A stretch of 64,000 nt of DNA from a virus: the IMG/VR virus record IMGVR_UViG_3300027899_000012, positions 1 to 64,000 of that record; one strand, 5' to 3'. This document shows positions 1 through 64,000 of the stretch, piece after piece. The position numbers were made by a program, and so were the translations under genes. Each line of letters begins with the position of its first letter. Positions within the stretch are counted from its first letter, which is position 1. The notes under the pieces are model-generated. The model ran no database searches, was not told the DNA's origin, and saw only the letters and a list, made by a program, of their open reading frames with translations.

Positions 1-131
1 CCACTGCGGTACGGGGCCGCGTTACCAAACGAATCCGTGGGACAAGGAGAGAGACTGTCATGGCAAAGATCCTCAACATTCGCGAGCGCGTTCATCAACC
101 GTACAGAGACGCGCTCATCCGGACCGCGGGC
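1..131 (+). repeat. Tandem duplication, first copy of 5' unit
   Basis: Bases 1-131 recur at 899-1029 with a single mismatch (c at 110, t at 1008). The repeated stretch holds the leader, the AAGGAGAG ribosome-binding site and the first 24 codons of the coat-like gene. The offset is 898 bases, so each unit is leader plus one gene. Since the window opens inside the leader, another unit upstream is possible but not visible. Confidence 0.95.
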
Positions 132-830
132 TTCGCGACCGGCCGGCTGACTTCGTCCAGCGACCTTTTCATCACGCAGGGGCGGGATGAAGGCTGGACC
201 AACCTCAAGACAGCGGCCGTTCTCGCGAACGACTCCAGCATGATCGTGCTCGCCGCACGCGTGCTGCAGTGGTTCCGGGCACCCGTCGTCCGCTCGTTCG
301 ACGGCGTCACTGGCGTCATCGATCGCAACGGCGATATCGGACCCCAGAACGTTGCCGACGGTTGGGTCTTCCCCAACGGCGCAGGCCAGCCTGCCATCGG
401 AAACGGCATCGGCGACTTCGAAGACGTGTACCGCCTTCACTGGCAGTGCGCAGAGGGCCTCTTCTGGACGATGGGAGCCGGAGAGAAGGACAGCCTGAAG
501 TCCATGCCCAGCATGTACTTCCCCTACGGTGGCGGTCTTTCCGGTGACATCGGTGGGTCGAGCGAACTCATCCATCTGCAGAACGGTCTGCCGACGCACA
601 CGGCCATCCTTCGGGTTGCTCGCGCCATCACCATCACCCCGCGCCAGCTCATCCGCGTCAACGTCAACGCGGTTGCGTACGACGACGGCGGAAACGGGAC
701 ACTCTTCGGATCGTCCACCACGCAGGGCCGCAACATGCTCAATCCGATCGACAACCTGAACGCGGCCGACGCGATCATGAAGGTCGTTTCGATGACGATC
801 GACGGCTTGCTCAGCCGCGACGTGCAGTAG
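60..830 (+). CDS. Putative virion coat-like protein, copy A
   Basis: 256 residues, no signal peptide or membrane segment. It is paralogous to the next gene: the first 24 residues are identical and both share VYRLHWQCAEGLFW (about 123-136), KDSLKSMPSMYFPYGGG (about 143-159) and the ending TIDGLLSRDVQ. The start is the ATG 8 bases after AAGGAGAG, inside the duplicated leader. It opens a plus-strand cluster of beta-rich and membrane proteins, which suggests an abundant structural (coat) protein. No capsid fold is recognised by sequence; the structural role is inferred from duplication, strong RBS and neighbours. Confidence 0.5.
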   Translation: MAKILNIRERVHQPYRDALIRTAGFATGRLTSSSDLFITQGRDEGWTNLKTAAVLANDSSMIVLAARVLQWFRAPVVRSFDGVTGVIDRNGDIGPQNVADGWVFPNGAGQPAIGNGIGDFEDVYRLHWQCAEGLFWTMGAGEKDSLKSMPSMYFPYGGGLSGDIGGSSELIHLQNGLPTHTAILRVARAITITPRQLIRVNVNAVAYDDGGNGTLFGSSTTQGRNMLNPIDNLNAADAIMKVVSMTIDGLLSRDVQ

Positions 831-898
831 GCGTATCGACGCTGAAAACAGGCAAGGCGAACGAAGGACACGTAGGGACCAGGAACACGACACATTTC

Positions 899-1029
899 CC
901 ACTGCGGTACGGGGCCGCGTTACCAAACGAATCCGTGGGACAAGGAGAGAGACTGTCATGGCAAAGATCCTCAACATTCGCGAGCGCGTTCATCAACCGT
1001 ACAGAGATGCGCTCATCCGGACCGCGGGC
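899..1029 (+). repeat. Tandem duplication, second copy of 5' unit
   Basis: Near-perfect copy of bases 1-131. Leader and RBS are identical, so both paralogues should be translated with equal efficiency. The copies diverge from codon 25 on, which indicates an old duplication whose 5' end has been kept identical or homogenised. Confidence 0.95.
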
Positions 1030-1734
1030 TACAGCACGGGTGGCCTCGGAGCCAGCAGCGACCTGTTCATTGCGCAAGGACGAAATGAAGGCTTCACGAA
1101 TTTGAAGACCTCCGCCGTCCTTCCGAACGACTCCAGCATGATCGTGCTCGCAGCGCGCGTCATGCAGTGGTTCCGTCGCGGCACGATCCGCACCGAGAGC
1201 CAGGGCGTGGTCGTCAACAATGGCGACGGGAACCTGTTCCCGAACCTCGCAGGCCAGCCTGCGGAAGGCAACGCTGGAGGCGACTTCCTCGACGTGTACC
1301 GCCTTCACTGGCAGTGCGCAGAGGGCCTCTTCTGGACGCTCGGCGCCGGAGAGAAAGACAGCCTGAAGTCCATGCCCAGCATGTACTTCCCCTACGGTGG
1401 CGGCCTGGACGCCATCCTCGGCATGGCGGCGCGATGGACGGTGCGAAGTGAACTGGATACGATTCGGCCTCTGATTCACTTCAACAACGGCGAAGCCACT
1501 CACACGGCCATCCTTCGGCTCGCGCGCGCCATCACCCTGACGCCCCGCCAGCTGATCAAGGCGTCCGTGACGGCCATCTCGTACGACGACGGCGGCAACG
1601 CCCCGCTGTTCGGATCGCGCACGGCAACGGGCCGCAACATGCTCGACCCGATCGCCAACCTCAACGCCGTGGACTCGATCGCCAAGGTGGTCTCGCTCAC
1701 GATTGACGGCCTTCTCAGCCGCGACGTTCAGTAG
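958..1734 (+). CDS. Putative virion coat-like protein, copy B
   Basis: 258 residues, paralogue of the preceding gene with the same N-terminus, the same central KDSLKSMPSMYFPYGGG block and the same C-terminus. It differs mainly in the loop around residues 75-115 and in an insertion after the PYGGG block (about 162-182), as expected of surface loops on a shared fold. Start ATG follows an AAGGAGAG site identical to copy A. Two related coats could occupy different lattice positions or be alternative forms; this is inference. Confidence 0.5.
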   Translation: MAKILNIRERVHQPYRDALIRTAGYSTGGLGASSDLFIAQGRNEGFTNLKTSAVLPNDSSMIVLAARVMQWFRRGTIRTESQGVVVNNGDGNLFPNLAGQPAEGNAGGDFLDVYRLHWQCAEGLFWTLGAGEKDSLKSMPSMYFPYGGGLDAILGMAARWTVRSELDTIRPLIHFNNGEATHTAILRLARAITLTPRQLIKASVTAISYDDGGNAPLFGSRTATGRNMLDPIANLNAVDSIAKVVSLTIDGLLSRDVQ

Positions 1735-1779
1735 TCGCGCCGCCCGAAGAACGCTTCGGACGATACCGCGTGTGTATCG

Positions 1780-1810
1780 CGCCCCCGGCGCCCTCGCGCT
1801 GCCGGGGGCG
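1780..1810 (+). terminator. GC-rich hairpin after the coat-like pair
   Basis: A perfect 10-bp stem (CGCCCCCGGC at 1780-1789, GCCGGGGGCG at 1801-1810) with an 11-base loop sits between copy B and the next gene, preceded directly by a smaller stem (CGATAC 1761-1766 / GTATCG 1774-1779). No U-tract follows, so it may be an attenuator or 3' mRNA stabiliser that lets the coat genes be expressed above downstream genes. Confidence 0.55.
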
Positions 1811-1828
1811 TCTCCCAGGAGGAGCGAT

Positions 1829-2845
1829 ATGGATCTCAATCAACTTCAGCAAGTTCTCGCTCGCATCGAGGCCAAGGCCGACGGTGCCAACAAAGCCGCA
1901 CGTCAGGTGTGGGACAACGTCCAGCAGGCTCGCGGCGACGTGGCAAGTGTCGCGCGCGCTCACCAGGAACAAGCAGCGCAGGTGCAGCATCTTCACGGCC
2001 TGATGCAGGGTCTGAAGATCGGAGGCGGCAAGACGGGTGGTAGCGGTGAACCCCACCCCGCGCAGGTCGGCCGACCCGACATGCTCGCCATCGAAGAGAT
2101 TCCCGGGCGCCGCATCCCCTGGGACATCACCGTGCAGATCGGAATCCCCGACTCGCAGGTGAGCCCCTTGCCCGGCAGCTACCCCCTGAGCATGGACGGG
2201 CCCTTCGTGGCTGTCGCCAGGTACGCAACGTTCGTGTCCTCGTACACGTTCCAGGTCACCGACGGCGCGAACATCAACCGCTTCACGGGCCGAACCTGGG
2301 GCCGGCAGCGGCCGATCAGCAGCGTCCTGGACCTGATGGACGCCATGACCGGTTGGGCAGACGGCGTGGGCATCGAGTCGAGTGAGGCCCCGTGCGAGGA
2401 AGCAGATCCTGGCCCGGTTCCCGCTGTGATCTCCAGGCCCACGAGCCGAAACCCGGGCCGATCGATGGTCTTCGACGGCTACGTCAAGCTCACGAACGGC
2501 ACCTACCCGCGCCAGAACCAGCAAGTCCCGACGTCTCTGTGGGCACCTGGCTTCAACCAGATGCTTCAGCTGCCCGTCCTGGACTATTGGGAGAAGGGCG
2601 ACACGATCGAGTTCGAGGTCGAACCCTCGCACTCGAACAACGCCCCGCAGGGAAACATCCAAGCGCTGCTGGGAAGCATGCCCTACCTGGACGGACAGTT
2701 CGACGGCCAGGAAGGCATCATGTACCCGGAGTGGCAGTGCACTCCCGACGTTGCCGACGTGATTCAGCGCCGGCCCGCGGGCATTCTCATCGTGGGCCTG
2801 CTCGGCTTCAAGATCCTGCAGCCGCCGGGCGTCCGTCTCCGGTAA
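1829..2845 (+). CDS. Putative structural protein with N-terminal coiled coil
   Basis: 338 residues. The first 60 or so are heptad-like and Gln/Ala-rich, predicted coiled coil, followed by a Gly-rich linker (about 70-82) and a beta-rich body. It starts at ATG 1829 after GGAGGAG (7-base gap) rather than at the upstream in-frame GTG. It lies between the coat-like pair and another structural-looking gene, with AAGGAGGTGA immediately after its stop. Function unknown; a minor virion component is the most likely role from context. Confidence 0.5.
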   Translation: MDLNQLQQVLARIEAKADGANKAARQVWDNVQQARGDVASVARAHQEQAAQVQHLHGLMQGLKIGGGKTGGSGEPHPAQVGRPDMLAIEEIPGRRIPWDITVQIGIPDSQVSPLPGSYPLSMDGPFVAVARYATFVSSYTFQVTDGANINRFTGRTWGRQRPISSVLDLMDAMTGWADGVGIESSEAPCEEADPGPVPAVISRPTSRNPGRSMVFDGYVKLTNGTYPRQNQQVPTSLWAPGFNQMLQLPVLDYWEKGDTIEFEVEPSHSNNAPQGNIQALLGSMPYLDGQFDGQEGIMYPEWQCTPDVADVIQRRPAGILIVGLLGFKILQPPGVRLR

Positions 2846-2856
2846 GGAGGTGACCC

Positions 2857-3681
2857 TTGGCTAATCGAATGCCCTTCTCGCTGCACACTTCCCGACTCGA
2901 TCGGGAGGGGTGCCCTGTCGATCCGACCTCGCCCGTTCCCCCTCCCTGGGATGGCCCAGGGGCGTCAGGAGCGCCAGGAGCATCCCCTGCGCGGGGTCCG
3001 AGCCGCTTCAGCGAAGTCGCTCAGATGATCGCGAAGTGGGGACGCAACCCTGAGTTCCTGCCGTACGAGGAAATCTTCCGGAGCGAGCCCAACGAGGCTT
3101 GGTTCGATCCGGCTCGTGACCCCGATCACCCCACGCAGTTCGAGATCGCGAGCGTCCGGCCCGAACGAGGCCAGACGATACTTCTGTTTGACTACGAAGT
3201 CATCCCGTACTCGTTTTCGGGCATCACGGCGCTCGACTACCAGCCCCTGGACGACGGCTTGCTTTCGGGCGTGTTCGGCTATTCCTTCCGGATCAACGGA
3301 CAGGAACCCGGGCAGCTCAAGTACCGACTAGACCCCGTGTCATCGACGATTCGGCAGCAATCGCAGCGCTTCAACCAGAAGCTGCAGAAGAACCTGACCG
3401 AGCTTTCCGCCGACGACTACGCGATCTCGCAGTCGCAGAACTACGCTGCGGCCGCAGGCTACGGCACGGGACTGCACCCGCAGACCCGGTCTCACTACGG
3501 CGCGAGAGGCGCTCCGTTCACGGAGTTCATCCACGACGAGCAAGTGCTCGCGGTCGTCGGGGTTGTGTACCGCCCTGTCGAAGTGCCGATCGCGTTCATT
3601 CAAGTCCGCCTTTCCGGCTTCAAGTGCGGCTCGACGATGGCCAAGCAACTGGAAGCTGATCTTCGCAACAATTTGCGCTAG
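2857..3681 (+). CDS. Putative structural protein, TTG start
   Basis: 274 residues read from a TTG codon placed 3 bases after an unusually complete Shine-Dalgarno (AAGGAGGTGA, 2844-2853). An ATG at 2869 is the alternative start, with a better spacing of 15 bases from the core. The N-terminal 50 residues are Pro/Gly/Ala-rich and probably disordered; the rest is mixed alpha/beta with no motif I recognise. Neighbour of the coat-like and membrane proteins, so a virion role is inferred. Confidence 0.5.
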   Translation: MANRMPFSLHTSRLDREGCPVDPTSPVPPPWDGPGASGAPGASPARGPSRFSEVAQMIAKWGRNPEFLPYEEIFRSEPNEAWFDPARDPDHPTQFEIASVRPERGQTILLFDYEVIPYSFSGITALDYQPLDDGLLSGVFGYSFRINGQEPGQLKYRLDPVSSTIRQQSQRFNQKLQKNLTELSADDYAISQSQNYAAAAGYGTGLHPQTRSHYGARGAPFTEFIHDEQVLAVVGVVYRPVEVPIAFIQVRLSGFKCGSTMAKQLEADLRNNLR

Positions 3682-3682
3682 G

Positions 3683-3710
3683 TTGTCCTACGAGCGCTTC
3701 CGTGTACGAT
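3683..3710 (+). promoter_or_regulatory. Candidate internal promoter
   Basis: TTGTCC (3683-3688), 16 bases, TACGAT (3705-3710). It lies directly after the stop of the 274-residue gene and about 65 bases before the next start, so it could add transcription of the membrane-protein part of the cluster. Predicted by eye only. Confidence 0.35.
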
Positions 3711-3774
3711 CGGGGAGCGGCGCAAAGAAAAAGCGTCCGCTCACCCTGGCCTTCGTATCCGGGAGCGCTTGTTC

Positions 3775-4707
3775 ATGTTTGATGTAGCCGTCTGCGACAT
3801 TTTCTCGAACTTCGACTCGAACTTCGCGAACCTCGACGGGTACAACAAGTTCACCCCCGACAACGACTGGATCATGCGGGTCCTCGTGGACCAGTGGGAA
3901 ACGGTCGTTCCCCCGTCGAGCAAGATCCTCAGCGTCGCGGAAGCTGTCAGCACGACGCTCGCCGTGTGCAATCAGCTGAGCACCTACCAGGTCAAGGGCG
4001 TGTGCCTGCAGCAGGTGCCGCAGGGCCAGGAAACGGCTTCGTACAACATCAGCAAGCTGGCCTGGTCGTTTGGCAACCCGTGCAGCAACAAGATCGCGGC
4101 CGGCGACGGTACGTGGATGATCGACGTGGTGTTTCGGCCTCGCATCAGCACAACCAACTGGACGGGAGTGGACGGCAACCTGTGGGGCGAATACTTGCAG
4201 AAAGCCCTCGCGGGATCGCGAGGATCGCCGTCTGTCAAACCCGTAGCTCTTTTCCCGCTCATGGACGCTTCGGTCGGCGACTTCCAGAACACGTACAACG
4301 ACGCGAAGGCCTTCTGGTCGAACGTCCAGGCGTACTGGGAAGTCAATCAGACCAACTCTGCCACTTCTACCACCGGCTACGGATACGACCAGCGCCTGCA
4401 GATCAACAAAGATGGCCCCGCATGGGCAAGCTTGCCGCTGGTCGGGCAGGGCGGCGCCGGACTGGCGCTCGGCAGCGCGCTGGCTCCGCAGCTTCTGCAG
4501 CCGCTTCAGCACTCCGGCACCATCATCAACGGCATGGGGCCGGGAACTCCGGCCAACCTGAGCACAGCCAACCCGGACGATCCTTCTTCCTGGCCGATCT
4601 CGCTGCCCGCCGGATGGGGCTCGCTGGCCCCTTCCGAAAAAATCGTGGGCGTCGCGGCGGGTCTGCTGATCGGCTACGGCATCGCGAAGTGGTACCTACG
4701 CTGGTAG
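3775..4707 (+). CDS. Putative membrane-anchored virion protein
   Basis: 310 residues. ATG 3775 is chosen because GGGAG (3761-3765) lies 9 bases upstream; the TTG two codons earlier would leave 3. The body is soluble-looking with four Cys near residues 60-105. The last 25 residues (about 284-306, VGVAAGLLIGYGIAKWYL) form one predicted membrane segment ending in a short basic tail, i.e. a tail-anchored topology. Similar anchors occur in several neighbours, which suggests an association with a membrane, perhaps inside the virion. Confidence 0.5.
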   Translation: MFDVAVCDIFSNFDSNFANLDGYNKFTPDNDWIMRVLVDQWETVVPPSSKILSVAEAVSTTLAVCNQLSTYQVKGVCLQQVPQGQETASYNISKLAWSFGNPCSNKIAAGDGTWMIDVVFRPRISTTNWTGVDGNLWGEYLQKALAGSRGSPSVKPVALFPLMDASVGDFQNTYNDAKAFWSNVQAYWEVNQTNSATSTTGYGYDQRLQINKDGPAWASLPLVGQGGAGLALGSALAPQLLQPLQHSGTIINGMGPGTPANLSTANPDDPSSWPISLPAGWGSLAPSEKIVGVAAGLLIGYGIAKWYLRW

Positions 4708-4768
4708 AGCCCGCGCGCCGTTGTGCGTTTGGGGGCTCGCCCGTAGCATAGGGGCAGGAGATAGCCCC

Positions 4769-6091
4769 ATGGTTTGCTCGTCCTGCCTGATCGCGCTCGC
4801 TGGCTTCGGTGAAGACACGACGCCTGCTTCCCCCGCGCAGACTTTGCCCACCGCGGTGGGTGCTGAAGTGCTCGGAAGCCTCATGTACGTCGTCGGCGGT
4901 CCCGTCGTCGGCGCGATCGCGCTTTCGATCGTCGGAGCCGTCGCGTGGAAGTCCCACCGTGTGGCCGGCGGAGCCCTCGGTCTGGTCGGCGGAGGCATCC
5001 TGGGAGGCCTGGTAGGCTCCTACTTCGCCGCTCGCAAGATGGAAGCCGTCTTGCCCCAGCTGCAAGACGCGCTCGACGCAGCAGCGGAAAACTCCATCCC
5101 GGTGACGCAGGAAGGGATGTTCGCTCCGCCCCCCGGCGGCTGGACGATCGGGCCCCTCGAATTGCCCGCCGGCACGGTTGCGGCTCCTGGCTTGATTCCG
5201 GGGAACGTGTCGGTGCGGCCCGGCCAGCTTCTCGGCCTGCTCAGCATGGCCAAGCCACCGCCGGCCAACTCCGCTGGCCCCCTGAAGATGAACATGGGCA
5301 TCCCCGCCAAGCAGCCGCCACCTCCGGCCGCCACGGGCTGGAAGGTGCCCGTCATCAAGGCGTCGAGCCCGGTCGTGAAGGTGCCTGTGCTTCGTACGGC
5401 TTCGTCGTACGCGGCTTCGGCCGTCAAGGTGCCAGTGCTCCGAACGGCTTCTTCGTACAACGCCCCAGCGGCGTCGCAACCGGCGGTCGTGAGCACGAAA
5501 AAGGCATCTTCGTACAACGCACCGACCTCTTCGGTCGTGAGCACGCGCACGGCTTCTTCGTACAACGCGCCGCCCGCCGCGGTTGCGTGCGAGCAGCAGT
5601 GCTCGGACAAGTACTTGCCCAACAACGACCTGATGAACTGGGGAGGCTGCGTTCTCGGGTGCAATCCTTCGGCACCGGCGCCTGCCGTCACGTGCAAGCA
5701 GCAGTGTTCGCAGACGTACGGCCAGCAGATGCTCACCGGCGACAGCAGCGGCTGGTACAAGTGCTGGGTCGGCTGTGAAGCCGCAACTTCCCCGCAAGCT
5801 ACCGCGGCCGTGAGTACGCGCACGGCGTCGTCGTACAACGCTCCCAGGACAGGAACGGCGTCCACCAGCCCCCTGGCTCGCATCGGAGCGGCTATCCAGA
5901 CTCTGCTGGCTCCCAAGACGGCCATCCCGTCGAGTTCGGCAGTGAACCTGATCATGCCCGGGACCCAGGCCCCCACTTCGGGTCAGCCCGTGGTCAAGCC
6001 GGTCCTGCAGATCAGTTCAACAGCCCGTCAAGTTGTCGTGCCCACTGCAGCGGTCAACACGCCGTCGTACGGTACGACGAAATTGCTCTGA
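4769..6091 (+). CDS. Repeat-bearing membrane protein (ASSYNAP repeats)
   Basis: 440 residues from ATG 4769, 8 bases after GGAG. Two Gly/Ala-rich hydrophobic stretches (about residues 32-55 and 60-78) are predicted to span a membrane. A Pro-rich linker leads to five short repeats around (R/K)(T/K)ASSY(N)AP between about 205 and 365, interrupted by two copies of a Cys motif of the form CxQQC...W..C..GC (about 270-340). The ordered repeats suggest an elongated, perhaps disulphide-braced stalk or spike. No homologue recognised. Confidence 0.5.
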   Translation: MVCSSCLIALAGFGEDTTPASPAQTLPTAVGAEVLGSLMYVVGGPVVGAIALSIVGAVAWKSHRVAGGALGLVGGGILGGLVGSYFAARKMEAVLPQLQDALDAAAENSIPVTQEGMFAPPPGGWTIGPLELPAGTVAAPGLIPGNVSVRPGQLLGLLSMAKPPPANSAGPLKMNMGIPAKQPPPPAATGWKVPVIKASSPVVKVPVLRTASSYAASAVKVPVLRTASSYNAPAASQPAVVSTKKASSYNAPTSSVVSTRTASSYNAPPAAVACEQQCSDKYLPNNDLMNWGGCVLGCNPSAPAPAVTCKQQCSQTYGQQMLTGDSSGWYKCWVGCEAATSPQATAAVSTRTASSYNAPRTGTASTSPLARIGAAIQTLLAPKTAIPSSSAVNLIMPGTQAPTSGQPVVKPVLQISSTARQVVVPTAAVNTPSYGTTKLL

Positions 6092-6095
6092 TCCC

Positions 6096-6329
6096 ATGCT
6101 GCCGCTGATGCTCCTTTCGCAGAACAAGCACGTCACGGACAAAGTCCTGGCGATCGCTGGCTATCTTGGCGGACTGGGCGAAATGGACGTGCGTGAGCTT
6201 TCAACCACCCGCATCCCCGTCTGGGCCGTCGCAGCAGCCGGAGGGGTTGTGGGACTGGTCGGCGGCTTCTGGTTGGTGCGCAAGCTGCCGGCGTCATGGG
6301 TGCTAGGCAAGGAGCATCGCACGCGATAA
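6096..6329 (+). CDS. Small single-pass membrane protein
   Basis: 77 residues starting 4 bases after the previous stop (ATG 6096). One clear membrane segment, about residues 43-62 (VWAVAAAGGVVGLVGGFWLV), followed by a basic tail (RKLP...KEHRTR), giving a cytoplasmic or interior C-terminus by the positive-inside rule. Tight spacing indicates translational coupling with the repeat protein. Function unknown. Confidence 0.5.
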   Translation: MLPLMLLSQNKHVTDKVLAIAGYLGGLGEMDVRELSTTRIPVWAVAAAGGVVGLVGGFWLVRKLPASWVLGKEHRTR

Positions 6330-6342
6330 GCTCGCGCTCACG

Positions 6343-6990
6343 ATGCCATCCATCCTCGACTTTTTTCGGGCGTCCATCAGCGGAGGCGGCGCGCAGGTAA
6401 ATCCCCTGCACATCGCCCAGGCCGTAGGGCAGTTCGCTCACACCCTGGAATCGTACGGAAATGACCGCGCCAAGGCTCTGCTCACGCACGTCCTGGCCCC
6501 GTGGGCGATCGGCATCGCGCAGAAGGCTCCCACCAAGTGGCTGCTGCCCGCTTCCGTTCCGCCCGTCTGCGCTCACGAAGAGCCCGCTGGGATCTGCGCC
6601 CAGTACGCCATGGGGGGGTGCCACCTGTGCGGCCGACCGGTGTGCCTCGGTCACGCCCTGGTCAGCGCCGACGCTACGCTGGTCTGCTGGGCCTGCATGA
6701 AACTGGCAGCTCAACACGCCACCCCCTGGCAACCGAGCCCTCAGCAGGCCCATGGCGTCGCAGGACAGGCCAACGATTGGGCCTACGACCTTCTGGGGAT
6801 CGAGAGAGACGCGACGGCGCTCGAAGCCAAGAAGGCGTACAAGCGAAAGATCGCCCAGTACCATCCCGACCGGCACGACAACGCGTCCGCCGACGAGAAG
6901 CGAGCCAATGGCGATCTAGTGCGAAGTTTGAAGAAGGCCTATGATCTGGTTGTTGCCGACATAGAAAAGCGAAAAGGCCGCCCAAAATGA
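6343..6990 (+). CDS. J-domain protein with B-box-like zinc finger
   Basis: 215 residues. Residues about 144-208 form a J domain with the HPD tripeptide at 174-176 and flanking basic helix KKAYKRKIAQY, the feature needed to stimulate Hsp70 ATPase. Residues about 76-118 carry a Cys/His array (C76, H78, C85, C93, H94, C96, C101, H104, C115, C118) resembling a B-box zinc finger. The position between membrane proteins of the virion cluster suggests it recruits a host DnaK during assembly. The next gene starts inside its stop codon (ATGA). Confidence 0.75.
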   Translation: MPSILDFFRASISGGGAQVNPLHIAQAVGQFAHTLESYGNDRAKALLTHVLAPWAIGIAQKAPTKWLLPASVPPVCAHEEPAGICAQYAMGGCHLCGRPVCLGHALVSADATLVCWACMKLAAQHATPWQPSPQQAHGVAGQANDWAYDLLGIERDATALEAKKAYKRKIAQYHPDRHDNASADEKRANGDLVRSLKKAYDLVVADIEKRKGRPK

Positions 6991-7403
6991 GTTACGAACG
7001 CGCCAACGTGCTGGACAAGACCCCCGGGCTCGCCTTCGAGGCCTTCATTCCCGGAACAAGGAACCCGATGATCCCGCAAGCCATGTACCGACCCCGCGCC
7101 GCCGGTCCCCGCAGCCTCGTCGGGCTCGAAGGTCTCGGCGCGCACCAGTACTACGCGCCCCTGCGCCAGATGCGCCTTCCCCTGCAGGGGCTGGGCGCTG
7201 ACCCCATCACGGACCTTCTCGGCGGCACGCTCGACCAGGCCCTGCAGATGGTGATCGTGCGCAGCGCGCCTTTCATCCAGGCCCAGGTCAAGCCGATGAT
7301 TCAGCCCATTCAGATCCTGATGGGAATCACGGCTTTCGCGTCCGTCGTCGGCGCCGGCTTCGCTTTCCTCGCCTGGAAAAAGAGCAACGCTCTCGGATAT
7401 TAG
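6987..7403 (+). CDS. Small tail-anchored membrane protein
   Basis: 138 residues, ATG overlapping the J-protein stop. Residues about 104-130 (IQILMGITAFASVVGAGFAFLAW) are one predicted membrane segment, ending KKSNALGY. The N-terminal part is Pro/Arg/Leu-rich without known motif. Same anchored architecture as the 310-residue protein in this cluster. Confidence 0.5.
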   Translation: MSYERANVLDKTPGLAFEAFIPGTRNPMIPQAMYRPRAAGPRSLVGLEGLGAHQYYAPLRQMRLPLQGLGADPITDLLGGTLDQALQMVIVRSAPFIQAQVKPMIQPIQILMGITAFASVVGAGFAFLAWKKSNALGY

Positions 7404-7415
7404 CACGCGCGATGC

Positions 7416-7445
7416 TTGACGTAAGCACGTGCGCGCGCGTAGTCT
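7416..7445 (+). promoter_or_regulatory. Leaderless-type promoter
   Basis: TTGACG (7416-7421), 18 bases, TAGTCT (7440-7445), then 7 bases to the ATG at 7453. Transcription should start at or next to the start codon, and there is no Shine-Dalgarno. Confidence 0.55.
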
Positions 7446-7452
7446 CGCCGAC

Positions 7453-8241
7453 ATGAGCGAGCCGAAGTCCGCCCCCCCCACGCAACCCGCCCCGCCGCCA
7501 GCCCCAGAGACCGCGCCGCAGCCTCGCGCCCCAGAGTGGGGCATGATGGCGGGAGACAGCCCCGCTCCCTTTGAGGAGGCGCCTGCGATGACGGACGAGC
7601 AACTGGACAGGGCCGTCGGGCTGCAGGAGCCCGAGGTCTGGGGCGCAAAGGGCGTCTGCCTGCCCCCCGGGGAAGCCAACAAGTATGCCGGCATCCAGGG
7701 CATCGTCCGGGGCGGCACCACCACCAGCGCCTACGACAACGCCCTGCAAGCCTCGATGGCCGATGCCGAGAAGCGCCGGGACCAGGACGACGCCGACAAG
7801 CGCCTGGCCCAGGTGCCCGTCGAACGCGGCGGCGCCATGATGTTCCAGCGGGAATTCGCCCCTCAGATGACCTCGCCCCGCGTGCTCATCCGGTACGTCG
7901 GCAAGGGCCGAGACGTCCTGAGCGAACAGCTGTGCGAACTGGTTGTGGATGACTCGTCGGGCCGCGAAGAGCACATGCTCATCTTCGTTTGCCCGGCCTG
8001 TTTCGAGCGTGGGGTACCCTCCGGATTTGCCCAGTGCCACGTCAAATCGACGCACCGAAAGTGGTACATCGATACGAAGGAAGCAGGGCAAATAAAGGCT
8101 GCTCGAAACTCCGATGCCCCCAGCGGGCAAGAGTTTTATACCACCGCCGGCACCGTCATGGATACCGACGTTCTGCGTTGCGACAACGTAAACTGCGGCG
8201 CGGCGTTCAAGATTCACAACAACGTCATGTACAGGGTGTAG
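7453..8241 (+). CDS. Zinc-binding-like protein of unknown function
   Basis: 262 residues; start ATG 7453 set by the leaderless promoter. The first 40 residues are Pro/Ala-rich and likely disordered. Pairs of Cys (CPAC near 176, CHxxxTH near 190 and CDNVNC near 245) look like a split zinc ribbon. It leads a three- or four-gene unit with two glycosyltransferases, separated from the first by 3 bases. Role unknown. Confidence 0.5.
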   Translation: MSEPKSAPPTQPAPPPAPETAPQPRAPEWGMMAGDSPAPFEEAPAMTDEQLDRAVGLQEPEVWGAKGVCLPPGEANKYAGIQGIVRGGTTTSAYDNALQASMADAEKRRDQDDADKRLAQVPVERGGAMMFQREFAPQMTSPRVLIRYVGKGRDVLSEQLCELVVDDSSGREEHMLIFVCPACFERGVPSGFAQCHVKSTHRKWYIDTKEAGQIKAARNSDAPSGQEFYTTAGTVMDTDVLRCDNVNCGAAFKIHNNVMYRV

Positions 8242-8244
8242 CCG

Positions 8245-9594
8245 ATGGTCCAACCGCCCGATCTCGTGCCAGGTCTCGAAGAATTCTGGACGCCTGACGA
8301 AAGCCTGGAGGGGCTCGAAAAGGAAATCGCTCGCAAACCCCCCAAGTTCGGGCTCGGAAAGCCTCACCAGCACCCCTTCGGCGTCACCTACCGGGGCCCC
8401 TGGGAGACCATGCACGACGGCGTGTGCATCGCTGTTCGGCGAAACGCTTGCGCCCTTCGCAGAGCCAAGATTCCCGTGTTCCTGCAGAGCTTTTCACACA
8501 AGCACTGGAACCGCGGCATCGTCGAGTCTTCGTTCTACAAGGATTTGCCCCCGGCCGTCATTGAAGAGGTCGATCACCTGACTGAGCTTCACCACGAACG
8601 AAACGTGGCCATGATCCATCACTTCGTTCCATCGAAGGGTGAGTTTGCCGGCCAGCTTCACCCCGGTCCCATCCCCGGCGGCGAACAAGCTCGCGTGAGC
8701 ATGATCAAGCGAACGGCCGCCTACGCTGCCCTGGAATACGACAAGATCCCCGAGCAGTGGATCGAAGGCTTCAACGCGTTTGCGTGCGTCATCGTGCCCT
8801 GCGGCACCAACGCAGGCTGGCTGCGAGCAGCGGGCATCGGTGTGCCCGTGCACGTCGTGCCCCACCCCATGGCTCTGCGCGACCCGATGCGGTCGGCGAA
8901 GGCAAAGTACACGGCAGGGACGTTCAGGTTCCTGCACGTGGGCAAGTGGGAGCCTCGCAAGAACCAGCACGCGGTCATCGGGGCTTTCCTGCATGAGTTC
9001 GGCCCCAACGATGACGTGCAGATGGTCCTGAAATGCACTCCGTACTGGAGCGGCAAGGACTACCCGCAGAACGTGTCCGAGAGCGTCATGTACTGGTTGA
9101 AAAACCCGAAAGTGATCGAGAAAGGATGGACGGGCTCGAACGTTGCCAAACACCTGCAGGTTCTGTGGAAGAGGTCTCTGACTCGCGAAGAACTGGTGGA
9201 CCTGTACTCTTCTTGCCACTCGTACCTGCAGATCGGCCGGTCGGAAGGGTTCGACCTGCCGGCGTTCGACGCGCGGGTTGCGGGACTTCGGCTGGTGGCG
9301 ATGGCGTGGGGAGGCCCCGCGGACTTCATTGGCACGGACGACATTCGCATCAGGTACACCGATTTTTCGGCTCCTGCCGCTGCGTACGAGGCACCCGAAG
9401 GAACGCTGTGGCCCAAGCCCCCGATGGACGAACTGCAGGCCGCCATGGGAGCGGCTTTCATTCTGAGAAAGACGCCTTACGAAGTTTTCGATGCTTCTGC
9501 CTACACCATTGACGTGATCGGTCAGAAGTTGAGATCGATCGTCGAAACGATCGCTTTGACCGTCGGAGCGGACCTGGCGGGGTACGAGGCATGA
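8245..9594 (+). CDS. GT4-type glycosyltransferase 1
   Basis: 449 residues. The C-terminal half matches the GT-B fold glycosyltransferase pattern: RFLHVGKWEPRKNQ (start of the second Rossmann domain, about 229-242) and RSEGFDLPAFDARVAGL (about 330-347), a variant of the EX7E nucleotide-sugar motif. No membrane segment. It overlaps a second glycosyltransferase by ATGA, so the two are probably co-produced and act in sequence on virion proteins or a host surface sugar. Donor and acceptor cannot be read from sequence. Confidence 0.75.
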   Translation: MVQPPDLVPGLEEFWTPDESLEGLEKEIARKPPKFGLGKPHQHPFGVTYRGPWETMHDGVCIAVRRNACALRRAKIPVFLQSFSHKHWNRGIVESSFYKDLPPAVIEEVDHLTELHHERNVAMIHHFVPSKGEFAGQLHPGPIPGGEQARVSMIKRTAAYAALEYDKIPEQWIEGFNAFACVIVPCGTNAGWLRAAGIGVPVHVVPHPMALRDPMRSAKAKYTAGTFRFLHVGKWEPRKNQHAVIGAFLHEFGPNDDVQMVLKCTPYWSGKDYPQNVSESVMYWLKNPKVIEKGWTGSNVAKHLQVLWKRSLTREELVDLYSSCHSYLQIGRSEGFDLPAFDARVAGLRLVAMAWGGPADFIGTDDIRIRYTDFSAPAAAYEAPEGTLWPKPPMDELQAAMGAAFILRKTPYEVFDASAYTIDVIGQKLRSIVETIALTVGADLAGYEA

Positions 9595-10691
9595 GCCGTT
9601 TCGTTCGCCTGTACGGCTGTTTCACCGGTCACAGCAGCATGGCTACCGTCACCGCCGGCTGGCTGTATTCTCTGCAGAGCGCCGGCCTTCTGGCCGGCAT
9701 ACTGTGGCCCGAAGAAGACATCCCTGAGAGCATGAGGGTGCTCAACACCGGTGAGGACGCACCGGTAGCGATCGTGGCGGACATGCGACAGTTGGGGATC
9801 GAGGGATTTTTCAATCACGCCAAGACCTACGTCGTTCTTGCCACGCACACATGCTGGCTTCCGGAAGACATGCTCGCTTTGATTCGATCGACGAAGGCCG
9901 AAGTGCTTGCGCCTTCTTCTTGGGTCGTGGGGCAGATGCAGGAAATTGCTCCCGACGTGCCTGTGCACCTGGTGCCCCACGGCGTCGGTCCTGGTTTTCG
10001 ACCTCTTGTGGCCGAGGAGAGAGAGCAGCTTGTAGCGTCGCCTCTGTGGCCAGCGTTCCGTGGTCCAGGCACGGCTTTCTTGCACATGGTCGAAAGTCAT
10101 ACCGACCGAAAAAGCACTTACCCCCTGCTTGAAGCCTTCGAGAATTGCCTTCGAGAGGGCATGGACGCGTCTTTGACCATTGTGTCCACCGGCCTCGAAC
10201 GAATGCGCATGGCGATGCGAGTGGCCGACAGCCCCATTCTCAAGGAGCGCGTCAGGGTCATGCCCCGGCTCGACGCGGTTGCAAGCAAGCTTCGGTGGGT
10301 GTACTCGTGCTTCGATTTCGTCGTGCAGCCTTCTCGGGCCGAAGGCTTCGGGTTGTGCCCCCTCGAAGCGCTGTGCTGCGGCACACCGGTTGTGGTGACC
10401 GTGGACTGCGGTCATAGAGAATGGGCTGACGTTCATCCAGTGTTCCAGGACACAGGCCTTCCGGGCGAGGTGGACGTTGAAACGGGGCCGGAAGGCCCGA
10501 CGGAGTTCGATCCCGCGCCGGCACCGACGGTCACGTCCGAGATGATTGCCGACGGCCTTCGGCACGCCTACGAACACAGGGCCAGGCTCAAGCAGGAGGC
10601 CGAGCAGGTCGCCGTCGATCTTGCTCGCGAGTGGGACTGGCTCAAGGTTACTCGACCGTTTCTGTCGCATATTGAAAGGGAATTTTCATGA
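9591..10691 (+). CDS. GT4-type glycosyltransferase 2
   Basis: 366 residues. The hallmark PSRAEGFGLCPLEALCCGTP (about 244-263) carries a clean EX7E motif of retaining GT-B enzymes, preceded by the Rossmann segment FLHMVESHTDRKS. Start ATG overlaps the first transferase's stop. The two enzymes are only distantly alike, so they probably add different sugars or act on different acceptors. Confidence 0.75.
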   Translation: MSRFVRLYGCFTGHSSMATVTAGWLYSLQSAGLLAGILWPEEDIPESMRVLNTGEDAPVAIVADMRQLGIEGFFNHAKTYVVLATHTCWLPEDMLALIRSTKAEVLAPSSWVVGQMQEIAPDVPVHLVPHGVGPGFRPLVAEEREQLVASPLWPAFRGPGTAFLHMVESHTDRKSTYPLLEAFENCLREGMDASLTIVSTGLERMRMAMRVADSPILKERVRVMPRLDAVASKLRWVYSCFDFVVQPSRAEGFGLCPLEALCCGTPVVVTVDCGHREWADVHPVFQDTGLPGEVDVETGPEGPTEFDPAPAPTVTSEMIADGLRHAYEHRARLKQEAEQVAVDLAREWDWLKVTRPFLSHIEREFS

Positions 10692-10996
10692 TCAATCTCG
10701 CCGCTGCTGTTGACAATGACGTGTTCCTGCAATTCAAGCACGGAATCTACCTGATTGCGTCCCAGGGCGGGCGGCTTCTGCCGATCGTGACGGGAGAGCA
10801 GAACAACCCGGGCCCTCCGATGATCGTCGATCACCTCGAAGGTCGCCTTCGCGAGGACAAGGGATCGTTCGTTCTGTCGTACCTCAGCCCGATCGACCGG
10901 CAGTCGCAGATCGACTACGTGATCGATCCCGAGAACGTTGCCGGATGCTGGATGACTCGAAAAATCCAGGTAGTGTCGGCCATCACGGCTCCGTGA
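10688..10996 (+). CDS. Small beta-rich protein, last gene of plus cluster
   Basis: 102 residues, ATG overlapping the glycosyltransferase stop by 4 bases. It is predicted beta-rich, without Cys clusters or membrane segments. It ends convergently, overlapping the last 14 bases of the minus-strand gene that follows. No family recognised. Confidence 0.4.
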   Translation: MINLAAAVDNDVFLQFKHGIYLIASQGGRLLPIVTGEQNNPGPPMIVDHLEGRLREDKGSFVLSYLSPIDRQSQIDYVIDPENVAGCWMTRKIQVVSAITAP

Positions 10997-11492
10997 TGGG
11001 GTCGTCGTCGTCCTCGCCCTCGAATTCCAGAAGCACACACTCGATCGTTCCCCCTTCCAGCTGTCTGACCCCGTAGGTGGCCTTTCGCCACCCGGTGCGC
11101 AGGCAGGCCCCCACGTCGCTGGAGTCGGCTCGGTAGGTCCCAGACCTCCGAGCCCCCGCGCAGGCCCTCAGAGCCCTGCCAGGCTCGCTCATGGCCCCGG
11201 GGGTGCGCGTGTACACGAAGGAGTGGTCTCCGATGACCAGGAAGGGCGCGTGGGCCAACAGAACCTGATCCGCAGCGCTGGTGGCAGAGGGGGCTTTGGC
11301 AATCACGAGCCTCTTGAGGGCCGCTGTTCCGGGATGACCCACAACCGGCGCGAAAGTCGGGGTCAGGACGATTCTGCCGGCGGGGATGGGAAAGATTACG
11401 CACGAGGCCTTCATCGGACCGTGAGGCAGAGAGCGCTTGGGGACGATCACCAAACGACCGGACTCGACCGACACAATGCTTGGCTCGCTCAT
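10983..11492 (-). CDS. Hypothetical protein, acidic C-terminus
   Basis: 169 residues, soluble, with a very acidic end (LEFEGEDDDDPITEP). A TGC-TACCCT extended -10-like element ends 7 bases before its ATG, so it may be leaderless. It sits at the downstream end of the LamG array but is separated from it by 53 bases. No motif recognised. Confidence 0.4.
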   Translation of the reverse strand: MSEPSIVSVESGRLVIVPKRSLPHGPMKASCVIFPIPAGRIVLTPTFAPVVGHPGTAALKRLVIAKAPSATSAADQVLLAHAPFLVIGDHSFVYTRTPGAMSEPGRALRACAGARRSGTYRADSSDVGACLRTGWRKATYGVRQLEGGTIECVLLEFEGEDDDDPITEP

Positions 11493-11545
11493 GGAGGAGA
11501 GGGTAGCACGAAATTTGATGCTTTCTCACTCCCCTCGCTTGGCTC

Positions 11546-12331
11546 TCACGGCATGCCCGCGTGGTACATGGTGAGCATGTCGGCGGCACTGAACACCGTG
11601 TCGTCGAAACCAGCTTCATGGTACTTGCCCGCTGAGTGCCGGTAGGAAGCCGTGTTCCAGCATCCGAGCGACCATCCTCCGGTCCCGGCGCACACGATGG
11701 GTTCGGCTTGATCGTAGTGAGCAACTTCGATGCCGTCGAGATACAGGCGGCTGGTCGCCCCGTCGTGCGTCAGACCGAACAGGTGAGGCACTCCCCAGGT
11801 CACGATGGCTGCGGACTTGAACGATGTCTGCAGCGAAGTGTAGGTGACGTATGCGACGGCTTTCTGATCGGTTCCGACCCCCAGGATGAAATTGCCACCG
11901 CTGTCGAAGTATCCGTGACGCCCCCAGATTTGTGGCAGCTTCCCGGCTCCTACGTCCACGGGCGTGTGCCATGCCCAGATCGAAACGTGGTCACCGAAGA
12001 ACGGCGCGTCGGCTGCGTCCTGGCGGTTCCATTCGATGCACTTGGCTGTCGCGGCTGACATTTCCAGGCATACCCCACCGAAGAGGCCACCCGCTGCGCC
12101 GTAGGTCGGAGCGCCGTCGCCTGCGACGTAGTCGAGGTTCAGGCCCACGCCGCGCAGCCCGTCGTTCACGAGCGGATCGGCCAAGTCTTCCAACTTGTAC
12201 CACTGCTGCGCGAACGACATGTCCATGCGATGAGCTACGAACGGACCAGTCCCGCTCCATCCGTGCGGGGGCCTCAAGTGCGAGGGCACGATCAGTTGAC
12301 TGCTTGGGCGGTGGATGCTTCGTGGGCTCAT
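11546..12331 (-). CDS. LamG/concanavalin-like domain protein
   Basis: 261 residues. The central part has the LamG beta-sandwich signature: SIWAWHTP, a GLTHDG turn and RLYLDGIEVAHYDQ (about 190-205). The C-terminus AADMLTMYHAGMP has the usual post-LamG helix (normally ..A.Q...LY..G). Last gene of the array, coupled by ATGA to the SGNH-bearing gene. Likely a surface or receptor-binding protein that recognises carbohydrate; inferred from family. Confidence 0.65.
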   Translation of the reverse strand: MSPRSIHRPSSQLIVPSHLRPPHGWSGTGPFVAHRMDMSFAQQWYKLEDLADPLVNDGLRGVGLNLDYVAGDGAPTYGAAGGLFGGVCLEMSAATAKCIEWNRQDAADAPFFGDHVSIWAWHTPVDVGAGKLPQIWGRHGYFDSGGNFILGVGTDQKAVAYVTYTSLQTSFKSAAIVTWGVPHLFGLTHDGATSRLYLDGIEVAHYDQAEPIVCAGTGGWSLGCWNTASYRHSAGKYHEAGFDDTVFSAADMLTMYHAGMP

Positions 12332-14694
12332 AGCAATGCCTGTACGGCTGGCTCAAACAAGGAAGCAACCACCAAGAACCCCGCGTCGGTGAAATGCACC
12401 TTGTCCGCTGTCCGGTAGGTCAAGTCCGAAGCGTTGGCCATTCTCGCGTCGGCTTGGATGTCTACCCACCCATCGGAGTAGGTGGCATGGTTGGCCTGGA
12501 TGGCAGCGCGATATGCTGCGTACTCTGCCTGGATCGCGGGAGTGATCCCGGCGTAGTCGATTGCGGGCAACGTCCCAACGACGACCTTCCACCCGATTGC
12601 ACGCCTTGCCGCGCAGTAGGCGGCAAGCTCCGCGTGAGTGTCCGCTCCAGACTCTCCAAGCGCAATGTCGTTGGTGCCGTGCCACATCACGAGGACACAA
12701 GTACGGGTTGCGTCGTATGCCGCATCCACTTCATAGGCCAACGCAATGGCGTCTCCAATGAACGACGATCCGACCGCTTGATTGAGCCTCGCGTGCGGCG
12801 TAGTGGCGAGCATGCGAGCAGGGTACGTGTATTCTGGCCGCGTAGCCGCGTTGCCCTGTGTCAACGAATCCCCGACGTGGCAGACGATGGGAGCCGTGTG
12901 CGGAGTGAACGTGCGCTGAGTCAATCCGAATTTTGCCACGGCCCACGCGGTGATCTGCTGGATCTGCGCGTCCGTGAGCGCACTGGGAATCCACTGCGCG
13001 AATTTGACCGAAGCATCGTTGACCGCGCCGCTGATGCCCTGGAGCCCGATTGCGCCTGAACCCAGGGTGATGGCTCCCGCCGCGTTGGCGATCTCTTCTC
13101 CATCCACCAGTGTCCGCACGCGGCTGGCCTCGTAGGTACGGACGTGGACGTGGTACTCGTTCATCCAAGCGATGGCAGTTTCTGCCGCGTGAGGGAACAG
13201 TCCCACGTCGGAGCCGTACTGGTAGTCGCGTTGTCCGCTGGTGCCGATGAACTCGATCCCGGCCGCTACGCCCTGAGTGAGCGTCGTGTGAATCACGGTC
13301 TGATTCGCGGCAGTTTCTGGGTACGCTACGACGAGCACCTGTGAGTGCGAGGCGTTGCCAGTCACCCCTCCTGATGCTGCTACCAGTGCGGTGTTCGACG
13401 CTGCGGCCATTGTGAACACGCCGTTTTTCACCGCAGGGCGTTGAGGTGCCGATGCTGCTGTGAGCAAGACTGCTGGGTCGCGAAGGTTCTGCGCCGATTG
13501 CGCTGCGAGCCCGCCGATCACGGCGACCGTATGCTGCGCGTAGGGAGCAACAATGATCCCTCCAAGTTTGGCAGGAATATCGAAGCACCTGTCGATTAGC
13601 CACGCGGTTTCGTTGGCGACTTCCGCGTCGGTGATCGCGCGACGGGACACGACGATCCCTCCCGCACTCATGGCGGTGTATGCCGCGATGACGCCGAGCC
13701 GTCGCCAGCCGCCGACAGTGAACTGCCCAGGCGTTGCGACGCCGACGTTGAGCGCCGCTCCGTTGATGACCTTGATCCCGTCGATCCAAACGTCCACGGT
13801 TGTGCCGTTGAATCGGACGGTCATGATCTGCGCGACGGTCGATTGCGTGCCGCCGCTCGCTGTAGCTGACGCGCCCGTGTCGTCGTAGCGATAGACTTTG
13901 TACGCACCCGCATTGTACGTCGGAATCATCGCGCCTTGATTGACCGCGTCTCCGATTGACCAGAGGCATTGCAGCAATGCGGGAGCGTTGATCGTACCTG
14001 CAATGCTGATCGTAAATGGCGTGTCGTCGCCAGCGAACCAAGCGCCGATTGCGTCGGCAGTCATGGTGTGAGTTGAGCCGTTGAATAGCAGACCAGGATT
14101 GCCAGCGAAACCGAACTCAGAGTATCGAGGCGCGAGCGCGTGCGCTTGCACGAGCGGCGTTGTGCCGACGACAGGCGTCCAGACCGTTGCGTTGCGGTTT
14201 GTCGGAGTAGTGAGCGCCCATTCGGTCGATCCGCCCACGGCTGTGTAGAGGATCGGCAGGGCCGTGCCGTTGCACGCGAACTCGATGTCGAAATCCTGCC
14301 ACACCACCGATGACGTGCCCTGCCACTGCACGCCGAGAGCCGCATCCATCACAATCGGGATGCCTGTCGCGTCGCCTCTGACCTTGCCGACGTAGCGGAT
14401 CGTCGTGCCAGATACGGACGTTCCAGCCTGATACGCAAAGCTACTTGCTCCTGCGATCTTGAGTGCGTTGCCCCCACCGGGAGCGGTCGCCACCTTCGAC
14501 AACGCAGCGCCGCCTCCTGCTGTCCACGCGCCCACACCCGCTGCTGCGCATGACCAGTCTGTGCCGCCGAATGCTGGGACAGCGATCCCGTACGACGCCA
14601 GCCAGATCGCGTCAGCGTTTGGGGTCAGTATTGCCTGCAAGACGCCAGGGACTTCGTTGCGCGTTGGGTCGAGACAACCTTGAAATGCTCGCAT
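12328..14694 (-). CDS. LamG-repeat protein with C-terminal SGNH hydrolase
   Basis: 788 residues. The N-terminal 600 residues contain two to three LamG-like units (VDVWIDGIKV near 307; RTLVDGEEIA near 530). The last 180 residues are an SGNH/GDSL hydrolase: block I GDSLTQG (about 608-614), block III GTND (about 673-676) and block V DKVHFTD (about 764-770) supply the Ser, Asn and Asp/His. Such enzymes deacetylate or de-esterify glycans. Fusion to carbohydrate-binding sandwiches suggests a host-surface depolymerase or deacetylase on the virion. No signal peptide. Confidence 0.75.
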   Translation of the reverse strand: MRAFQGCLDPTRNEVPGVLQAILTPNADAIWLASYGIAVPAFGGTDWSCAAAGVGAWTAGGGAALSKVATAPGGGNALKIAGASSFAYQAGTSVSGTTIRYVGKVRGDATGIPIVMDAALGVQWQGTSSVVWQDFDIEFACNGTALPILYTAVGGSTEWALTTPTNRNATVWTPVVGTTPLVQAHALAPRYSEFGFAGNPGLLFNGSTHTMTADAIGAWFAGDDTPFTISIAGTINAPALLQCLWSIGDAVNQGAMIPTYNAGAYKVYRYDDTGASATASGGTQSTVAQIMTVRFNGTTVDVWIDGIKVINGAALNVGVATPGQFTVGGWRRLGVIAAYTAMSAGGIVVSRRAITDAEVANETAWLIDRCFDIPAKLGGIIVAPYAQHTVAVIGGLAAQSAQNLRDPAVLLTAASAPQRPAVKNGVFTMAAASNTALVAASGGVTGNASHSQVLVVAYPETAANQTVIHTTLTQGVAAGIEFIGTSGQRDYQYGSDVGLFPHAAETAIAWMNEYHVHVRTYEASRVRTLVDGEEIANAAGAITLGSGAIGLQGISGAVNDASVKFAQWIPSALTDAQIQQITAWAVAKFGLTQRTFTPHTAPIVCHVGDSLTQGNAATRPEYTYPARMLATTPHARLNQAVGSSFIGDAIALAYEVDAAYDATRTCVLVMWHGTNDIALGESGADTHAELAAYCAARRAIGWKVVVGTLPAIDYAGITPAIQAEYAAYRAAIQANHATYSDGWVDIQADARMANASDLTYRTADKVHFTDAGFLVVASLFEPAVQALL

Positions 14695-14698
14695 GGTC

Positions 14699-16681
14699 TT
14701 ACACCGTGGCGTCGAATGGATCGAACATGGGGAAGCTGTCGGAGCGCAGAACCGATCCCAGGCTGATGTACTGACTGGTGACGTGACTGGCTTCCGTTGC
14801 TTGAATCACCTGTGTCCAGGTCGTCCCCCAGGCTCCTCCGCACATCCAGATCGTCATACGACAATCGGAAGGACGCCGGTTGATGATCACCTCGTATTGC
14901 GTGTCCGCGACGATGCTGCCAACAGGACCGCTTCCAAGTGACGTGGCAACAGCCCCCGTCAGGCGAAACAGCCAAGGCTGACCGGCACTCAGGTAGATCA
15001 TGTAGCCGTTCTGTCCGGTGGCAGCGTAGGTTCCAGGCTGCGATGCGATGAACAGCACGTACTGCTCGTTCACGCTCACGGTACCTGGGCGCATGAAGAA
15101 ATGCCAAGTGCCGAACGCTTGCGAGCTTGGCCTCGACGCGGCCCCGTGGCCCGCTCCGATGTGCTTCATGCTGCGCCGACCCGTCGCGCTCTCCACGCAG
15201 GCCCAGGTGTCGCCGTACAGGGTCCATGGACCGATCTGCCCACCCGCCGCAACGCTCGCGGTCAGCGTCACGGGCACGTCCTCCAGGGTCTCGCGCAGGA
15301 TCAATCGCTGCGCCCACTGCAGATACTCTGTACGAACCTGAGCCGCTGTGAGAGCACGATTGAACATGCGTTCCTGTTTCGCCGCGATCTGAACCGCGAC
15401 GCCAGGGTTGCCATAGATCAGGCTTCCACCAGCGAGGTTCGGGGTAGTTGCAGGGACGGGTAGTCCAGCACCAGCAAACGTGAGCGCAACCTCTTCCCCG
15501 TCAACATACAGCTTCAAACGTCCCGCGTTTCCGACGCCTGCTCCATCGAACACGATAGCGACGTGCTGCTGCGTTCCCGTGCGCCACTGAGTTGAAGTAG
15601 TCGTAGCGGTGAACGTCACGCCACCCACAACCCATGTGATCGTGAGTGGTTGAACGGCGGCAGATGCAGCAACGTTGGACAGAACGATGAGATCCGCCGG
15701 ACCCTTCCCGAAGATGTAGGACAGCGCCGGAATGTTCCCCGGTCCCGTGTCAATCACCGTCTCGTAGGTGAACGCCGCCACGCTGTTGAACGCCGTTACG
15801 TCTCCCTGGTTCAAAGAGCATGCAGACGAAAACAGCATCCCCTCGTCGTTCTGCCCCGGCACCGGAATGCCAACGATGGTCCCCGGATAGCTGCCGACGA
15901 GGTCACGCACGGTCGTTGCGTTGATCCGCTTGAAGTCTGTGTCGAGCACGATGCCAGCCGCAGCGTACTCGCTGGCGCGCTTCGCGGGATACTGGTAGAC
16001 GAAGTTCTTGCGGGCGAGGTTCTTGACCCAGCCTTCCTGCAGAAACTCGTCCCAGAGTTGGGCGTGTTGGGCTCCGGTCAGCACGAGGTCGCAGACGCCT
16101 GCCAGCAGAACCGTTCCGCCGAATCCCTGCCCACCACCACCGGCACCGATACGAAAGTCGCTGAGTTGATTGACGACGGTCAACGTGGTGATCCCGCACG
16201 GGACTCCGTCCACGTAGAGAGTCGTGCCGTTGACAACGCCTGACTGGTACGACATGGCGAACAGATGCAGCAGCCCGGTTGGACCCTCGACGAACGTGGA
16301 AGCTCGCCACAAGCCAGAGTTCCAGTCGTACACACCGAATGCTCTCGGCTCTGCTGCCGGGTTGAATCCGAAGGTGTAGGCGTTCTGCTTGTTCAGGATG
16401 GCTTGGTACGCGGCTGTGGCCGACTCTGTCCTGCACCCCACAGCGAAGATCGTCCCGGTGTTCAGTTGAAGGGCAACCGGATTCCCAGGCGACACGTAAT
16501 TCGCTCCCGCGTTGGGTGTCCACAGCCCGTCCCCTCGATCCGTGTCCTTCCACAGCGGAGCCCCCGTGATCGCTAGAGCACCGAGAGCGCTGCTGCCCTG
16601 GTCGATGAGCGTGCCTCGCTTGAGGGTCGCGTACAGGGGGAGGTGCGATGTGGCTTTGAGGTAATCGATCAGCTTGCCCAT
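14699..16681 (-). CDS. Multi-LamG domain protein
   Basis: 660 residues with three LamG-type units: TTLYVDGVPCGI (about 165-177), RLKLYVDGEEVAL (about 390-402) and a C-terminal sandwich around 520-640. Each unit is followed by a helix of the A..R...W type. No signal peptide or anchor, as expected for a phage-type adhesin assembled on the particle. Separated by 14 bases from the upstream gene and 4 from the downstream one. Confidence 0.65.
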   Translation of the reverse strand: MGKLIDYLKATSHLPLYATLKRGTLIDQGSSALGALAITGAPLWKDTDRGDGLWTPNAGANYVSPGNPVALQLNTGTIFAVGCRTESATAAYQAILNKQNAYTFGFNPAAEPRAFGVYDWNSGLWRASTFVEGPTGLLHLFAMSYQSGVVNGTTLYVDGVPCGITTLTVVNQLSDFRIGAGGGGQGFGGTVLLAGVCDLVLTGAQHAQLWDEFLQEGWVKNLARKNFVYQYPAKRASEYAAAGIVLDTDFKRINATTVRDLVGSYPGTIVGIPVPGQNDEGMLFSSACSLNQGDVTAFNSVAAFTYETVIDTGPGNIPALSYIFGKGPADLIVLSNVAASAAVQPLTITWVVGGVTFTATTTSTQWRTGTQQHVAIVFDGAGVGNAGRLKLYVDGEEVALTFAGAGLPVPATTPNLAGGSLIYGNPGVAVQIAAKQERMFNRALTAAQVRTEYLQWAQRLILRETLEDVPVTLTASVAAGGQIGPWTLYGDTWACVESATGRRSMKHIGAGHGAASRPSSQAFGTWHFFMRPGTVSVNEQYVLFIASQPGTYAATGQNGYMIYLSAGQPWLFRLTGAVATSLGSGPVGSIVADTQYEVIINRRPSDCRMTIWMCGGAWGTTWTQVIQATEASHVTSQYISLGSVLRSDSFPMFDPFDATV

Positions 16682-16695
16682 GGTTCGATGCTACC

Positions 16696-17790
16696 TCACG
16701 TCGAGAGTTCCGACAGCAATCGGTTGTGAAACACCGATACCTGCTGCGGCGTCATCGGCAGTGGCCACACCGATGCGTGCAGCATCTTGGCTGTCGTGCG
16801 CCCCAGAAACACGCCGTCGCCGCCGACGTAGGTCGTGGTGCCCCCACCATCGAGCGCCCCGGTTGCAGCCGCGCTTCGCACCAGCAACCCATCCACGTAG
16901 AGCGACGCGATGCCCGTTGCGCCGACGTAGGTGCCCATAACCGTGTGCAGACCACCATCCGCCAGATCGATCCCCGCTGCGGAGATATACCTACCGAATC
17001 CAGTTCCCCCAACGTAGAACGTCGGGATGCGCCGACCCCCACCGTCAAGCTCTGCAGATAGCGACCATCCGGCGGTGCCCGTGCAGACCTTGCCCATCAG
17101 GCCGGGGTAGTTCACGGTCTTCTGCAACCCGACGAACTGCACGACTGCCGTGATGTCCGTGAGCGCCGGAAGGTCAGTGAGGCAGCGAAGGTTCACACCA
17201 GCCGCACCGTTGAGCGCAACGCCTCGACGCAGGCTGATGGAAGGGGTGAGCATCGTGGGAAACGTGGCCGGGGTGAGCCCGTCGCCGCACTGCACGTTGG
17301 TCGAAACGCTTCCGATGTTTCTGGTGAGGCACAGGGACGGGATGGCTTGCAGATCATCCGCATCCCAGGACTGTCCAGCCCCAAGCACGCCCTGATACAG
17401 ACCTATCTCCGCGTCGGTCGCGACGAACAGCCCGGTGTCGCCCTGTTGCCATGCGTTGTTGACCAGACCTGTCCACCGGACTGCGCCGCCACCGTAGATT
17501 CTCGGCGCGAACGTGCCGTCCGTTTTCTGCCACACCACGATCCTGTACGTTCCGCCGATGGTCAGACCGTTCTGGTATGCGTCGGTCGCTCCCCCAGTGG
17601 ATACTGCGTGCAGAACCTGCGTGCCGCTGCCACCTGGGCGACTGCCAGCGATCTTGGACAACGTCACGGCGGCTGCTGTGTAGGCAGCAGCGGTGGGAGC
17701 TTCCATGTTGCCGTCCACGACGGGATCTCTGGTCGCATCTTCCTCCAGGTAAATCGACCGCAAGGGCAAGTAGATCAGCGGGCGGCTCAT
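16696..17790 (-). CDS. CBM-like plus LamG domain protein
   Basis: 364 residues. The N-terminal part (about 20-140) resembles a carbohydrate-binding module of the type found before LamG domains (GNMEAPT, YRIVVWQKTDG). The C-terminal part has the LamG hallmark ASLYVDGLLVRS (about 300-312) and ends QVSVFHNRLLSEL. Start ATG overlaps the upstream stop (ATGA). Confidence 0.6.
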   Translation of the reverse strand: MSRPLIYLPLRSIYLEEDATRDPVVDGNMEAPTAAAYTAAAVTLSKIAGSRPGGSGTQVLHAVSTGGATDAYQNGLTIGGTYRIVVWQKTDGTFAPRIYGGGAVRWTGLVNNAWQQGDTGLFVATDAEIGLYQGVLGAGQSWDADDLQAIPSLCLTRNIGSVSTNVQCGDGLTPATFPTMLTPSISLRRGVALNGAAGVNLRCLTDLPALTDITAVVQFVGLQKTVNYPGLMGKVCTGTAGWSLSAELDGGGRRIPTFYVGGTGFGRYISAAGIDLADGGLHTVMGTYVGATGIASLYVDGLLVRSAAATGALDGGGTTTYVGGDGVFLGRTTAKMLHASVWPLPMTPQQVSVFHNRLLSELST

Positions 17791-18455
17791 TGGGGCGTGA
17801 TCTCCTGGGCCATGTCCTGCTGGTAATCGTCCAAGGCTTCCTCTGCGCTGAATGCGAAGTTGAACACCCTGAGAGTCTTGATCCGAAGTCCGGCTCGGGC
17901 CGCTCGCACAAAGTTCTCAGACAGAAAATTGAGCGGTGCGTTGACGGCTTCCAACTTCGCCGGAAGCGTTCCCGTCGAGTGTGACACTCCCACGGGCTGA
18001 CCGTTCAGGTACAGACCAAGCGTCGGGCCTGCGCCGTTGAATACCCACGCGATGCGGTAGGCGGTGTTCGCCAGGATGACTGCCGTCGTTCGGTCCGTGC
18101 TTGTGTTTCCAGCGGCCACGTTCGTGATGAACGAAAACAGGTAGGAAGACTCGATGTCGAACTCCCAAGCGCGAGATCCCGCTGCTCCGAACCGGCCGAA
18201 CAAGATGCTTGCGTTCACGATGTTGGCAGGCGTCACCAGATCGATCACCCAGGTGGCTTGCGTTGCCCCGTTCAGCACTCCGTGACCAGAAGCGAAGCTC
18301 ACGTCGTCGGTGTTGTCCGCGCTCACCAACAACCCCCTGTCGATGACCGGCGTGCCCCTGACTATTCCGCCCAGATCCGTGACTGCCAGCGTGTTGTAGA
18401 AGTCACAACGCCAGATCATCCCGTCGCCCGCAACGTGTCCTTCCTGAAGGCTCAT
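17787..18455 (-). CDS. Single LamG domain protein
   Basis: 222 residues forming one LamG/concanavalin-like sandwich, with YRIAWVFNGAGPTLGLYLNG (about 132-151) as the diagnostic strand-turn. It ends in a Glu/Asp-rich helix (EEALDDYQQDMAQE). Coupled by ATGA to genes on both sides, so the array is probably one transcript. Confidence 0.65.
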   Translation of the reverse strand: MSLQEGHVAGDGMIWRCDFYNTLAVTDLGGIVRGTPVIDRGLLVSADNTDDVSFASGHGVLNGATQATWVIDLVTPANIVNASILFGRFGAAGSRAWEFDIESSYLFSFITNVAAGNTSTDRTTAVILANTAYRIAWVFNGAGPTLGLYLNGQPVGVSHSTGTLPAKLEAVNAPLNFLSENFVRAARAGLRIKTLRVFNFAFSAEEALDDYQQDMAQEITPQ

Positions 18456-19870
18456 TCGTACACCGCCGTGACGTATGCGCTCGCGCCCGTGATGATGAAG
18501 TACAAGCCCGTGTAGGTATCTCCCCCGACCTCGATGGAGACGGGAGAAGCATTCGCTGCAAGGTTCGTGTTGACGATCATGTTTCCGGCAGCAGGCGCAG
18601 CCACCGTGTCGTGGACGACGATTGTCGCGGCGTTGTTGCCCGTGTCAATGATGATCCTGTGCAGACGCCCTGGCCCAATCTTGATGCAAAGCCCTGCCGT
18701 GGCCTGCATCAGCTTGATCATAGGAGAGGTGGACTCGCGGCCCAGGCGCGTGATCGAGCCCGACCACGTCTCCATCGAAGCCGACGTGCCCAGTCCGAGC
18801 GCCAGGAAGGTCGCGGGCAAGTGCTGCGTGCCCGACAGGGGGGCCGTCGTTCCGTTGAAAGTGTGGATCAGGTTTCCATCGATGATGAAGCGCGCCTTGG
18901 AGATCGTCCAGACCACCTCGTAGGCATGACTGTTCTGGTCCACCACGTACTGGTTCACGTCACCGTTGAACGCGCCGCTCGCGACGGTTCTGCCGACTCG
19001 CGATCCGCCGACGTAGCAACTTAGGTTCAGCACGCCTGCCGCGTCCACGTCGAACGTGTAGCCGTCCACCGGGGCCAAGGGAGAGCCCGTCGTGGTCATC
19101 GGACCCCAGATACGTGTTGCGTTCGCGACGACGACCGTGGGCAAACGCACACGCTGGTAGGACCGATGCGCGTTGAGGTTGGTGTACCTCGCTCGCCGCA
19201 CGGTCTGGATCTGCGAGTGTGCGGGGTTCGTGGTTCCGGTCACAAGCGTCACGACGCCAGCGGTCACAATCGAAGCCGTGGCTGGTGCGCCGCCACCGCC
19301 AAGCAGAGCTACCTGCCAGAAGTTTCCGTCGATGCCTTCCGCGACCGTGCCGAACATCGTGCCCACGAGCCGGTAGGGCTGGTTCACATCCTGAAATCCG
19401 TGCGGGCTCATGCGAGCTTCGTCACCGAAGACACTGTACTGCCCGTAGGAAGCGACTCGCAGGTTGTTGTGCGCGTCCGTGGCCCTCGGAAGCGGCTCTG
19501 TGATCGGACACAGGAAGCCCGCGATCTTCACACCGGTCGAGATCGCTGCACCCAGGTTCACCACGCGGATGCGCCAGTACGCTGAGACTGCCTTGACCGT
19601 CGTGCCGATGGGTCGTCCGGGGACGAAGTCGAGCAGATCCGAGATCGTGGCCGTCACGGCCAAGGGGTTGTCATCCTGCTCGATGTACACGCTTCCAGGC
19701 TGGCCCATGGTGACCGTGGCCTGCAGAGCCGCGACCCCCAGCGTGCTCTTCCATGCCCCGGTGAAGCTGCCGCCGATGGCAATGTTCGCCGTGCTGCTGT
19801 TGCCAGCATCGACTTGCACGTCCTGAACGACAGCCACCGACCCTGCGCCGACGATTCCACCAAGGTGCAT
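18452..19870 (-). CDS. LamG-domain protein with beta-rich N-terminus
   Basis: 472 residues. The N-terminal 110 residues are beta-rich and contain GSVYIEQDDNP, similar in style to the first gene of the array. The middle (about 220-400) is a LamG unit with RFIIDGNLIHTFNG. The C-terminal 80 residues form another small beta domain. Start ATG follows TAGGAGG, which overlaps the previous stop codon. Confidence 0.6.
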   Translation of the reverse strand: MHLGGIVGAGSVAVVQDVQVDAGNSSTANIAIGGSFTGAWKSTLGVAALQATVTMGQPGSVYIEQDDNPLAVTATISDLLDFVPGRPIGTTVKAVSAYWRIRVVNLGAAISTGVKIAGFLCPITEPLPRATDAHNNLRVASYGQYSVFGDEARMSPHGFQDVNQPYRLVGTMFGTVAEGIDGNFWQVALLGGGGAPATASIVTAGVVTLVTGTTNPAHSQIQTVRRARYTNLNAHRSYQRVRLPTVVVANATRIWGPMTTTGSPLAPVDGYTFDVDAAGVLNLSCYVGGSRVGRTVASGAFNGDVNQYVVDQNSHAYEVVWTISKARFIIDGNLIHTFNGTTAPLSGTQHLPATFLALGLGTSASMETWSGSITRLGRESTSPMIKLMQATAGLCIKIGPGRLHRIIIDTGNNAATIVVHDTVAAPAAGNMIVNTNLAANASPVSIEVGGDTYTGLYFIITGASAYVTAVYE

Positions 19871-19879
19871 GGCGACCTC

Positions 19880-20920
19880 CTACGAGCCCCATCCGTACGT
19901 CACGTAGGCAGTCGTGAGAATTGCGTTATCTCCTCCATCGACAGAACATGTGGCTTGAAATTGCACAAACGGATGAGAATTACTCACGTCCCATGTGACT
20001 GCGATCTTCTGATCCAGATCGATGTTGAGTTTCATCCGCTCTGGTTCAACGCCTATCGTCCATGTACCAGCAGCACCGGCAACGGACGGGTTGTAGATCG
20101 GCAGGCTGTATTCGTCTGCCCCAGCAGAAGTGTGCTTGCCGAGACATCGAATCATGATCCCGGTCATGGCGTTGATGTCGAGATCGATCCACAGCGTGAT
20201 GCGAGTGTACCCTTGCAGAGGGATCTCCGGTCCAACGTCAACCCAGTTCGGCGTGGTGGTTGTGATCGTGATCGGACCACCAAGAGAAAACGGGGTTTGT
20301 ACGTTTCGCGACCAGAGAGGAGCCGTCTCGAACACGCGCACCGCGTTGCTCGCCGCGTCGTATCCCTTGACGTTGACGTACAGGTAGCCGTCCGCGTCGA
20401 TGTTGAACTCGCAGTAGTCTCCGTCCGATCCCGCAGAGTTGATCGGAACGTCTCGACGCACGGCAAGGATGTTCTCGCCCCAGTCGCCCGAGGTGTGCGC
20501 CGTATCTTCCTGGTACAGGCCCCAGGCGGATGGAAGACCGGGAGTCACGGCGATGCCCAGGTCCGTCAGGCCGAACAAACCCCGGGCTTCGATTGTGCCT
20601 GAAGCGGTCGGGTTGGTCCCGCCCGTGAAGCCGATCGTCACGTACACGTCCGGCGACTCGGAAATCACCCTTTTCGGATCGGGCATCACGTTGTTGGCGG
20701 TCTGAATCTCGTGCGTCCCGATCAGTTCGACCGTGCCGGTCTGAATGCGCCAGAGAAACAGAATCAGAGAAGTCGGGTTGCCGGTTGTGACCAGGTTCTG
20801 AACCCGGAACTCCACGATCGACATGTTCGCGGGAAGGGCAACGCCCGAAGCTGCTGCAGGCGGCCCGGGGGCGTCGGCAACGGCAGCAACCAGGGTTCGG
20901 ATCAGGGTCCAGGCGCTCAT
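19880..20920 (-). CDS. First gene of LamG array, beta-rich protein
   Basis: 346 residues, Thr/Val/Gly-rich and predicted all-beta, without a recognisable LamG strand motif. ATG 20920 is preceded by CCGGAG (8-base gap). As promoter-proximal member it may be the scaffold that attaches the following adhesins. It faces a plus-strand gene 100 bases away across a divergent promoter region. Confidence 0.5.
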   Translation of the reverse strand: MSAWTLIRTLVAAVADAPGPPAAASGVALPANMSIVEFRVQNLVTTGNPTSLILFLWRIQTGTVELIGTHEIQTANNVMPDPKRVISESPDVYVTIGFTGGTNPTASGTIEARGLFGLTDLGIAVTPGLPSAWGLYQEDTAHTSGDWGENILAVRRDVPINSAGSDGDYCEFNIDADGYLYVNVKGYDAASNAVRVFETAPLWSRNVQTPFSLGGPITITTTTPNWVDVGPEIPLQGYTRITLWIDLDINAMTGIMIRCLGKHTSAGADEYSLPIYNPSVAGAAGTWTIGVEPERMKLNIDLDQKIAVTWDVSNSHPFVQFQATCSVDGGDNAILTTAYVTYGWGS

Positions 20921-20948
20921 GAGCGATCTCCGGGGTTCATGGGGACAG

Positions 20949-20954
20949 AGAATA
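20949..20954 (-). promoter_or_regulatory. Candidate -10 for the LamG array
   Basis: TATTCT on the minus strand, 28 bases before the ATG of the first array gene and upstream of its GGAG site. No convincing -35 at the right distance. It is the only -10-like hexamer in this divergent gap on this strand. Confidence 0.25.
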
Positions 20955-21020
20955 CGCTGACGCGGCCCAACCTACCAGAACGCACTGGTTGCCGCGCGCG
21001 CCAGCGGGTATGCTGGGCGC

Positions 21021-21431
21021 ATGGCCTCGATCCATCGCTCCTCGCTCCTTCGTCAGCCGATGCAGGGCAGCTTTTTCACCTCGACGCGCCGTCGAAAGGC
21101 CAAAGACATGCGCTTGGCGGCGAGCGACGTGTTCAGTCCGATGCCCGGTCCAACCGATGGGCAGGGAGGAGGGACATCTCCTCCTGGTCCGACGGCCACA
21201 GAGGACGGAAAACTCGTCGGAATCGTGATTCGGCAGACGCAGTACTCTTGGTTCGCTTATCGAACGAGCACGTGGGGTGGAACCGATTTCATCACGGACA
21301 CGATGAACAAGGCCCGGCAGTGGTTGGAGGGCGCGTGCGGAGGTCAGGTTCTTCGGCAGCACCAGATCCAGCTGCCAGGCGGGGCATTGGCGACCGAATT
21401 CTGGAACGACTCGTACGTGGCTCCGCCCTGA
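21021..21431 (+). CDS. Hypothetical protein, lone plus-strand gene
   Basis: 136 residues. Basic N-terminus, Gly/Pro-rich middle (about 40-60) and an alpha/beta end (GIVIRQTQYSWFAYRTSTWG). A TATGCT hexamer (21009-21014) ends 6 bases before the ATG, the leaderless arrangement, though the -35 is poor. It converges on the giant recombinase with no spacer. Function unknown. Confidence 0.45.
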   Translation: MASIHRSSLLRQPMQGSFFTSTRRRKAKDMRLAASDVFSPMPGPTDGQGGGTSPPGPTATEDGKLVGIVIRQTQYSWFAYRTSTWGGTDFITDTMNKARQWLEGACGGQVLRQHQIQLPGGALATEFWNDSYVAPP

Positions 21432-24400
21432 TCAGGCGCTTCGGAGGGCTGCGAAGGCGAAGTCTATCGGGTGAGGCAGCGCGACGCCTCGTTTGGAAGG
21501 CGCATTTCGGATGATGCCCGGTTTCCACCCGTTGGGAACGTAGGACCCCGTGGCGCGGCTACCGGCTCTCTTCCAGTACGCGTACCGTTGCATCGCCCCC
21601 TCCCACCGGATCGCTCTTTCCAGAGGGTGCATGTCGGGATCGTTCGGCCATCCCATCTGCTGGACGATCGGATCGGCCGCGTCGTCGGTGGCAGGCGCTG
21701 GATACTGCGGCCACCTTGGTGCCCAGGGGCGCACGTCGAGCCAAATTGGGGGGCCTTCGGGGTTCTTGAGCATCGTGCTCGTTCCCGGGAATTCAACCGC
21801 GATTACCGCGGCTTTTCGCTCGAACTTCGCTTCGGTCATGGGCAGCAGGTTTGCCCCTGCTTTCGCCTGGCCGTCGCCCCGCTCGGGATACTTGTATCGA
21901 AAACGCAGCTTTCTTTCATCCATGTCCCAGAAAATTCGTGGTCGAAATCGCCTCAGCACCTGCTCGTAGCGGCGAAGCCGGGTCAAGTCGAAAGCTCCTG
22001 CGTAGGTCGGCGTTCCGAGCAAGATGTACTTCGCCGGGCTGCGAACGACGGTCCAGAACAAGTTCGGGTCGAGTTCCAGGGTTGTGTACCCCCTCTTTTC
22101 GGCCGTTCGAGCCATCTGTCCAGCTGCAGCGTCTGCTTCTTCGAGACGCTTTCGTCGCCGCTGCTCTTTTTCCTCGGGACTGAGCTTCGCCTCCCTGGCG
22201 GCCGCTCGTTCGGCCTCGAAGCTTTCGGCGTACTCTCCGGTCTGCTTGGCAGAGACCGGCGGGAAGGGGGAAGGCGGCATCGCTGGGGGGGGCGCAGGCG
22301 CTTCGGGAGCCGCCGAAGGCATCGGAGCAGTGGCCGGGGCTGAAGGCGGCTCCTGGGGCTGCTGGGGCTCGGGGACATCGGGCTCCGCTTCGATCCGATC
22401 GAGCGCCTGCTCTTCGGCTTGACTGCCCGAAACGATCTCCACCATCTCGGGCGAAAGCTGTTCGACGAATTCGTCGATCTCTTCGATCTCGCGATTCCAG
22501 AAAGTTTCGACGGCTTCCGGCGGGATCTGCGTGATCGGTCTCGCCCCCTGCCTGGCGCGGGCTCGATCGCAAAGGCCCGACCACATGACCTTCGAGGCCT
22601 TGATCAACTCGTCGATCGTTTGCGGAGCCTTCCAGCCGGCGTCTCGCATTCGTTTTTCCATCTCGGCCGGGCAAGGAATCAGAGAGGAAAGCTGCAAGTC
22701 GAAGTGCCGGACGATCAAACCCTGAGTCTGCGACTTGAGGCTTCTTCGTCGCCGGTCCCACAGCACCCTGATCGCTCTTCGGACAACGCACTCGGAATCG
22801 GTGCCGTATTTCTCGAACCAGTACCGCTTGGTGGCATCATCGTGAACGATCGTGCCGGCGGCGTTGAATGTCAGCAGGGCCGGATCGAGCAAGTGCTGCA
22901 TTCCGGCCCGTCGATCGAGCGTCGGCGTGAAAGCCGCCTGCACGTCGCTGAAGGGAACGCCTTCGGCCGTGAGCATTGCCGAGAGCCTGGCTTGGATTTG
23001 CTCCTGCAAGTTGGCCGCCGGCAGATCGGCCGTGATGGCTCGAACGTCGATCGTCTTGCCCTCCCACGAAAACTTCGGGAAACGATCGACGAAGAAATTT
23101 TCGATGCGCTTGGCCGAAGCTTCCAGATCGGCCATGTCCTTGGCTCCCGCTTGCCCCCGGGCCTTCGCCTGGTCGAACTGCTGGCGCCACTGCACCAGCC
23201 TGACCAGGATCTGCTCGGTCCACTGGTCAAATCTGACTCGGCTCGGGCGCTGTCCTTGAAGAGCCAGAATCCATCGCTGAAGCTCCAGGCGTTCGGCCGC
23301 CGGAAGTCCAACGTTCTCGTCCGTTAGCGGATCGGGCACGAAGAACCACGGGGGCAGGGTGTCCATGGCTGCGATGGCGATGTTGCCCCGGTTCTTGGCC
23401 GTCTTGTAGCCGGTTGCGGCCACGGCTCCGCCGTAGTCCTCCAGCCAAGCCATGATTTGTTCGACGTGGTGCTCCCGAACAACGCGCGCGTTCGGTGTGG
23501 ACGGAGTCTCAAACGAGATCCAGCTGTCCTTTCTCTCGGCCATGTCCCGGGTGAACTGCACGCTCGCCACGTCAAGAAGCTCGCCCAACCAGATCACGAG
23601 CGCTGCAGCTGCCGTCGGGCCCCGCGTGTTCCAGAATTCGTCATAGAGCCATCGAAGCTCTTCGAGAACGTACGCGTCATCGGCAGTTTCGGGGGCGATC
23701 TGCGCGTACGACAGGATGGGAGCCATCTGGGGTCCTTCCCATCGGTTGGCGCGTCCTGCCCACCAAGGAAGCCGGGACATTTTCCCTATCCGGAAGGTGG
23801 TCCAAAGGTGCCTGGCCCTGGCATCAGCCATCGCATTGAGACCCTTGGCGTACTCGGCCGTGTCTTGAGACTGCTCGGCAGCGGTCACGATCTGCTGGGC
23901 CGCCATTTCTCGATTCTTGGCTTCGATGCTGAATTTCGTGGCCGAAACTCCCGGCAAGTACGCGAGCATGGCGTCGCCAGCTTCGTAGGCCCAGAACGGG
24001 CTGGCAATGACTTGCTCTTTTTCGGGCTCGGACAGGGGAGTGACTCTCTTGGCTGCAGGGCCGCCGCCGCCGGGGGCCGCAGCGAGGGGTTCGGCCTCGA
24101 CGATCTCTGGTTCTTCAAGCGGGCTCTGGCTTCGAGGTTTCATGGAAGCAAGCTCTTCGGCCGTCATTGCAGTCTGCCGGTTGGTCACGCGGTAGACAGC
24201 AGCCGAGAACGCAGCCGATTTCTGAGGAGCGATCTGGATGTACGTCTCGGTCGTGCGAATCGAAAAGTGCCCCAGCATGTCTCGCACGTCCGTCAAAGGC
24301 ATCCCTCCGAGCGTGGAAGCCGTGGCTGCGTAGTGGCGGAAAGCGTGAGGGTGGACACGCTTCATCTCGTGATTGCAGACGCCGGTCTTGCACTGCGGCA

Positions 24401-25841
24401 AGCACTCGGTCAAGCGCCGCACCTCTCCCGTCGCCACGACCCTGACGCGTGCTCGGAGCGCGATGCGATCGATCATGGCTCGCACGCCGGACGTGTCCAG
24501 CCCTTGTCTTGCGTCAGAAAGTGCTTTTTCAGGCTCCTTGTCGGGATTGTTGCACCCCCACCTGGCAAGAGAGGGAACCAGGGGCGCTTCGGGATCCTGC
24601 AGAGCTTTGGCATACAGGGCGTTGTACGTGGGAACGCGAAGCGCGCTCTCGTTGACCATGGTCTTGGTCGCTTCGGCTTCGAGCGCTCCGTTCAAAAGAG
24701 TCCACGCGTCCTTGATTACCCCTGCCATGGGTAGCAAACGAACGAAATTTCCCTTGCCAAGAACAGCGATGTTGAGCACTCCATCGACGACGCGCACGTC
24801 CGATCGAAGCAACCCCGCGAGTTCTTCTGCCCGAACCCCTAAGTACGTGAGCATCGTGAGAGCGAAGAAGTCACGGCGGTTTTCGAGTTGCGCACCGAGC
24901 GCGGCATTGAGCATAGAGCGCACCAAAGGAATCGTCAGACCACGCTGCAGGCCGGATGCTTGAGCGTTCGCTCTCTCAAAGCGAAGTCTCTTGGTCCACA
25001 CAACCGCGGGTGATTTCCAAGGATTGAACACGAGCGCGGGCTCGTCGGGGGTTGTGGGCTTTGCCATCTCGCCCCACACGGCGCTCAAGGCAGAAAGGTG
25101 CGTGCAAACGCTCGAAACGGCAAACGCAGAGCGACCGAGAATCGCATATCGATACGTGTACGGATCCTGCTCGCGCACCGTCCAGTAGGATCCTTCTTCC
25201 CTTCGGATCTCGTTTGCGTTCGGCATGCGCACGATTTGGCGGCACGAGCGAATGAGCCTTCCCATCATCCTGTGAAGCTCGAACACGTTGAGTTCCTGGC
25301 GCGGATCGGTCGAGACCCGAACGAGCCTGTCACGAAGATCCCTCGGGAGAGCTTCCGCGATCTGCACGATGTTGGCTTCGCCGTACTGGCGGCACGACTT
25401 CTCCAGCGCTTCGTAGATGCCCACAAAGTCGTTTCCGAGCGCGGCAACGAAGTAGCGGCGAACGTCGGGACCTGCCTTGTCGCCGTGAAGCCACAACGCG
25501 TACTCGCTCGCTGTGTCGATGCTGATCTCGCGCGGAGCAAGCTCTCGCCCCCAGTTCGCGATGCTGTAGTACGACCACAGTTCCAAGGACTTCAGGTAGG
25601 TGCGGATCGTGTTGTTCTTGTCCTGCGGGCGGTCCTTGCCTCGCCTCTTGCCTCTCGCAGAAGACCCCGAAGCGACCCCGCCAAGCGTCAGCAGCCTCGC
25701 TACCAGGCGCTCGACAGCGGCTGCGTACCTGCTCTTGGAGTACGCCGCGCTCGGTACTTGAGACACGAGCGAATCAGGAAAGATTCCCAGGGCGTCGGGA
25801 CGGTTCGCCAACGCAAGCTTGTCGCTATCTTTCGGGTCCAT
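21432..25841 (-). CDS. Giant tyrosine recombinase with long C-terminal extension
   Basis: 1469 residues, four times the usual integrase length. Residues about 295-545 are a complete tyrosine-recombinase catalytic domain: R337 (GVRAEEL), K363 in a GKGNFVRLLP hairpin, H499-x-x-R502 (HPHAFRH), H525 (LGHFSI) and nucleophile Y534 (TTETYIQI). A C480/C484/C489/H491 cluster just before HxxR looks like a zinc knuckle. Residues 1-290 could be the core-binding region. The 920-residue extension has no motif I recognise, a Pro/Ala-rich linker near 1200-1240 and a charged coiled coil after it. TAGTCT lies 7 bases before its ATG. Confidence 0.8.
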   Translation of the reverse strand: MDPKDSDKLALANRPDALGIFPDSLVSQVPSAAYSKSRYAAAVERLVARLLTLGGVASGSSARGKRRGKDRPQDKNNTIRTYLKSLELWSYYSIANWGRELAPREISIDTASEYALWLHGDKAGPDVRRYFVAALGNDFVGIYEALEKSCRQYGEANIVQIAEALPRDLRDRLVRVSTDPRQELNVFELHRMMGRLIRSCRQIVRMPNANEIRREEGSYWTVREQDPYTYRYAILGRSAFAVSSVCTHLSALSAVWGEMAKPTTPDEPALVFNPWKSPAVVWTKRLRFERANAQASGLQRGLTIPLVRSMLNAALGAQLENRRDFFALTMLTYLGVRAEELAGLLRSDVRVVDGVLNIAVLGKGNFVRLLPMAGVIKDAWTLLNGALEAEATKTMVNESALRVPTYNALYAKALQDPEAPLVPSLARWGCNNPDKEPEKALSDARQGLDTSGVRAMIDRIALRARVRVVATGEVRRLTECLPQCKTGVCNHEMKRVHPHAFRHYAATASTLGGMPLTDVRDMLGHFSIRTTETYIQIAPQKSAAFSAAVYRVTNRQTAMTAEELASMKPRSQSPLEEPEIVEAEPLAAAPGGGGPAAKRVTPLSEPEKEQVIASPFWAYEAGDAMLAYLPGVSATKFSIEAKNREMAAQQIVTAAEQSQDTAEYAKGLNAMADARARHLWTTFRIGKMSRLPWWAGRANRWEGPQMAPILSYAQIAPETADDAYVLEELRWLYDEFWNTRGPTAAAALVIWLGELLDVASVQFTRDMAERKDSWISFETPSTPNARVVREHHVEQIMAWLEDYGGAVAATGYKTAKNRGNIAIAAMDTLPPWFFVPDPLTDENVGLPAAERLELQRWILALQGQRPSRVRFDQWTEQILVRLVQWRQQFDQAKARGQAGAKDMADLEASAKRIENFFVDRFPKFSWEGKTIDVRAITADLPAANLQEQIQARLSAMLTAEGVPFSDVQAAFTPTLDRRAGMQHLLDPALLTFNAAGTIVHDDATKRYWFEKYGTDSECVVRRAIRVLWDRRRRSLKSQTQGLIVRHFDLQLSSLIPCPAEMEKRMRDAGWKAPQTIDELIKASKVMWSGLCDRARARQGARPITQIPPEAVETFWNREIEEIDEFVEQLSPEMVEIVSGSQAEEQALDRIEAEPDVPEPQQPQEPPSAPATAPMPSAAPEAPAPPPAMPPSPFPPVSAKQTGEYAESFEAERAAAREAKLSPEEKEQRRRKRLEEADAAAGQMARTAEKRGYTTLELDPNLFWTVVRSPAKYILLGTPTYAGAFDLTRLRRYEQVLRRFRPRIFWDMDERKLRFRYKYPERGDGQAKAGANLLPMTEAKFERKAAVIAVEFPGTSTMLKNPEGPPIWLDVRPWAPRWPQYPAPATDDAADPIVQQMGWPNDPDMHPLERAIRWEGAMQRYAYWKRAGSRATGSYVPNGWKPGIIRNAPSKRGVALPHPIDFAFAALRSA

Positions 25842-25854
25842 GCGGGCGAGACTA

Positions 25855-26583
25855 TCATGGGTACGCTTCGGTCAAGTGCATCTTGCGAATTTCCTCGTTC
25901 GCTTCCTTGCACAAAGCTTCGGCTTCTCGAAGGCTTCCGCGGACTTTCAGAAGCTTTTCCTCCGTCTTGCGCGCGCCCGTTCCCACCACGAATACCTGGC
26001 CGCCGGCCAGAACGGGCTTGGTGACCAGAACGCCCATAGCGATCGCTCGCGTGATGAGATTTTCGAGCCTCTCTCGCTGGTAGGTGTCCCGGGAGCTTCG
26101 AGCTTTCCGTACTCGATGCCGCTTCGCTTCGGGCTCGGCCGTGTCCTCTACGTCGGCCGTCACGTCGTCCTCGACAAGAAGCATCGGCCTGGTGTCGAGA
26201 AAGACGCCCTGCGCCCATTGTCTGAAGCGCATTTCGTCCTCGGACGTGGCCGATGTCTCGGCCGCGAGAACGACGATGATTTCAAGAACTTCCTTGAGTT
26301 CCTGTACCCAGGTGTTCTCGATGGTCGCGCCCAGGCCGTTGAGAAGAGCCTGGATGTGCTCTCTTTGCCGGGCGTCGAGCCGCTGAGCGAAGATCGGAGA
26401 GTTGGCGGCACTTCGACAGGCGACGGCCAGGGCCACCATTCCCGAAGCGGCTTGAAGTGCCCCGGCGGCGCAGCCGTGGAAAGTCATGCTGATTTCGGGG
26501 ATGATCTCGGTTTCCTTGAGGACACTCAAGGCGTAGGAGATGAGGCGCGCGTCCACGTGGCGCCGGACGATGCCATCTGACAT
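25855..26583 (-). CDS. Hypothetical protein upstream of giant recombinase
   Basis: 242 residues from ATG 26583, chosen because a promoter -10 ends 7 bases upstream; the ATG four codons earlier would lie inside that promoter. Helical N-terminal half, an acidic stretch around 140-150 (VEDDVTADVEDTAEPE) next to a basic KRHRVRKARSSR, and a C-terminal coiled coil. 13 bases before the recombinase gene. No family recognised; a DNA-processing partner is possible from context. Confidence 0.5.
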   Translation of the reverse strand: MSDGIVRRHVDARLISYALSVLKETEIIPEISMTFHGCAAGALQAASGMVALAVACRSAANSPIFAQRLDARQREHIQALLNGLGATIENTWVQELKEVLEIIVVLAAETSATSEDEMRFRQWAQGVFLDTRPMLLVEDDVTADVEDTAEPEAKRHRVRKARSSRDTYQRERLENLITRAIAMGVLVTKPVLAGGQVFVVGTGARKTEEKLLKVRGSLREAEALCKEANEEIRKMHLTEAYP

Positions 26584-26590
26584 GGCGCTT

Positions 26591-26620
26591 AGCATGCACC
26601 ATGCATGTGATAAGAGTCAA
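26591..26620 (-). promoter_or_regulatory. Leaderless-type promoter
   Basis: Minus strand TTGACT (26620-26615), 18 bases, CATGCT (26596-26591), then 7 bases to ATG 26583. The -35 overlaps the TGA stop of the upstream gene (CGT TGA CT). Confidence 0.45.
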
Positions 26621-27384
26621 CGGGGGCGTTCGGCGGGCCAGGAAAAGCACACGGGATGCATCCCTGGCAAGCGAACCTTGACCACAACCGCCGTGCTCGG
26701 GCGGCCTCGGGGGTTGAGCCGCACTATCACCGGAGCGTCCACGGCAACCTCGCCGCCGAACAGAATAGCCATCTTCTTGGCTGTCGTTCCCACCTTCTGC
26801 TGCGTTTCCAGGGCGAACGCATCGGCGGAGGTGTGCGGGGAAAAAGCGGCATCGCTCACGACGATGGGGTTGCAGGCCCCGGTGAGAAGGCAAGCCTTGC
26901 TGGTGATGCCCTGCAGGACGGGACTTCGCACGTCGTAGCCCTGCCCGACGGCGTCTTTCAAAATACCGCCTTCGCGGAGAGCAAGATCGTTGGCGATTGC
27001 CATGCCTTGCAGGATCTGCTTGTTGTCCACGGCCGCCATGAACGAGTGCTCGATTTCGAGCGATTTGGCGATCGCACGCGCGTCGTTCTTTTTCACGTGC
27101 CACGTGAGTGTGGGGGGAAGGGGCAGTCTTTCCTCTCGCAGCAGAAACGCCAGCCCGGTCGTTTCTTGAAACGCAACAAACTCTCGAACCAGCACGCGCA
27201 CCAAGGCTTCGCTCACCCACCCGAACTTCCGACCCTCGTTTCGCGCGGCAGTCGTGAGAAACTCGATCGTGCTGTCCGTGCAATCGTGCAAGCGAAACGC
27301 GATGCTGCAGCCCCGTTGAACCACGAGCCGGATGATCTCCGACGTGCTCACGTCTTTGATGCGATCGGCGCCGACAACCAGCAT
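26617..27384 (-). CDS. Hypothetical protein coupled to SNF2 helicase
   Basis: 255 residues from the ATG that overlaps the helicase stop (TGATG). An ATG 29 codons upstream, inside the helicase gene, is the alternative. Mixed alpha/beta, no Cys clusters or membrane segment. The coupling implies it is made in proportion to the helicase and may be its partner. No motif recognised. Confidence 0.5.
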   Translation of the reverse strand: MLVVGADRIKDVSTSEIIRLVVQRGCSIAFRLHDCTDSTIEFLTTAARNEGRKFGWVSEALVRVLVREFVAFQETTGLAFLLREERLPLPPTLTWHVKKNDARAIAKSLEIEHSFMAAVDNKQILQGMAIANDLALREGGILKDAVGQGYDVRSPVLQGITSKACLLTGACNPIVVSDAAFSPHTSADAFALETQQKVGTTAKKMAILFGGEVAVDAPVIVRLNPRGRPSTAVVVKVRLPGMHPVCFSWPAERPR

Positions 27385-29720
27385 CAGGTCGCGGGCGTCG
27401 CTGGGCCCATGAGCGCTTCGAGAAACTTCGGAAACACGCTCTTCGGGTTCTGAATCGCGATCTGCTGACATAGCCACACCTCTCCGTCTGTAAGGGGACG
27501 CTTCGCTGCGCGAGCGAGCATGGGTTCGATGAACTTCGAGACGCGCTCGGGAAGGCTTCCGGGCATCTTCCACCCATCGAGCGCAAGCTTCGCGGACACG
27601 CGCTGCAGTTCTGTGGCCTTCGGGTACTCTTTTCGGGTCCCCTCGGGTTGTGCGTCGAGCGCTCGATCGATGACGAATTGTTTCTGCAAAGCCGACGCGA
27701 TGACGAGAGCTTCGATGGATCCGTCCACGACCAGGTACTGGATGAGAACGGGAAATTGCTGCCCAATGCGATGGATTCGATCTTCCATCTGAAGCAGAAC
27801 CCACGGCAGCCAGTCGCCTTCTGCGAAGACCATCAGGTCGGCCGCCGTGAGCGTGATGCCAACTCCGGCCGCGTGCATGCCCGCGATGAAAACTCGGATC
27901 TTCGGGTCGGTCTGGAAGCGATCAACGACGGCCTGCCGGTCCTTGACGGGCGTCTCGCCGTACAGGGAAACAGCCATCGGCCCGAACGCTTCTTCCAGGG
28001 CGCGAATCACCGATTGATGGTGCGCTGCGATGACGACCTTTCGAGGGGAAGCTTCCAGCGCATCGCGCACGTGTTCGACAACGAGCGGGACCTTCGCCAG
28101 GGCCGTGGCTTGGCGTTCCTTGGCGATGGCTTTCGCGTCGATTCCCGACAGGTCGGTCTGAAGTCGAGTCAAGGCCTGCTCGAACGCGAAGGAATCTCCC
28201 ACGGCCTCGGCGAGCATCGCTTCGAGAACGGTATCGCTCATGGACGGCACGAGCTTGAGCCAGGCTTCGCGCTCGGCGTCGGCTGCGTCGCGGATCTTGT
28301 CGCCGGACAGGGGAAGGATCTGGCGCGTCTTTTCGGGAAGGTCCGCTAGCACGTCTTTCTTGAGTCGGCGGATCATCAGGACCGAACGGAGCCGCTCCTG
28401 AAGCTCGTCCAGGTTGGTGGCCCCGTCGAAGTTCATAACCTCGATCTGCTTGCCCCGGCCGCCCTTCACGTAGATTTTGTCGCGCGTGGGACCGCAGTAC
28501 CGGAACAGAAAGTCGCCTTCCTTGCGGAACACGTCGGGCGCGAGAACGCTGATCAACGCCCACAGGTTCCGGACGCGGTTCGGGATCGGGGTTCCGGTCA
28601 GGGCCAGGATTCGATTGGATCGCTGCGCGATTCCCAGGGCCGCTTCTCGCTTTCGGCCTCGTCGGACTCCGAGCACGCGTTCGGACGTTGACGCCTTGAG
28701 GTTCACGAACCGGTGGGCCTCGTCGAGGATCAAGAGGTCCCAGGTGGTGGCCATCAGGATCTGCCAGAGGTTTCCGGCGCGCTCGGCACCGGCGAGATTG
28801 TGCGATGTATCTCCGATGACATGCGTCCAGCCGAAGGGTTGATCCTGCAGGATCACCTGCCCGACGCCTCCCGGCGGGACCCGAACGATGATCGGCCCAG
28901 GATGGCTGGCGAACACAAGCTCCCCGGGCGAATAGCCCACGGAGTACAGGACGCCCTCGGGAAAATCGGGTTTCGGAACGTCGGGCCACGCAACCCACAA
29001 GATGCGCTGGCGCTGATCGAGCTTCACCAGCTTGGCGAGGCGCTTGCCTTCCCTGTCCGGTGCGATCTTCGCGGAAACGCTTTCCGCGGTACGTGCACGT
29101 GTCGAAATCAGCCGCTCGGCATTTGTCACGCACCACTCGCGACCCGGGGCCGGGTCGGGAACGTCCTGGCCTTCTTCGCAGAGAGTCACCCTGGGGTTGT
29201 GAGCGTCCCAGAGCATGATTTCCTTGCGCCAGTTGGCTTTGAGAGACGCCGGACAGATCACCAGGATCCGGGATGTCGCCGACATCGTGTTGGCAATCGC
29301 GATCGCCTCAATCGATTTCCCGATCCCCATCTCGTCGCCGATCAGGACTCCCTTGCGGGTCGCGGCGTAGGCCACCGCCGCCAGCTGATACGGCCGCAGG
29401 ACGCGTCCGGGGGGCAGGGGCACTCTCACCATCGCCGAATCGGCTCGGGACGCTTCCAGCTGCCCAGGCGTGCGAGCAACCAGGGCTTTCGCGGAGGGGC
29501 TCAACTCCAGGCCCGTCTTGGACGCAATAGTCGGGTCGCGGGTGAACCAGACGAACGACGGAAGGCCAGCTTCGCAGGCGGAGCATCTCGGGGGGCAGCG
29601 CTGATCGCCGGTGGACCAGTGGAAGACCATGCCGTCTTTCTTGAGCTTGGCGCGGAGGTCGGCGTCCGTGTACGGAACGAGCACGTAGAACAGGCTCGCC
29701 TTGGCTTCGATGACGCTCAT
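27384..29720 (-). CDS. SNF2-family DNA translocase/helicase
   Basis: 778 residues from ATG 29720 (ATGA overlap with the previous stop). Motif I GDEMGIGKS (about 128-136), motif II DEAH (about 333-336), motif III LTGTP, and the C-terminal lobe with MEDRIHRIGQ (motif VI) are complete. About 120 residues are inserted between motifs Ia and II, and the N-terminus has a RCPPRCSAC cluster that may bind zinc. The overall layout resembles SMARCAL1/HARP-like single-chain SNF2 proteins. It likely remodels DNA or displaces proteins; role in replication, recombination or defence evasion is open. Confidence 0.85.
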   Translation of the reverse strand: MSVIEAKASLFYVLVPYTDADLRAKLKKDGMVFHWSTGDQRCPPRCSACEAGLPSFVWFTRDPTIASKTGLELSPSAKALVARTPGQLEASRADSAMVRVPLPPGRVLRPYQLAAVAYAATRKGVLIGDEMGIGKSIEAIAIANTMSATSRILVICPASLKANWRKEIMLWDAHNPRVTLCEEGQDVPDPAPGREWCVTNAERLISTRARTAESVSAKIAPDREGKRLAKLVKLDQRQRILWVAWPDVPKPDFPEGVLYSVGYSPGELVFASHPGPIIVRVPPGGVGQVILQDQPFGWTHVIGDTSHNLAGAERAGNLWQILMATTWDLLILDEAHRFVNLKASTSERVLGVRRGRKREAALGIAQRSNRILALTGTPIPNRVRNLWALISVLAPDVFRKEGDFLFRYCGPTRDKIYVKGGRGKQIEVMNFDGATNLDELQERLRSVLMIRRLKKDVLADLPEKTRQILPLSGDKIRDAADAEREAWLKLVPSMSDTVLEAMLAEAVGDSFAFEQALTRLQTDLSGIDAKAIAKERQATALAKVPLVVEHVRDALEASPRKVVIAAHHQSVIRALEEAFGPMAVSLYGETPVKDRQAVVDRFQTDPKIRVFIAGMHAAGVGITLTAADLMVFAEGDWLPWVLLQMEDRIHRIGQQFPVLIQYLVVDGSIEALVIASALQKQFVIDRALDAQPEGTRKEYPKATELQRVSAKLALDGWKMPGSLPERVSKFIEPMLARAAKRPLTDGEVWLCQQIAIQNPKSVFPKFLEALMGPATPAT

Positions 29721-30121
29721 TTTCGAGCCTTTTTCTTCGTTCCGACGCCAGTGCCCTGGCATTTGGGGCACATGTTGGCTGCGGTCATGAAAGTGACGGC
29801 GCGAAACGAAGGATGGTTTGGATTTCTCCCCGTTCCCTGGCAGTGTGCACAAGGGGGCCCCTTCTGCTTTCGCAGGTGCGGAGTGAGAGCAGGCGGCGGC
29901 CGCTGGTTCTTGTCGTACACGGGAGGGGCGACGGGCTCCGGCGGGATCTCCTTCACGTCAAAGTCTTCCAGCGCCAGGTGGTATTTCGCGCACGCCTTCT
30001 GCCGTGCGTCGAACCACGTCTCCGCTTCCACGATTCCGATCGTGTTGATGAGCGTCAGGGGGCGGCCGTCTTGGGTTTTCGCGCTGGCAAACCTCTGAAA
30101 AACCTTGTACTTGCGAATCAT
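29717..30121 (-). CDS. CxxCxGxG zinc-finger protein
   Basis: 134 residues from ATG 30121 (ATGA). Two DnaJ-type zinc half-sites, CAHCQGTG (about 98-105) and CPKCQGTG (about 121-128), follow a small alpha/beta domain and a Pro-rich linker; a basic tail KKKARK ends it. Coupled to the helicase downstream. Such Cys-rich modules bind unfolded protein or nucleic acid; which applies here is unknown. Confidence 0.6.
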   Translation of the reverse strand: MIRKYKVFQRFASAKTQDGRPLTLINTIGIVEAETWFDARQKACAKYHLALEDFDVKEIPPEPVAPPVYDKNQRPPPALTPHLRKQKGPPCAHCQGTGRNPNHPSFRAVTFMTAANMCPKCQGTGVGTKKKARK

Positions 30122-30939
30122 TCCGGGCCTCCCACGGTTGCGGCGTTGTCGTACGATGGCATCCACTCGCGAGCGTTCGTCCAGAGCGACTTCTCGCCCT
30201 TGGCTGCGAATTTTCGCCAGGCGCGCATGGCCTCGAACGGCAGCAGAATTCCCGTGTGCGCTTTCTGGCAGACATCCTCGCCACGAAGCAGCCAGTCTGA
30301 CAGCGTGTGCGGATCGAGCGCGAATCGACTCCCGGCCATGTGCAGGTCGAGGTTGCCTCGAAGTAAACCGAACCCGTCGATCGCGCACATGAGCGCGAAT
30401 CCGAACATTCCCGCCGCCGCGCGAGGGGGCATCACGTTCAAGGCGATCGCTTCGGGATCGCCGAAGTTGCGCTTGCAGACCCCCGCGGCGGGGCTGAAAA
30501 CCGAGCGGCAGGCGATCGGCCGGACTGCGTACGCGGCGCAGGATCTCTTGTGCGTGGGTTGATCTTCAGGACCGATCAACGCAGCGCACGGGATCTTCTT
30601 GGCGCAGTACGAGGTCAGGTCCCCCTTGCTGATCCGGTTGGCCGTTTCGCACACGTCGAGCGCGACTTTCGCCCCCTGCTTTCGCATCCAGATTCCCCAC
30701 AACGCCGCCTCGGGCACCGTCACCCCCACCTGCTGGTGGCAGCAGTAGGCGCAACCCGGACCGCACTCGGGCTTGGCGTTGTCGGGCAGGTCCGAGATCA
30801 GGCGGTTGGTGAGGGTTGTGAGGTTCGCGTAGGATTCGGCCTGCGCAGCGAGAACGCGCCGGGGTTCCTTGCTGGCGATGGCCCGCTGCATCCGGGAGTA
30901 CTCGCGAAGGGCCAGGGCGGTGATATCGCGGCCGTTCAT
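30118..30939 (-). CDS. YkgJ-family cysteine-cluster protein
   Basis: 273 residues. CGPGCAYCCHQQVGVTVPEA (about 59-78) followed by Cys near 113 (CAKKIPC), 132 and the YAVRPIACRS box (about 135-144) is the YkgJ/UPF0153 pattern, a putative Fe-S or zinc-cluster fold found in many bacteria. ATGA overlaps on both sides. The biochemical role of this family is not established. Confidence 0.75.
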   Translation of the reverse strand: MNGRDITALALREYSRMQRAIASKEPRRVLAAQAESYANLTTLTNRLISDLPDNAKPECGPGCAYCCHQQVGVTVPEAALWGIWMRKQGAKVALDVCETANRISKGDLTSYCAKKIPCAALIGPEDQPTHKRSCAAYAVRPIACRSVFSPAAGVCKRNFGDPEAIALNVMPPRAAAGMFGFALMCAIDGFGLLRGNLDLHMAGSRFALDPHTLSDWLLRGEDVCQKAHTGILLPFEAMRAWRKFAAKGEKSLWTNAREWMPSYDNAATVGGPE

Positions 30940-31508
30940 TTCTTGCCCCTCTTCACGCTCGGGTTTTCCATGACGGCCACGATTTTGTCCAGGCGAACGC
31001 TCACGTTCCTTCCCACTTCTTCCGCCTCGTACCCCCGGACATCATGCAGGATCACCCAGTCGCCGCCGTCGATCGCGCACGACGCGAAGTCAAAGGCTCC
31101 CGTGCTCACAATAGCGCGCCATCCCCTCGGCACCGCGGGTCCTTCGCACGCTGCCAGAAGCTCGACGGGGTAGATGTTCATGCACCGGTCGCAGTGTCCA
31201 ATGCGCTTAGGGGGCATCTTAGCCCAACAGATAGTGCACTCCCCGGGACCGGCGAGCACTCGGGTAAGATTACCCGGGTTGCCGACTTGCTGCTCAACGG
31301 GCTTGGGGTCTAGGTAAACCTGCACCCACATGCCATCGGTAGGCAGCTTGGTGCGATCTTTCTGGGCGACGGTGTAGGTGGTTGCGTAGCCGCGCGCCAT
31401 CCACGTCTCCGCGGATTTGCTCCAGTACTCGTACGAGCCGGACTTGTCGGCGGCGCTCCCCCCCTTGCGAATGACCCACACGAGCTTGCTTGTTTGCTTG
31501 TTGCTCAC
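30936..31508 (-). CDS. Hypothetical protein with zinc-ribbon core
   Basis: 190 residues from a GTG overlapping the previous stop (GTGA). Middle section has CTICWAKMPP...HCDRCMN (about 90-110), a probable zinc ribbon, with a beta-rich N-terminus. Part of the long train of coupled minus-strand genes. Function unknown. Confidence 0.5.
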   Translation of the reverse strand: MSNKQTSKLVWVIRKGGSAADKSGSYEYWSKSAETWMARGYATTYTVAQKDRTKLPTDGMWVQVYLDPKPVEQQVGNPGNLTRVLAGPGECTICWAKMPPKRIGHCDRCMNIYPVELLAACEGPAVPRGWRAIVSTGAFDFASCAIDGGDWVILHDVRGYEAEEVGRNVSVRLDKIVAVMENPSVKRGKK

Positions 31509-31723
31509 GACATGCCTCCCAGTTCCCACAGTCGTTCCAGCGCCTTTTCAAACCCGTGCTCGTGAAAGTACGCGAGCGCTTCCGCTTGGGCCTCGCAGGA
31601 CACGACCCGGTTGTGGGGCTCGCGCTTGTTGTGGATTGCCAGGGCGAGGTCGAGCACCAGGCGTTCGTCCACGCTGGGTTGCTCAACCATCCAGAGCTGC
31701 ATCTGCCGGGCCTTGTCGGTCAT
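31505..31723 (-). CDS. Small helical protein
   Basis: 72 residues, almost entirely helical with HEHGFEKALERLWELGG at the end. ATG overlaps the upstream stop (ATGA). No motif recognised. Confidence 0.45.
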   Translation of the reverse strand: MTDKARQMQLWMVEQPSVDERLVLDLALAIHNKREPHNRVVSCEAQAEALAYFHEHGFEKALERLWELGGMS

Positions 31724-31920
31724 CGTGCGCTTCCCTTCTCAAGCGCCACGCGCTCGCGTTCGGAGGTTCGGATCGCGCTGCGAAGCTCGCGAAGGGCTCG
31801 CTGGCGGTTTCGCTCCCACCTCGGGTTGGCGTTCGGGCCCTCGGCCTCGATCTTGTCCACCTCGCTTCGCAGCCAGGCGAGCCCGCGATCGACCGCCTCT
31901 ACGTTGAGCGCAAGGGCCAT
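31720..31920 (-). CDS. Small helical Arg-rich protein
   Basis: 66 residues from ATG 31920, 2 bases after the upstream stop. Two amphipathic helices, the second Arg-rich (RNRQRALRELRSAIR), typical of a small dimeric helical hairpin. Function unknown. Confidence 0.45.
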   Translation of the reverse strand: MALALNVEAVDRGLAWLRSEVDKIEAEGPNANPRWERNRQRALRELRSAIRTSERERVALEKGSAR

Positions 31921-31922
31921 GG

Positions 31923-32300
31923 CTACGCGCCCTCCTTGGCGTTCACCCAGACGAGCGTTCCGCCCCTGGGAAGCTTCTGGGGCATGTCCTCGACGCGAAG
32001 GCCCATGGCCTCGGCGATCTTGGGCAACCACTCGATCCACATCGCGTTGGTGACGCGCCCTTCGCCCGGATCCCCGTACCCGCGATTCAAGTCTTTGTGC
32101 CCGTTGTAAGACTCGCTGGTGGCGAGCATCCACTTGGGGCCGTAGTAGGACGAGCATCCCACGCCCGACCATCCGGTGTGCCCCTTGGTCTTGCACACGC
32201 ACACGCCGCCCTTGCGAATCATCACGTCCCTGTCGGTTCCCCAATCCACGCCGCAGGAATGCCGGGGCAGGATCTCACGGTCTTTTTTCGTCCACGCCAT
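31923..32300 (-). CDS. Hypothetical protein with Cys residues
   Basis: 125 residues from ATG 32300 (TGATG coupling). N-terminal part contains HSCGVDWGTDRD and CVCKTKGHTG; a metal site is possible. The sequence reads like a small globular domain. No family recognised. Confidence 0.45.
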   Translation of the reverse strand: MAWTKKDREILPRHSCGVDWGTDRDVMIRKGGVCVCKTKGHTGWSGVGCSSYYGPKWMLATSESYNGHKDLNRGYGDPGEGRVTNAMWIEWLPKIAEAMGLRVEDMPQKLPRGGTLVWVNAKEGA

Positions 32301-32605
32301 CACATGCCTTCCAATTCTGCGAACGCCATGTCGCTGTAACCGGCCCACTCTTCCTCGCTCACCTCGCAGCGCTCGCGCGCCAGCTTGTCGAACTCGCGCT
32401 GTTGCTTCGCGCTAGTCGGTCGGCGGACGGGAACGCGCACCTCCGCTCCGCACGTGTCGCACCAGCACGTTGCCCAGTCTCCGTGCAGAAAGCACACGTT
32501 CTGCTTGCCTCCGCACCCGGGCTCCAGGCACGTGCCCACGGTTTCGCCCTTGATGCCCAGGGCGAACAGGGTTGCGGATGGCAGGCTGCGAACGACCGCG
32601 CTCAA
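32300..32605 (-). CDS. Hypothetical zinc-binding protein, TTG start
   Basis: 101 residues. TTG 32605 is 6 bases after AAGGAGG and overlaps the previous stop (TTGA), so it is preferred to the upstream ATG lying inside the neighbour. Cys pattern CLEPGC...C...CWCDTC (about 27-53) suggests one or two zinc sites. The C-terminal half is helical. Confidence 0.45.
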   Translation of the reverse strand: MSAVVRSLPSATLFALGIKGETVGTCLEPGCGGKQNVCFLHGDWATCWCDTCGAEVRVPVRRPTSAKQQREFDKLARERCEVSEEEWAGYSDMAFAELEGM

Positions 32606-33234
32606 GTTGCGCCTCCCTTCCCACCGGTGGGTAGGAGCATCGCGCAAATGTACAGGTATCCGTAGGATGCGTTCGGGTTGGCGATCAGGCGCAACCCGGG
32701 GCGCTCGATCACGACAAGCCTACGCTCGTCCGGTCGAAGCCCAAGCTCCTTGATGCGCTTGCGCAGGATGGGAAGGCCCGTGTCGTTGCACCACTGGCAC
32801 AGCTTGTGAAGCTCGGCCTTGGGGCCAGCGTTCGCTTGCCTGTCGTGCAGGATGTCAATCATCAGCCCGCCCCGGAAATCATCCTGCAGGATCGCTCGCG
32901 CTCCCCATGCCGCGACGCAGGGAACGTCCGGTTGCAGGCCCCAGGCGAGGCGTTCGATAGGCTCGGGAGCGGGCGCGGTATCGTTGCTCGGCTCGGGGCC
33001 GTTCTGATCGTCCTGCAGGTCCACCTGCGAGCACAACCACTGCCAGTACTCGGGGGTGGGCTCGCCTCCTGCCCGCACACGGATCGCGCACTCGGGCACG
33101 CCTTCCATGCACGGTTCGATAGCGCTCAGGCAAGTGTTTTCGTACTCGACAGCGCTTTCCACGTTCGAGAACCGACCCAGGTAATCCTCACGCGTTGAAT
33201 CGCTCACAGTGGCCTGCCTTTCCGTGCCGCTCAT
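32602..33234 (-). CDS. Hypothetical protein
   Basis: 210 residues from ATG 33234 (ATGA). Acidic N-terminal region with Pro-rich linker near 85-95, then a domain with LCQWCNDTG and RRLVVIERPGLRLIANPNAS near the C-terminus. No recognised family. Confidence 0.45.
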   Translation of the reverse strand: MSGTERQATVSDSTREDYLGRFSNVESAVEYENTCLSAIEPCMEGVPECAIRVRAGGEPTPEYWQWLCSQVDLQDDQNGPEPSNDTAPAPEPIERLAWGLQPDVPCVAAWGARAILQDDFRGGLMIDILHDRQANAGPKAELHKLCQWCNDTGLPILRKRIKELGLRPDERRLVVIERPGLRLIANPNASYGYLYICAMLLPTGGKGGAT

Positions 33235-33665
33235 TTGCTGTCGTCCTCGTCCGTGCGGTTGCGTTCGGCCTCGTACGCAGCCAGGAACACCTCGTAGGTG
33301 ATGGTTCCCTCCCGCACCAGCCGGTCGAGGATGTTTGCGGCCCATCCCTGGCGCTCTCCAATCTCGCGATCGAGGAACATGCGCGGGGTCTCCTGCACAG
33401 GCTCCATCGCGTGTACGAGCGAAGCCCACTCCTCCCTGTCGATGCGAGCGTCCATGTACGACCAGCTTCCTGTCCAGGCTGACAGGTAGGTGATGTGCTT
33501 GCCGTTCGCATCCTTGTCCACGAACCGATCCCGGACGCGCACGATCGTGCCCTTGCTCACGACCGGGCATTTGCGCCAGTCGCGCTTCATTCGACGGTCG
33601 GGTTCAGGCGTGTGCACGTCGCACGTCAGCACGTATGTCCCAGGCTTCACGTCCGCGAGTCTCAT
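33231..33665 (-). CDS. Hypothetical protein behind GTG-loop hairpin
   Basis: 144 residues. ATG 33665 is chosen over an in-frame GTG at 33692, because that GTG is the loop of the conserved leader hairpin; GAAGGGA lies between hairpin and ATG. The N-terminal 65 residues are beta-rich (KGTIVRVRDRFVDKDANG, a small barrel-like pattern), the rest helical. Function unknown. Confidence 0.5.
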   Translation of the reverse strand: MRLADVKPGTYVLTCDVHTPEPDRRMKRDWRKCPVVSKGTIVRVRDRFVDKDANGKHITYLSAWTGSWSYMDARIDREEWASLVHAMEPVQETPRMFLDREIGERQGWAANILDRLVREGTITYEVFLAAYEAERNRTDEDDSK

Positions 33666-33682
33666 GTCGGTCTGTCCCTTCC

Positions 33683-33699
33683 CGCACGCCACGCGTGCG
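33683..33699 (-). promoter_or_regulatory. GTG-triloop leader hairpin
   Basis: Minus strand CGCACGC-GTG-GCGTGCG: perfect 7-bp stem, three-base loop, ending 17 bases before ATG 33665. It begins 2 bases after the upstream stop. Confidence 0.7.
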
Positions 33700-33701
33700 A
33701 T

Positions 33702-33998
33702 TTACGGTCGTACGATCAGAAGCGCGCTCGCTCCCCGCTCGAATTCCATGTGCTCGGCTACACCCGAACGCGCATCCTTCGTTCGGAGCACGCATCCCTG
33801 GCGCATGGGGCATCCTTCGGGCCGATCCGCGTCGGCGTACTCGTCGCTCACAAGGAACGCGACGGCCGGGCTGAAGTAGTCGGTCAGTCGGTCGCCCTGC
33901 TCGGCTTCGAGCACCTTGATCTGCTCCCACAGCCGATCATTCACCAGGGCGAGCGTGTACTCGCCGTGTCCATGGTCCACCAGTACGATTGCGCTCAT
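33702..33998 (-). CDS. Small hypothetical protein
   Basis: 98 residues from ATG 33998 (ATGA overlap). Compact alpha/beta sequence with CPMRQGC and an FERGASALLIVRP end. It closes a run of four coupled genes; the leader hairpin of the next gene follows its stop directly. Confidence 0.45.
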   Translation of the reverse strand: MSAIVLVDHGHGEYTLALVNDRLWEQIKVLEAEQGDRLTDYFSPAVAFLVSDEYADADRPEGCPMRQGCVLRTKDARSGVAEHMEFERGASALLIVRP

Positions 33999-34516
33999 AC
34001 GTCCCCCAGCTTCGCCACGTACAGCATCCGATCGATCAGGTTCTGCACGTCCGCGCTCGTGAACGTGGAGCCCTCGTCCTGGCTCGCGATGATGCGTGCG
34101 ACGCGAGCGAGCACGATCGCTTGCTGCATTTCGCGCCCGATGAAACGCCAGCCCTGGCTGGAGCCCACGCTTACCGAAATGCACTGGTCCACGAACATCC
34201 GGATCTGCCGGGTGGTGAACCGCGCTCGCTTCTTGGTGGGCTCGCCCTGCCCGGGAATCACGCTTCCGTCAGGGAGCGTGAAAGGCTCGCGAAGCGCGGC
34301 CTGTACAAGCTCCGTGTTGCACCAAATGGGCGTCAGGTTCGGGAACGCGATCGGCTCCTTGCACTGCGGGCATCGCGTCTTGCCCGGTGGGGCGTACAGC
34401 CCATCGTTGTGATCGTGTCCGCTCTGGTTGACCAGCCGCGTGTTGCAATGCGGGCACGTGACTGCGACCGCCGAGACGTGCATGTTCACGGGCCTGTAGT
34501 GAATGGGCTTGCTCAC
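33995..34516 (-). CDS. Zinc-ribbon protein
   Basis: 173 residues from GTG 34516, which overlaps the upstream stop (GTGA). CPHCNTR (about 22-28) and CPQCKEP (about 49-55) form a rubredoxin-like zinc ribbon. The C-terminal half is helical with RFTTRQIRMFVDQCI. Could bind nucleic acid or be a protein adaptor. Confidence 0.5.
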   Translation of the reverse strand: MSKPIHYRPVNMHVSAVAVTCPHCNTRLVNQSGHDHNDGLYAPPGKTRCPQCKEPIAFPNLTPIWCNTELVQAALREPFTLPDGSVIPGQGEPTKKRARFTTRQIRMFVDQCISVSVGSSQGWRFIGREMQQAIVLARVARIIASQDEGSTFTSADVQNLIDRMLYVAKLGDV

Positions 34517-34980
34517 AGCACAATCCCCTGTCCGCCGCAGTTCGGGCACTCGGGGTTCACTTCGATCCAGCCCGTCTCCGTGTTCGGCTCACCGCACCCT
34601 TCGCACCCGTGCGTCTCGTTCCAGGCGTTCTGCCCGTCTGCGTCCGCGTAGGCCACGCACTTGTCCCACGTCTCGGTCGCACACGGGAACGTGATCCCGT
34701 GCGGAGGAAACAAGCTGTCCGTGCCCTCGCAGTACCCCTGCACGATCACCTGAAACACGCCCTCGCCCTGGGAGTTGGGAATGAACGCGACCGAACAGCC
34801 GCACGACGTGGCCTTGTAGACCCGGTTGCGAATGCGCGAGATGACAGCCGCCGCTTCGTCGCCCTGGCGCACGTCGGCACCAACGTGTTCCGCGAGGTCA
34901 TGCAGCCCGCCGATGATCCCTTCGGCCAGCCTGCGGGTTCCGAACGCGCTACCGAACGTGTCCGCTTTGTGCGTGCTCAT
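34513..34980 (-). CDS. Hypothetical Cys-rich C-terminus protein
   Basis: 155 residues, ATG overlapping the previous stop (ATGA). The C-terminus carries CEGCGEPN and CPNCGGQG, a CxxCG zinc pair with a CxxCxGxG-like second half, after an alpha/beta domain with CGCSVAFIPNSQG. Function unknown. Confidence 0.5.
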   Translation of the reverse strand: MSTHKADTFGSAFGTRRLAEGIIGGLHDLAEHVGADVRQGDEAAAVISRIRNRVYKATSCGCSVAFIPNSQGEGVFQVIVQGYCEGTDSLFPPHGITFPCATETWDKCVAYADADGQNAWNETHGCEGCGEPNTETGWIEVNPECPNCGGQGIVL

Positions 34981-35783
34981 GATCTGCTCCCCAACAGGCC
35001 CCGCGCCAGTCCACGCGGGAAGCTGTCATAGTCGCCGTACGCCTTGTTTTCCTTGAGCGCAGCCTCGACGGGCTCTCGCACCTCCGCGGGCAACTCGTCG
35101 CCGTCGTGGTTCTTCCAGCCTGCGTCCTGCAGGTACTTGAGCAACGCTTCGCACTTGGTGTTGCGAAGGGAGCGCTCTTCCTCGGCGAGCGCCTTTTCCA
35201 GCGGCTCTAGCTGCGCTTTGATGGCGCTGATCGCGTCGTGGAAGGGAGCGATGTTCGCGTGCTCCACGAACCACTCTGTGGCTACTCCGCGCAGCAGCAA
35301 GCGCTTCTGCTCCTCTACGAACCTGTACTGGTGTTGGCTCACAAGCTCTTGGATCTCGTAGTTCGCTTGCTTCACGACCGCGGCCATAAGCTCGCCTTGC
35401 TCGATGCGCTTGCGAAGCTCGGCGGCAGCGTTCGCCCGGCGCGCAGCCTTCTTGGCCTCGGTCGCGCACCCCCGGTAGTCGAATTGGTCCGTGAGCGTAG
35501 TGGCCCAGAAAGCGCGCTTCTGCAAGCCGTTGAATGGGACCGTGGGCATGACGTTCGCCGCGTCGATCTGCGCGTACACTTCATCGTGCAGCACGCCGCG
35601 TTGCTTGCCCCACACGGATGTGCCCCCCTGCGTGGCCTCGTGGAATTCCACCTCGCCAAAGACGAAGTCTTCGGGCACCAGCTTGCGCACCAGGACCACG
35701 TACCGGTCCTCGGGAGCGAAATCCTTGCGCCCGATGGGGGCGATGGTGCGAACGACGGGACCGATCGATTCCAATGTGCTCAT
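34977..35783 (-). CDS. Hypothetical coiled-coil protein behind leader hairpin
   Basis: 268 residues. Residues about 95-210 are long Ala/Glu/Arg-rich helices (coiled coil predicted); the N-terminal 90 residues are alpha/beta. ATG 35783 lies 16 bases after a GTG-loop hairpin, with AGGAAGG between them. It heads a unit of at least three coupled genes. Confidence 0.5.
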   Translation of the reverse strand: MSTLESIGPVVRTIAPIGRKDFAPEDRYVVLVRKLVPEDFVFGEVEFHEATQGGTSVWGKQRGVLHDEVYAQIDAANVMPTVPFNGLQKRAFWATTLTDQFDYRGCATEAKKAARRANAAAELRKRIEQGELMAAVVKQANYEIQELVSQHQYRFVEEQKRLLLRGVATEWFVEHANIAPFHDAISAIKAQLEPLEKALAEEERSLRNTKCEALLKYLQDAGWKNHDGDELPAEVREPVEAALKENKAYGDYDSFPRGLARGLLGSRS

Positions 35784-35799
35784 GATCCTGAACCTTCCT

Positions 35800-35814
35800 G
35801 CCCGCCACGCGGGC
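35800..35814 (-). promoter_or_regulatory. GTG-triloop leader hairpin
   Basis: Minus strand GCCCGC-GTG-GCGGGC, 6-bp stem, ending 16 bases before ATG 35783; stem sequence differs from the other copies but loop and spacing are kept. Confidence 0.7.
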
Positions 35815-35840
35815 TTATGTGCTGCTCGCTTTGTGGGCCG

Positions 35841-36596
35841 CTAGGTCGGCGGCAACGCGCGCCCCTCCCCGGCCTTCGCGATCTTGCACGCTCCGCACTC
35901 GCAGCCTTCGGGGTCGCACAGGTCATGGCCGCAGTCCGTGCAAAGGGTGTTGGTGTAGGGTTGTACGAGATTGCAACACGCGCACGTTTGAATGCTCGGC
36001 TCGGTGATGCTCACCGGCTTTCGCTCGCGCGAAATCCACACGTGAGCACACTCACCGTTGCTGCACACCAAGTCTCTGCTTTGCCCCTTGTAGCAAGCGG
36101 TGCCCTTGAAGCAAATCGGACACGGAAACCCGGGTATTGCTTCGCGAACGTCGTCTGACCAGCCTCCGCTGTCTGCCCAACCTACGCTCTTTTCGTCCAC
36201 GCAGAACGCTCCCCATTGCTTGCACAACGCGCACTGCACCTCGCATCCCAGATCCGTGGACGAGCACGACCGGACCGTTGCGTAGTCGGGCTCGTGCCTG
36301 CAGCGCGATTTTTCCAGGCGCCGGCAGGTTGAGCAGTCGCAATCCGCCGGATCGCCCAGTTCCACGCGAGCGGGCAGCGCCTCCAATCCTTCCAGCATGG
36401 CTCGCTCGATTACCGTGGGCCAGTCGTTCTCGCTTTCGCTGTCGAGCAACTCGATCAACGCCTCGACGGTCCTGCATTCGAGCAATGCTTTCCGTGCTCG
36501 TTCCGCAAGCTCAGCACGAGGCGTCGTCGAGCGTGCGTGCATCACAACCGTGTAGGGAACGTGGAGTACGGCCATGCCGTGGGCATTGAATCGCAT
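35841..36596 (-). CDS. Multi-zinc-finger protein
   Basis: 251 residues from ATG 36596 (TGATG coupling). At least eight CxxC-type pairs lie between about 95 and 240: CDCSTC, CALC, CPIC, CACC, CTDC, CECGAC and others. The last 50 residues (CACC...LCTDCGHDLCDPEGCECGAC) form a dense Cys cluster. Probably several zinc ribbons; nucleic-acid or protein binding cannot be told apart. Confidence 0.55.
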   Translation of the reverse strand: MRFNAHGMAVLHVPYTVVMHARSTTPRAELAERARKALLECRTVEALIELLDSESENDWPTVIERAMLEGLEALPARVELGDPADCDCSTCRRLEKSRCRHEPDYATVRSCSSTDLGCEVQCALCKQWGAFCVDEKSVGWADSGGWSDDVREAIPGFPCPICFKGTACYKGQSRDLVCSNGECAHVWISRERKPVSITEPSIQTCACCNLVQPYTNTLCTDCGHDLCDPEGCECGACKIAKAGEGRALPPT

Positions 36597-36997
36597 CACG
36601 CACCTTCCTTCGGAACGATCGACAGCGAGTCGATCACGCATTCCACAACCTGTTGTGCCCATGAGCCGTGCCCACGCTTCACGTCCATCTTGCAGACGCG
36701 ATCCGGGATCGCTCCCCTTCCCCAATGCCGATCCCACACGATCTCTACGATGTACTGGCGCACCGGCGTCCAACCTGCCCTTGCAGCGCGGTCCAGGGCG
36801 ATGTCCAGCGTCGGACCGTACCCGAAGGCGCCGCCTCCTTCCTTGCCGCAAGCGATGCTCACCTTCCACTTGGGTTGCGGAATGGGCTCGTTCTCGGGAT
36901 AGTCGGGAGCGCCCTCCCGGAGCTTGGCCAGGGTCATGGCCGGAAGCGGGGGAACGTCAGAGAGGCGAGATAGTTCGTGAGCCTTCAGGGCAATCAT
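36596..36997 (-). CDS. Hypothetical protein behind leader hairpin
   Basis: 133 residues. ATG 36997 lies 17 bases after a GTG-loop hairpin, preferred to an upstream GTG that would read through the hairpin. C-terminal alpha/beta domain with GGGAFGYGPTLDIALDRAAR. Function unknown. Confidence 0.5.
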   Translation of the reverse strand: MIALKAHELSRLSDVPPLPAMTLAKLREGAPDYPENEPIPQPKWKVSIACGKEGGGAFGYGPTLDIALDRAARAGWTPVRQYIVEIVWDRHWGRGAIPDRVCKMDVKRGHGSWAQQVVECVIDSLSIVPKEGA

Positions 36998-37014
36998 CGT
37001 TGCAGTCGCTTTCT

Positions 37015-37029
37015 GCACGCCACGCGTGC
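37015..37029 (-). promoter_or_regulatory. GTG-triloop leader hairpin
   Basis: Minus strand GCACGC-GTG-GCGTGC followed by AGAAAGC, ending 17 bases before ATG 36997. Confidence 0.7.
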
Positions 37030-37103
37030 GTTCCGTCACTGGCAGCGCTCGCCGGTTTAACCCGACCAGCGCACGTGCAGGTTAACCGCTGCACCGGGAT
37101 CGA

Positions 37104-37409
37104 TCACTCGATGACTTGATCCTCCAGCGGGGCGAGATCGTCGGGCAAGTCCTCATCCTGGGAGAGCAACCACCGCGCAGCTTCTTGCGGTGATACCCAC
37201 TCCGCATGCGGCAGGGTGCCTTGCCACTGGCTCGTGCACTCCAGCCAGTATCGACCCTTTCGCGACCGGTGAAGCTTCTGGTGCGTGAACTGGCTACCCG
37301 TGGCACGGCTCACGTGGTTGTTGCCGTTCCAACGTGTGCCTTCAGTCCAGGACTGCGTTGCATTCGCAGTGTCCACAACCGTCCCATCTTCCATTCGGTA
37401 TCTGCTCAT
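37104..37409 (-). CDS. Small hypothetical protein
   Basis: 101 residues from ATG 37409 after GGAGG (7-base gap). Contains KLHRSRKGRYWLECTSQW, a strand pattern I have seen in phage-type small proteins but cannot name. Acidic C-terminus. A looser hairpin lies just upstream. Confidence 0.5.
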   Translation of the reverse strand: MSRYRMEDGTVVDTANATQSWTEGTRWNGNNHVSRATGSQFTHQKLHRSRKGRYWLECTSQWQGTLPHAEWVSPQEAARWLLSQDEDLPDDLAPLEDQVIE

Positions 37410-37421
37410 CGGTAAACCTCC

Positions 37422-37436
37422 TGCGCACGTGGCGCA
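37422..37436 (-). promoter_or_regulatory. Leader hairpin, divergent member
   Basis: TGCGC-CACGT-GCGCA, 5-bp stem with 5-base loop, 12 bases before ATG 37409. It resembles the GTG-loop family in position but lacks the triloop and has a standard GGAGG instead of AGAAAGC. Confidence 0.4.
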
Positions 37437-37460
37437 TTTGTGTTTTCGTTGACGGGCAAT

Positions 37461-37937
37461 TCAGTCGTCGCCTTCGTCTCCTTCCTCGTCGTTCTCTTCG
37501 TCTGCGTCGGCGGCCCCTTGGTTGTCCGGGTCGTTGGCGTCCTGGTGTTCCTTCTCGACCGTGGGCCAGTCCGTCTGCTTGACGGAAAGGGCCAGGGCAG
37601 CGTTGAAAATCGCCTCGGTGCCAGCGTGCAGTCGCGCCGCGAGAATCAGGCCCATGAACGCCAAGTCCTCGTTTCCTTCAGACTCATCGTCGGCCGCATT
37701 CGCAATCTCGCACGCAACGTCAAACGCTTCGTCGGCCGTGAAGCTGGAAAGCGGAGTCACAGGCGCGGGCCGTCGCCCGTCGCCTCGTTCCGATCTCCTA
37801 CCTCCGCCGCCCCTTCGATGTCCTCGCATTTTATCCTCCACACGTACAGGTTTGTTTCGCAAGTCGTAGACCTTGACGCCTGCTGATCGCAAGGCTTCGA
37901 GCGCACGAGCTTCCCTTCTCTTGGGACAGCCGGCCAC
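37461..37937 (-). CDS. Hypothetical protein, acidic tail
   Basis: 158 residues from GTG 37937, 2 bases after the upstream stop; ATG 37829 is an alternative that would drop a basic N-terminal segment. Arg/Gly-rich residues 37-55, a helical core and a strongly acidic tail (DADEENDEEGDEGDD). The charge layout is typical of nucleic-acid-associated or chaperone-like small proteins, but no family is recognised. Confidence 0.45.
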   Translation of the reverse strand: MAGCPKRREARALEALRSAGVKVYDLRNKPVRVEDKMRGHRRGGGGRRSERGDGRRPAPVTPLSSFTADEAFDVACEIANAADDESEGNEDLAFMGLILAARLHAGTEAIFNAALALSVKQTDWPTVEKEHQDANDPDNQGAADADEENDEEGDEGDD

Positions 37938-37939
37938 GG

Positions 37940-39076
37940 CTAGAATTCCCCCTGCCCGATGTTCTTGACGGCTGCGGCGTAGGCTTCAACCAAGGTCGTG
38001 CCCTTGCCCTTGCCGATCGGCGTGGATTTGTCCGCGATCGTGGTCGAGTAGATCGTGACCCACGCCTGCCCGTTCTTGCCATGACCGGCCGAAAGCGACC
38101 ATTTGTGCAGGTCGGCTTCGATCAACGGGTTCCCGATCGGAGCGGCCTCGACGGGGGCCGGGGTTGCGGGTGCAGTTGCCTTGGTTGTCGTTGTCTCGCT
38201 CATGGGTTGCTCGGCTTTCTCGCACGCCACGCGTGCGGTTTCGTTCGCGGGCACCTCGCCCGCAGGTTGGATTGCCACAATGGGGTAGGGGTGCGAGGCA
38301 ATGTGCTCCTCGACGGATTCAAAATGCCGCCCGACCGTGCGGTCAGCGGTGAAGCTCACCGTGGGATAGCTGTGCCAGGGTTGATCGATGGTCATGGGTA
38401 CGCGCAAGCGTCCCTTGCCGCCGTGCCACGTGAACGTCAGGCGAGGCGCGCGACCGTTCCATCCCAGGTTCCAATCGATCCGGACGGTCCAATCGCGGCA
38501 CCGGAGCGAATCCAGGGTGCGAACGACGCTCCGGAGCTTCAACGCGTCCGCGTACCAGCAATGATCCTCGAAATCCACGCGTAGGTTTGTTCTGCCCTTG
38601 CAGGATGCGAGAATGAGCGCCTTGAACGGTACGCGCTCCAGGATCGCGGTCCAGTCATCGTGGATCATGCTCGCCTGCAGATGCGACCGGGCCGCGCAAA
38701 CGGTGGGGTGGTCGTTCGGAACTGCCTCGCCCCTTTCGTCGGCTCTCCGTGCGCCACCTTTGACGCTTCCCAGGAACATGCCCGCGAGCTTCGCGTCGTC
38801 GATCGCTTGGATCTGCTCTCGCAAACCGTCGGCGCCGGTGTGCCACCAGTACGCGAAGGCGTCCAGGCTCGCAATCATGGCGTCGCGAATCTCGAACGTG
38901 TCGGCGCCTTCCTTCGGAGCGTCCGCGATTCGGTACTCTTCATCGTTCGCCTTGACGATCCTCTTTGCCATCTTGACGATCGGAACCAGCATGGCCTCGA
39001 ATTCGTGGCGCGTGCACGGGGGAACGGGTTCGGGCGTTGCTTCGCTTGCTTCCACGTCAACGGGTTGGCAACTCAT
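37940..39076 (-). CDS. Hypothetical protein, apparent gene fusion
   Basis: 378 residues from ATG 39076 (ATGA). Residues 1-280 are an unrecognised alpha/beta domain. At codons about 284-296 the reading frame passes through a perfect GTG-loop leader hairpin plus AGAAAGC, and a new ATG (38203) follows 17 bases later, beginning an 87-residue domain (PLIEADLHKWSLSAGHGKNG). Elsewhere this leader always marks a separate gene, so the two were probably separate or the second is also started internally. Confidence 0.55.
   Translation of the reverse strand: MSCQPVDVEASEATPEPVPPCTRHEFEAMLVPIVKMAKRIVKANDEEYRIADAPKEGADTFEIRDAMIASLDAFAYWWHTGADGLREQIQAIDDAKLAGMFLGSVKGGARRADERGEAVPNDHPTVCAARSHLQASMIHDDWTAILERVPFKALILASCKGRTNLRVDFEDHCWYADALKLRSVVRTLDSLRCRDWTVRIDWNLGWNGRAPRLTFTWHGGKGRLRVPMTIDQPWHSYPTVSFTADRTVGRHFESVEEHIASHPYPIVAIQPAGEVPANETARVACEKAEQPMSETTTTKATAPATPAPVEAAPIGNPLIEADLHKWSLSAGHGKNGQAWVTIYSTTIADKSTPIGKGKGTTLVEAYAAAVKNIGQGEF
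38221..38237 (-). promoter_or_regulatory. GTG-triloop leader hairpin embedded in ORF
   Basis: Minus strand CGCACGC-GTG-GCGTGCG followed by AGAAAGC, 17 bases before an internal in-frame ATG (38203). Same sequence as the copy at 33683-33699. Confidence 0.65.
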
Positions 39077-39291
39077 GGCGCATACCTCACGCATCGGATC
39101 TGGAATTCCGCGGCCGCCCCTCCGCCGCCCGTGTACGTTTCACCGGGCTCCAAGCGTTGGATCGCGTCCAGGACTTCCGCGAGGTACGTGTCAGCCTGGA
39201 CGTCGTTCGTCGCGCGCCACTGATCGAGCGTAAACAGGGCCGGAAAGGCATCGCCTGTTTCCGGGTCTAGTTCCTGGTAAAGCTTTGTCAT
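39073..39291 (-). CDS. Small hypothetical protein
   Basis: 72 residues from ATG 39291 (TGATG). Contains TLDQWRATNDVQADTYLAEV and a Gly-rich GETYTGGGGAAAEFQIR. Coupled to the zinc-ribbon gene upstream and the fusion gene downstream. Confidence 0.45.
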   Translation of the reverse strand: MTKLYQELDPETGDAFPALFTLDQWRATNDVQADTYLAEVLDAIQRLEPGETYTGGGGAAAEFQIRCVRYAP

Positions 39292-39515
39292 CACGCCACC
39301 AGCCCGATCCGTCGCTCGTACGCAAGGCACGCCGCGCACGTAACGACCGGGTTGGCTGTTCCCGCGTCCAGGACACGCCAGGACCGCGGCACGTAGGCGA
39401 CCCACCCGTGGACCCGGACCACGCGCCCGCAACCATCGCAGGCCACAACCACGGGCCAGCGCGATGCGTTCGGGGTCCGCTCGCCGGGCTGGACCTTGAC
39501 GGCTCGGCTACTCAC
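39291..39515 (-). CDS. Small zinc-ribbon protein
   Basis: 74 residues from GTG 39515, which overlaps the upstream stop (GTGA). CDGCGR (about 25-30) and CAACLA (about 60-65) form a single probable zinc ribbon. Function unknown. Confidence 0.5.
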   Translation of the reverse strand: MSSRAVKVQPGERTPNASRWPVVVACDGCGRVVRVHGWVAYVPRSWRVLDAGTANPVVTCAACLAYERRIGLVA

Positions 39516-39766
39516 GACACGCCCCCAGGGCTCGGGAAGGACACGCCTTCGACAACCACGGACCCGGGGGGCGGGGTTCCGTCGCGCATGGCGCGCGCGG
39601 CGTTCGTCGCGGCTTCGAGCACGGCCACGGGATCGGCTCCGATGGCTTGGGCCACCTGGACAAGGCAATGCGTGAGCGCTGCCATGACGTCCGCCGGACC
39701 ATCGTCGGGGCCGGTCATGACGTTAACCATAATCGGGGGGGAACTGGGATCGTTCTGGCTGGACAT
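39512..39766 (-). CDS. Small hypothetical protein, first of operon
   Basis: 84 residues from ATG 39766, 8 bases after GGAGG and 14 after a GTG-loop hairpin. It is the first gene behind the clear promoter at 39828-39856. Helical core ALTHCLVQVAQAIGADPVAVLEA; Pro/Gly-rich ends. No family recognised. Confidence 0.5.
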   Translation of the reverse strand: MSSQNDPSSPPIMVNVMTGPDDGPADVMAALTHCLVQVAQAIGADPVAVLEAATNAARAMRDGTPPPGSVVVEGVSFPSPGGVS

Positions 39767-39780
39767 GGTTTCTACCTCCG

Positions 39781-39797
39781 GGATCGACACTCGATCC
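39781..39797 (-). promoter_or_regulatory. GTG-triloop leader hairpin
   Basis: Minus strand GGATCGA-GTG-TCGATCC, 7-bp perfect stem, 14 bases before ATG 39766. Here a canonical GGAGG replaces the AGAAAGC element. Confidence 0.7.
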
Positions 39798-39827
39798 GTC
39801 CGGGCGAACTGCCCGGGTGCAAGGTGG

Positions 39828-39856
39828 ATGGTACGTTGCAAGGTCGTAACAGTCAA
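39828..39856 (-). promoter_or_regulatory. Sigma70-like promoter of small-gene operon
   Basis: Minus strand TTGACT (39856-39851), 17 bases, TACCAT (39833-39828). Predicted start near 39821 gives a leader of about 55 bases with two hairpins. The spacer coincides with one copy of an 18-base repeat that could be an operator. Confidence 0.65.
39834..39851 (+). repeat. 18-base repeat, copy 1 (operator candidate)
   Basis: CGTTGCAAGGTCGTAACA, 17 of 18 identical to 39967-39984. Contains the imperfect dyad GTTGC-N6-GTAAC and fills the -35/-10 spacer of the operon promoter, the right place for a repressor site. Confidence 0.6.
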
Positions 39857-39966
39857 GGGGCGATCGCACCTAACCCTGCGCTTTTCTTGCGAAAACGTGT
39901 ACGTGTTTGCAGGGTGCTTCGCTCGTGCGTAACACGCGCACGTGTCCGGAAGGGTGGGGTGCGGAG

Positions 39967-39984
39967 CGTTGCAAGGTCGCAACA
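39967..39984 (+). repeat. 18-base repeat, copy 2
   Basis: CGTTGCAAGGTCGCAACA with a perfect GTTGC-N6-GCAAC dyad, 133 bases from copy 1. Two spaced copies would suit a looping or cooperative repressor. Confidence 0.6.
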
Positions 39985-40089
39985 ACTTGCGCGCCATGGT
40001 CGCCGCGGTCGGAACGGGCGATCGGGTAGGGGGCGAAACATTGCGCGAAGCGTGCTGCGGCATGGCGGCGATCCCTGGGATGGCGGGAA

Positions 40090-40113
40090 GGGGGAACCCC
40101 GAAGGGTTCCCCC
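40090..40113 (-). terminator. Strong hairpin, probable terminator
   Basis: Minus strand GGGGGAACCC-TTCG-GGGTTCCCCC: 10-bp perfect stem with a UUCG tetraloop, starting 9 bases after the stop of the 499-residue gene. Downstream bases are TTCCC rather than a U-run. It separates the ATPase operon from the next promoter. Confidence 0.7.
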
Positions 40114-40122
40114 GGTGGACCG

Positions 40123-41622
40123 TCAGCCGGCGGCCGGCGGGGTGGAGCCCGATCCGTTGCCTTCGGCAACGGGAGCGCGCGCCTTGAATTTACGCGGCCC
40201 GGCCTTGCCCACGCCAAGGGTTCGGAGCGCTTCGCGCGCCCCGTCAAGCTTTGCGGCGATGGCATCGCGAGCGGTTCCAGACTCCCGGACCGCTTGCCAG
40301 TCCGCAACCCCGTCCAGGGTCGCCTTGATTTGTGCAGCCACGGCCGCGAGCGCCGTATCGTTTGTGACGTCCTTGGCGGCGAGATCCTTGAGCCATCCCT
40401 GAAGGCTCGCGATACGGACGTCGCGGAACGCCTTCCGCTTGCCATCCTCGCCCGGTCGCAGCAGGGCGGTTAGTTCATCGAGCATGGTGCCCGCTTGCAC
40501 GCGTGCGGCCGCCCGGATTTCGGCCCACGCTTCGCGCTGCTGTACTTTCATCGCTTCTGCATTTCGGGCCGCCATGGCCGTGTCCAGCCGCTTTGAACCC
40601 GTGAGATCCACCCATGTCGTGCTCGCCGTGTAGGACGCAACCGCGACCGATCGCGGCACGTAATCGGACGCGCGCCATACTCCCGGCAGTTCACGGATCC
40701 CGGTCATGGGATCGAGCCGTTCAACGACGTCCCGATCGTCGATGACAGCCTGATCGTAAACGTTGCCCAGCGCTTGCACCAGGGCAGGGCGGGTGCTGGT
40801 GATATAGTCGGCGGCGAGCGCTTCAACGCGATCCATCAAGGCGATCGGCACGGGATAGATCCCGCGCAGCTGGGAAGGCAACGCAACGGACCGGATCGCG
40901 AGCCGGAACGAATTGTCAGCGGCTTCGATGCTCGCATGCTCCGGGCAAGCGCTCAGAAGCTTGACGGTCGTTTTTGTGGACTTTTTACCCTTACCGCTTG
41001 CCGCCGGATCGGCCGGCGCTTGCGCGTCAAGGCTCGTTACCCGCACGCGATCCGTGATATCGCGGCCCACGCCAAGGCGGCCGAAATCCGCGCGGAACCA
41101 TACGACGTTCTTAAACGGATCCGTGATTTCCTTCGGCGCTTCTGCAAGGGCAGCGCGGAGCGCGGCATCCTCCGCCGTTTCACCGGTTGGGCCTTCGGCG
41201 GGGGGGGGCGCATCGCTGGACGGCTCCGCCGTCGCTTCGCTGGCAGCGGCCGCCACGGCCGCCGCGCCTTCGGCCTGTACCTCGATCGGGTTGCTCGCAA
41301 CCCGGGCTGGCAAGGGTTCGGGCTCCGGGTCCGCTTCGGGTTGCGCGACCGGTTCGACCGGTTCGCCTACCGCGATCGATTCGAGCCATCCCACGATCGC
41401 GATCCGAGCATCCGCCCGGGTCCCCTTCGGCAGCGCTCCGAGCAACGCGGCCGCCGCGCCGAACACGGGCAGCGCGGCCGTTGGCATCGTAGCGGCTTCG
41501 CGCTCGATTTCTGCCACGATTTCGGCGCGCTTCGATCCGCCGTCGAAAGTCGCAAGCAACGCATTGGACAGAACCGCATATTGATCAGAGGTGAGGGAGT
41601 AACGGGTTGTGCTGGTATTCAT
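40123..41622 (-). CDS. Ala-rich protein of ATPase module
   Basis: 499 residues. ATG 41622 follows a GTG-loop hairpin and AGAAAGC by 17 bases. A low-complexity Ala/Pro/Glu segment (about 95-155) separates a helical N-terminus from a core with DPFKNVVWFRADFGRLGVGR and a helical C-terminus (about 380-470). It ends the operon of the Ycf46-like ATPase, so it is probably the substrate or structural partner of that ATPase. A DUF3150-type protein is possible but I cannot confirm it. Confidence 0.5.
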   Translation of the reverse strand: MNTSTTRYSLTSDQYAVLSNALLATFDGGSKRAEIVAEIEREAATMPTAALPVFGAAAALLGALPKGTRADARIAIVGWLESIAVGEPVEPVAQPEADPEPEPLPARVASNPIEVQAEGAAAVAAAASEATAEPSSDAPPPAEGPTGETAEDAALRAALAEAPKEITDPFKNVVWFRADFGRLGVGRDITDRVRVTSLDAQAPADPAASGKGKKSTKTTVKLLSACPEHASIEAADNSFRLAIRSVALPSQLRGIYPVPIALMDRVEALAADYITSTRPALVQALGNVYDQAVIDDRDVVERLDPMTGIRELPGVWRASDYVPRSVAVASYTASTTWVDLTGSKRLDTAMAARNAEAMKVQQREAWAEIRAAARVQAGTMLDELTALLRPGEDGKRKAFRDVRIASLQGWLKDLAAKDVTNDTALAAVAAQIKATLDGVADWQAVRESGTARDAIAAKLDGAREALRTLGVGKAGPRKFKARAPVAEGNGSGSTPPAAG

Positions 41623-41639
41623 GGCTTCGTCTGCTTTCT

Positions 41640-41656
41640 GCCCGGACACTCCGGGC
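41640..41656 (-). promoter_or_regulatory. GTG-triloop leader hairpin
   Basis: Minus strand GCCCGGA-GTG-TCCGGGC then AGAAAGC, 17 bases before ATG 41622. Confidence 0.7.
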
Positions 41657-41666
41657 GTTTGTGGGC

Positions 41667-41918
41667 CTATTGCTTGATCCGTTCGGGTTGCTTGGCTTGC
41701 TCGCGTACCATGCCCTTGACCACGCGAGCGGAGCTTTCGATCGTCACGTTCGCCGCTCGCGCAAATGCCGCGATCGCGTCCGCCACGGTCGAATGCGACG
41801 TCTGCATTTTTCCGGTCACGATCTTGATCACCCCAGACGGGGCGATCGTGATTTCGAGCGTATCCGTTGCCACGGTTTCACCGTTCGGGCCGTGTGAATG
41901 ATTGGAATTGCCGCACAT
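41667..41918 (-). CDS. DUF2997-like small protein
   Basis: 83 residues. TLEITIAPSGVIKIVTGKMQ (about 20-39) followed by a helix (STVADAIAAFARAANV) matches the shape of DUF2997: a beta hairpin with a conserved Gly and then one helix. The Cys usually seen at the start of the helix is absent. It lies between a DUF1257-like and an Ala-rich gene in the ATPase operon; DUF2997 and DUF1257 genes commonly accompany Ycf46-type ATPases. Function of the family is unknown. Confidence 0.5.
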   Translation of the reverse strand: MCGNSNHSHGPNGETVATDTLEITIAPSGVIKIVTGKMQTSHSTVADAIAAFARAANVTIESSARVVKGMVREQAKQPERIKQ

Positions 41919-41926
41919 GGTTGCAC

Positions 41927-42313
41927 CTACCTCCGGAACGTGAGCTTAACCGCCCCGTCGCTTTGTTTCACCGTGCTCGTATGCTTGAATCCGAACCGTT
42001 TGAGCGACACTTGGGCCGCCTTTGTGCCGTACGCCTGTCGGATCTCGCCGGTCATGCGCTCGACGTCCGCTTCCGTCCCTTCCTCGATCCGGATCCGCGA
42101 TCCGGACTGCCGAACGTTCAACGTTGACGTCCCCTTGCGAGCTACCAGCAAATCGCTGGCCAGCTTGACGTTCCGAGCATGGCCCCGAACGATCGCCCCT
42201 TCCTGGTACAGGGTGACGGTCCAACCGTCGCTTTCGAGCGCTTGCGCCAGCATGGCGCGATCCATCCCGTCCAGGTTGAGCCTGGAAGTCGTGTACTTTG
42301 TATCGCATGGCAT
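41927..42313 (-). CDS. DUF1257/Ycf35-like protein
   Basis: 128 residues from ATG 42313, 2 bases after the ATPase stop. The N-terminal LDGMDRAMLAQALESDGWTV and C-terminal RFGFKHTSTVKQSDGAVKL match the Ycf35/DUF1257 layout (LxxLVxALexLGwxV ... GFxvxeexxqxDGxixL), with the MTGEIRQAYGTKAA helix between. Assignment is by pattern. With the ATPase before and the DUF2997-like gene after, the conserved trio supports it. Confidence 0.55.
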   Translation of the reverse strand: MPCDTKYTTSRLNLDGMDRAMLAQALESDGWTVTLYQEGAIVRGHARNVKLASDLLVARKGTSTLNVRQSGSRIRIEEGTEADVERMTGEIRQAYGTKAAQVSLKRFGFKHTSTVKQSDGAVKLTFRR

Positions 42314-42315
42314 GA

Positions 42316-43965
42316 CTAAAAATCCTCGCCCGGGTCGGGAGTTTCCGTAGGGGGGGGCGCAGCAGGAGCCGGAGCGGCCGCCCGAAGCTTGCGACCGGCC
42401 GCCGGTGTCATCAGTGCGGCCGCAGACGGCGCGACATACGGGCGCCCCGTGGACGCGTCCGTATAGCTGTTTTCTGCGGCGATTCGATTGCGCTCGGCTA
42501 CTTCCTTGCCCACCTTTCGCAAGCTTGCCACGTGCCGCTCCGCCGCTTGCTGGACGGTGATACCGTAATCGAGCGACTTCTGGATCGCCTGCACGATATC
42601 GCGACCCGTCCATCCCTGGTAGAGCGCTTGCGGCGGCCGCTCGGACGGCGGGAGCCCGAATTTGCGCAACTGGGCAAGCCAGATCCCTTCCAGCTGGGCA
42701 GCGTCGGGCACCCCAAAGTAGAACGTCTCAACCATGCGCGATGTAAACTCTTCGCGAAATAGCGGGGCGCCGGTGTCATCGTGCGTCCGATTGCAGGTTG
42801 CGAACCATAGGTGCACGCCCCCGAACGCTACCAGCCGTGCGAACGCTTGCTCCGCGTTTCTTTTTGACGCTCCGACATACTCGTTTTTTAGACTGTCCGT
42901 ATCCAGCATGACGATCGGGCACTGGGCAAGGCTGGCCACAACCCTGGCCAGCGTGGACTTGCCCACGCCCGGCAATCCGCTTGACAGGATCGTGATGTTC
43001 CGGAGCACGCGCGGATCCGGGTAAGCAAGGTGAGTGAGCAGCGACTTGAAAATCCCGGCCGTCGCTCCGCCGTCGCGCGCATCCGACCCGGATTGTACGA
43101 TTTTTTCGGCTTCATCCAACAACACGACAAGGCGGATCGGGATCCGCTTCACTAGATCCCCTGCCCAGTCCAGGACATAGGGTATGCCTGCGAAGTGTTC
43201 GGGCCGTTCGGGCTGATCAATCGTGATACCGGGCAGCGCGCCCAACATTTCGCGGGTCCGTGCGCCGACCACGTCAAGGTCAAGGCGTCCCGTGGCGCAC
43301 CCCAGGGATCCAGCCTGCGACACTTGGAACCCCGTGAGCGAAGCCGTGGCCCCGCTTGCCGCCGCAATCGAGCGATCGTCCGCGGGAATGCTATTTTCCG
43401 CGCACAAGTCGCGAACGACCCCGGCGCGCTCCGCGTCCGATGGCAAGGGATCCCGGACAAGCAAGACGTCACCCTGTATCAGGGCAGGGATCCGACCCGG
43501 GTCGTTACCCAACCCAATGACCATGGATTCCGATCCGCCCGCACAAAGCCAGTCGCGAAGGCGTAGCAGGGCGAGCGCAACCCCGGGTTTGTTCCAGACG
43601 TCGTCCGCGTCCCACCATACCAGGACGGACCGGGGCGGGATCCCGTATCGTCGGGTTGTTTCCGGGTCGATCCAGGGGCGCATAGCCTTGCACGCTTCAA
43701 GCGGCTCGCAAAGCATGCTCGGATCCTTCTCGCCGCAGAAGTCGCCGATCGAATCGCGCGCAGCGTCGTTCAAGGGTTCGAGTCCCCAGGTTGAGTCAAG
43801 GTGCCACATGGGGGGGCAGTCCAGACCGCGGGCCGCCGCGTCGTTGGCGATCGATTCTGCGATCGCCGATTCGGCAGCAGGCTGATCACCCGTGGCGAGG
43901 TACGCGATCGGAACGGATACGCCGTACGCTAGGACAATTTGAGCCGTGAATTTCGGGGCCGTCAT
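42316..43965 (-). CDS. Ycf46-like AAA+ ATPase with rearranged core
   Basis: 549 residues. Residues 1-225 match the degenerate N-terminal domain of Ycf46-type ATPases (SVPIAYLATG, VLVWWDADD, LLVRDPLPSDAER). Walker A is SGLPGVGKST (329-338), the sensor-1 strand WFATCN (387-392) and the FREEFTSRMVETFYFGVP segment follow. The acidic motif LVVLLDEAEK (279-288, D284/E285) with its GGATAGIFKSLLTHL helix lies before Walker A instead of after. The C-terminus is Pro/Ala-rich. First gene behind a clear promoter; a GTG-loop hairpin sits at the mRNA 5' end. Confidence 0.7.
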   Translation of the reverse strand: MTAPKFTAQIVLAYGVSVPIAYLATGDQPAAESAIAESIANDAAARGLDCPPMWHLDSTWGLEPLNDAARDSIGDFCGEKDPSMLCEPLEACKAMRPWIDPETTRRYGIPPRSVLVWWDADDVWNKPGVALALLRLRDWLCAGGSESMVIGLGNDPGRIPALIQGDVLLVRDPLPSDAERAGVVRDLCAENSIPADDRSIAAASGATASLTGFQVSQAGSLGCATGRLDLDVVGARTREMLGALPGITIDQPERPEHFAGIPYVLDWAGDLVKRIPIRLVVLLDEAEKIVQSGSDARDGGATAGIFKSLLTHLAYPDPRVLRNITILSSGLPGVGKSTLARVVASLAQCPIVMLDTDSLKNEYVGASKRNAEQAFARLVAFGGVHLWFATCNRTHDDTGAPLFREEFTSRMVETFYFGVPDAAQLEGIWLAQLRKFGLPPSERPPQALYQGWTGRDIVQAIQKSLDYGITVQQAAERHVASLRKVGKEVAERNRIAAENSYTDASTGRPYVAPSAAALMTPAAGRKLRAAAPAPAAPPPTETPDPGEDF

Positions 43966-43982
43966 TTTCTGTACTCGCTTTC

Positions 43983-44001
43983 TGCGGCGACACTCGCCGC
44001 A
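43983..44001 (-). promoter_or_regulatory. GTG-triloop leader hairpin at mRNA 5' end
   Basis: Minus strand TGCGGCGA-GTG-TCGCCGCA, 8-bp stem, then AGAAAGC, 17 bases before ATG 43965. It begins at the predicted transcription start, so it would be a 5'-terminal stem. Confidence 0.75.
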
Positions 44002-44007
44002 CCAGGG

Positions 44008-44035
44008 AAGTTAGCACGTGCACCGCACGTGTCAA
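44008..44035 (-). promoter_or_regulatory. Sigma70-like promoter of ATPase operon
   Basis: Minus strand TTGACA (44035-44030), 16 bases, TAACTT (44013-44008) with an extended TGC. Predicted start at about 44001, giving a 36-base leader. Confidence 0.65.
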
Positions 44036-44061
44036 CGGTAAAACGTACGCGTGATTTTGGG

Positions 44062-44080
44062 GAAACCGTGAAACGGTTTC
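44062..44080 (-). terminator. Hairpin after upstream operon
   Basis: GAAACCGT-GAA-ACGGTTTC, perfect 8-bp stem, starting 14 bases after the stop of the 103-residue gene. No U-tract, but it lies between one operon's end and the next promoter. Confidence 0.5.
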
Positions 44081-44093
44081 GAGGGTGGGGCGA

Positions 44094-44405
44094 TTATTCG
44101 AGCTTGGTCAGCAAATCCGCCAAGGGCGGACCGTCCAACGCGGGCAACGCTTCAAGGCGCACGTTGAACCCTAGATCGTGCTTGTCGCGAACGTTCAGCG
44201 CTTCCGTGAATGCTTCCGCTATGTTGCCCGATTGCAGCAGGGCAACGAAGCGATCCCATTTGACCGGATCGTCCAGGAGCGCGACGTCCAGAATGCAGGA
44301 AAGCGCTTCCCGTTGCGCGCTTTCCTCGGTTGGACAAAGCGCAACGTGCTGGATTTGTTCGTTGCGGTCCTGGAACACTACAACGAAGGCCACGGGCGCG
44401 TTCAT
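44094..44405 (-). CDS. Small hypothetical protein
   Basis: 103 residues from ATG 44405 (ATGA). N-terminal strand PVAFVVVFQDRNEQIQHVAL then helices. No motif recognised. Last gene before a hairpin and the ATPase promoter. Confidence 0.45.
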   Translation of the reverse strand: MNAPVAFVVVFQDRNEQIQHVALCPTEESAQREALSCILDVALLDDPVKWDRFVALLQSGNIAEAFTEALNVRDKHDLGFNVRLEALPALDGPPLADLLTKLE

Positions 44406-44590
44406 TTGCCCCCCTTTGCCGCTCGGCTCCACGCAGCGGGAAGGAACCCACCACCGCGGATCCATTCGTCCATGGCCAGCACTAGCTCTGCTAGTCGATC
44501 GGCTACAGGTGTCATACCGCCCGAAGGTTTGCCGTCAACGACGGCAGTGGCAAGGCGGACTTGTTCGGCTAGGTTCGCGTCCGGATCCAT
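44402..44590 (-). CDS. Small helical protein behind leader hairpin
   Basis: 62 residues. ATG 44590 lies 16 bases after an imperfect hairpin of the GTG-loop family that overlaps the end of the upstream gene. Contains RLAELVLAMDEWIRGGGFLP. Function unknown. Confidence 0.45.
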   Translation of the reverse strand: MDPDANLAEQVRLATAVVDGKPSGGMTPVADRLAELVLAMDEWIRGGGFLPAAWSRAAKGGK

Positions 44591-44593
44591 GTT

Positions 44594-45166
44594 TCAATCG
44601 CTTTCTGGGGTGCCATGCGCCCCATTGGGTTGTGTGTCTGGCGCATCGCACATGTTGCGCACCTGCGAAGCATCGCCATTTTTTGCGGAGGGTCTGATCG
44701 GAAACATTGCGTCAGGCGCGCTGGCCATCGTGGTCGGCAGCACGGGCCAGCGATCCGCGGAGCCCTGCCCGGCGACTCGGCGGACGTCGGCCAGCGTCCG
44801 GCCGCAACGCCAGCCTGCAGCCGTCCGGAGGGCTCGCCCGCTCACCAGGGAGGGGGCGCAACCCGGGCGCACCAGGATGGCCACGACGCGAAGCAACCGG
44901 GAGGGCTCGCCGGAGTCAAGCGCTCGCTCGGAAGGTCGGGCGGACGGATCGGGGTGAGCATCAAGCAGGACAAGCGCCCCCCCGTCAACCAGGGGAAGGA
45001 CTGCGCCAGTGTCGCGCACCCTGCGCTCCCACGTCGAGGGGGCGAAAAGGGAGCCATCCGAAATCCCAGCTTGCCCACACGTGAGGGGCAAGCGCACACC
45101 ATGCGCGGCAAGGACAAGCGCCAGCCTTGCGAGCGGTTCGGGGTGCGTTGTTCGTTCGGATACCAT
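44594..45166 (-). CDS. Hypothetical protein, first gene after divergent region
   Basis: 190 residues from ATG 45166, nine bases downstream of a promoter -10. Val/Leu/Ala-rich alpha/beta N-terminal half; Arg-rich second half with no motif. The last codons double as a leader hairpin for the next gene. The opposite strand has a longer open frame, but only this one has promoter and coupling. Confidence 0.45.
   Translation of the reverse strand: MVSERTTHPEPLARLALVLAAHGVRLPLTCGQAGISDGSLFAPSTWERRVRDTGAVLPLVDGGALVLLDAHPDPSARPSERALDSGEPSRLLRVVAILVRPGCAPSLVSGRALRTAAGWRCGRTLADVRRVAGQGSADRWPVLPTTMASAPDAMFPIRPSAKNGDASQVRNMCDAPDTQPNGAHGTPESD
44607..44623 (-). promoter_or_regulatory. ATG-triloop leader hairpin
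   Basis: Minus strand GGGGCGC-ATG-GCACCCC with one mismatch in a 7-bp stem, then AGAAAGC, 16 bases before ATG 44590. The whole element is translated as the C-terminus of the upstream protein. Confidence 0.6.
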
Positions 45167-45175
45167 GCAAATATG

Positions 45176-45204
45176 CCTATAGCACGCGAGAGATCCGGGT
45201 GCAA
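45176..45204 (-). promoter_or_regulatory. Promoter with short or no leader
   Basis: Minus strand TTGCAC (45204-45199), 17 bases, TATAGG (45181-45176) with extended TGC, then 9 bases to ATG 45166. Confidence 0.6.
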
Positions 45205-45410
45205 CCATGCAACACGCGATCGATCATACGCGCAAATGTGCGCCCGGTTCACGGTCGGGTTGTGCCGTACCAGGGAGCGGCCCGCGGTTCCTCGGACGGC
45301 GAGCCGGTCGGCACGGTCGGCACCAGGGGCGGACGGACCGATCGAGCCGTGGACGGTCGGATCCTGGTAGAAGGGCCAGCACCCCACCCCCTCCGGACCC
45401 CGCCGGGATG

Positions 45411-45463
45411 TCGTGGCGATAGTGCCGAACTATCTGCACGATGTCGAAAACATCGTGGCGATA
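45411..45463 (+). repeat. Direct repeat flanking two dyads
   Basis: TCGTGGCGATA occurs at 45411-45421 and 45453-45463, 42 bases apart (four helical turns), with hairpins ATAGT-GCCGA-ACTAT and CGATGT-CGAAA-ACATCG between. The regular spacing suggests protein binding on one DNA face. Confidence 0.5.
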
Positions 45464-45617
45464 AGAGAGAGTCAACGAGCGCGTGCGATCCCTCCTTCCC
45501 CTGTGCCCCCTTCCTCCCTTCTTCCCGCGTTCTTCCTTCGGAATCCCGCTCCCGACTTCGTCGCCCGATCGCGTTCCTTTTCCCTGGAGCGCACTGGAGT
45601 CAACGCTAGCTCCCGTG

Positions 45618-45623
45618 TACGAT
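45618..45623 (+). promoter_or_regulatory. -10 element, leaderless arrangement
   Basis: TACGAT ends exactly 6 bases before ATG 45630. The -35 (TGGAGT) is weak. Confidence 0.4.
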
Positions 45624-45629
45624 TCGATC

Positions 45630-45893
45630 ATGGGACGAAGACCCCGCAACATCTATGGGACGCCACAACCCAAGAAGCGTAAGCTTCCCCCTGTGTGCAC
45701 TTGCAGGGTTTTTCAGCACTTTGTTGGGCACAGATGCACCCCGGCCTATTACCTTCGGGGACACGGAACGGAGAAAGGAAGAATCGTCCAGGTGCTACGA
45801 CGCGACGAGCGGTTCCTCACCGCTATCGTTCTCGTTCGCTGGGATGACGGCGAAGAAAACGAGCGGCACACTGATGACTTGTGGATTTGGTGA
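45630..45893 (+). CDS. Small basic protein
   Basis: 87 residues from ATG 45630, set by the leaderless -10. Basic N-terminus (RRPRNIYGTPQPKKRK), a CTC and C pair, then a Tudor/SH3-like strand pattern (GRIVQVLRRDERFLTAIVLV, WDDGEENERHTDDL). Might bind nucleic acid; unproven. Confidence 0.45.
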   Translation: MGRRPRNIYGTPQPKKRKLPPVCTCRVFQHFVGHRCTPAYYLRGHGTEKGRIVQVLRRDERFLTAIVLVRWDDGEENERHTDDLWIW

Positions 45894-45943
45894 CACTCGA
45901 CTGACCGGGTTTGGTGCACTTCCATCAAACAGCCTATTACTGG

Positions 45944-45949
45944 TAAGCT
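45944..45949 (+). promoter_or_regulatory. -10 element, leaderless arrangement
   Basis: TAAGCT ends 6 bases before ATG 45956; no good -35. Confidence 0.4.
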
Positions 45950-45955
45950 TTCACG

Positions 45956-46138
45956 ATGTGCAACGGATGTGCTTCGCAAAACGTGCTCGGAAAATCGGGT
46001 TGCTCTTGCACCAAAGGCCTTGGTGCAACGCCAAATCCGAACGCTGTGATTTGGGGCGCTTTCGCTGTAGGAGTCGCAGGTTTCCTTGGCGTGCTGTACT
46101 TGGCCATGCGAGGCATTTCTCGCGCTTCGGAGCGATGA
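45956..46138 (+). CDS. Small Cys-rich single-pass membrane protein
   Basis: 60 residues. Four Cys in the first 18 residues (MCNGCASQNVLGKSGCSC) precede one membrane segment (about 30-50, VIWGAFAVGVAGFLGVLYLA) and a basic end. ATG placement fits the leaderless -10. A small virion or lysis membrane protein is possible. Confidence 0.5.
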   Translation: MCNGCASQNVLGKSGCSCTKGLGATPNPNAVIWGAFAVGVAGFLGVLYLAMRGISRASER

Positions 46139-46139
46139 C

Positions 46140-46508
46140 GTGCTGCGAGTGACGTTTCGACCTGGGCTTGGAACTGAGGTTCCAGTCGCTGCACAACCCG
46201 GGCTCCCTGGCTCGGATCCGACCCCTGCTCCCGTTCCAATTCTTCCCATGCCCCTGATGACGGTCGAAGACCTCGCGCGGCTGCAGGGCGCGGTTCTGTG
46301 CCCGCACTGGCAGAGGTTGAACCTTCGCGGCAACTGCGTGGACCAGTGGTGGGTGGGGCCTCCGCTCTCCTGGTTCGCGGCCGCGGTAGTTACCACGCTC
46401 GGGATGGGACTTATCGGCTGGGCCCTGGTTGCGGCAAGCAAGATCAAGCCACTGGAAAAGACGGTTTTCCGGATGCGAAAGGTTGTGAAAGCTCCCACGT
46501 GGGAGTAG
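46140..46508 (+). CDS. Membrane protein with Pro-rich N-terminus
   Basis: 122 residues from GTG 46140, one base after the previous stop; a second GTG three codons later is possible. The Pro-rich stretch (about 18-38) is followed by a soluble segment and one membrane span (about 80-102, FAAAVVTTLGMGLIGWALVA) with a basic tail. Coupled to the preceding membrane protein. Confidence 0.45.
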   Translation: MLRVTFRPGLGTEVPVAAQPGLPGSDPTPAPVPILPMPLMTVEDLARLQGAVLCPHWQRLNLRGNCVDQWWVGPPLSWFAAAVVTTLGMGLIGWALVAASKIKPLEKTVFRMRKVVKAPTWE

Positions 46509-46520
46509 AACGACCCGATC

Positions 46521-46724
46521 ATGCGAGCGGAAGACTACGAGTACAGGGCGAGGGCGAAGGACTTTCGGTTCGATCAGATGATGCAAGAGGGCCTGTCGAA
46601 CTGTTGTTTCGAGCGTCTCGAACTCGCGAAGCGAGAATGCCCGGCGTTGCTCAACCCGAAGGACCCCTTCGCTTGCTCGGTGGTAGCTCTTGCTGCTCGT
46701 TCAGGAAGAAAACCCGCGGCCTGA
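46521..46724 (+). CDS. Small hypothetical protein
   Basis: 67 residues from ATG 46521, 12 bases after the previous stop, no clear RBS. Helical with two Cys pairs (NCC, C..LL). The short tail of the plus unit; 126 bases without a convincing gene follow before the convergent minus genes. Confidence 0.4.
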   Translation: MRAEDYEYRARAKDFRFDQMMQEGLSNCCFERLELAKRECPALLNPKDPFACSVVALAARSGRKPAA

Positions 46725-46850
46725 AAATCACACGAGCGCGACGAGAGAAGCTTGACGAAGAAGCCATTAGCGTGAAGCCCATCCGGATGTGCGCCTTCCA
46801 GATGCAGCATCCCCCTGCGAAGCTTTCGAGGCTGCGGAAGCAGTAGAACG

Positions 46851-47021
46851 TCACGGCGTTTCCTCCGGCTGGCAGTCAGGTGATGTTCCCTTTCCCTGGC
46901 ATCGACGGCACTGGAACCATCCCAGCATGACCGTGCCCCTTCCGTCGCACCAGAGGCACCGTTCCGGTTGAGGGCCAGGCACGTTGGGCCACACCAGGAG
47001 CTTGCGGAGCCAGGCTAGCAT
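46851..47021 (-). CDS. Small CxxCxGxG zinc protein
   Basis: 56 residues from ATG 47021 (TGATG coupling). CLWCDGRG and CRRCQGKG form a minimal DnaJ-type zinc finger behind a hydrophobic N-terminus (MLAWLRKLLVW), which may be a membrane-interacting helix. Last gene of a long minus-strand train. Confidence 0.5.
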   Translation of the reverse strand: MLAWLRKLLVWPNVPGPQPERCLWCDGRGTVMLGWFQCRRCQGKGTSPDCQPEETP

Positions 47022-47191
47022 CACAGCACCAGCCCGTTCTTGCTCACCGCGATGATGACCGGGATCTCCACGAACTCGGGACCGTTCGGATCGAGGCGAA
47101 GGCGCACGCGAGTGCGGAACATAGGCTTCACACGAGCCTTTTTCTCCCGTTCGAGTCTTCCATCGTTCCACCAGCGCCGGTCGCATTTCAT
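47021..47191 (-). CDS. Very small basic protein
   Basis: 56 residues, ATG overlapping the upstream stop (ATGA) and TGA overlapping the downstream ATG, so coupling on both sides supports it despite its size. Basic N-terminus (KCDRRWWNDGRLEREKKAR) and a beta end (FVEIPVIIAVSKNGLVL). No family recognised. Confidence 0.5.
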   Translation of the reverse strand: MKCDRRWWNDGRLEREKKARVKPMFRTRVRLRLDPNGPEFVEIPVIIAVSKNGLVL

Positions 47192-47604
47192 GACTTCACA
47201 AACTCCACGTTCGAGCCCGAAGCGATCTGCGGCACGTGACCTTCAATCGCGGTCGCGGGAAGGCAAGTCATCGCAACCGGGGGGGATTCTGGCGAGCCGA
47301 TTCTGATCTCCGCCTGCACCATGATTGGCAGGTTGAAGTCTACCGGGAACGTGCTCGTGAACAGAACCCGGGCGAAGATTTCCTTCGCACCCTCGAACTT
47401 CGGTCGCAGCTTCAAGAGGTCGCCTTTCATCCACTTGAGCTGCCATTCTGGCAGGTCGCGAGCGGGCGTCTGGGAGTCTCCCATGTCCACGTAGTCGATC
47501 CAGGTGAGCCGGTCGAGGGAAGAGCCCGCAGCCGGGGGTTGAGCGAGGGAAGGCTTCGGAGGGATGACGCCGAAGATGTCCAGCTGGTCGTTAGCGATCT
47601 TCAT
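47188..47604 (-). CDS. Hypothetical beta-rich protein
   Basis: 138 residues, ATGA coupled on both sides. Acidic/Pro-rich first third, beta strands after residue 70 (LFTSTFPVDFNLPIMVQAEIR). No motif recognised. Confidence 0.45.
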   Translation of the reverse strand: MKIANDQLDIFGVIPPKPSLAQPPAAGSSLDRLTWIDYVDMGDSQTPARDLPEWQLKWMKGDLLKLRPKFEGAKEIFARVLFTSTFPVDFNLPIMVQAEIRIGSPESPPVAMTCLPATAIEGHVPQIASGSNVEFVKS

Positions 47605-47840
47605 GCGGGCGGCTGCAATTCTCCCACGGAACGGGACACAGACTCCATCCCTTCAGCGATAGATTTTCCACATGTCTCGATCGCCTCCGCAACGGACATT
47701 CCCTCCCGTTCGCTGTATTTGAGGGCGTAGAGCAGTTTCGTTTGCGCCTCAGCAACAGCGTGAAGGCCAGCAGCCACGTTCAAGACCGCGTTCACCATCG
47801 GATCATCTACACCTACGAAATTCACAGGTTTCCAGTCCAT
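47601..47840 (-). CDS. Small helical protein
   Basis: 79 residues. ATG 47840 directly follows the upstream stop, with GGAGG 8 bases before it inside that gene. Mostly helix (NVAAGLHAVAEAQTKLLYAL). Function unknown. Confidence 0.45.
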   Translation of the reverse strand: MDWKPVNFVGVDDPMVNAVLNVAAGLHAVAEAQTKLLYALKYSEREGMSVAEAIETCGKSIAEGMESVSRSVGELQPPA

Positions 47841-48245
47841 TTATCCTACCTCCATCGTTCCGTCCCATCCGAGCGCGAATGCCTTCGCGAGGCCCAAAGC
47901 GCACGCGTTCGTGTAGTCGTCGCCGAAACGCGTGATGACGTCCATTTGCGAAGAACGCTGCTGCGGCAAACCGATCCACACTTCGATCCAGCGCCCCTCG
48001 CTTGCCTGCTCTTTCGATGCCGCGTTCTGAGCCGCGGTGCGATAGGGAGCAACGTCGCAAAGGGCTTCGCTGCGCTCTCCCAGCAAGCGCACGAGGAAGC
48101 GATCTTCGCTCCATCTCGCCGATGCCACGTCTGTGCCGAAGAACTGGTGGATGACTTTGAGCACCTGCTCGCGCGAGGGCTTCACGCGTTGTCCCGAGGT
48201 TTGGCCGCTCTTGTGCTTCCAGTACACGAAGATGTCACTTGCCAT
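47841..48245 (-). CDS. Hypothetical protein
   Basis: 134 residues from ATG 48245, overlapping the upstream gene by 11 bases. Alpha/beta, FVYWKHKSGQTSGQR at the start and TRFGDDYTNACALGLAKAFA near the end. No motif recognised. Confidence 0.45.
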   Translation of the reverse strand: MASDIFVYWKHKSGQTSGQRVKPSREQVLKVIHQFFGTDVASARWSEDRFLVRLLGERSEALCDVAPYRTAAQNAASKEQASEGRWIEVWIGLPQQRSSQMDVITRFGDDYTNACALGLAKAFALGWDGTMEVG

Positions 48246-48528
48246 CGCGCACGACCTCTCCTTCCGTATCGCTACCGACGCGGAGGGATCCTTCGGGTCC
48301 TTTTTTCTGGTGCTCGCGCACCACACGGATGTTGTGGACCTTCATGTCTCCGCCCATGAGCGCGCAGTATAGGATGCTTCGCGTGTCCGCGACACCAGTG
48401 GTAGATCCAACACCCACGAACCTGCCCTCCTCGTCGGTGACGATCACCACAACCCGGCATCCGGGCTCGGGTAAAACAACGGCTTTCGCAGTGGATTGAG
48501 CGAGTGTTGCCATTTCTTCGCGCTTCAT
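48235..48528 (-). CDS. Hypothetical beta-rich protein
   Basis: 97 residues. Strand-rich CRVVVIVTDEEGRFVGVGST then a basic C-terminus. ATG 48528 lies 4 bases after the upstream stop. No family recognised. Confidence 0.45.
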   Translation of the reverse strand: MKREEMATLAQSTAKAVVLPEPGCRVVVIVTDEEGRFVGVGSTTGVADTRSILYCALMGGDMKVHNIRVVREHQKKGPEGSLRVGSDTEGEVVRDGK

Positions 48529-48532
48529 GTCC

Positions 48533-48829
48533 TCACCAGTCCTGCTTGTTGCGCCATTTGAAGTACGAGTCGCCGTACACGGCGTTCATGGCCGCTTCAT
48601 ACACGTAGTACTTGAAATCGTCGTCGGGAGCCTGATGAACGACTTCTGCTTCCACTCCCCTCGCGATCACCTGTCGAAGAACAGTGAAATCCGGCGAGGC
48701 GACCATCATGGGAACATCTGTGGCCGCGCGCGTTCTTCGTTCGAGTTCCTCCGCAATTTTTCCCTCGCGCATCCTTCGCTCAAGCTCCGCCTGAATCACG
48801 GACAAGGGAATGTCTTTGAGTTCGGTCAT
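48533..48829 (-). CDS. Hypothetical helical protein
   Basis: 98 residues from ATG 48829 (ATGA). Helical N-terminus IQAELERRMREGKIAEELER and an aromatic-rich end (KYYVYEAAMNAVYGDSYF). Function unknown. Confidence 0.45.
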   Translation of the reverse strand: MTELKDIPLSVIQAELERRMREGKIAEELERRTRAATDVPMMVASPDFTVLRQVIARGVEAEVVHQAPDDDFKYYVYEAAMNAVYGDSYFKWRNKQDW

Positions 48830-49041
48830 GGGTTCTGCCCGCCTTTCATCGCTTCTGCGTTCGATCTGGAGAGAGCGCGAGCGGCCGAACTGGCGGAACG
48901 AGCTTCGGGTGACGACGAAATGAACCGGTGGCCGTACGGTCGGTTGCAATCCAAACAGACCCATTCGGATCCTTGACCGTAGTCTGGACTTTTTAACTCG
49001 ACGCGAGAGCCTCCGCAGTCAGGACAAAGAACCTTACCCAT
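48826..49041 (-). CDS. Small zinc-ribbon protein
   Basis: 71 residues from ATG 49041, overlapping the previous gene by 8 bases. CPDCGGSRVELKS...CLDCNRPYGH (about 6-36) is a canonical zinc ribbon; the Ser/Ala-rich tail is probably disordered. Such minimal ribbons often bind RNA polymerase or nucleic acid. Confidence 0.55.
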   Translation of the reverse strand: MGKVLCPDCGGSRVELKSPDYGQGSEWVCLDCNRPYGHRFISSSPEARSASSAARALSRSNAEAMKGGQNP

Positions 49042-49633
49042 TCTGCCCGCCTTTCTTGGCCTGCCGGGTCGTGTACCAAGCTCGCAACCGCTTGGCTTCC
49101 CTCTCCAAGGTCGCCACCACGTCCTCCGTGACTTCGTCAGGATGGCCGCAGAATCGATGAACGCCCGTCTCGCAGCCCCCGGAGCACCAGACCCAGTGGA
49201 GCGCGTCCAGGGCCCGGTTCCGGCGCTCGGCAGCGGTTTGCATGCCGGCGATCGTCCCTCGCAACCGCTTGATGACCGCAAGGGCCCCCAGGAGCTTCAG
49301 CTCGTGTGCCGACTGCTCGCACTGGCTCTGCGCCTTGGCGACAATGGCTGTGATAATCTGCTCGGAAATGATCGTGGCTCCGCACATGGCGCAGCAGCCG
49401 TCCTCGTCGCACTTCTCGACCTGGCCGCACTGCGGGCACCACATGGGCTCGGGCCGGGCGGGAACGGCCAGGATGGAAGGGGGCGGAGGGCCGGCGTTCA
49501 CGTCCGAGACCATCCTGTAGAAGTCGTCGCTGATTCTCCGTGTGCGAAAAGCAGCTATGCGGAACTTGAATGCGCACGTTCCAGCGTCGCACGTGGACAG
49601 GTTGTCCGGAGTGGATTTCTTGCAGTCGTTCAT
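49034..49633 (-). CDS. Zinc-finger plus helical protein
   Basis: 199 residues from ATG 49633 (TGATG). CPQCGQVEKCDEDGCCAMCG (about 67-86) is a zinc ribbon; helices follow, with a second Cys/His cluster (WCSGGCETGVHRFCGH, about 151-166). Function unknown. Confidence 0.5.
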   Translation of the reverse strand: MNDCKKSTPDNLSTCDAGTCAFKFRIAAFRTRRISDDFYRMVSDVNAGPPPPSILAVPARPEPMWCPQCGQVEKCDEDGCCAMCGATIISEQIITAIVAKAQSQCEQSAHELKLLGALAVIKRLRGTIAGMQTAAERRNRALDALHWVWCSGGCETGVHRFCGHPDEVTEDVVATLEREAKRLRAWYTTRQAKKGGQNG

Positions 49634-50256
49634 CACAACCTCTGCAGTTCTTCGAGGATACGACTGATCGCCCACGCCTTTTCGGGATCGGTCGGAAACT
49701 CGTCCTCGGTGTCGGGATCCTCAGAACCGTCCTCGCCGTTGGACTCCTCCCGGGCGTTGTCGCCATCGCAGTGGCCCTGGATGTACGCTTCTTTCACGAG
49801 CGATCGAAGCCTGTTGGAGACAAGCTCCGCCGTGTGCGCCCTGCACCGCCAACGCTCGAACGCTGGCGACGGGCCGTCTGGATCTGGCCCTTGCGCCTCG
49901 CGGGCTATGTGAGCTTCTAACCGCTCTATGTCTTTGCGATCGATGTCTCGGCACCTTCGCAACGTCTCGCATTCGGCTTCCGCGCTCTTGGCCGACACGA
50001 GCGCGTCCACGAGCTTGGCGCCCATCTCGACATTCGCTCGGATCGTGTTCTTGTAGTCCTCGCGAAGCTGCTCCAACTCCACGAGGAAACCCGCCTTCAA
50101 GAACGATCGAGCCATCGAAAGCGCGGCGCCACCGAAGCGGGTCATCTTCGCCAGGAACTGCTGCTGGCGGAGGTGCTTGTCGCGCGAAGGCGCCCCCATC
50201 CAATCCACGAAGGTGCGGCTGAGTTCTTCCAGCTGTTCCGCGGTCGGAGCGTTCAT
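49633..50256 (-). CDS. Helical acidic-tail protein
   Basis: 207 residues from ATG 50256 (ATGA). Long helices through residue 160 with heptad features, then an acidic stretch (EESNGEDGSEDPDTEDE). Probably an oligomeric helical protein. No family recognised. Confidence 0.45.
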   Translation of the reverse strand: MNAPTAEQLEELSRTFVDWMGAPSRDKHLRQQQFLAKMTRFGGAALSMARSFLKAGFLVELEQLREDYKNTIRANVEMGAKLVDALVSAKSAEAECETLRRCRDIDRKDIERLEAHIAREAQGPDPDGPSPAFERWRCRAHTAELVSNRLRSLVKEAYIQGHCDGDNAREESNGEDGSEDPDTEDEFPTDPEKAWAISRILEELQRL

Positions 50257-51845
50257 TTTCGCGTCTCCACAACGGCGTGCACCCACTGGTCGAAAATCTT
50301 GTCTTGATCGGGCGTGTTGGTGTCGCATGGCCGGACGAGGAAGAATTGGCCGTCCACGAGCTTGCGTGACAGGCGAATGATCTCGCGTGCAGTGTCTCGC
50401 TCCCTTCGCATGATCGTGATCGCGGCCAGAGCCTTCGCCATGTTGGTGCCTGGCTCGGGGACGGGAAGCAGGAGTTCTCCGGCAGCTGCAACAACGTCGG
50501 CGCGAGCTTCCCTCAGCTTCTCATCCAACTGCCGAACGAGGTCGTGGCGGTTGTGCATCCACTGTCCCAGGCTGCCGTTGACTTGCAGGTCCCAGCCGAG
50601 CTTGCGGGCGTCCTGCGTGAGCGCGTTCAGGACTTCGTCGCGTTCTTTGACGCGTTCTCTCAGTACCTCGATCGTGGTCTGGCAAGTGGTTGCCTCTCCC
50701 ACCAGCCCCTGAAGGAATTCGTCCGACACCGAATCGGACAGGCTCGCACCGATCGCTCGCCCTACGTCAATCAGCGTGGATCGAAGCGCACGGACACGAT
50801 TTTCTTCGTGCTTCCAGTTCGCGCAGGGGTCGCAAAGGGCGGGGCTGTCATCGCCCGCTCCGTGCGAGACGGGCCAGACCAGGCCACAACCGGCGCATCG
50901 GAACGTGGCGTTTGGATCGATCGGTAGAACGTCGAGGACCGTGTCGAAGCGGCCACCGGCCGATGTAGAGAGACAGACGCCGGTGACGACCGTGTAGCGT
51001 TGCCCACCCTCGATGACTTCTTGAAGCGTGTCACTGTTCGCGTACAGCATCTGCCGGGGACCGGCAGCGAAGCACCAGCCCTTCAGGCCTTCGGGGGCGG
51101 GCTCAACTGCGCGGTGTTCCGTCGGGTTCAGCGTCTGCTTGTGGCTCCACGTCACAAGGTCCTCGACCGTCGAATTGCCCATGCGTCGTCCGGTGCAAAG
51201 CATGTAGTTCGCCACCAACTCGTCGATCGCCTTGTGAAGGAAAGCATGGCGCTCGACGTGCTCATCCTTCGCTTGTTGGACGGGTTGCGGCGAGGGGGAG
51301 CCGGGGCTCGGGCTTCCCGACTTCTTCCACAGGCCCTCGAAGTAGGAGGCGTTTGTGAACAGGCGATCGATTGCCTTCGCCACCTCGTGACCCTTGGGCG
51401 TCAGCTGCCCCCAGGCCTGCCCCACAGACGCTTGCCACAACCCATCGAGGTCCCGCTGGTGCATCGATCGCTCGTCGTCGAGCGCGCGCTGCGTGGACGC
51501 GAGCTTGTCTCTTAGATCCTGCATTTCCTCTTGGGCGCGGCCCCAAGCCTTCTGGTTTGCTTCGAGCGCCGACTTCGCTTCGGCAAGCTCGACCCTCACG
51601 CTGTGCAACGCGGCACCTGTCAGTTCCCATTCCTCCGGTCCAGGGGCCTTCGACGACTTCGCATCCGGCCCCACGAGTTTCGCCCAGTACACGAGCGATG
51701 CAGCGTACGCGCACGCTTCCGTTCGATCCATGTACGCCACCGCCATGCCGCCGGTTTCAGGAAGAGTCATCGACAAAGCGACGCATTTCTTCCCCTGCAC
51801 CGGCTCGCCCAATCCGACGGTCACGTTTGCTCTGAAAAGTTCCAT
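50253..51845 (-). CDS. Coiled-coil protein with central zinc ribbon
   Basis: 530 residues. Coiled coil at about 80-135 and again 370-480, separated by a beta domain and CAGCGLVW...LCDPCANW (about 325-350), a zinc ribbon. The size and design suggest a scaffold or DNA-end/condensation protein, but no family is recognised. ATG 51845 lies 4 bases after the upstream stop. Confidence 0.5.
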   Translation of the reverse strand: MELFRANVTVGLGEPVQGKKCVALSMTLPETGGMAVAYMDRTEACAYAASLVYWAKLVGPDAKSSKAPGPEEWELTGAALHSVRVELAEAKSALEANQKAWGRAQEEMQDLRDKLASTQRALDDERSMHQRDLDGLWQASVGQAWGQLTPKGHEVAKAIDRLFTNASYFEGLWKKSGSPSPGSPSPQPVQQAKDEHVERHAFLHKAIDELVANYMLCTGRRMGNSTVEDLVTWSHKQTLNPTEHRAVEPAPEGLKGWCFAAGPRQMLYANSDTLQEVIEGGQRYTVVTGVCLSTSAGGRFDTVLDVLPIDPNATFRCAGCGLVWPVSHGAGDDSPALCDPCANWKHEENRVRALRSTLIDVGRAIGASLSDSVSDEFLQGLVGEATTCQTTIEVLRERVKERDEVLNALTQDARKLGWDLQVNGSLGQWMHNRHDLVRQLDEKLREARADVVAAAGELLLPVPEPGTNMAKALAAITIMRRERDTAREIIRLSRKLVDGQFFLVRPCDTNTPDQDKIFDQWVHAVVETRK

Positions 51846-51849
51846 GTGC

Positions 51850-52557
51850 TCAGCACCCTTCCGTCATCGCGTCCTGAATTTGTCGGCGTAGATCGTTCAC
51901 CTGCGACATGAGCTTGTTGCGCTCATCGGCCGCCGCTCCGTACCGGCGTTCGCTCTCGTCGAGGAGGTGTCGAAGTTCCTGCACGTCGGCGATTGCGGCA
52001 TCGACCACAACCGGGGCGTTGCCTGCGCCGGGCTCCAAGGCCTCCCCGATCGCGCCGAACAGACTGCGCTGCGTTTGGACGAGGCAAGCGTAGCTGTGAT
52101 CTCGCGCCGCGAACCCGTCTGCCATCTGCTTCTTGAGCGATTGCACGACCAAGGCATGATCCTTCTCGTGCTGCTGGCAAACATCGAGTTCCCTCATCAG
52201 CCGCTTGGCTACGCTGGTAAGAGTCTCGGTTGAAGTGCTGTGCAGAATCCCGTGCAACACGTCTGCCTCGTGCTGCTCCATCGGCTCAACATCAGGCATG
52301 GCGTGCACGAGTTCGTCGCGCCAGTCGGCGCGGAGCCTTTTCGCCTCGTCTTCCAACTTCACGAAGCGCTTCTCTCCTTTCATCAGCGCCCGATCGATGT
52401 GCTCGCGAAGCAGAGCGGCCATGGCCGTCACCTGCTCCTTCGACTCCGCGCGAAGCTTCTCGGACATCGCTTCCACCTGGCGTTGCGCGCACTCCCCAGA
52501 GTGATTTTCCGCGCCCACGAGCACCTTTCCGCAGTACGCGCACGAGAAGGTTCCCAT
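51850..52557 (-). CDS. Zinc-finger coiled-coil protein
   Basis: 235 residues. N-terminal CAYCGKV...HSGEC (about 6-23) is a C2HC-type zinc finger; from residue 28 the chain is nearly all coiled coil. Together with the 530-residue neighbour it could form a heteromeric coiled-coil assembly. Confidence 0.5.
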   Translation of the reverse strand: MGTFSCAYCGKVLVGAENHSGECAQRQVEAMSEKLRAESKEQVTAMAALLREHIDRALMKGEKRFVKLEDEAKRLRADWRDELVHAMPDVEPMEQHEADVLHGILHSTSTETLTSVAKRLMRELDVCQQHEKDHALVVQSLKKQMADGFAARDHSYACLVQTQRSLFGAIGEALEPGAGNAPVVVDAAIADVQELRHLLDESERRYGAAADERNKLMSQVNDLRRQIQDAMTEGC

Positions 52558-52558
52558 A

Positions 52559-53398
52559 TCAGCCTCCCACCATCACGACCGCCTCTTCCCACAACCGGGC
52601 GAGAAGTCCGTCGGGAGCGATGACGCGCACTTCTCTCTGGCGACCGCAGTTGTCGCTCACGTTGATGTGCACTTGCCACAGTGGGCCGTCTGCCGGCGTT
52701 TCTCTAAGCACTTCGGCGTTGCAATTCGAGAGGATGAAGGGGCGATTGTCGAAGCGTCCCTCGCCTTCCACTGGATCCAAGATGCCCGGTCGCGCCTTGC
52801 TGGCGAGGGCCCGCACCATGCGCGCCAGCCTGATATCGGTGTCCCTGTCGAGGATGGCGAAACTTTCGCTCACGGAGAAGCCTGTCTTTCGCGCCCAGGC
52901 AACCGGATCGTTCACCCTGCTCCCCAGGATCGATTTCTCGTAATCGATCGCCCACCGAAGAAGCGCGTTCTCCAGCGGCTCCACGTCTCCTGCCGCCCAC
53001 TCGTTCCATGCGCGCGTGAAAGCCCGCAGCCCGACGTGCAACCTCTCCCCGTCGCCCTTGTAGGATTGGCCGTTGCTGGATGCGTGCAACACCAAACATC
53101 GATCGGGCGTGTCCCCGTCGCCCAGCATCACGCATCCTACGAAATGGTGGATGGAGGTGCCGGTGATCGTGATGCAGTCCGCCTGCACGACCGCCTGTGC
53201 GGACACGCCCGCCTTCGTCACAGCGGCCGACAGGATCTGCCAGTCCTTCTGCGACATGTGAGAGCGCTTGCACCAACACTGGCTCGGGATGGGAGGGACG
53301 CTGAGTTCTCGCACCTTCTCTTCGTATCGCTCCCGTTCCTTGGCAATCTGGGCCACGCCGATGCGCTGAATGAACGAGCCTTCCAACTTGAACGTCAT
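52559..53398 (-). CDS. Hypothetical protein
   Basis: 279 residues, alpha/beta, with CWCKRSH near 41 and GTSIHHFVGCVMLGDGDTPD in the middle. Start ATG overlaps the upstream stop (ATGA). Neither catalytic motif nor membrane segment recognised. Confidence 0.45.
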   Translation of the reverse strand: MTFKLEGSFIQRIGVAQIAKERERYEEKVRELSVPPIPSQCWCKRSHMSQKDWQILSAAVTKAGVSAQAVVQADCITITGTSIHHFVGCVMLGDGDTPDRCLVLHASSNGQSYKGDGERLHVGLRAFTRAWNEWAAGDVEPLENALLRWAIDYEKSILGSRVNDPVAWARKTGFSVSESFAILDRDTDIRLARMVRALASKARPGILDPVEGEGRFDNRPFILSNCNAEVLRETPADGPLWQVHINVSDNCGRQREVRVIAPDGLLARLWEEAVVMVGG

Positions 53399-53622
53399 TG
53401 ATCATCTCCTTCGATCTCAGGATTCGCCAGCATCTTGCTCACCATGGCGTCGATGTGCTCCGGCGGGATCCCCTGCTTCACCATGCCCTTGCGCACGGAA
53501 ATCAACGCTTCGATCGCTTCCGGCGTCATCGTGGTGACGCAGCGGTGGCACTCCTGGTAGGCCCATCCCGTGCGTTCCTGCAGAGCGCGCGCCTTCTTCT
53601 TGTGCGGGCTTTTCTGCGTCAT
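53395..53622 (-). CDS. Small basic protein with LQERTGW motif
   Basis: 75 residues from ATG 53622, after GGGGGAGG. Very basic N-terminus then KARALQERTGWAYQECHRCV (about 9-28), a small helical motif seen in various bacterial accessory proteins, and a second helix pair. Role unknown. Confidence 0.5.
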   Translation of the reverse strand: MTQKSPHKKKARALQERTGWAYQECHRCVTTMTPEAIEALISVRKGMVKQGIPPEHIDAMVSKMLANPEIEGDDQ

Positions 53623-53624
53623 GG

Positions 53625-53810
53625 TCAGCCTCCCCCTTCCATCATGGAGCGGTAGGGATCCCAGCACGCATCGTGGATCCAGAATTCGCGCCCTTCCTCG
53701 CCGATGCTCAACCGGCGGCCCTTCTCAACGGCCTGGTTGCACCAGACGCATTTCGTCGGCTTGGGGGGAACGGTGGGGGGCGGCGATTGATCGTCGAGGG
53801 GGCATCGCAT
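53625..53810 (-). CDS. Small treble-clef-like protein, operon head
   Basis: 61 residues. CVWCNQAV...HDACWDPY (about 21-52) resembles a treble-clef or HNH-like zinc knuckle without catalytic His-Asn. ATG 53810 is exactly 6 bases after a consensus-like -10, so the operon mRNA should be leaderless. Confidence 0.55.
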   Translation of the reverse strand: MRCPLDDQSPPPTVPPKPTKCVWCNQAVEKGRRLSIGEEGREFWIHDACWDPYRSMMEGGG

Positions 53811-53816
53811 CGCACA

Positions 53817-53845
53817 TGCTTAGCAAGTGCGTAGCTTTGCGTCAA
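53817..53845 (-). promoter_or_regulatory. Leaderless-type promoter
   Basis: Minus strand TTGACG (53845-53840), 17 bases, TAAGCA (53822-53817), 6 bases, ATG 53810. One of the best members of the family; it drives the long minus train. Confidence 0.7.
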
Positions 53846-53848
53846 CGG

Positions 53849-54124
53849 CTATTTCGGAGGGGCGTCTTTCGCGGCTTCTTCGGCGGCGAACACCTCGCAC
53901 AGCGTCTTGCCGACGGGCTTCACGCTCAGCCACCGACAGACCTGCACCTTGGCTGTACCGTCCTCCGCGAACGATTCAACTCGCCACATCCAGCCCGGCG
54001 CTCCGGGAACCAGGAAGTGCCACGCAGCCAGGCGGCTTTTTCGTTGCGCGACGGTGTCGTACGGCTGCTTCAAGTGCTCTCGCACGTCAGCTTCGATAGC
54101 GCTCATTTTCTCCGCGGTCATCAT
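53849..54124 (-). CDS. Small hypothetical protein
   Basis: 91 residues from ATG 54124 (TGATG); the next codon is also ATG. Helical start, beta end (MWRVESFAEDGTAKVQVCRW). Function unknown. Confidence 0.45.
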   Translation of the reverse strand: MMTAEKMSAIEADVREHLKQPYDTVAQRKSRLAAWHFLVPGAPGWMWRVESFAEDGTAKVQVCRWLSVKPVGKTLCEVFAAEEAAKDAPPK

Positions 54125-54309
54125 CACTTGTACCCCGTGCTTCCCCACCGGCCGCCCTTGAGCGCGAAGTTGCAGGACGAGATCAGCCTGTGGGCGCTTT
54201 CTTTCTTGCACTTCGGGCACACCTTGTCGGGATCTTCCTTGATGCTTTGTTCCTGCTCCCAGCTGTGCGCGCAGTCAGGATCCAAGCACTCGTAGTCGTA
54301 GGTCGGCAT
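54124..54309 (-). CDS. FmdB-like zinc-ribbon protein
   Basis: 61 residues. MPTYDYECLDPDCAHSWEQE...KVCPKCKKESAHRLISS follows the FmdB/CxxC-CxxC family layout: an MP-Y-Y-C start, an aromatic before Glu, a second CxxC and a hydrophobic-Ser end. Family members are putative regulators; here probably a small nucleic-acid or protein-binding ribbon. Confidence 0.65.
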   Translation of the reverse strand: MPTYDYECLDPDCAHSWEQEQSIKEDPDKVCPKCKKESAHRLISSCNFALKGGRWGSTGYK

Positions 54310-54311
54310 CG

Positions 54312-54539
54312 CTAGTTCACCATCGTTGTGGGAGACAGTCCTCTCTTCTCGTTCCAGGCCGCCGCACACTGCCCTCCGCACACGGGCTTGTTCGTGCCCA
54401 TCTCGAACCACCAGCCGTAGACGGACGCCGCAATCATTTGAGCTTCCTCCGCGCCCGCCGGAGTCGATACGATGAGCATCTTCCTGCAGTTTTCGCACGT
54501 GAACTTGTGCTCGACCTCGATCTTGGCGGGCTCGCTCAT
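54312..54539 (-). CDS. Small zinc-binding protein
   Basis: 75 residues from ATG 54539 (ATGA). CENCRK (about 15-20) and CGGQC (about 54-58) bracket a helix, a treble-clef-like layout. Coupled to the FmdB-like gene. Confidence 0.45.
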   Translation of the reverse strand: MSEPAKIEVEHKFTCENCRKMLIVSTPAGAEEAQMIAASVYGWWFEMGTNKPVCGGQCAAAWNEKRGLSPTTMVN

Positions 54540-54781
54540 TTGCCTTCCTCGTGGATGTTCACAACCCCGGCGTCGATGCACTTCTTGAAGGTTTCTGCGT
54601 TGATATGCACGTTGTACACCGTGCCGCCGATCTCGACGCCTGCGTAGTAGTAGGGTCGAGGCGCTCTCCCACCGACAAAGGTCACCGGAAGCAACCGAAC
54701 GTGCCGGATGCTGAGCGAGAGCGAGGCTTCCTGCTCACGCAGGTGTCGAACAAGCTTTCGGAAAGAACCAGCAGCGGGCAT
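54536..54781 (-). CDS. Small hypothetical protein, operon head
   Basis: 81 residues. Basic helical N-terminus (FRKLVRHLREQEASLSL) and beta end. ATG 54781 is exactly 6 bases after TACGCA, leaderless. Function unknown; might be a regulator given size and charge. Confidence 0.5.
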   Translation of the reverse strand: MPAAGSFRKLVRHLREQEASLSLSIRHVRLLPVTFVGGRAPRPYYYAGVEIGGTVYNVHINAETFKKCIDAGVVNIHEEGK

Positions 54782-54787
54782 GGCCCG

Positions 54788-54816
54788 TGCGTATCACATG
54801 CTTACGGCGAGGGCAA
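54788..54816 (-). promoter_or_regulatory. Leaderless-type promoter
   Basis: Minus strand TTGCCC (54816-54811), 17 bases, TACGCA (54793-54788), 6 bases, ATG 54781. Lies over the 3' end of the muramidase-like gene. Confidence 0.65.
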
Positions 54817-55473
54817 GAGGGTCGCGACCGGCCCGGAGGGGGTGGCGGCCACTTCGATTGCGGGCGGCGCGGGCATCGGCTTGTTGTTGAGCTTCTTCGC
54901 CAACCGGATTCGCCGCTCGCTCTTGTTTCGGCCGTCTTCGCTCGTGGCGTTGCCGGCGGCGTAGATGACCAGACGGTAGTCGAGAGGCAATCCTGGGGTG
55001 GATGAGAACGAGCGTCGGGCAGCGTGGAGGGTGGCCCGGATGCACTTCTCCCGGTCCTGGACCAGGTCCCGACCGCTCCAACCTTCAGATGTGCGTTCGG
55101 CGCTGTCGTAGCCCCCTCCGGGAAGCATCTTGAGTCCCAAGTTGTGCTGGCCCATGCACCAGGATCGACCGTGGTCCTGCCATCCGGTGCCTGCGAGTCG
55201 AAGTCGGTCGATGTCCAAGTCCACGTCCCGGCGCCAGCCGGCAGACTCGTGGAAAGTGAGCGAAATCAGCAGCGAAGCAGTGAACTTCCGAGAAAGAACC
55301 GGTTCCTCCGAAGGATCCTGAACGACTCTACGAATTACCTCTGCGATTTCCGTGTACCGCTGCTTACCGTCCTCTACGCTTTCCTTGGCAGCGGTGATGA
55401 ATGTGGGCCGGCCGGGAGGGGCCAACGCAACCATGGTCGTGAAGATCCATGTACTCAAGGTTGTGGGGTCCAT
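54802..55473 (-). CDS. Muramidase/transglycosylase-like protein
   Basis: 223 residues. The lysozyme-fold pattern is visible: Glu in LTFHESAGW (about 71-79), a GQHNLG turn (about 107-113) in place of the usual GLMQ motif, and YAAGN (about 169-173). A hydrophobic N-terminus (WIFTTMVALA) is short for a signal peptide. The C-terminal 40 residues are basic then Pro-rich. Likely degrades peptidoglycan for entry or lysis. TTGACT/TCACCA lies upstream but with weak -10. Confidence 0.6.
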   Translation of the reverse strand: MDPTTLSTWIFTTMVALAPPGRPTFITAAKESVEDGKQRYTEIAEVIRRVVQDPSEEPVLSRKFTASLLISLTFHESAGWRRDVDLDIDRLRLAGTGWQDHGRSWCMGQHNLGLKMLPGGGYDSAERTSEGWSGRDLVQDREKCIRATLHAARRSFSSTPGLPLDYRLVIYAAGNATSEDGRNKSERRIRLAKKLNNKPMPAPPAIEVAATPSGPVATLLPSP

Positions 55474-55574
55474 GGCCGAAGTGGTGACACAGGGCCGGTC
55501 GTGAAGTCAACACGGCCCGTTCACGGTGGCGGGCGCTGGCCGGCGGCGCTCTCGTGGGAAGCAAGCGGTGCGGG

Positions 55575-55580
55575 TAGGAT
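55575..55580 (+). promoter_or_regulatory. -10 element, leaderless arrangement
   Basis: TAGGAT ends 6 bases before ATG 55587; no convincing -35 at 17 bases. Confidence 0.4.
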
Positions 55581-55586
55581 GGGTTT

Positions 55587-56039
55587 ATGGCGAGCATGGT
55601 TATTTTGCCGGTGTGGGACTCTCAGGTGGCGATGACGGGGCGCGCGGCGGGGTCGAAAGGCCCAGGTCGGGGCGGCATCTTTGGATTGGGAGCGGCCGCT
55701 CCTCTCACCCCGGCGCCTGGCCCCACGGACGTCGTGGTTGACAGCCTCCCGGCCAACTGTCCCGACTGCCCGCCGACGATCTCGTGCGCTCCCTGCCCCC
55801 CAACATCCTGTCCGAAGCTCCCCGAAAGCCTGGCGAAGCAGGTGGGATGGCACTTCTGGGGGGACCCGGCCACCGGCAAGACCATGTGCGTCCGAACGCG
55901 CGCACCATCAGAGGCAATGGATGTCACCCCGGGATATCTCGCATGGATCGAGGCCCACGCGATGGTTTCCGCCATCATCTTCGGCGTCGGAGTGCTCGGC
56001 ATCGGAGCCTGCGTCGCTTACTCTCGCCGCCATGGTTGA
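55587..56039 (+). CDS. Cys/Pro-rich tail-anchored protein
   Basis: 150 residues. Gly-rich start, then CPDCPPTISCAPCPPTSCP (about 59-77), a Pro-Cys box, a small domain and one membrane segment (about 121-143, MVSAIIFGVGVLGIGACVAY) near the C-terminus with a basic tail. Its architecture recalls the tail-anchored proteins of the 1-7 kb cluster. Confidence 0.5.
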   Translation: MASMVILPVWDSQVAMTGRAAGSKGPGRGGIFGLGAAAPLTPAPGPTDVVVDSLPANCPDCPPTISCAPCPPTSCPKLPESLAKQVGWHFWGDPATGKTMCVRTRAPSEAMDVTPGYLAWIEAHAMVSAIIFGVGVLGIGACVAYSRRHG

Positions 56040-56064
56040 CACGTGCTCAGCACACCGATAGCGT
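56036..56064 (+). promoter_or_regulatory. Leaderless-type promoter
   Basis: TTGACA (56036-56041), 17 bases, TAGCGT (56059-56064), 6 bases, ATG 56071. The -35 overlaps the stop codon of the upstream gene. Confidence 0.7.
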
Positions 56065-56070
56065 GTGCGC

Positions 56071-56460
56071 ATGAGCCGCCTCCCCGAATCCCTCATGGCC
56101 CTGGCCGACGTTCTCGAAGAAGCCCTACTCTTTGACCCGTGCGACTACGACGCGGCCATTGTCGGTTGTGTCGAAAACTCGAAGGGGGAGAAAGTCGTTG
56201 CCTACGACTACGAAAAGCTCGCGGAAATTACCGCGCTCATCTGCGGCGCTTCACCAGGAACCCCGGGCTGGGAAGACGCCTGCGAGGAGGCCATGCAGCA
56301 CGTGGACTACAACATGGTCCGCGGAGCGATGTACATGCAGAACAAGCGAGGCCCGGTCGTGCTCGCGAAGGTTCAGGACGAGCAGGCCCTGCTGGAGGCC
56401 GACGAGGACGACCCGACGGTGATCGTGGAGCTTGCCGGAGAGCGCTGGACGTACGCTTGA
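56071..56460 (+). CDS. Acidic hypothetical protein
   Basis: 129 residues from ATG 56071 (not the in-frame GTG two codons earlier, which lies in the promoter gap). Helical and acidic, with ALLEADEDDPTVIVELAGER at the end. Its TGA overlaps the TTG start of the next gene. Function unknown. Confidence 0.5.
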   Translation: MSRLPESLMALADVLEEALLFDPCDYDAAIVGCVENSKGEKVVAYDYEKLAEITALICGASPGTPGWEDACEEAMQHVDYNMVRGAMYMQNKRGPVVLAKVQDEQALLEADEDDPTVIVELAGERWTYA

Positions 56461-56645
56461 GCGACTGCCGAGCTTGCGAAGGGCGAGGAAAGGTCTGGGT
56501 CCGGCACTGGGACCCGTGGATCGGCCTTTGCGTGGTCTACGAGGACGTGTGCGAAGCCTGTTACGGCGCCGGAATTGACCTGGCGGACGACGATGCTTGG
56601 GAAGAAGCGGGCCTTCCGAACAAGCCAAAGCCCCGAAGCCGATGA
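56457..56645 (+). CDS. Small CxxCxGxG zinc protein, TTG start
   Basis: 62 residues from TTG 56457 overlapping the previous stop (TTGA). CRACEGRG (about 4-11) and CEACYGAG (about 35-42) form a DnaJ-type zinc pair. Basic C-terminus. Third protein of this kind in the window. Confidence 0.5.
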   Translation: MSDCRACEGRGKVWVRHWDPWIGLCVVYEDVCEACYGAGIDLADDDAWEEAGLPNKPKPRSR

Positions 56646-56729
56646 GAGCCGCGGGCCTCAGCCCAGGCGAAGGCGAACGCCTGACGCGAAGGGAATGAGT
56701 CATCATTCTACGCGCCTACCCCTTTGCCG

Positions 56730-57173
56730 TCAACCCCCTTCGATCCAGGCTTCGTCCAGCCAGGTGCCAACGTCCGGCAGCGGAGAGTCTCCGTCGATCG
56801 CCCACCACAGGTGCTCGACGCCTTCCTGCTCCGGGTCCTGATCGTGCTTGCCTGCGCAGCCGTACGGCATCATCACGTGCAAAACGATCGCGTGCTCCGG
56901 GTAGAACATGCGATGGAGCAGGTTCAACTCAGAGCGCCTCACGGGCTTGCCGTCCCGGTGGCCGACGATCAGATGCCACCACCTCTTGCCAGAAGCGTCC
57001 TGGGTGCCAACAGCGCGCGCGCACAGGCCGTCATCGCGCTCGTACATCCCCCCGTCGTGGCAGTTCTCAACCCGGGCCCAGCCCTTGGGAAGCCGAGCGG
57101 GCAGGTTAAGAAGGGCCCACGTGATGGGAACGGGCTGGTCCTTGATCATCTTCGCGAGGGTGCCAGGTCGCAT
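56730..57173 (-). CDS. Hypothetical phage-type protein
   Basis: 147 residues with KRWWHLIVGHRDGKPVRRSE and HVMMPYGCAGKH...EHLWWAIDGD. The order (a conserved strand, an F/YP-x-H helix, then HxMMP and HLW) fits a small family often found in phages, which I cannot name with certainty. ATG 57173 is exactly 6 bases after TAGTTT. Confidence 0.5.
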   Translation of the reverse strand: MRPGTLAKMIKDQPVPITWALLNLPARLPKGWARVENCHDGGMYERDDGLCARAVGTQDASGKRWWHLIVGHRDGKPVRRSELNLLHRMFYPEHAIVLHVMMPYGCAGKHDQDPEQEGVEHLWWAIDGDSPLPDVGTWLDEAWIEGG

Positions 57174-57179
57174 CCCCGG

Positions 57180-57208
57180 AAACTACGCGCGTGCGCAGCA
57201 TGCGTCAA
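57180..57208 (-). promoter_or_regulatory. Leaderless-type promoter, divergent pair
   Basis: Minus strand TTGACG (57208-57203), 17 bases, TAGTTT (57185-57180), 6 bases, ATG 57173. Its -35 faces another copy on the plus strand 19 bases away. Confidence 0.7.
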
Positions 57209-57227
57209 GCTCTGACAAAGCGCGATG

Positions 57228-57256
57228 TTGACGGCACGTCTAGCACGTGATACGCA
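57228..57256 (+). promoter_or_regulatory. Leaderless-type promoter, divergent pair
   Basis: TTGACG (57228-57233), 17 bases, TACGCA (57251-57256), 6 bases, ATG 57263. Confidence 0.7.
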
Positions 57257-57262
57257 CGTCTC

Positions 57263-57526
57263 ATGTCTGCAGCGACCAGCAAGAAATCGACGAAGACCCC
57301 CAAGCGCGAAACCTACGAGGCGACGGTGATGCTCAGAATCACCAGCGAATTCACCGAGCGGTTGGACAGGGCAGCAGACTTGCTCGCGACCAAGGAGCGA
57401 GCATTCGGGCGCGCGAGGAAAGTTGGCCGGGCGACTGTTGTCTACGAAGCGATGGTGCTAGGGCTTCCATTGCTGGAAAAGGACGTGGCAACGAAGAAGG
57501 GAGCGGCCGATGACGCAGCAGAGTGA
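57263..57526 (+). CDS. Putative ribbon-helix-helix regulator
   Basis: 87 residues. Basic start, then a strand (EATVMLRITSEF) followed by two helices (TERLDRAADLLATK; RATVVYEAMVLGLPLLEK), the ribbon-helix-helix layout of CopG/Arc-type DNA-binding proteins. It overlaps the next gene by 17 bases. Position beside a pair of divergent promoters suits an autoregulator. Confidence 0.5.
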   Translation: MSAATSKKSTKTPKRETYEATVMLRITSEFTERLDRAADLLATKERAFGRARKVGRATVVYEAMVLGLPLLEKDVATKKGAADDAAE

Positions 57527-57902
57527 GGAGAAGCCGGGTCTGGCGAAAGCCGGAGTGCCCGCGGAGATCGCGGAAGTGCAGTCGGAGCCCGCACCCACGA
57601 TCGAAGTGGTCGATGCCCAGGAAATGCTGCTTCAACGCGTCTTGCAGCACGCTTTGAACGTCCTGGTGGCCTTCCGGATCCGCGCCATCGATCGCACCGT
57701 GTACCTGCTCAAGGACATGAGCGCCGAGGATCTAGAAACGGCCGTGTCCGTGGCCGAACTCACCAAGCTCGCGATCGAGCACAAGTGCGAGGGCATCGAC
57801 CTGCTGACCAAGCCGCCCGTGGTAATCGTCACCGAGACGGCCATCCGCGACAGGAACGACACGGTAGTGACCGGTGCAGGCGGGGTTTTCAACGATCGCT
57901 AA
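57510..57902 (+). CDS. Hypothetical helical protein
   Basis: 130 residues from ATG 57510. Helical centre (AQEMLLQRVLQHALNVLVAF) and a strand-rich end (PPVVIVTETAIRDRNDTVV). Overlaps the putative RHH gene and converges with the following minus gene (4-base overlap). Function unknown. Confidence 0.45.
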   Translation: MTQQSEEKPGLAKAGVPAEIAEVQSEPAPTIEVVDAQEMLLQRVLQHALNVLVAFRIRAIDRTVYLLKDMSAEDLETAVSVAELTKLAIEHKCEGIDLLTKPPVVIVTETAIRDRNDTVVTGAGGVFNDR

Positions 57903-58432
57903 GAGGTCGCGGTATCCGCGGGCAATTCGTCCGCCATCTCGTACTTCGCGAACTTCGTCTTGCTGCCCACGCGTTTGACCACTCCCATCGATTCCAGCCA
58001 CTTCATCGCCATCCGAACCCGGAACCGGCTCACGCCGAAGCTCCGAAGGTGATCGTGCGCTTCGGTCAGCGAAACGGGCGCTCCGATCGAAATCATGAAA
58101 TCTCGAAGCTCGGACCGGATCATGTCCGGAGACGTGTCCTGCATGCAGGCAGGCCCGCGAGCGTCCGAGTTTCGGGCTTTGCGGAGCGACTTGGCGACGC
58201 GCGCTCGCTGGTAGCCAGGCCCTGACAGGTGATTGCCTCCCCTGCCCTCCGCCGTGATCGTGAGGCGCACGTCTCCTTCGGCGACCGGAACGGCCGACAG
58301 TCCGCGCGCGAACTCGATGTGCAGCTGCGCGTGCATGACCGCAAGAGAATCAGCCACGTCCGCGGGGTAGTATCGCTCGAATACTTCCTTGAAACCCCGC
58401 TTCAAATGCATGTGATTGATTGTGTCTGGCAC
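57899..58432 (-). CDS. Putative winged-helix DNA-binding protein
   Basis: 177 residues from GTG 58432, which lies 6 bases after a -10, supporting GTG over the later ATG 58411. C-terminal 70 residues (SELRDFMISIG...LTEAHDHLRSFGVSRFRVRMAMKWLESMGVVKRVG) look like a winged helix-turn-helix with a wing after KRVGS. Probable transcriptional regulator. Confidence 0.55.
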   Translation of the reverse strand: MPDTINHMHLKRGFKEVFERYYPADVADSLAVMHAQLHIEFARGLSAVPVAEGDVRLTITAEGRGGNHLSGPGYQRARVAKSLRKARNSDARGPACMQDTSPDMIRSELRDFMISIGAPVSLTEAHDHLRSFGVSRFRVRMAMKWLESMGVVKRVGSKTKFAKYEMADELPADTATS

Positions 58433-58438
58433 GTGCTA

Positions 58439-58467
58439 AGCATCGCATGATGCTTCGCCAGGCGCAA
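58439..58467 (-). promoter_or_regulatory. Leaderless-type promoter
   Basis: Minus strand TTGCGC (58467-58462), 17 bases, GATGCT (58444-58439), 6 bases, GTG 58432. Confidence 0.55.
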
Positions 58468-58468
58468 C

Positions 58469-59179
58469 CTACCGTCGGGGTGGGCCGCCGAAAGCTTCCC
58501 AAATTCGCCCGGTGATATCCCAATGGATGTCGGCGAAGAAGAATCCCACCGTGGCGAGGCAGAAAACGACGACGCCCGCTTGCATGCCCACTCCGACTTC
58601 TCCGCCCACGGCTGGTCGGGCCAGGCCCATGTTGGCGAACGTGTTGGCCGCGCGCACGAAGTTCGCGACGTAGTCGTTCTGGCCGTACATGCCCAGAATG
58701 CCGGGGCCCGAAGTCATACCGGTGTCCTTGCACGCGCTGCCACCGTTGTAGGCCTTGACGCCCGAGAGAACGCATCCTCCGTGCGCGGCCGTGTTTTTCA
58801 GGATCACGTCGGCCGCATCCGGGATCTGATCGGCCGGGTTCGACATGTAGTACGAGCAGTCGGGGTGGCCGTACATTCTGCAGGTGAAAGGCATGAACTG
58901 CATCAACCCGCACGCGCCAGCAGACGAGCACAGTTTCGGGTTGCCGCCCGTCTCGATCTTCATGATCGCGACCAGCCACGAGGTCGGGATCGAGTATTTG
59001 TCGGCGGCGGCCTGGATCGGGACGCCCCAGTCTTCCCAAATCTTCGCGATCTGCTTGCCGTGCGCTCCCGCTGCGTCCCAGGCGGGGAAGCCTGCCCCCT
59101 CCACTTCAAAGCGGCCGTCGGGCAGCCAGCGGTAGGGCACGCCGCAGGGGTTGTGCCAGGTATTCGGGGCGATGAGCAT
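58469..59179 (-). CDS. Membrane-anchored lytic transglycosylase
   Basis: 236 residues. SLT-type lysozyme fold: catalytic Glu in IMKIETGGNP (about 92-101), GACGLMQFMP (about 108-117) and VKAYNGGS (about 156-163). A membrane segment near the C-terminus (about 202-222, GMQAGVVVFCLATVGFFFADI) anchors it, unlike secreted SLTs. Start ATG 59179 is 7 bases after TATCCT. It is divergent from the M15 peptidase, and together they would cut glycan and peptide bonds of peptidoglycan. Confidence 0.8.
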   Translation of the reverse strand: MLIAPNTWHNPCGVPYRWLPDGRFEVEGAGFPAWDAAGAHGKQIAKIWEDWGVPIQAAADKYSIPTSWLVAIMKIETGGNPKLCSSAGACGLMQFMPFTCRMYGHPDCSYYMSNPADQIPDAADVILKNTAAHGGCVLSGVKAYNGGSACKDTGMTSGPGILGMYGQNDYVANFVRAANTFANMGLARPAVGGEVGVGMQAGVVVFCLATVGFFFADIHWDITGRIWEAFGGPPRR

Positions 59180-59186
59180 GTCCCCG

Positions 59187-59192
59187 AGGATA
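59187..59192 (-). promoter_or_regulatory. -10 element, leaderless arrangement
   Basis: Minus strand TATCCT ends 7 bases before ATG 59179; weak -35. Lies within the promoter region of the divergent M15 gene. Confidence 0.35.
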
Positions 59193-59198
59193 GCGGCG

Positions 59199-59228
59199 TT
59201 GTGGCGATCGCGGGAGTGCGCGTACCAT
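59199..59228 (+). promoter_or_regulatory. Leaderless-type promoter
   Basis: TTGTGG (59199-59204), 18 bases, TACCAT (59223-59228), 7 bases, ATG 59236. Nearly the same hexamers as the SGNH gene promoter. Confidence 0.6.
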
Positions 59229-59235
59229 GTGCACC

Positions 59236-59841
59236 ATGGAAGTGCAGTGGAAGTGGGTGATGATTGCGGGCGGCGTGATCGTGGCGGTGCCCGTGATCGC
59301 GTACCTGCTGGAACGAAACGCCCTGGCGGCACTCCCCGTTGGGGTCCCCGGCACAACCGGGGGGACAGCCAACGCGCAGTCGCAGGCGAACTTCGGGCCC
59401 CTTGAATTCGTGCCAGACCCGCAGTCGAACAACCCGGAGGCGATCAAGATCACCAACGGCTGGGCCGAAGCGAATGTCGTGAGCGTCCCGATCCCGCAGC
59501 TGGGCAAGAACGTCGCCTGGCACCGGAAATGCGCTGACCAGCTGGTGCAGCTGTTCGACGCCTGGGAGCAGGCTGGGCTGATCGGACAGATCATCACATG
59601 GGGCGGCTCTTGGAACCCGCGCTTCGTGAGAGGTAGCCGCACCAGTCTCTCCAACCACGCGTTCGCCACAGCATTCGACATCAACGCGCAATGGAACCCC
59701 ATGGGCAGCCCGGCAGCGGCATCCGGCGAGTACGGCAGCGTGCAAGACCTCGCATTGATCGCCAAGTCTCTCGGCTGGCGCTGGGGAGGGGATTACACCG
59801 GAAGGCCCGACGGGATGCACTTCGAGCGGCTGTCCTGCTGA
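59236..59841 (+). CDS. Membrane-anchored M15-type D,D-peptidase
   Basis: 201 residues. N-terminal membrane segment (about 7-26, VMIAGGVIVAVPVIAYLL). The catalytic domain has SLSNHAFATAFDIN (about 134-147: zinc ligands His and Asp) and DGMHFE (about 192-197: third ligand His), the VanY/endolysin signature. It cleaves peptide crosslinks of peptidoglycan. ATG 59236 is set by the promoter; an ATG three codons earlier overlaps the -10. A hairpin with a U-rich tail follows the stop. Confidence 0.8.
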   Translation: MEVQWKWVMIAGGVIVAVPVIAYLLERNALAALPVGVPGTTGGTANAQSQANFGPLEFVPDPQSNNPEAIKITNGWAEANVVSVPIPQLGKNVAWHRKCADQLVQLFDAWEQAGLIGQIITWGGSWNPRFVRGSRTSLSNHAFATAFDINAQWNPMGSPAAASGEYGSVQDLALIAKSLGWRWGGDYTGRPDGMHFERLSC

Positions 59842-59842
59842 G

Positions 59843-59872
59843 CCAGATCGTTCTGGATCTTATTTATATGGC
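59843..59872 (+). terminator. Rho-independent-like terminator
   Basis: CCAGA-TCGT-TCTGG (59843-59856) then ATCTTATTTATAT, 2 bases after the M15 stop. May equally be the left-end structure of the tnpB insertion. Confidence 0.5.
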
Positions 59873-59885
59873 GTGGTAGACATGA

Positions 59886-61076
59886 GTGGTGTCGCACAGA
59901 AACATCGAGATCGCGTGGACTCCAAACGGAAAAGCCGCTTGGGCGACGTTCACGGCCAGTCGCAAGGAGGCTGCTCGTCTTTGGTGCGATCTCGTCAAGC
60001 GCCACGCGCGTCTTCGTCGGCTTAACTGGAAATGGCCGTCACTTTCTCGCTGGCAGCGCTGGGGCAAAAAGCGGTATCCGGGATTGCTAGCGCAGAGCGT
60101 TCAACAGATCATTACGGAATTCTGCGAAGCCGTGAATTCGGCGACGCAACTGCGCAAGCGGGGTCACGCCGACGCTCGCTACCCATGTCGACTTCCGAAG
60201 TATCACGACGTCACGTACACGAATCAGGGTGCCCGCATTCGCGATGGAAATTTGTTTTTGCCAAATGGCAAGAGCGGTACGCTGCGTGTAAAGATACCCA
60301 GCACGCTAACGCTGCCGGGACGATTGATGGAAGTACAGGTGGCTTTCGGGCGAGTACTTATCTCGTGCGAGATAGCCGATGATGTGCGCCACGTCTCGGG
60401 CGTGATAGGGGTGGATCTCGGCGTGAATACGCTGATCGCGGCAGGCGACGACCAGCGCGCCGTACTGGTGAGTGGGAGAGAAGCCAAGGCCACGGTGCAG
60501 TGGCGTGCCAAGAAGCTCGCGTCGATATGGTCGGCACAATCTTCGCGAACGAAGGGCTCGCGGCGGTGGAGGCGACTGGAACGCAGAAAACATCGCATGC
60601 TCGACAAAGCGCAGTTCCGTATCCGAGACATCACGCACAAGGCGACGAGAATCGTCGCGGACGCCTTCCCGCGCGCCAGTGCAGTGGTGGGAAAGCCATT
60701 CAACGGCGCTGGCGACAAACTAGGAAAAAAACAAGCTCAGCAAGTGTCTCAGGCCTGCAACGCGAAAATAATCGCGTTGCTAGATTACAAGTGTTCGGGA
60801 GCTGTGGAAATCCCCGAGCCGTACACCTCGCAGACCTGTCCGGTATGCGGGGAGCGTCGCCGCTGTGGGCGAGTCTTTCGGTGTGCGTGCGGACTAGTGG
60901 TCCCGCGCGACGTGGTTGGTTTTACGAACATTCGACGAATCGGGTTGCGCGGGAGGATGGCCCCGTCTCCCGAGGTTGCAACAAACATCATGTTTGTGAG
61001 GCCGACTCGCAAGTATCCCGTGGCAGCACGGGTAGTTCCGGCGGAACCCCGGCAAGTAGCTCAGGCTCAAGCCTGA
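59886..61076 (+). CDS. tnpB: TnpB RNA-guided nuclease-like protein, Glu replaced
   Basis: 396 residues from GTG 59886. RuvC motif I GVDLGVNTLIA (about 175-185) keeps Asp; the C-terminal zinc finger CPVCGERRRCGRVFRCACG and RuvC motif III PRDVVGFTNI keep their Asp. At motif II the sequence reads AVVGKPFN, where this TnpB group has, from memory, VVGEPFN; the catalytic Glu would thus be Lys. The C-terminal tail of about 50 residues is probably read from RNA-coding sequence. Either an inactivated copy or an RNA-guided binder. Confidence 0.75.
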   Translation: MVSHRNIEIAWTPNGKAAWATFTASRKEAARLWCDLVKRHARLRRLNWKWPSLSRWQRWGKKRYPGLLAQSVQQIITEFCEAVNSATQLRKRGHADARYPCRLPKYHDVTYTNQGARIRDGNLFLPNGKSGTLRVKIPSTLTLPGRLMEVQVAFGRVLISCEIADDVRHVSGVIGVDLGVNTLIAAGDDQRAVLVSGREAKATVQWRAKKLASIWSAQSSRTKGSRRWRRLERRKHRMLDKAQFRIRDITHKATRIVADAFPRASAVVGKPFNGAGDKLGKKQAQQVSQACNAKIIALLDYKCSGAVEIPEPYTSQTCPVCGERRRCGRVFRCACGLVVPRDVVGFTNIRRIGLRGRMAPSPEVATNIMFVRPTRKYPVAARVVPAEPRQVAQAQA

Positions 61077-61109
61077 GAAGCCCCATCCTTCGGGATGGGG
61101 AGGTTCACC
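61060..61109 (+). ncRNA. Predicted 3' scaffold of tnpB guide RNA (omega RNA)
   Basis: Stem CTCAGGCT-CA-AGCCTGAG (61060-61077) contains the tnpB stop; a second stem CCCCATCC-TTCG-GGATGGGG (61081-61100) ends in AGGTTCACC. This two-hairpin end is the usual omega RNA scaffold; the guide would begin after 61109. The upstream boundary is unknown. Confidence 0.5.
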
Positions 61110-61184
61110 AGTGGGGTGGTGGTCGCGTGGGAGGGGGATAGGGGCCAAGTTCTCGCTGGTTTAGGTCATTTCGGCTGAGCGCGG

Positions 61185-61214
61185 TTGTGCGCCGCTTGCC
61201 TATCGACGTACCAT
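61185..61214 (+). promoter_or_regulatory. Leaderless-type promoter
   Basis: TTGTGC (61185-61190), 18 bases, TACCAT (61209-61214), 6 bases, GTG 61221. Confidence 0.6.
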
Positions 61215-61220
61215 AGGCCC

Positions 61221-61994
61221 GTGGACTACCGCGCCTCAACCCCCTGGCTTCTCGGCGGCATCTTGATGCTCACCGGCGTCGGCATCGTGTACGCGATGCG
61301 ACAAGGAGCCGGCGTGTGCAACGTCTCGGTGCGGCCGGGAGACCGGGTGCTGCTGTTCGGTGACAGCCTGGCCGTAGGTCTCTCGGCTCCGTTCCGATCG
61401 GTCGCCAAGCAGGGAGGATGCGATTTCACTTCCCAGGCCGAAACGAGCACGAGCATGGCGCAGTGGCTCAGCGAGCCACGCCAATCGCAGCTGCAGGCGC
61501 TGATGGCTTCTTTTCAGCCGACAGTCGTGCTGGTGAGCCTTGGGACGAACGACTCCAAGGGAAACGCGGAGACGTCGAGACTCGCCGCCCAGATCGTGCA
61601 GATCCGAGACTGGATCGCGAGCACCGGCGCCAAGCTGGTCTGGGTGCTGCCCCCGAAGCTTCCCTTCCCCGAACGCGTGAGCGCTGGCGTTCGAGCCGCA
61701 GGCATTGACGGCTTTCCGTCAGCGAACCTCCCCTTGCCCCAGGTGGACGGAATCCATCTGACGGGGCGAGGATACGCGGGGTGGGCCGAACACATCTGGG
61801 CCTTCCTCAGTTGCTCTCCCACGCCCTCGGACGCCCTGGCGGGGCTGGGCGCGGCGCTGCATCCTGTCCTGCCGTCGTTCATGGTCCCTGCGCGGCCGGC
61901 GCGAGTTCAGCAGACTACGCAGGCGCAGCAGCAGATGCAGCAGAGGTCGCGGAGCAACAAGAGAAGGCGGGGCAAGAAGCGGAGGATGGGCTAG
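61221..61994 (+). CDS. Membrane-anchored SGNH hydrolase
   Basis: 257 residues from GTG 61221, supported by the promoter; an upstream ATG would precede it. N-terminal membrane segment (about 7-26, TPWLLGGILMLTGVGIVYAM). SGNH blocks: GDSLAVG (about 47-53), GTNDS (about 109-113) and DGIHLTG (about 184-190). C-terminal 30 residues are Gln- then Arg/Lys-rich. Probably removes acyl groups from peptidoglycan or a surface glycan, cooperating with the nearby transglycosylase and peptidase. Confidence 0.8.
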   Translation: MDYRASTPWLLGGILMLTGVGIVYAMRQGAGVCNVSVRPGDRVLLFGDSLAVGLSAPFRSVAKQGGCDFTSQAETSTSMAQWLSEPRQSQLQALMASFQPTVVLVSLGTNDSKGNAETSRLAAQIVQIRDWIASTGAKLVWVLPPKLPFPERVSAGVRAAGIDGFPSANLPLPQVDGIHLTGRGYAGWAEHIWAFLSCSPTPSDALAGLGAALHPVLPSFMVPARPARVQQTTQAQQQMQQRSRSNKRRRGKKRRMG

Positions 61995-62353
61995 TACGCG
62001 CAGCCGATGCATGTCGGCGGCATGTCCAGTTGCGATCCCGAAGGACCGCCGGGCAGAAGCTTCGCGCACGAGATGGCTCCCAAGTCGTGGATGCAATCGT
62101 TGCAGTATCCCGTGGCCGGAGTGTTGCACCCTCCTTTGCAGCAGTCGGTGACCTCGGCCTGGGTAGGGCTCTCGCAGGATTGCCCCGGAGACAGGCTCAG
62201 CCCGCACTGCACGAGCTTGGTGCACAGAACGCTCATAACGTCCTCGCAAACTCCGTAAACGGTGTAGGTGTTTGCGGCCGGTTTGGGGCTCGAATCAGAA
62301 GATGAGCACGCTGAAAGAGCAGCGAGCATCGAAATTAGAATCGACAGTTTCAT
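61991..62353 (-). CDS. Cys-rich lipoprotein
   Basis: 120 residues. Signal peptide MKLSILISMLAALSAC with lipobox LSAC (cleavage before C16), followed by SSSDSSPKP, the usual linker. Mature part has about ten Cys in a small disulphide-rich domain. ATG 62353 is preferred to the GTG nine codons earlier since the signal then has a normal n-region. It shares its stop palindrome with the SGNH gene end. Could be a spanin-like or surface-exclusion lipoprotein; unproven. Confidence 0.7.
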   Translation of the reverse strand: MKLSILISMLAALSACSSSDSSPKPAANTYTVYGVCEDVMSVLCTKLVQCGLSLSPGQSCESPTQAEVTDCCKGGCNTPATGYCNDCIHDLGAISCAKLLPGGPSGSQLDMPPTCIGCAY

Positions 62354-62376
62354 GGGTGTCCGACTTTCTGTTGCAC

Positions 62377-62769
62377 TCACGCCTTCGCTCCGGGCTTGCC
62401 GCCGGTTAGAGTTGCTTCCATGGCCGAAATGAACGATCCGAACGCCGGCCCTCCCGGGTCGAGACCGTAGAGCTTGAACAGGGCGCGGAGGTCGTTAGCG
62501 AGCCGCGCTTCCCAACCCGGGGTGCCGAGATGCTTCTCCGGTGCGGCAGGCATAGGGAAGATGATCTTGTTCTTGCCGTTGAGTGTGCACCCCCAGCAAG
62601 TTCCGTGTTTCTCGTGATGCGCGTACACAGTATCAAACATGGCCCCAACCCTCCCGGTGCCAGGGCAGTGGTTTTCCTCGATGTCCTCCTGCGCGCTGTA
62701 CCCACCTTCTTCGTCGTCGGGGACTTCCACTTCAATCTCGTACGTGCATCGAACTCGAACCTTTCTCAC
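62377..62769 (-). CDS. Hypothetical protein
   Basis: 130 residues from GTG 62769 (GTGA coupling to the exonuclease). N-terminus RVRCTYEIEVEVPDDEEGG is a beta strand plus acidic loop; GTCWGCTLNGKN gives a CxxC. The rest is helical. No family recognised. Confidence 0.45.
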   Translation of the reverse strand: MRKVRVRCTYEIEVEVPDDEEGGYSAQEDIEENHCPGTGRVGAMFDTVYAHHEKHGTCWGCTLNGKNKIIFPMPAAPEKHLGTPGWEARLANDLRALFKLYGLDPGGPAFGSFISAMEATLTGGKPGAKA

Positions 62770-63551
62770 TTTGCACCTCCGCCCTTGGCCGCAGCTTCCG
62801 CCCTTCGAGCGGCCACGGCCTCGTCGTGCTTGATCTGCGCTTGCCTCATCGCAGGCAGCACTTCTTCGAGCCTGTGAGGCAGCTTCGGTGCCATGGCGAG
62901 AAGGATGCGACCGGCCGCGTAGGCGTCGCCCTTGGCCCGGTGCTTGTGCCAGTCGCCGACCCCCCACCTCTCTGCTACCGAGGCCAATCCCCTTCCCTTT
63001 GCGCTCGGATTGAGCACGATGTCGAGCGCCATCGTGTCCAGAATCACCTTGTGCTCGCTTTCGATTTCGTCGAGGGAAGCTTCGGAAGGCTTGATCGTGC
63101 CGGCAGCGAGGCACCTGGTGATCTCGACTTGAAGCATGCGCTGGTCAAATCGAGCGTTGTGGGCCACGCGAACGGCCGCCTGGTGAAAGACGTGCCTCAC
63201 GAGCCAGAAATTCTGGGCAAATGTTGGCGCTGTTGCGATGTCGGCGACAGTCAAACCGTTGACCCCAAGCGCCTCCACAACCCGGGCGTCGGTCGTGTCT
63301 ATCGAGCCGGGGTTCACGAAGAACGCCCAGTCAACGACCTTGACGCCATCCTCCCAAAGTACGGCACCGAATTCAAGGATGCGAGCGTCGTCGTCCGTTC
63401 CGGTGGTCTCGGTGTCGAACGCGACGATCCTGTGCGCCCACGAGGGCAAGACGACCGGCGCGGGCGGGGGCTTGGGCGGAGGGGGTTTGGCCGCTGGCAG
63501 CTTCGCGCCCTCGTCTGGCGGCATGATGAAGTCGTCGTTGGGATCGCTCAT
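62766..63551 (-). CDS. DEDDh 3'-5' exonuclease (DnaQ-like)
   Basis: 261 residues from ATG 63551, 2 bases after the upstream stop. Exo I AFDTETTG (about 43-50: Asp, Glu), Exo II AHNARFDQRML (about 130-140: Asp) and Exo III HRAKGDA (about 205-211: His, Asp) are complete. N-terminal 35 residues are Pro-rich. Could proofread, trim DNA ends or degrade RNA. It is the only nuclease here with all catalytic residues apart from the recombinase. Confidence 0.8.
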   Translation of the reverse strand: MSDPNDDFIMPPDEGAKLPAAKPPPPKPPPAPVVLPSWAHRIVAFDTETTGTDDDARILEFGAVLWEDGVKVVDWAFFVNPGSIDTTDARVVEALGVNGLTVADIATAPTFAQNFWLVRHVFHQAAVRVAHNARFDQRMLQVEITRCLAAGTIKPSEASLDEIESEHKVILDTMALDIVLNPSAKGRGLASVAERWGVGDWHKHRAKGDAYAAGRILLAMAPKLPHRLEEVLPAMRQAQIKHDEAVAARRAEAAAKGGGAK

Positions 63552-63553
63552 GG

Positions 63554-64000
63554 CTAGTTGTTTCCCGGGGGAGGGGTGCTGCGGAGCATGTGTGCTCCCT
63601 CCGGCTCCATCACGGTCGCAAAGCCGTCCCACTCGTCGATCGCGGTCAAGCCGAAGGATGCGATCTGGCTCGACTCAGTCAGGCCGTACTGGTTGGCGAG
63701 CGAGCATCCCACCACGTACCAGGGGCACGCGAGATCGGAGTCAGGAAGGCAGTCGATCCCGTTCTTCACCAGGAAGCGAATCATCCCGGCCAGGTACGCC
63801 AGAAGCGGAGCGATCGCTTCAGCTTTCACTCCAGCGTGAGGGTTAGGGGAAAGCCTCTTGAATGATTCGACTGCGGCTGCGCGGTAGTCGGCCATCAGCT
63901 GAGCAAGCGGCGTAGGAGAGCCCACAACCCTGGCCTTCGGGGGAAGGCGTTCGACGATGTTGTCTCGCTCCGGCTTGCCATGCCCTCCCCGGCATATTCC
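63554..64000 (-). CDS. Partial hypothetical protein (runs off window)
   Basis: 149 residues visible; the frame is open to the window edge, with coding-like CRGGHGKPERDNIVERLPPK at the left, so the true start lies beyond 64000. A GTG at 63925 is a less likely start. Helical, Pro-rich end (RSTPPPGNN). Coupled to the exonuclease. No motif recognised. Confidence 0.5.
   Translation of the reverse strand, partial: GICRGGHGKPERDNIVERLPPKARVVGSPTPLAQLMADYRAAAVESFKRLSPNPHAGVKAEAIAPLLAYLAGMIRFLVKNGIDCLPDSDLACPWYVVGCSLANQYGLTESSQIASFGLTAIDEWDGFATVMEPEGAHMLRSTPPPGNN

Follow-up and report, generated by a model that had tools for sequence, protein, structure and literature searches.

A viral tyrosine recombinase of 1469 residues with a C-terminal extension lacking recognised relatives

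The gene, its reading frame and its family

In the 64,000-base window analysed here (positions 1 to 64,000 of the 90,242-base IMG/VR record IMGVR_UViG_3300027899_000012), we found a gene for a tyrosine recombinase that is real, well-formed and unusually large for this known superfamily and that carries an orphan extension. The gene occupied positions 21432-25841 on the minus strand and ran without interruption from ATG to TGA, encoding 1469 aa that included a 920-aa extension. The best explanation, to which we assigned a probability of about 0.55, is that the protein is a site-specific recombinase of the integrase type to which a helical domain has been added, and that this domain would bind a partner or accessory DNA.

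A sequence-only reading of this DNA had described a tyrosine recombinase of this length with all six catalytic positions visible, and both points held. R337, K363, H499, R502, H525 and Y534 were each found at these numbers, in the correct order and context, giving the series by which the superfamily is recognised (R, K, H-x-x-R, H/W and a nucleophilic Y, in that order). The single minus-strand frame was also matched by four kinds of resource. The Pfam model Phage_integrase (PF00589) matched the catalytic domain at 6.6e-13, and further matches were obtained with the PHROGs integrase families phrog_1 (4.8e-14) and phrog_216 (1.1e-13), with the NCBIfam models XerC (7.3e-15), XerA (1.7e-13) and XerD (1.2e-11), and among PDB sequences, where the best match was XerD 1a0p (2.8e-7). 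The Pfam scan returned Phage_integrase plus one sub-threshold model and no others; a match to PF10090 (0.023), under the family cut-off, was disregarded. The identity as a tyrosine recombinase rests on more than motif spotting.

To judge the reading frame, we used a codon model trained on the record's other genes, with the recombinase gene excluded. The recombinase frame outscored the five alternatives in 28 of 28 windows of 100 codons, the model gave no frameshift signature along the gene, and codon bias was even from the catalytic domain through linker and extension to the C-terminus. Because codon bias is uniform through the frame and frame 0 is preferred along the whole gene, fusion of the extension to the recombinase by sequencing error is unlikely and was rejected. 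Neither a sign of such a fusion nor a match to a structural protein, the two findings named beforehand as damaging to the original description, was obtained. Neither internal repeats within the recombinase nor a second, paralogous copy elsewhere in the record was found.

The closest systems were XerC, XerD and XerA (TIGR02224, TIGR02225 and NF040815; PDB 1a0p and 5hxy), which gave the best HMM and PDB sequence matches and have the full R-K-H-R-H-Y set in common with the recombinase. These proteins have about 300 aa, whereas the protein described here has 1469 aa, with two internal insertions in addition to the 920-aa extension. Its XerC, XerA and XerD scores were far under the equivalog cut-offs (55 bits vs 335 for XerC/XerD), and this score and the length of 1469 aa both speak against a chromosomal XerC/XerD orthologue. 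Phage integrases (PF00589, phrog_1 and phrog_216) share the catalytic domain and the viral setting; unlike them, the present protein has no recognised arm-binding domain and has about 920 C-terminal residues added. Complex tyrosine recombinases are integrases with an N-terminal arm-binding domain (PMC8138268). The Pfam arm-binding models gave no match to the recombinase at E<=1, although a divergent arm-binding domain could escape them, and no Pfam core-binding model matched it either. Among plasmid proteins, the integrase of Aquincola plasmid A (321 aa) aligned over its full span with residues 243-545 at 25% identity (local E 1.4e-12), and the three-recombinase cluster of Agrobacterium vitis pTi_CFBP2681 gave the best plasmid E-value among the matches listed (4e-7). 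Other plasmid integrases also matched. Plasmid tyrosine recombinases shared the recombinase part only, and the long extension occurred in none of them.

The protein had been called larger than common integrases, and the size comparison agreed with this. When 115 genomes from a single bacterial class were scanned, the roughly 150 best-scoring Phage_integrase matches listed lay in open frames of 285-651 aa; since this list favours high-scoring canonical members, the size of the recombinase is unusual, and uniqueness is not implied.

Architecture and the orphan extension

All segments described below lie on the minus strand. Residues 1-295 (24957-25841) comprised an N-terminal tail and a putative core-binding domain, assigned by alignment to shorter recombinases. 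Residues ~76-290 were alignable to the core-binding regions of these proteins, with an apparent insertion of ~100 aa at about residues 120-230. The catalytic domain, with the six residues named above, covered residues 300-545 (24207-24944). According to the alignment, the core has a second insertion, which follows the K363 hairpin, precedes Box II and carries the Cys/His cluster that had been proposed to sit beside Box II. C480, C484, C489 and H491 were all present at these positions, forming the pattern C480-x3-C484-x4-C489-x-H491 (24369-24404) within the insertion before Box II. The cluster is a candidate zinc site, for which zinc binding would be a reasonable guess. Pattern scans combining the cluster with Box II returned 22 loci, all at chance level and none in a recombinase frame.

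The extension (~551-1469) began with a Glu/Pro/Ala/Gly-rich linker at residues 551-600 (24042-24191). The mid-extension, residues 601-1140 (22422-24041), was Trp-rich, Trp making up 3.2% of the extension, and is probably mostly helical according to a low-confidence model. An earlier suggestion of a Pro-rich hinge and a coiled coil was half borne out: the hinge (~1150-1197) was found within a Pro/Ala-rich segment at residues 1141-1197 (22251-22421), whereas in place of the coiled coil there was, at best, a possible charged Ala/Glu/Arg helix at ~1200-1250. Residues 1198-1469 (21435-22250) comprised this putative charged helix and then the C-terminal part. The structure prediction that had been recommended for the extension was run as a single-sequence AlphaFold2 model, which reached a pLDDT of 38 and a pTM of 0.24; this is very low confidence, and the fold was unusable.

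The extension had been said to contain no recognised domain, and we found no match to it in Pfam, PHROGs, NCBIfam or PADLOC. The recommended search restricted to the extension likewise gave no relatives in phages, plasmids, PDB or the profile databases: PDB sequences returned noise only, at E<=10, 50,697 phage records returned two chance-level matches only and 72,556 plasmids returned no match. In 2.9 million IMG/VR viral contigs and about 85,000 GTDB genomes, pattern scans detected no relative of any part; the viral contigs were scanned by pattern plus tblastn with the whole protein, the N-terminal half, the middle and the C-terminal parts as queries. A search of 754 further genomes from two bacterial classes with the extension as query, which had no possible positive control, gave no relative. 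Since the pattern scans detect close relatives only and a positive control was lacking, distant homologues may exist. One weak match in another genome (E 7.6e-5, residues about 1040-1210) was rejected as composition bias; it included the Pro-rich stretch and contained two stop codons. At the sensitivity reached, the extension is, as far as its sequence goes, an orphan. The full residue set in the N-terminal half and the lack of any family match in the remainder fit the earlier picture of an apparently active recombinase with a large unrecognised extension.

Neighbouring genes and the viral record

The recombinase was the final gene of a putative 17-gene operon, g39 to g23 (21432-35783, minus strand), with mostly ATGA-type 4-base overlaps. 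The operon consisted of small non-structural-type genes together with an SNF2 helicase, a grouping that argues mildly against the recombinase as a virion protein. The neighbours were as previously described, namely two genes without assignment and an SNF2 gene, all on the minus strand: g24 (246 aa, 25855-26595), which precedes the recombinase gene by 13 bases; the predicted gene g25 (255 aa, 26617-27384); and g26, a 778-aa SNF2-family phage DNA helicase (27384-29720; phrog_62, 4e-89). The helicase had relatives in 1,295 phage records; as a common phage helicase, it provides no evidence for a special recombination machine.

Past the recombinase, one opposite-strand ORF was followed by a separate run of lectin/lipase/glycosidase-like genes. 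This minus-strand array (11546-20920) contained Laminin_G_3 lectin-like, GDSL-lipase and weak glycoside-hydrolase-16 genes, which probably encode receptor-binding or glycan-acting proteins. For the 11.5-kb gene, the LamG-like look was judged by eye, as was that of a gene at record positions 86531-87796, which had no Pfam match. Two glycosyltransferase-type genes with PHROG and Pfam matches were located at 8245-10691 of the window, and further genes of this type, judged by eye, at 78964-82382 of the record.

Elsewhere, the record encoded RecE, RecT, SSB, a ParB-like protein, methyltransferases and glycosyltransferases. A six-frame search of the record for terminase gave no match, and the matches to families that were listed for some 100 predicted proteins included no portal, major capsid or DNA polymerase, one family scan being represented by 25 of its 59 families. 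A membrane segment was located at one end of several record proteins, a transglycosylase and an M15 peptidase among them; a single membrane-like segment was seen in g6, g9, g67, g73, g74 and g113. Either the record covers just a part of some larger phage, or it represents a little-known virus that may be non-tailed and contain a membrane.

Two tandem genes of 256 and 258 aa, 75% identical, open the record (window 1-1737). The record and the tandem repeat unit start at the same base, a coincidence that points to an assembly break within a longer array. These genes had no database match and possibly encode virion proteins; AlphaFold2 of the duplicated gene, a capsid candidate, gave a pLDDT of 30. 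In the left, possibly structural, block, positions 6343-6990 encoded a protein of 215 aa whose C-terminal part holds a DnaJ domain (2e-10). At record positions 69049-70179, a CcrM-like N6-adenine methyltransferase and a weak C-terminal Mrr-type nuclease-like segment formed one chain, and at 71730-72540, where most of the sequence is non-coding, a 26-base direct repeat occurred three times, two of these copies lying within a 67-base repeat.

Probable function and the alternatives

The results pointed to a phage-integrase/Xer-type recombinase that would integrate and excise the viral genome or resolve its multimers. The full catalytic set, the Phage_integrase, PHROG integrase and XerC matches, the alignments to plasmid integrases and the coherent codon usage are all in favour of the integrase reading. 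So are the position at the end of a non-structural operon with a helicase, away from the lectin-type virion genes, and the presence in the record of RecE, RecT, ParB-like and SSB genes as recombination-type accessory genes. Against it count the lack of a tRNA gene in the window and of direct or inverted repeats beyond chance near the recombinase gene; moreover, no integrated copy or relative from which att sites could be read turned up in the searches made, and no excisionase or repressor was recognised. The extension also counts against it, since a normal integrase has no need of 900 additional residues, and so does the lack of a match to the Pfam arm-binding models. From this evidence we infer recombinase activity, core-site binding and a role in integration.

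In the proposed mechanism, residues ~75-295 would close around the core site, and residues ~300-545 would carry out DNA cleavage and rejoining via Y534 through the standard strand-exchange pathway. Tyrosine recombinases of prokaryotes usually have 300-650 residues and rely on accessory domains of small size or on proteins of the host. The ~920-residue extension, held on flexible linkers, would stay outside the chemistry and, as our guess, might serve oligomerisation or the binding of accessory DNA or a partner, replacing the small arm-binding domains or directionality factors used elsewhere.

A different view of the extension is offered by the polyvalent injected proteins of phages, an established class of likewise very long, multi-segment proteins (PMC7824862). 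The protein would then be a product of the infected cell, or else travel in the virion and enter the host together with the DNA, with the recombinase as one module and the extension acting against the host or in DNA protection. Its size, its linkers, its orphan sequence and its tight coupling to the SNF2 helicase, g24 and g25 are compatible with this; however, the several domains expected of a polyvalent protein were not found, a second enzymatic domain being absent in the Pfam, PHROGs, NCBIfam and PADLOC scans, and we regard this explanation as unlikely.

The main functional alternative sharing the same chemistry is that the recombinase acts like Xer, resolving dimeric or multimeric genomes as they replicate, instead of integrating them. 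The top NCBIfam models were XerC, XerA and XerD, Pfam recognised no arm-binding domain, and RecE/RecT and a ParB-like gene are present in the same record, but the score of 55 bits stands against the XerC/XerD equivalog cut-off of 335 bits, and no dif-like repeat came to notice, though such a repeat could not be targeted specifically. We consider dimer resolution rather improbable.

Lower again we place the idea that the recombinase comes from large bacterial viruses of a lineage not described so far and that its extension is a new fold doing the architectural work of arm sites, of host factors or of directionality factors, which would make the protein a self-contained single-chain integration/excision enzyme; this is a doubtful proposal. 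It had been suggested earlier that the protein could be an integration, telomere-resolution or dimer-resolution machine of a new type. Integration was retained as the most likely role, whereas a new type of machine is possible but unsupported, the N-terminal half being Xer/integrase-like and the neighbouring helicase a generic phage one.

The recombinase adjoins the lectin, GDSL-lipase and glycosidase-like array, and it had a weak NCBIfam likeness to tyrosine-type DNA invertases (0.003-0.01). In principle it could switch host range by inverting or reshuffling the receptor-binding genes of Laminin_G_3 type found at 11.5-20.9 kb. This is very improbable: inverted repeats of at least 15 bases were absent from 10-31 kb, where four 14-base pairs were at the level of chance, and long inverted repeats were absent from the entire record.

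Telomere resolvases are phage tyrosine-recombinase relatives carrying extra domains, and the record is linear, as would suit a protelomerase making the hairpin ends of a linear viral genome. The Pfam scan, however, gave no telomere-resolvase match, long inverted repeats were absent at the record ends and elsewhere, and the Box II histidine, a recombinase trait and not a resolvase trait, was retained; this role, raised in the sequence-only reading, is hardly credible, and of the att-like or hairpin-like sites proposed for inspection, as of inverted repeats, none was found beyond chance. A topoisomerase IB is unlikely, since Box II reads H-x-x-R, the recombinase pattern.

Collectively, the protein is an active-looking enzyme with an extension larger than itself. 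It could be an integration system in one chain, or alternatively could couple recombination to another viral process. Almost nothing else in this virus record can be recognised, and the recombinase gives a useful landmark by which relatives of the record might be found.
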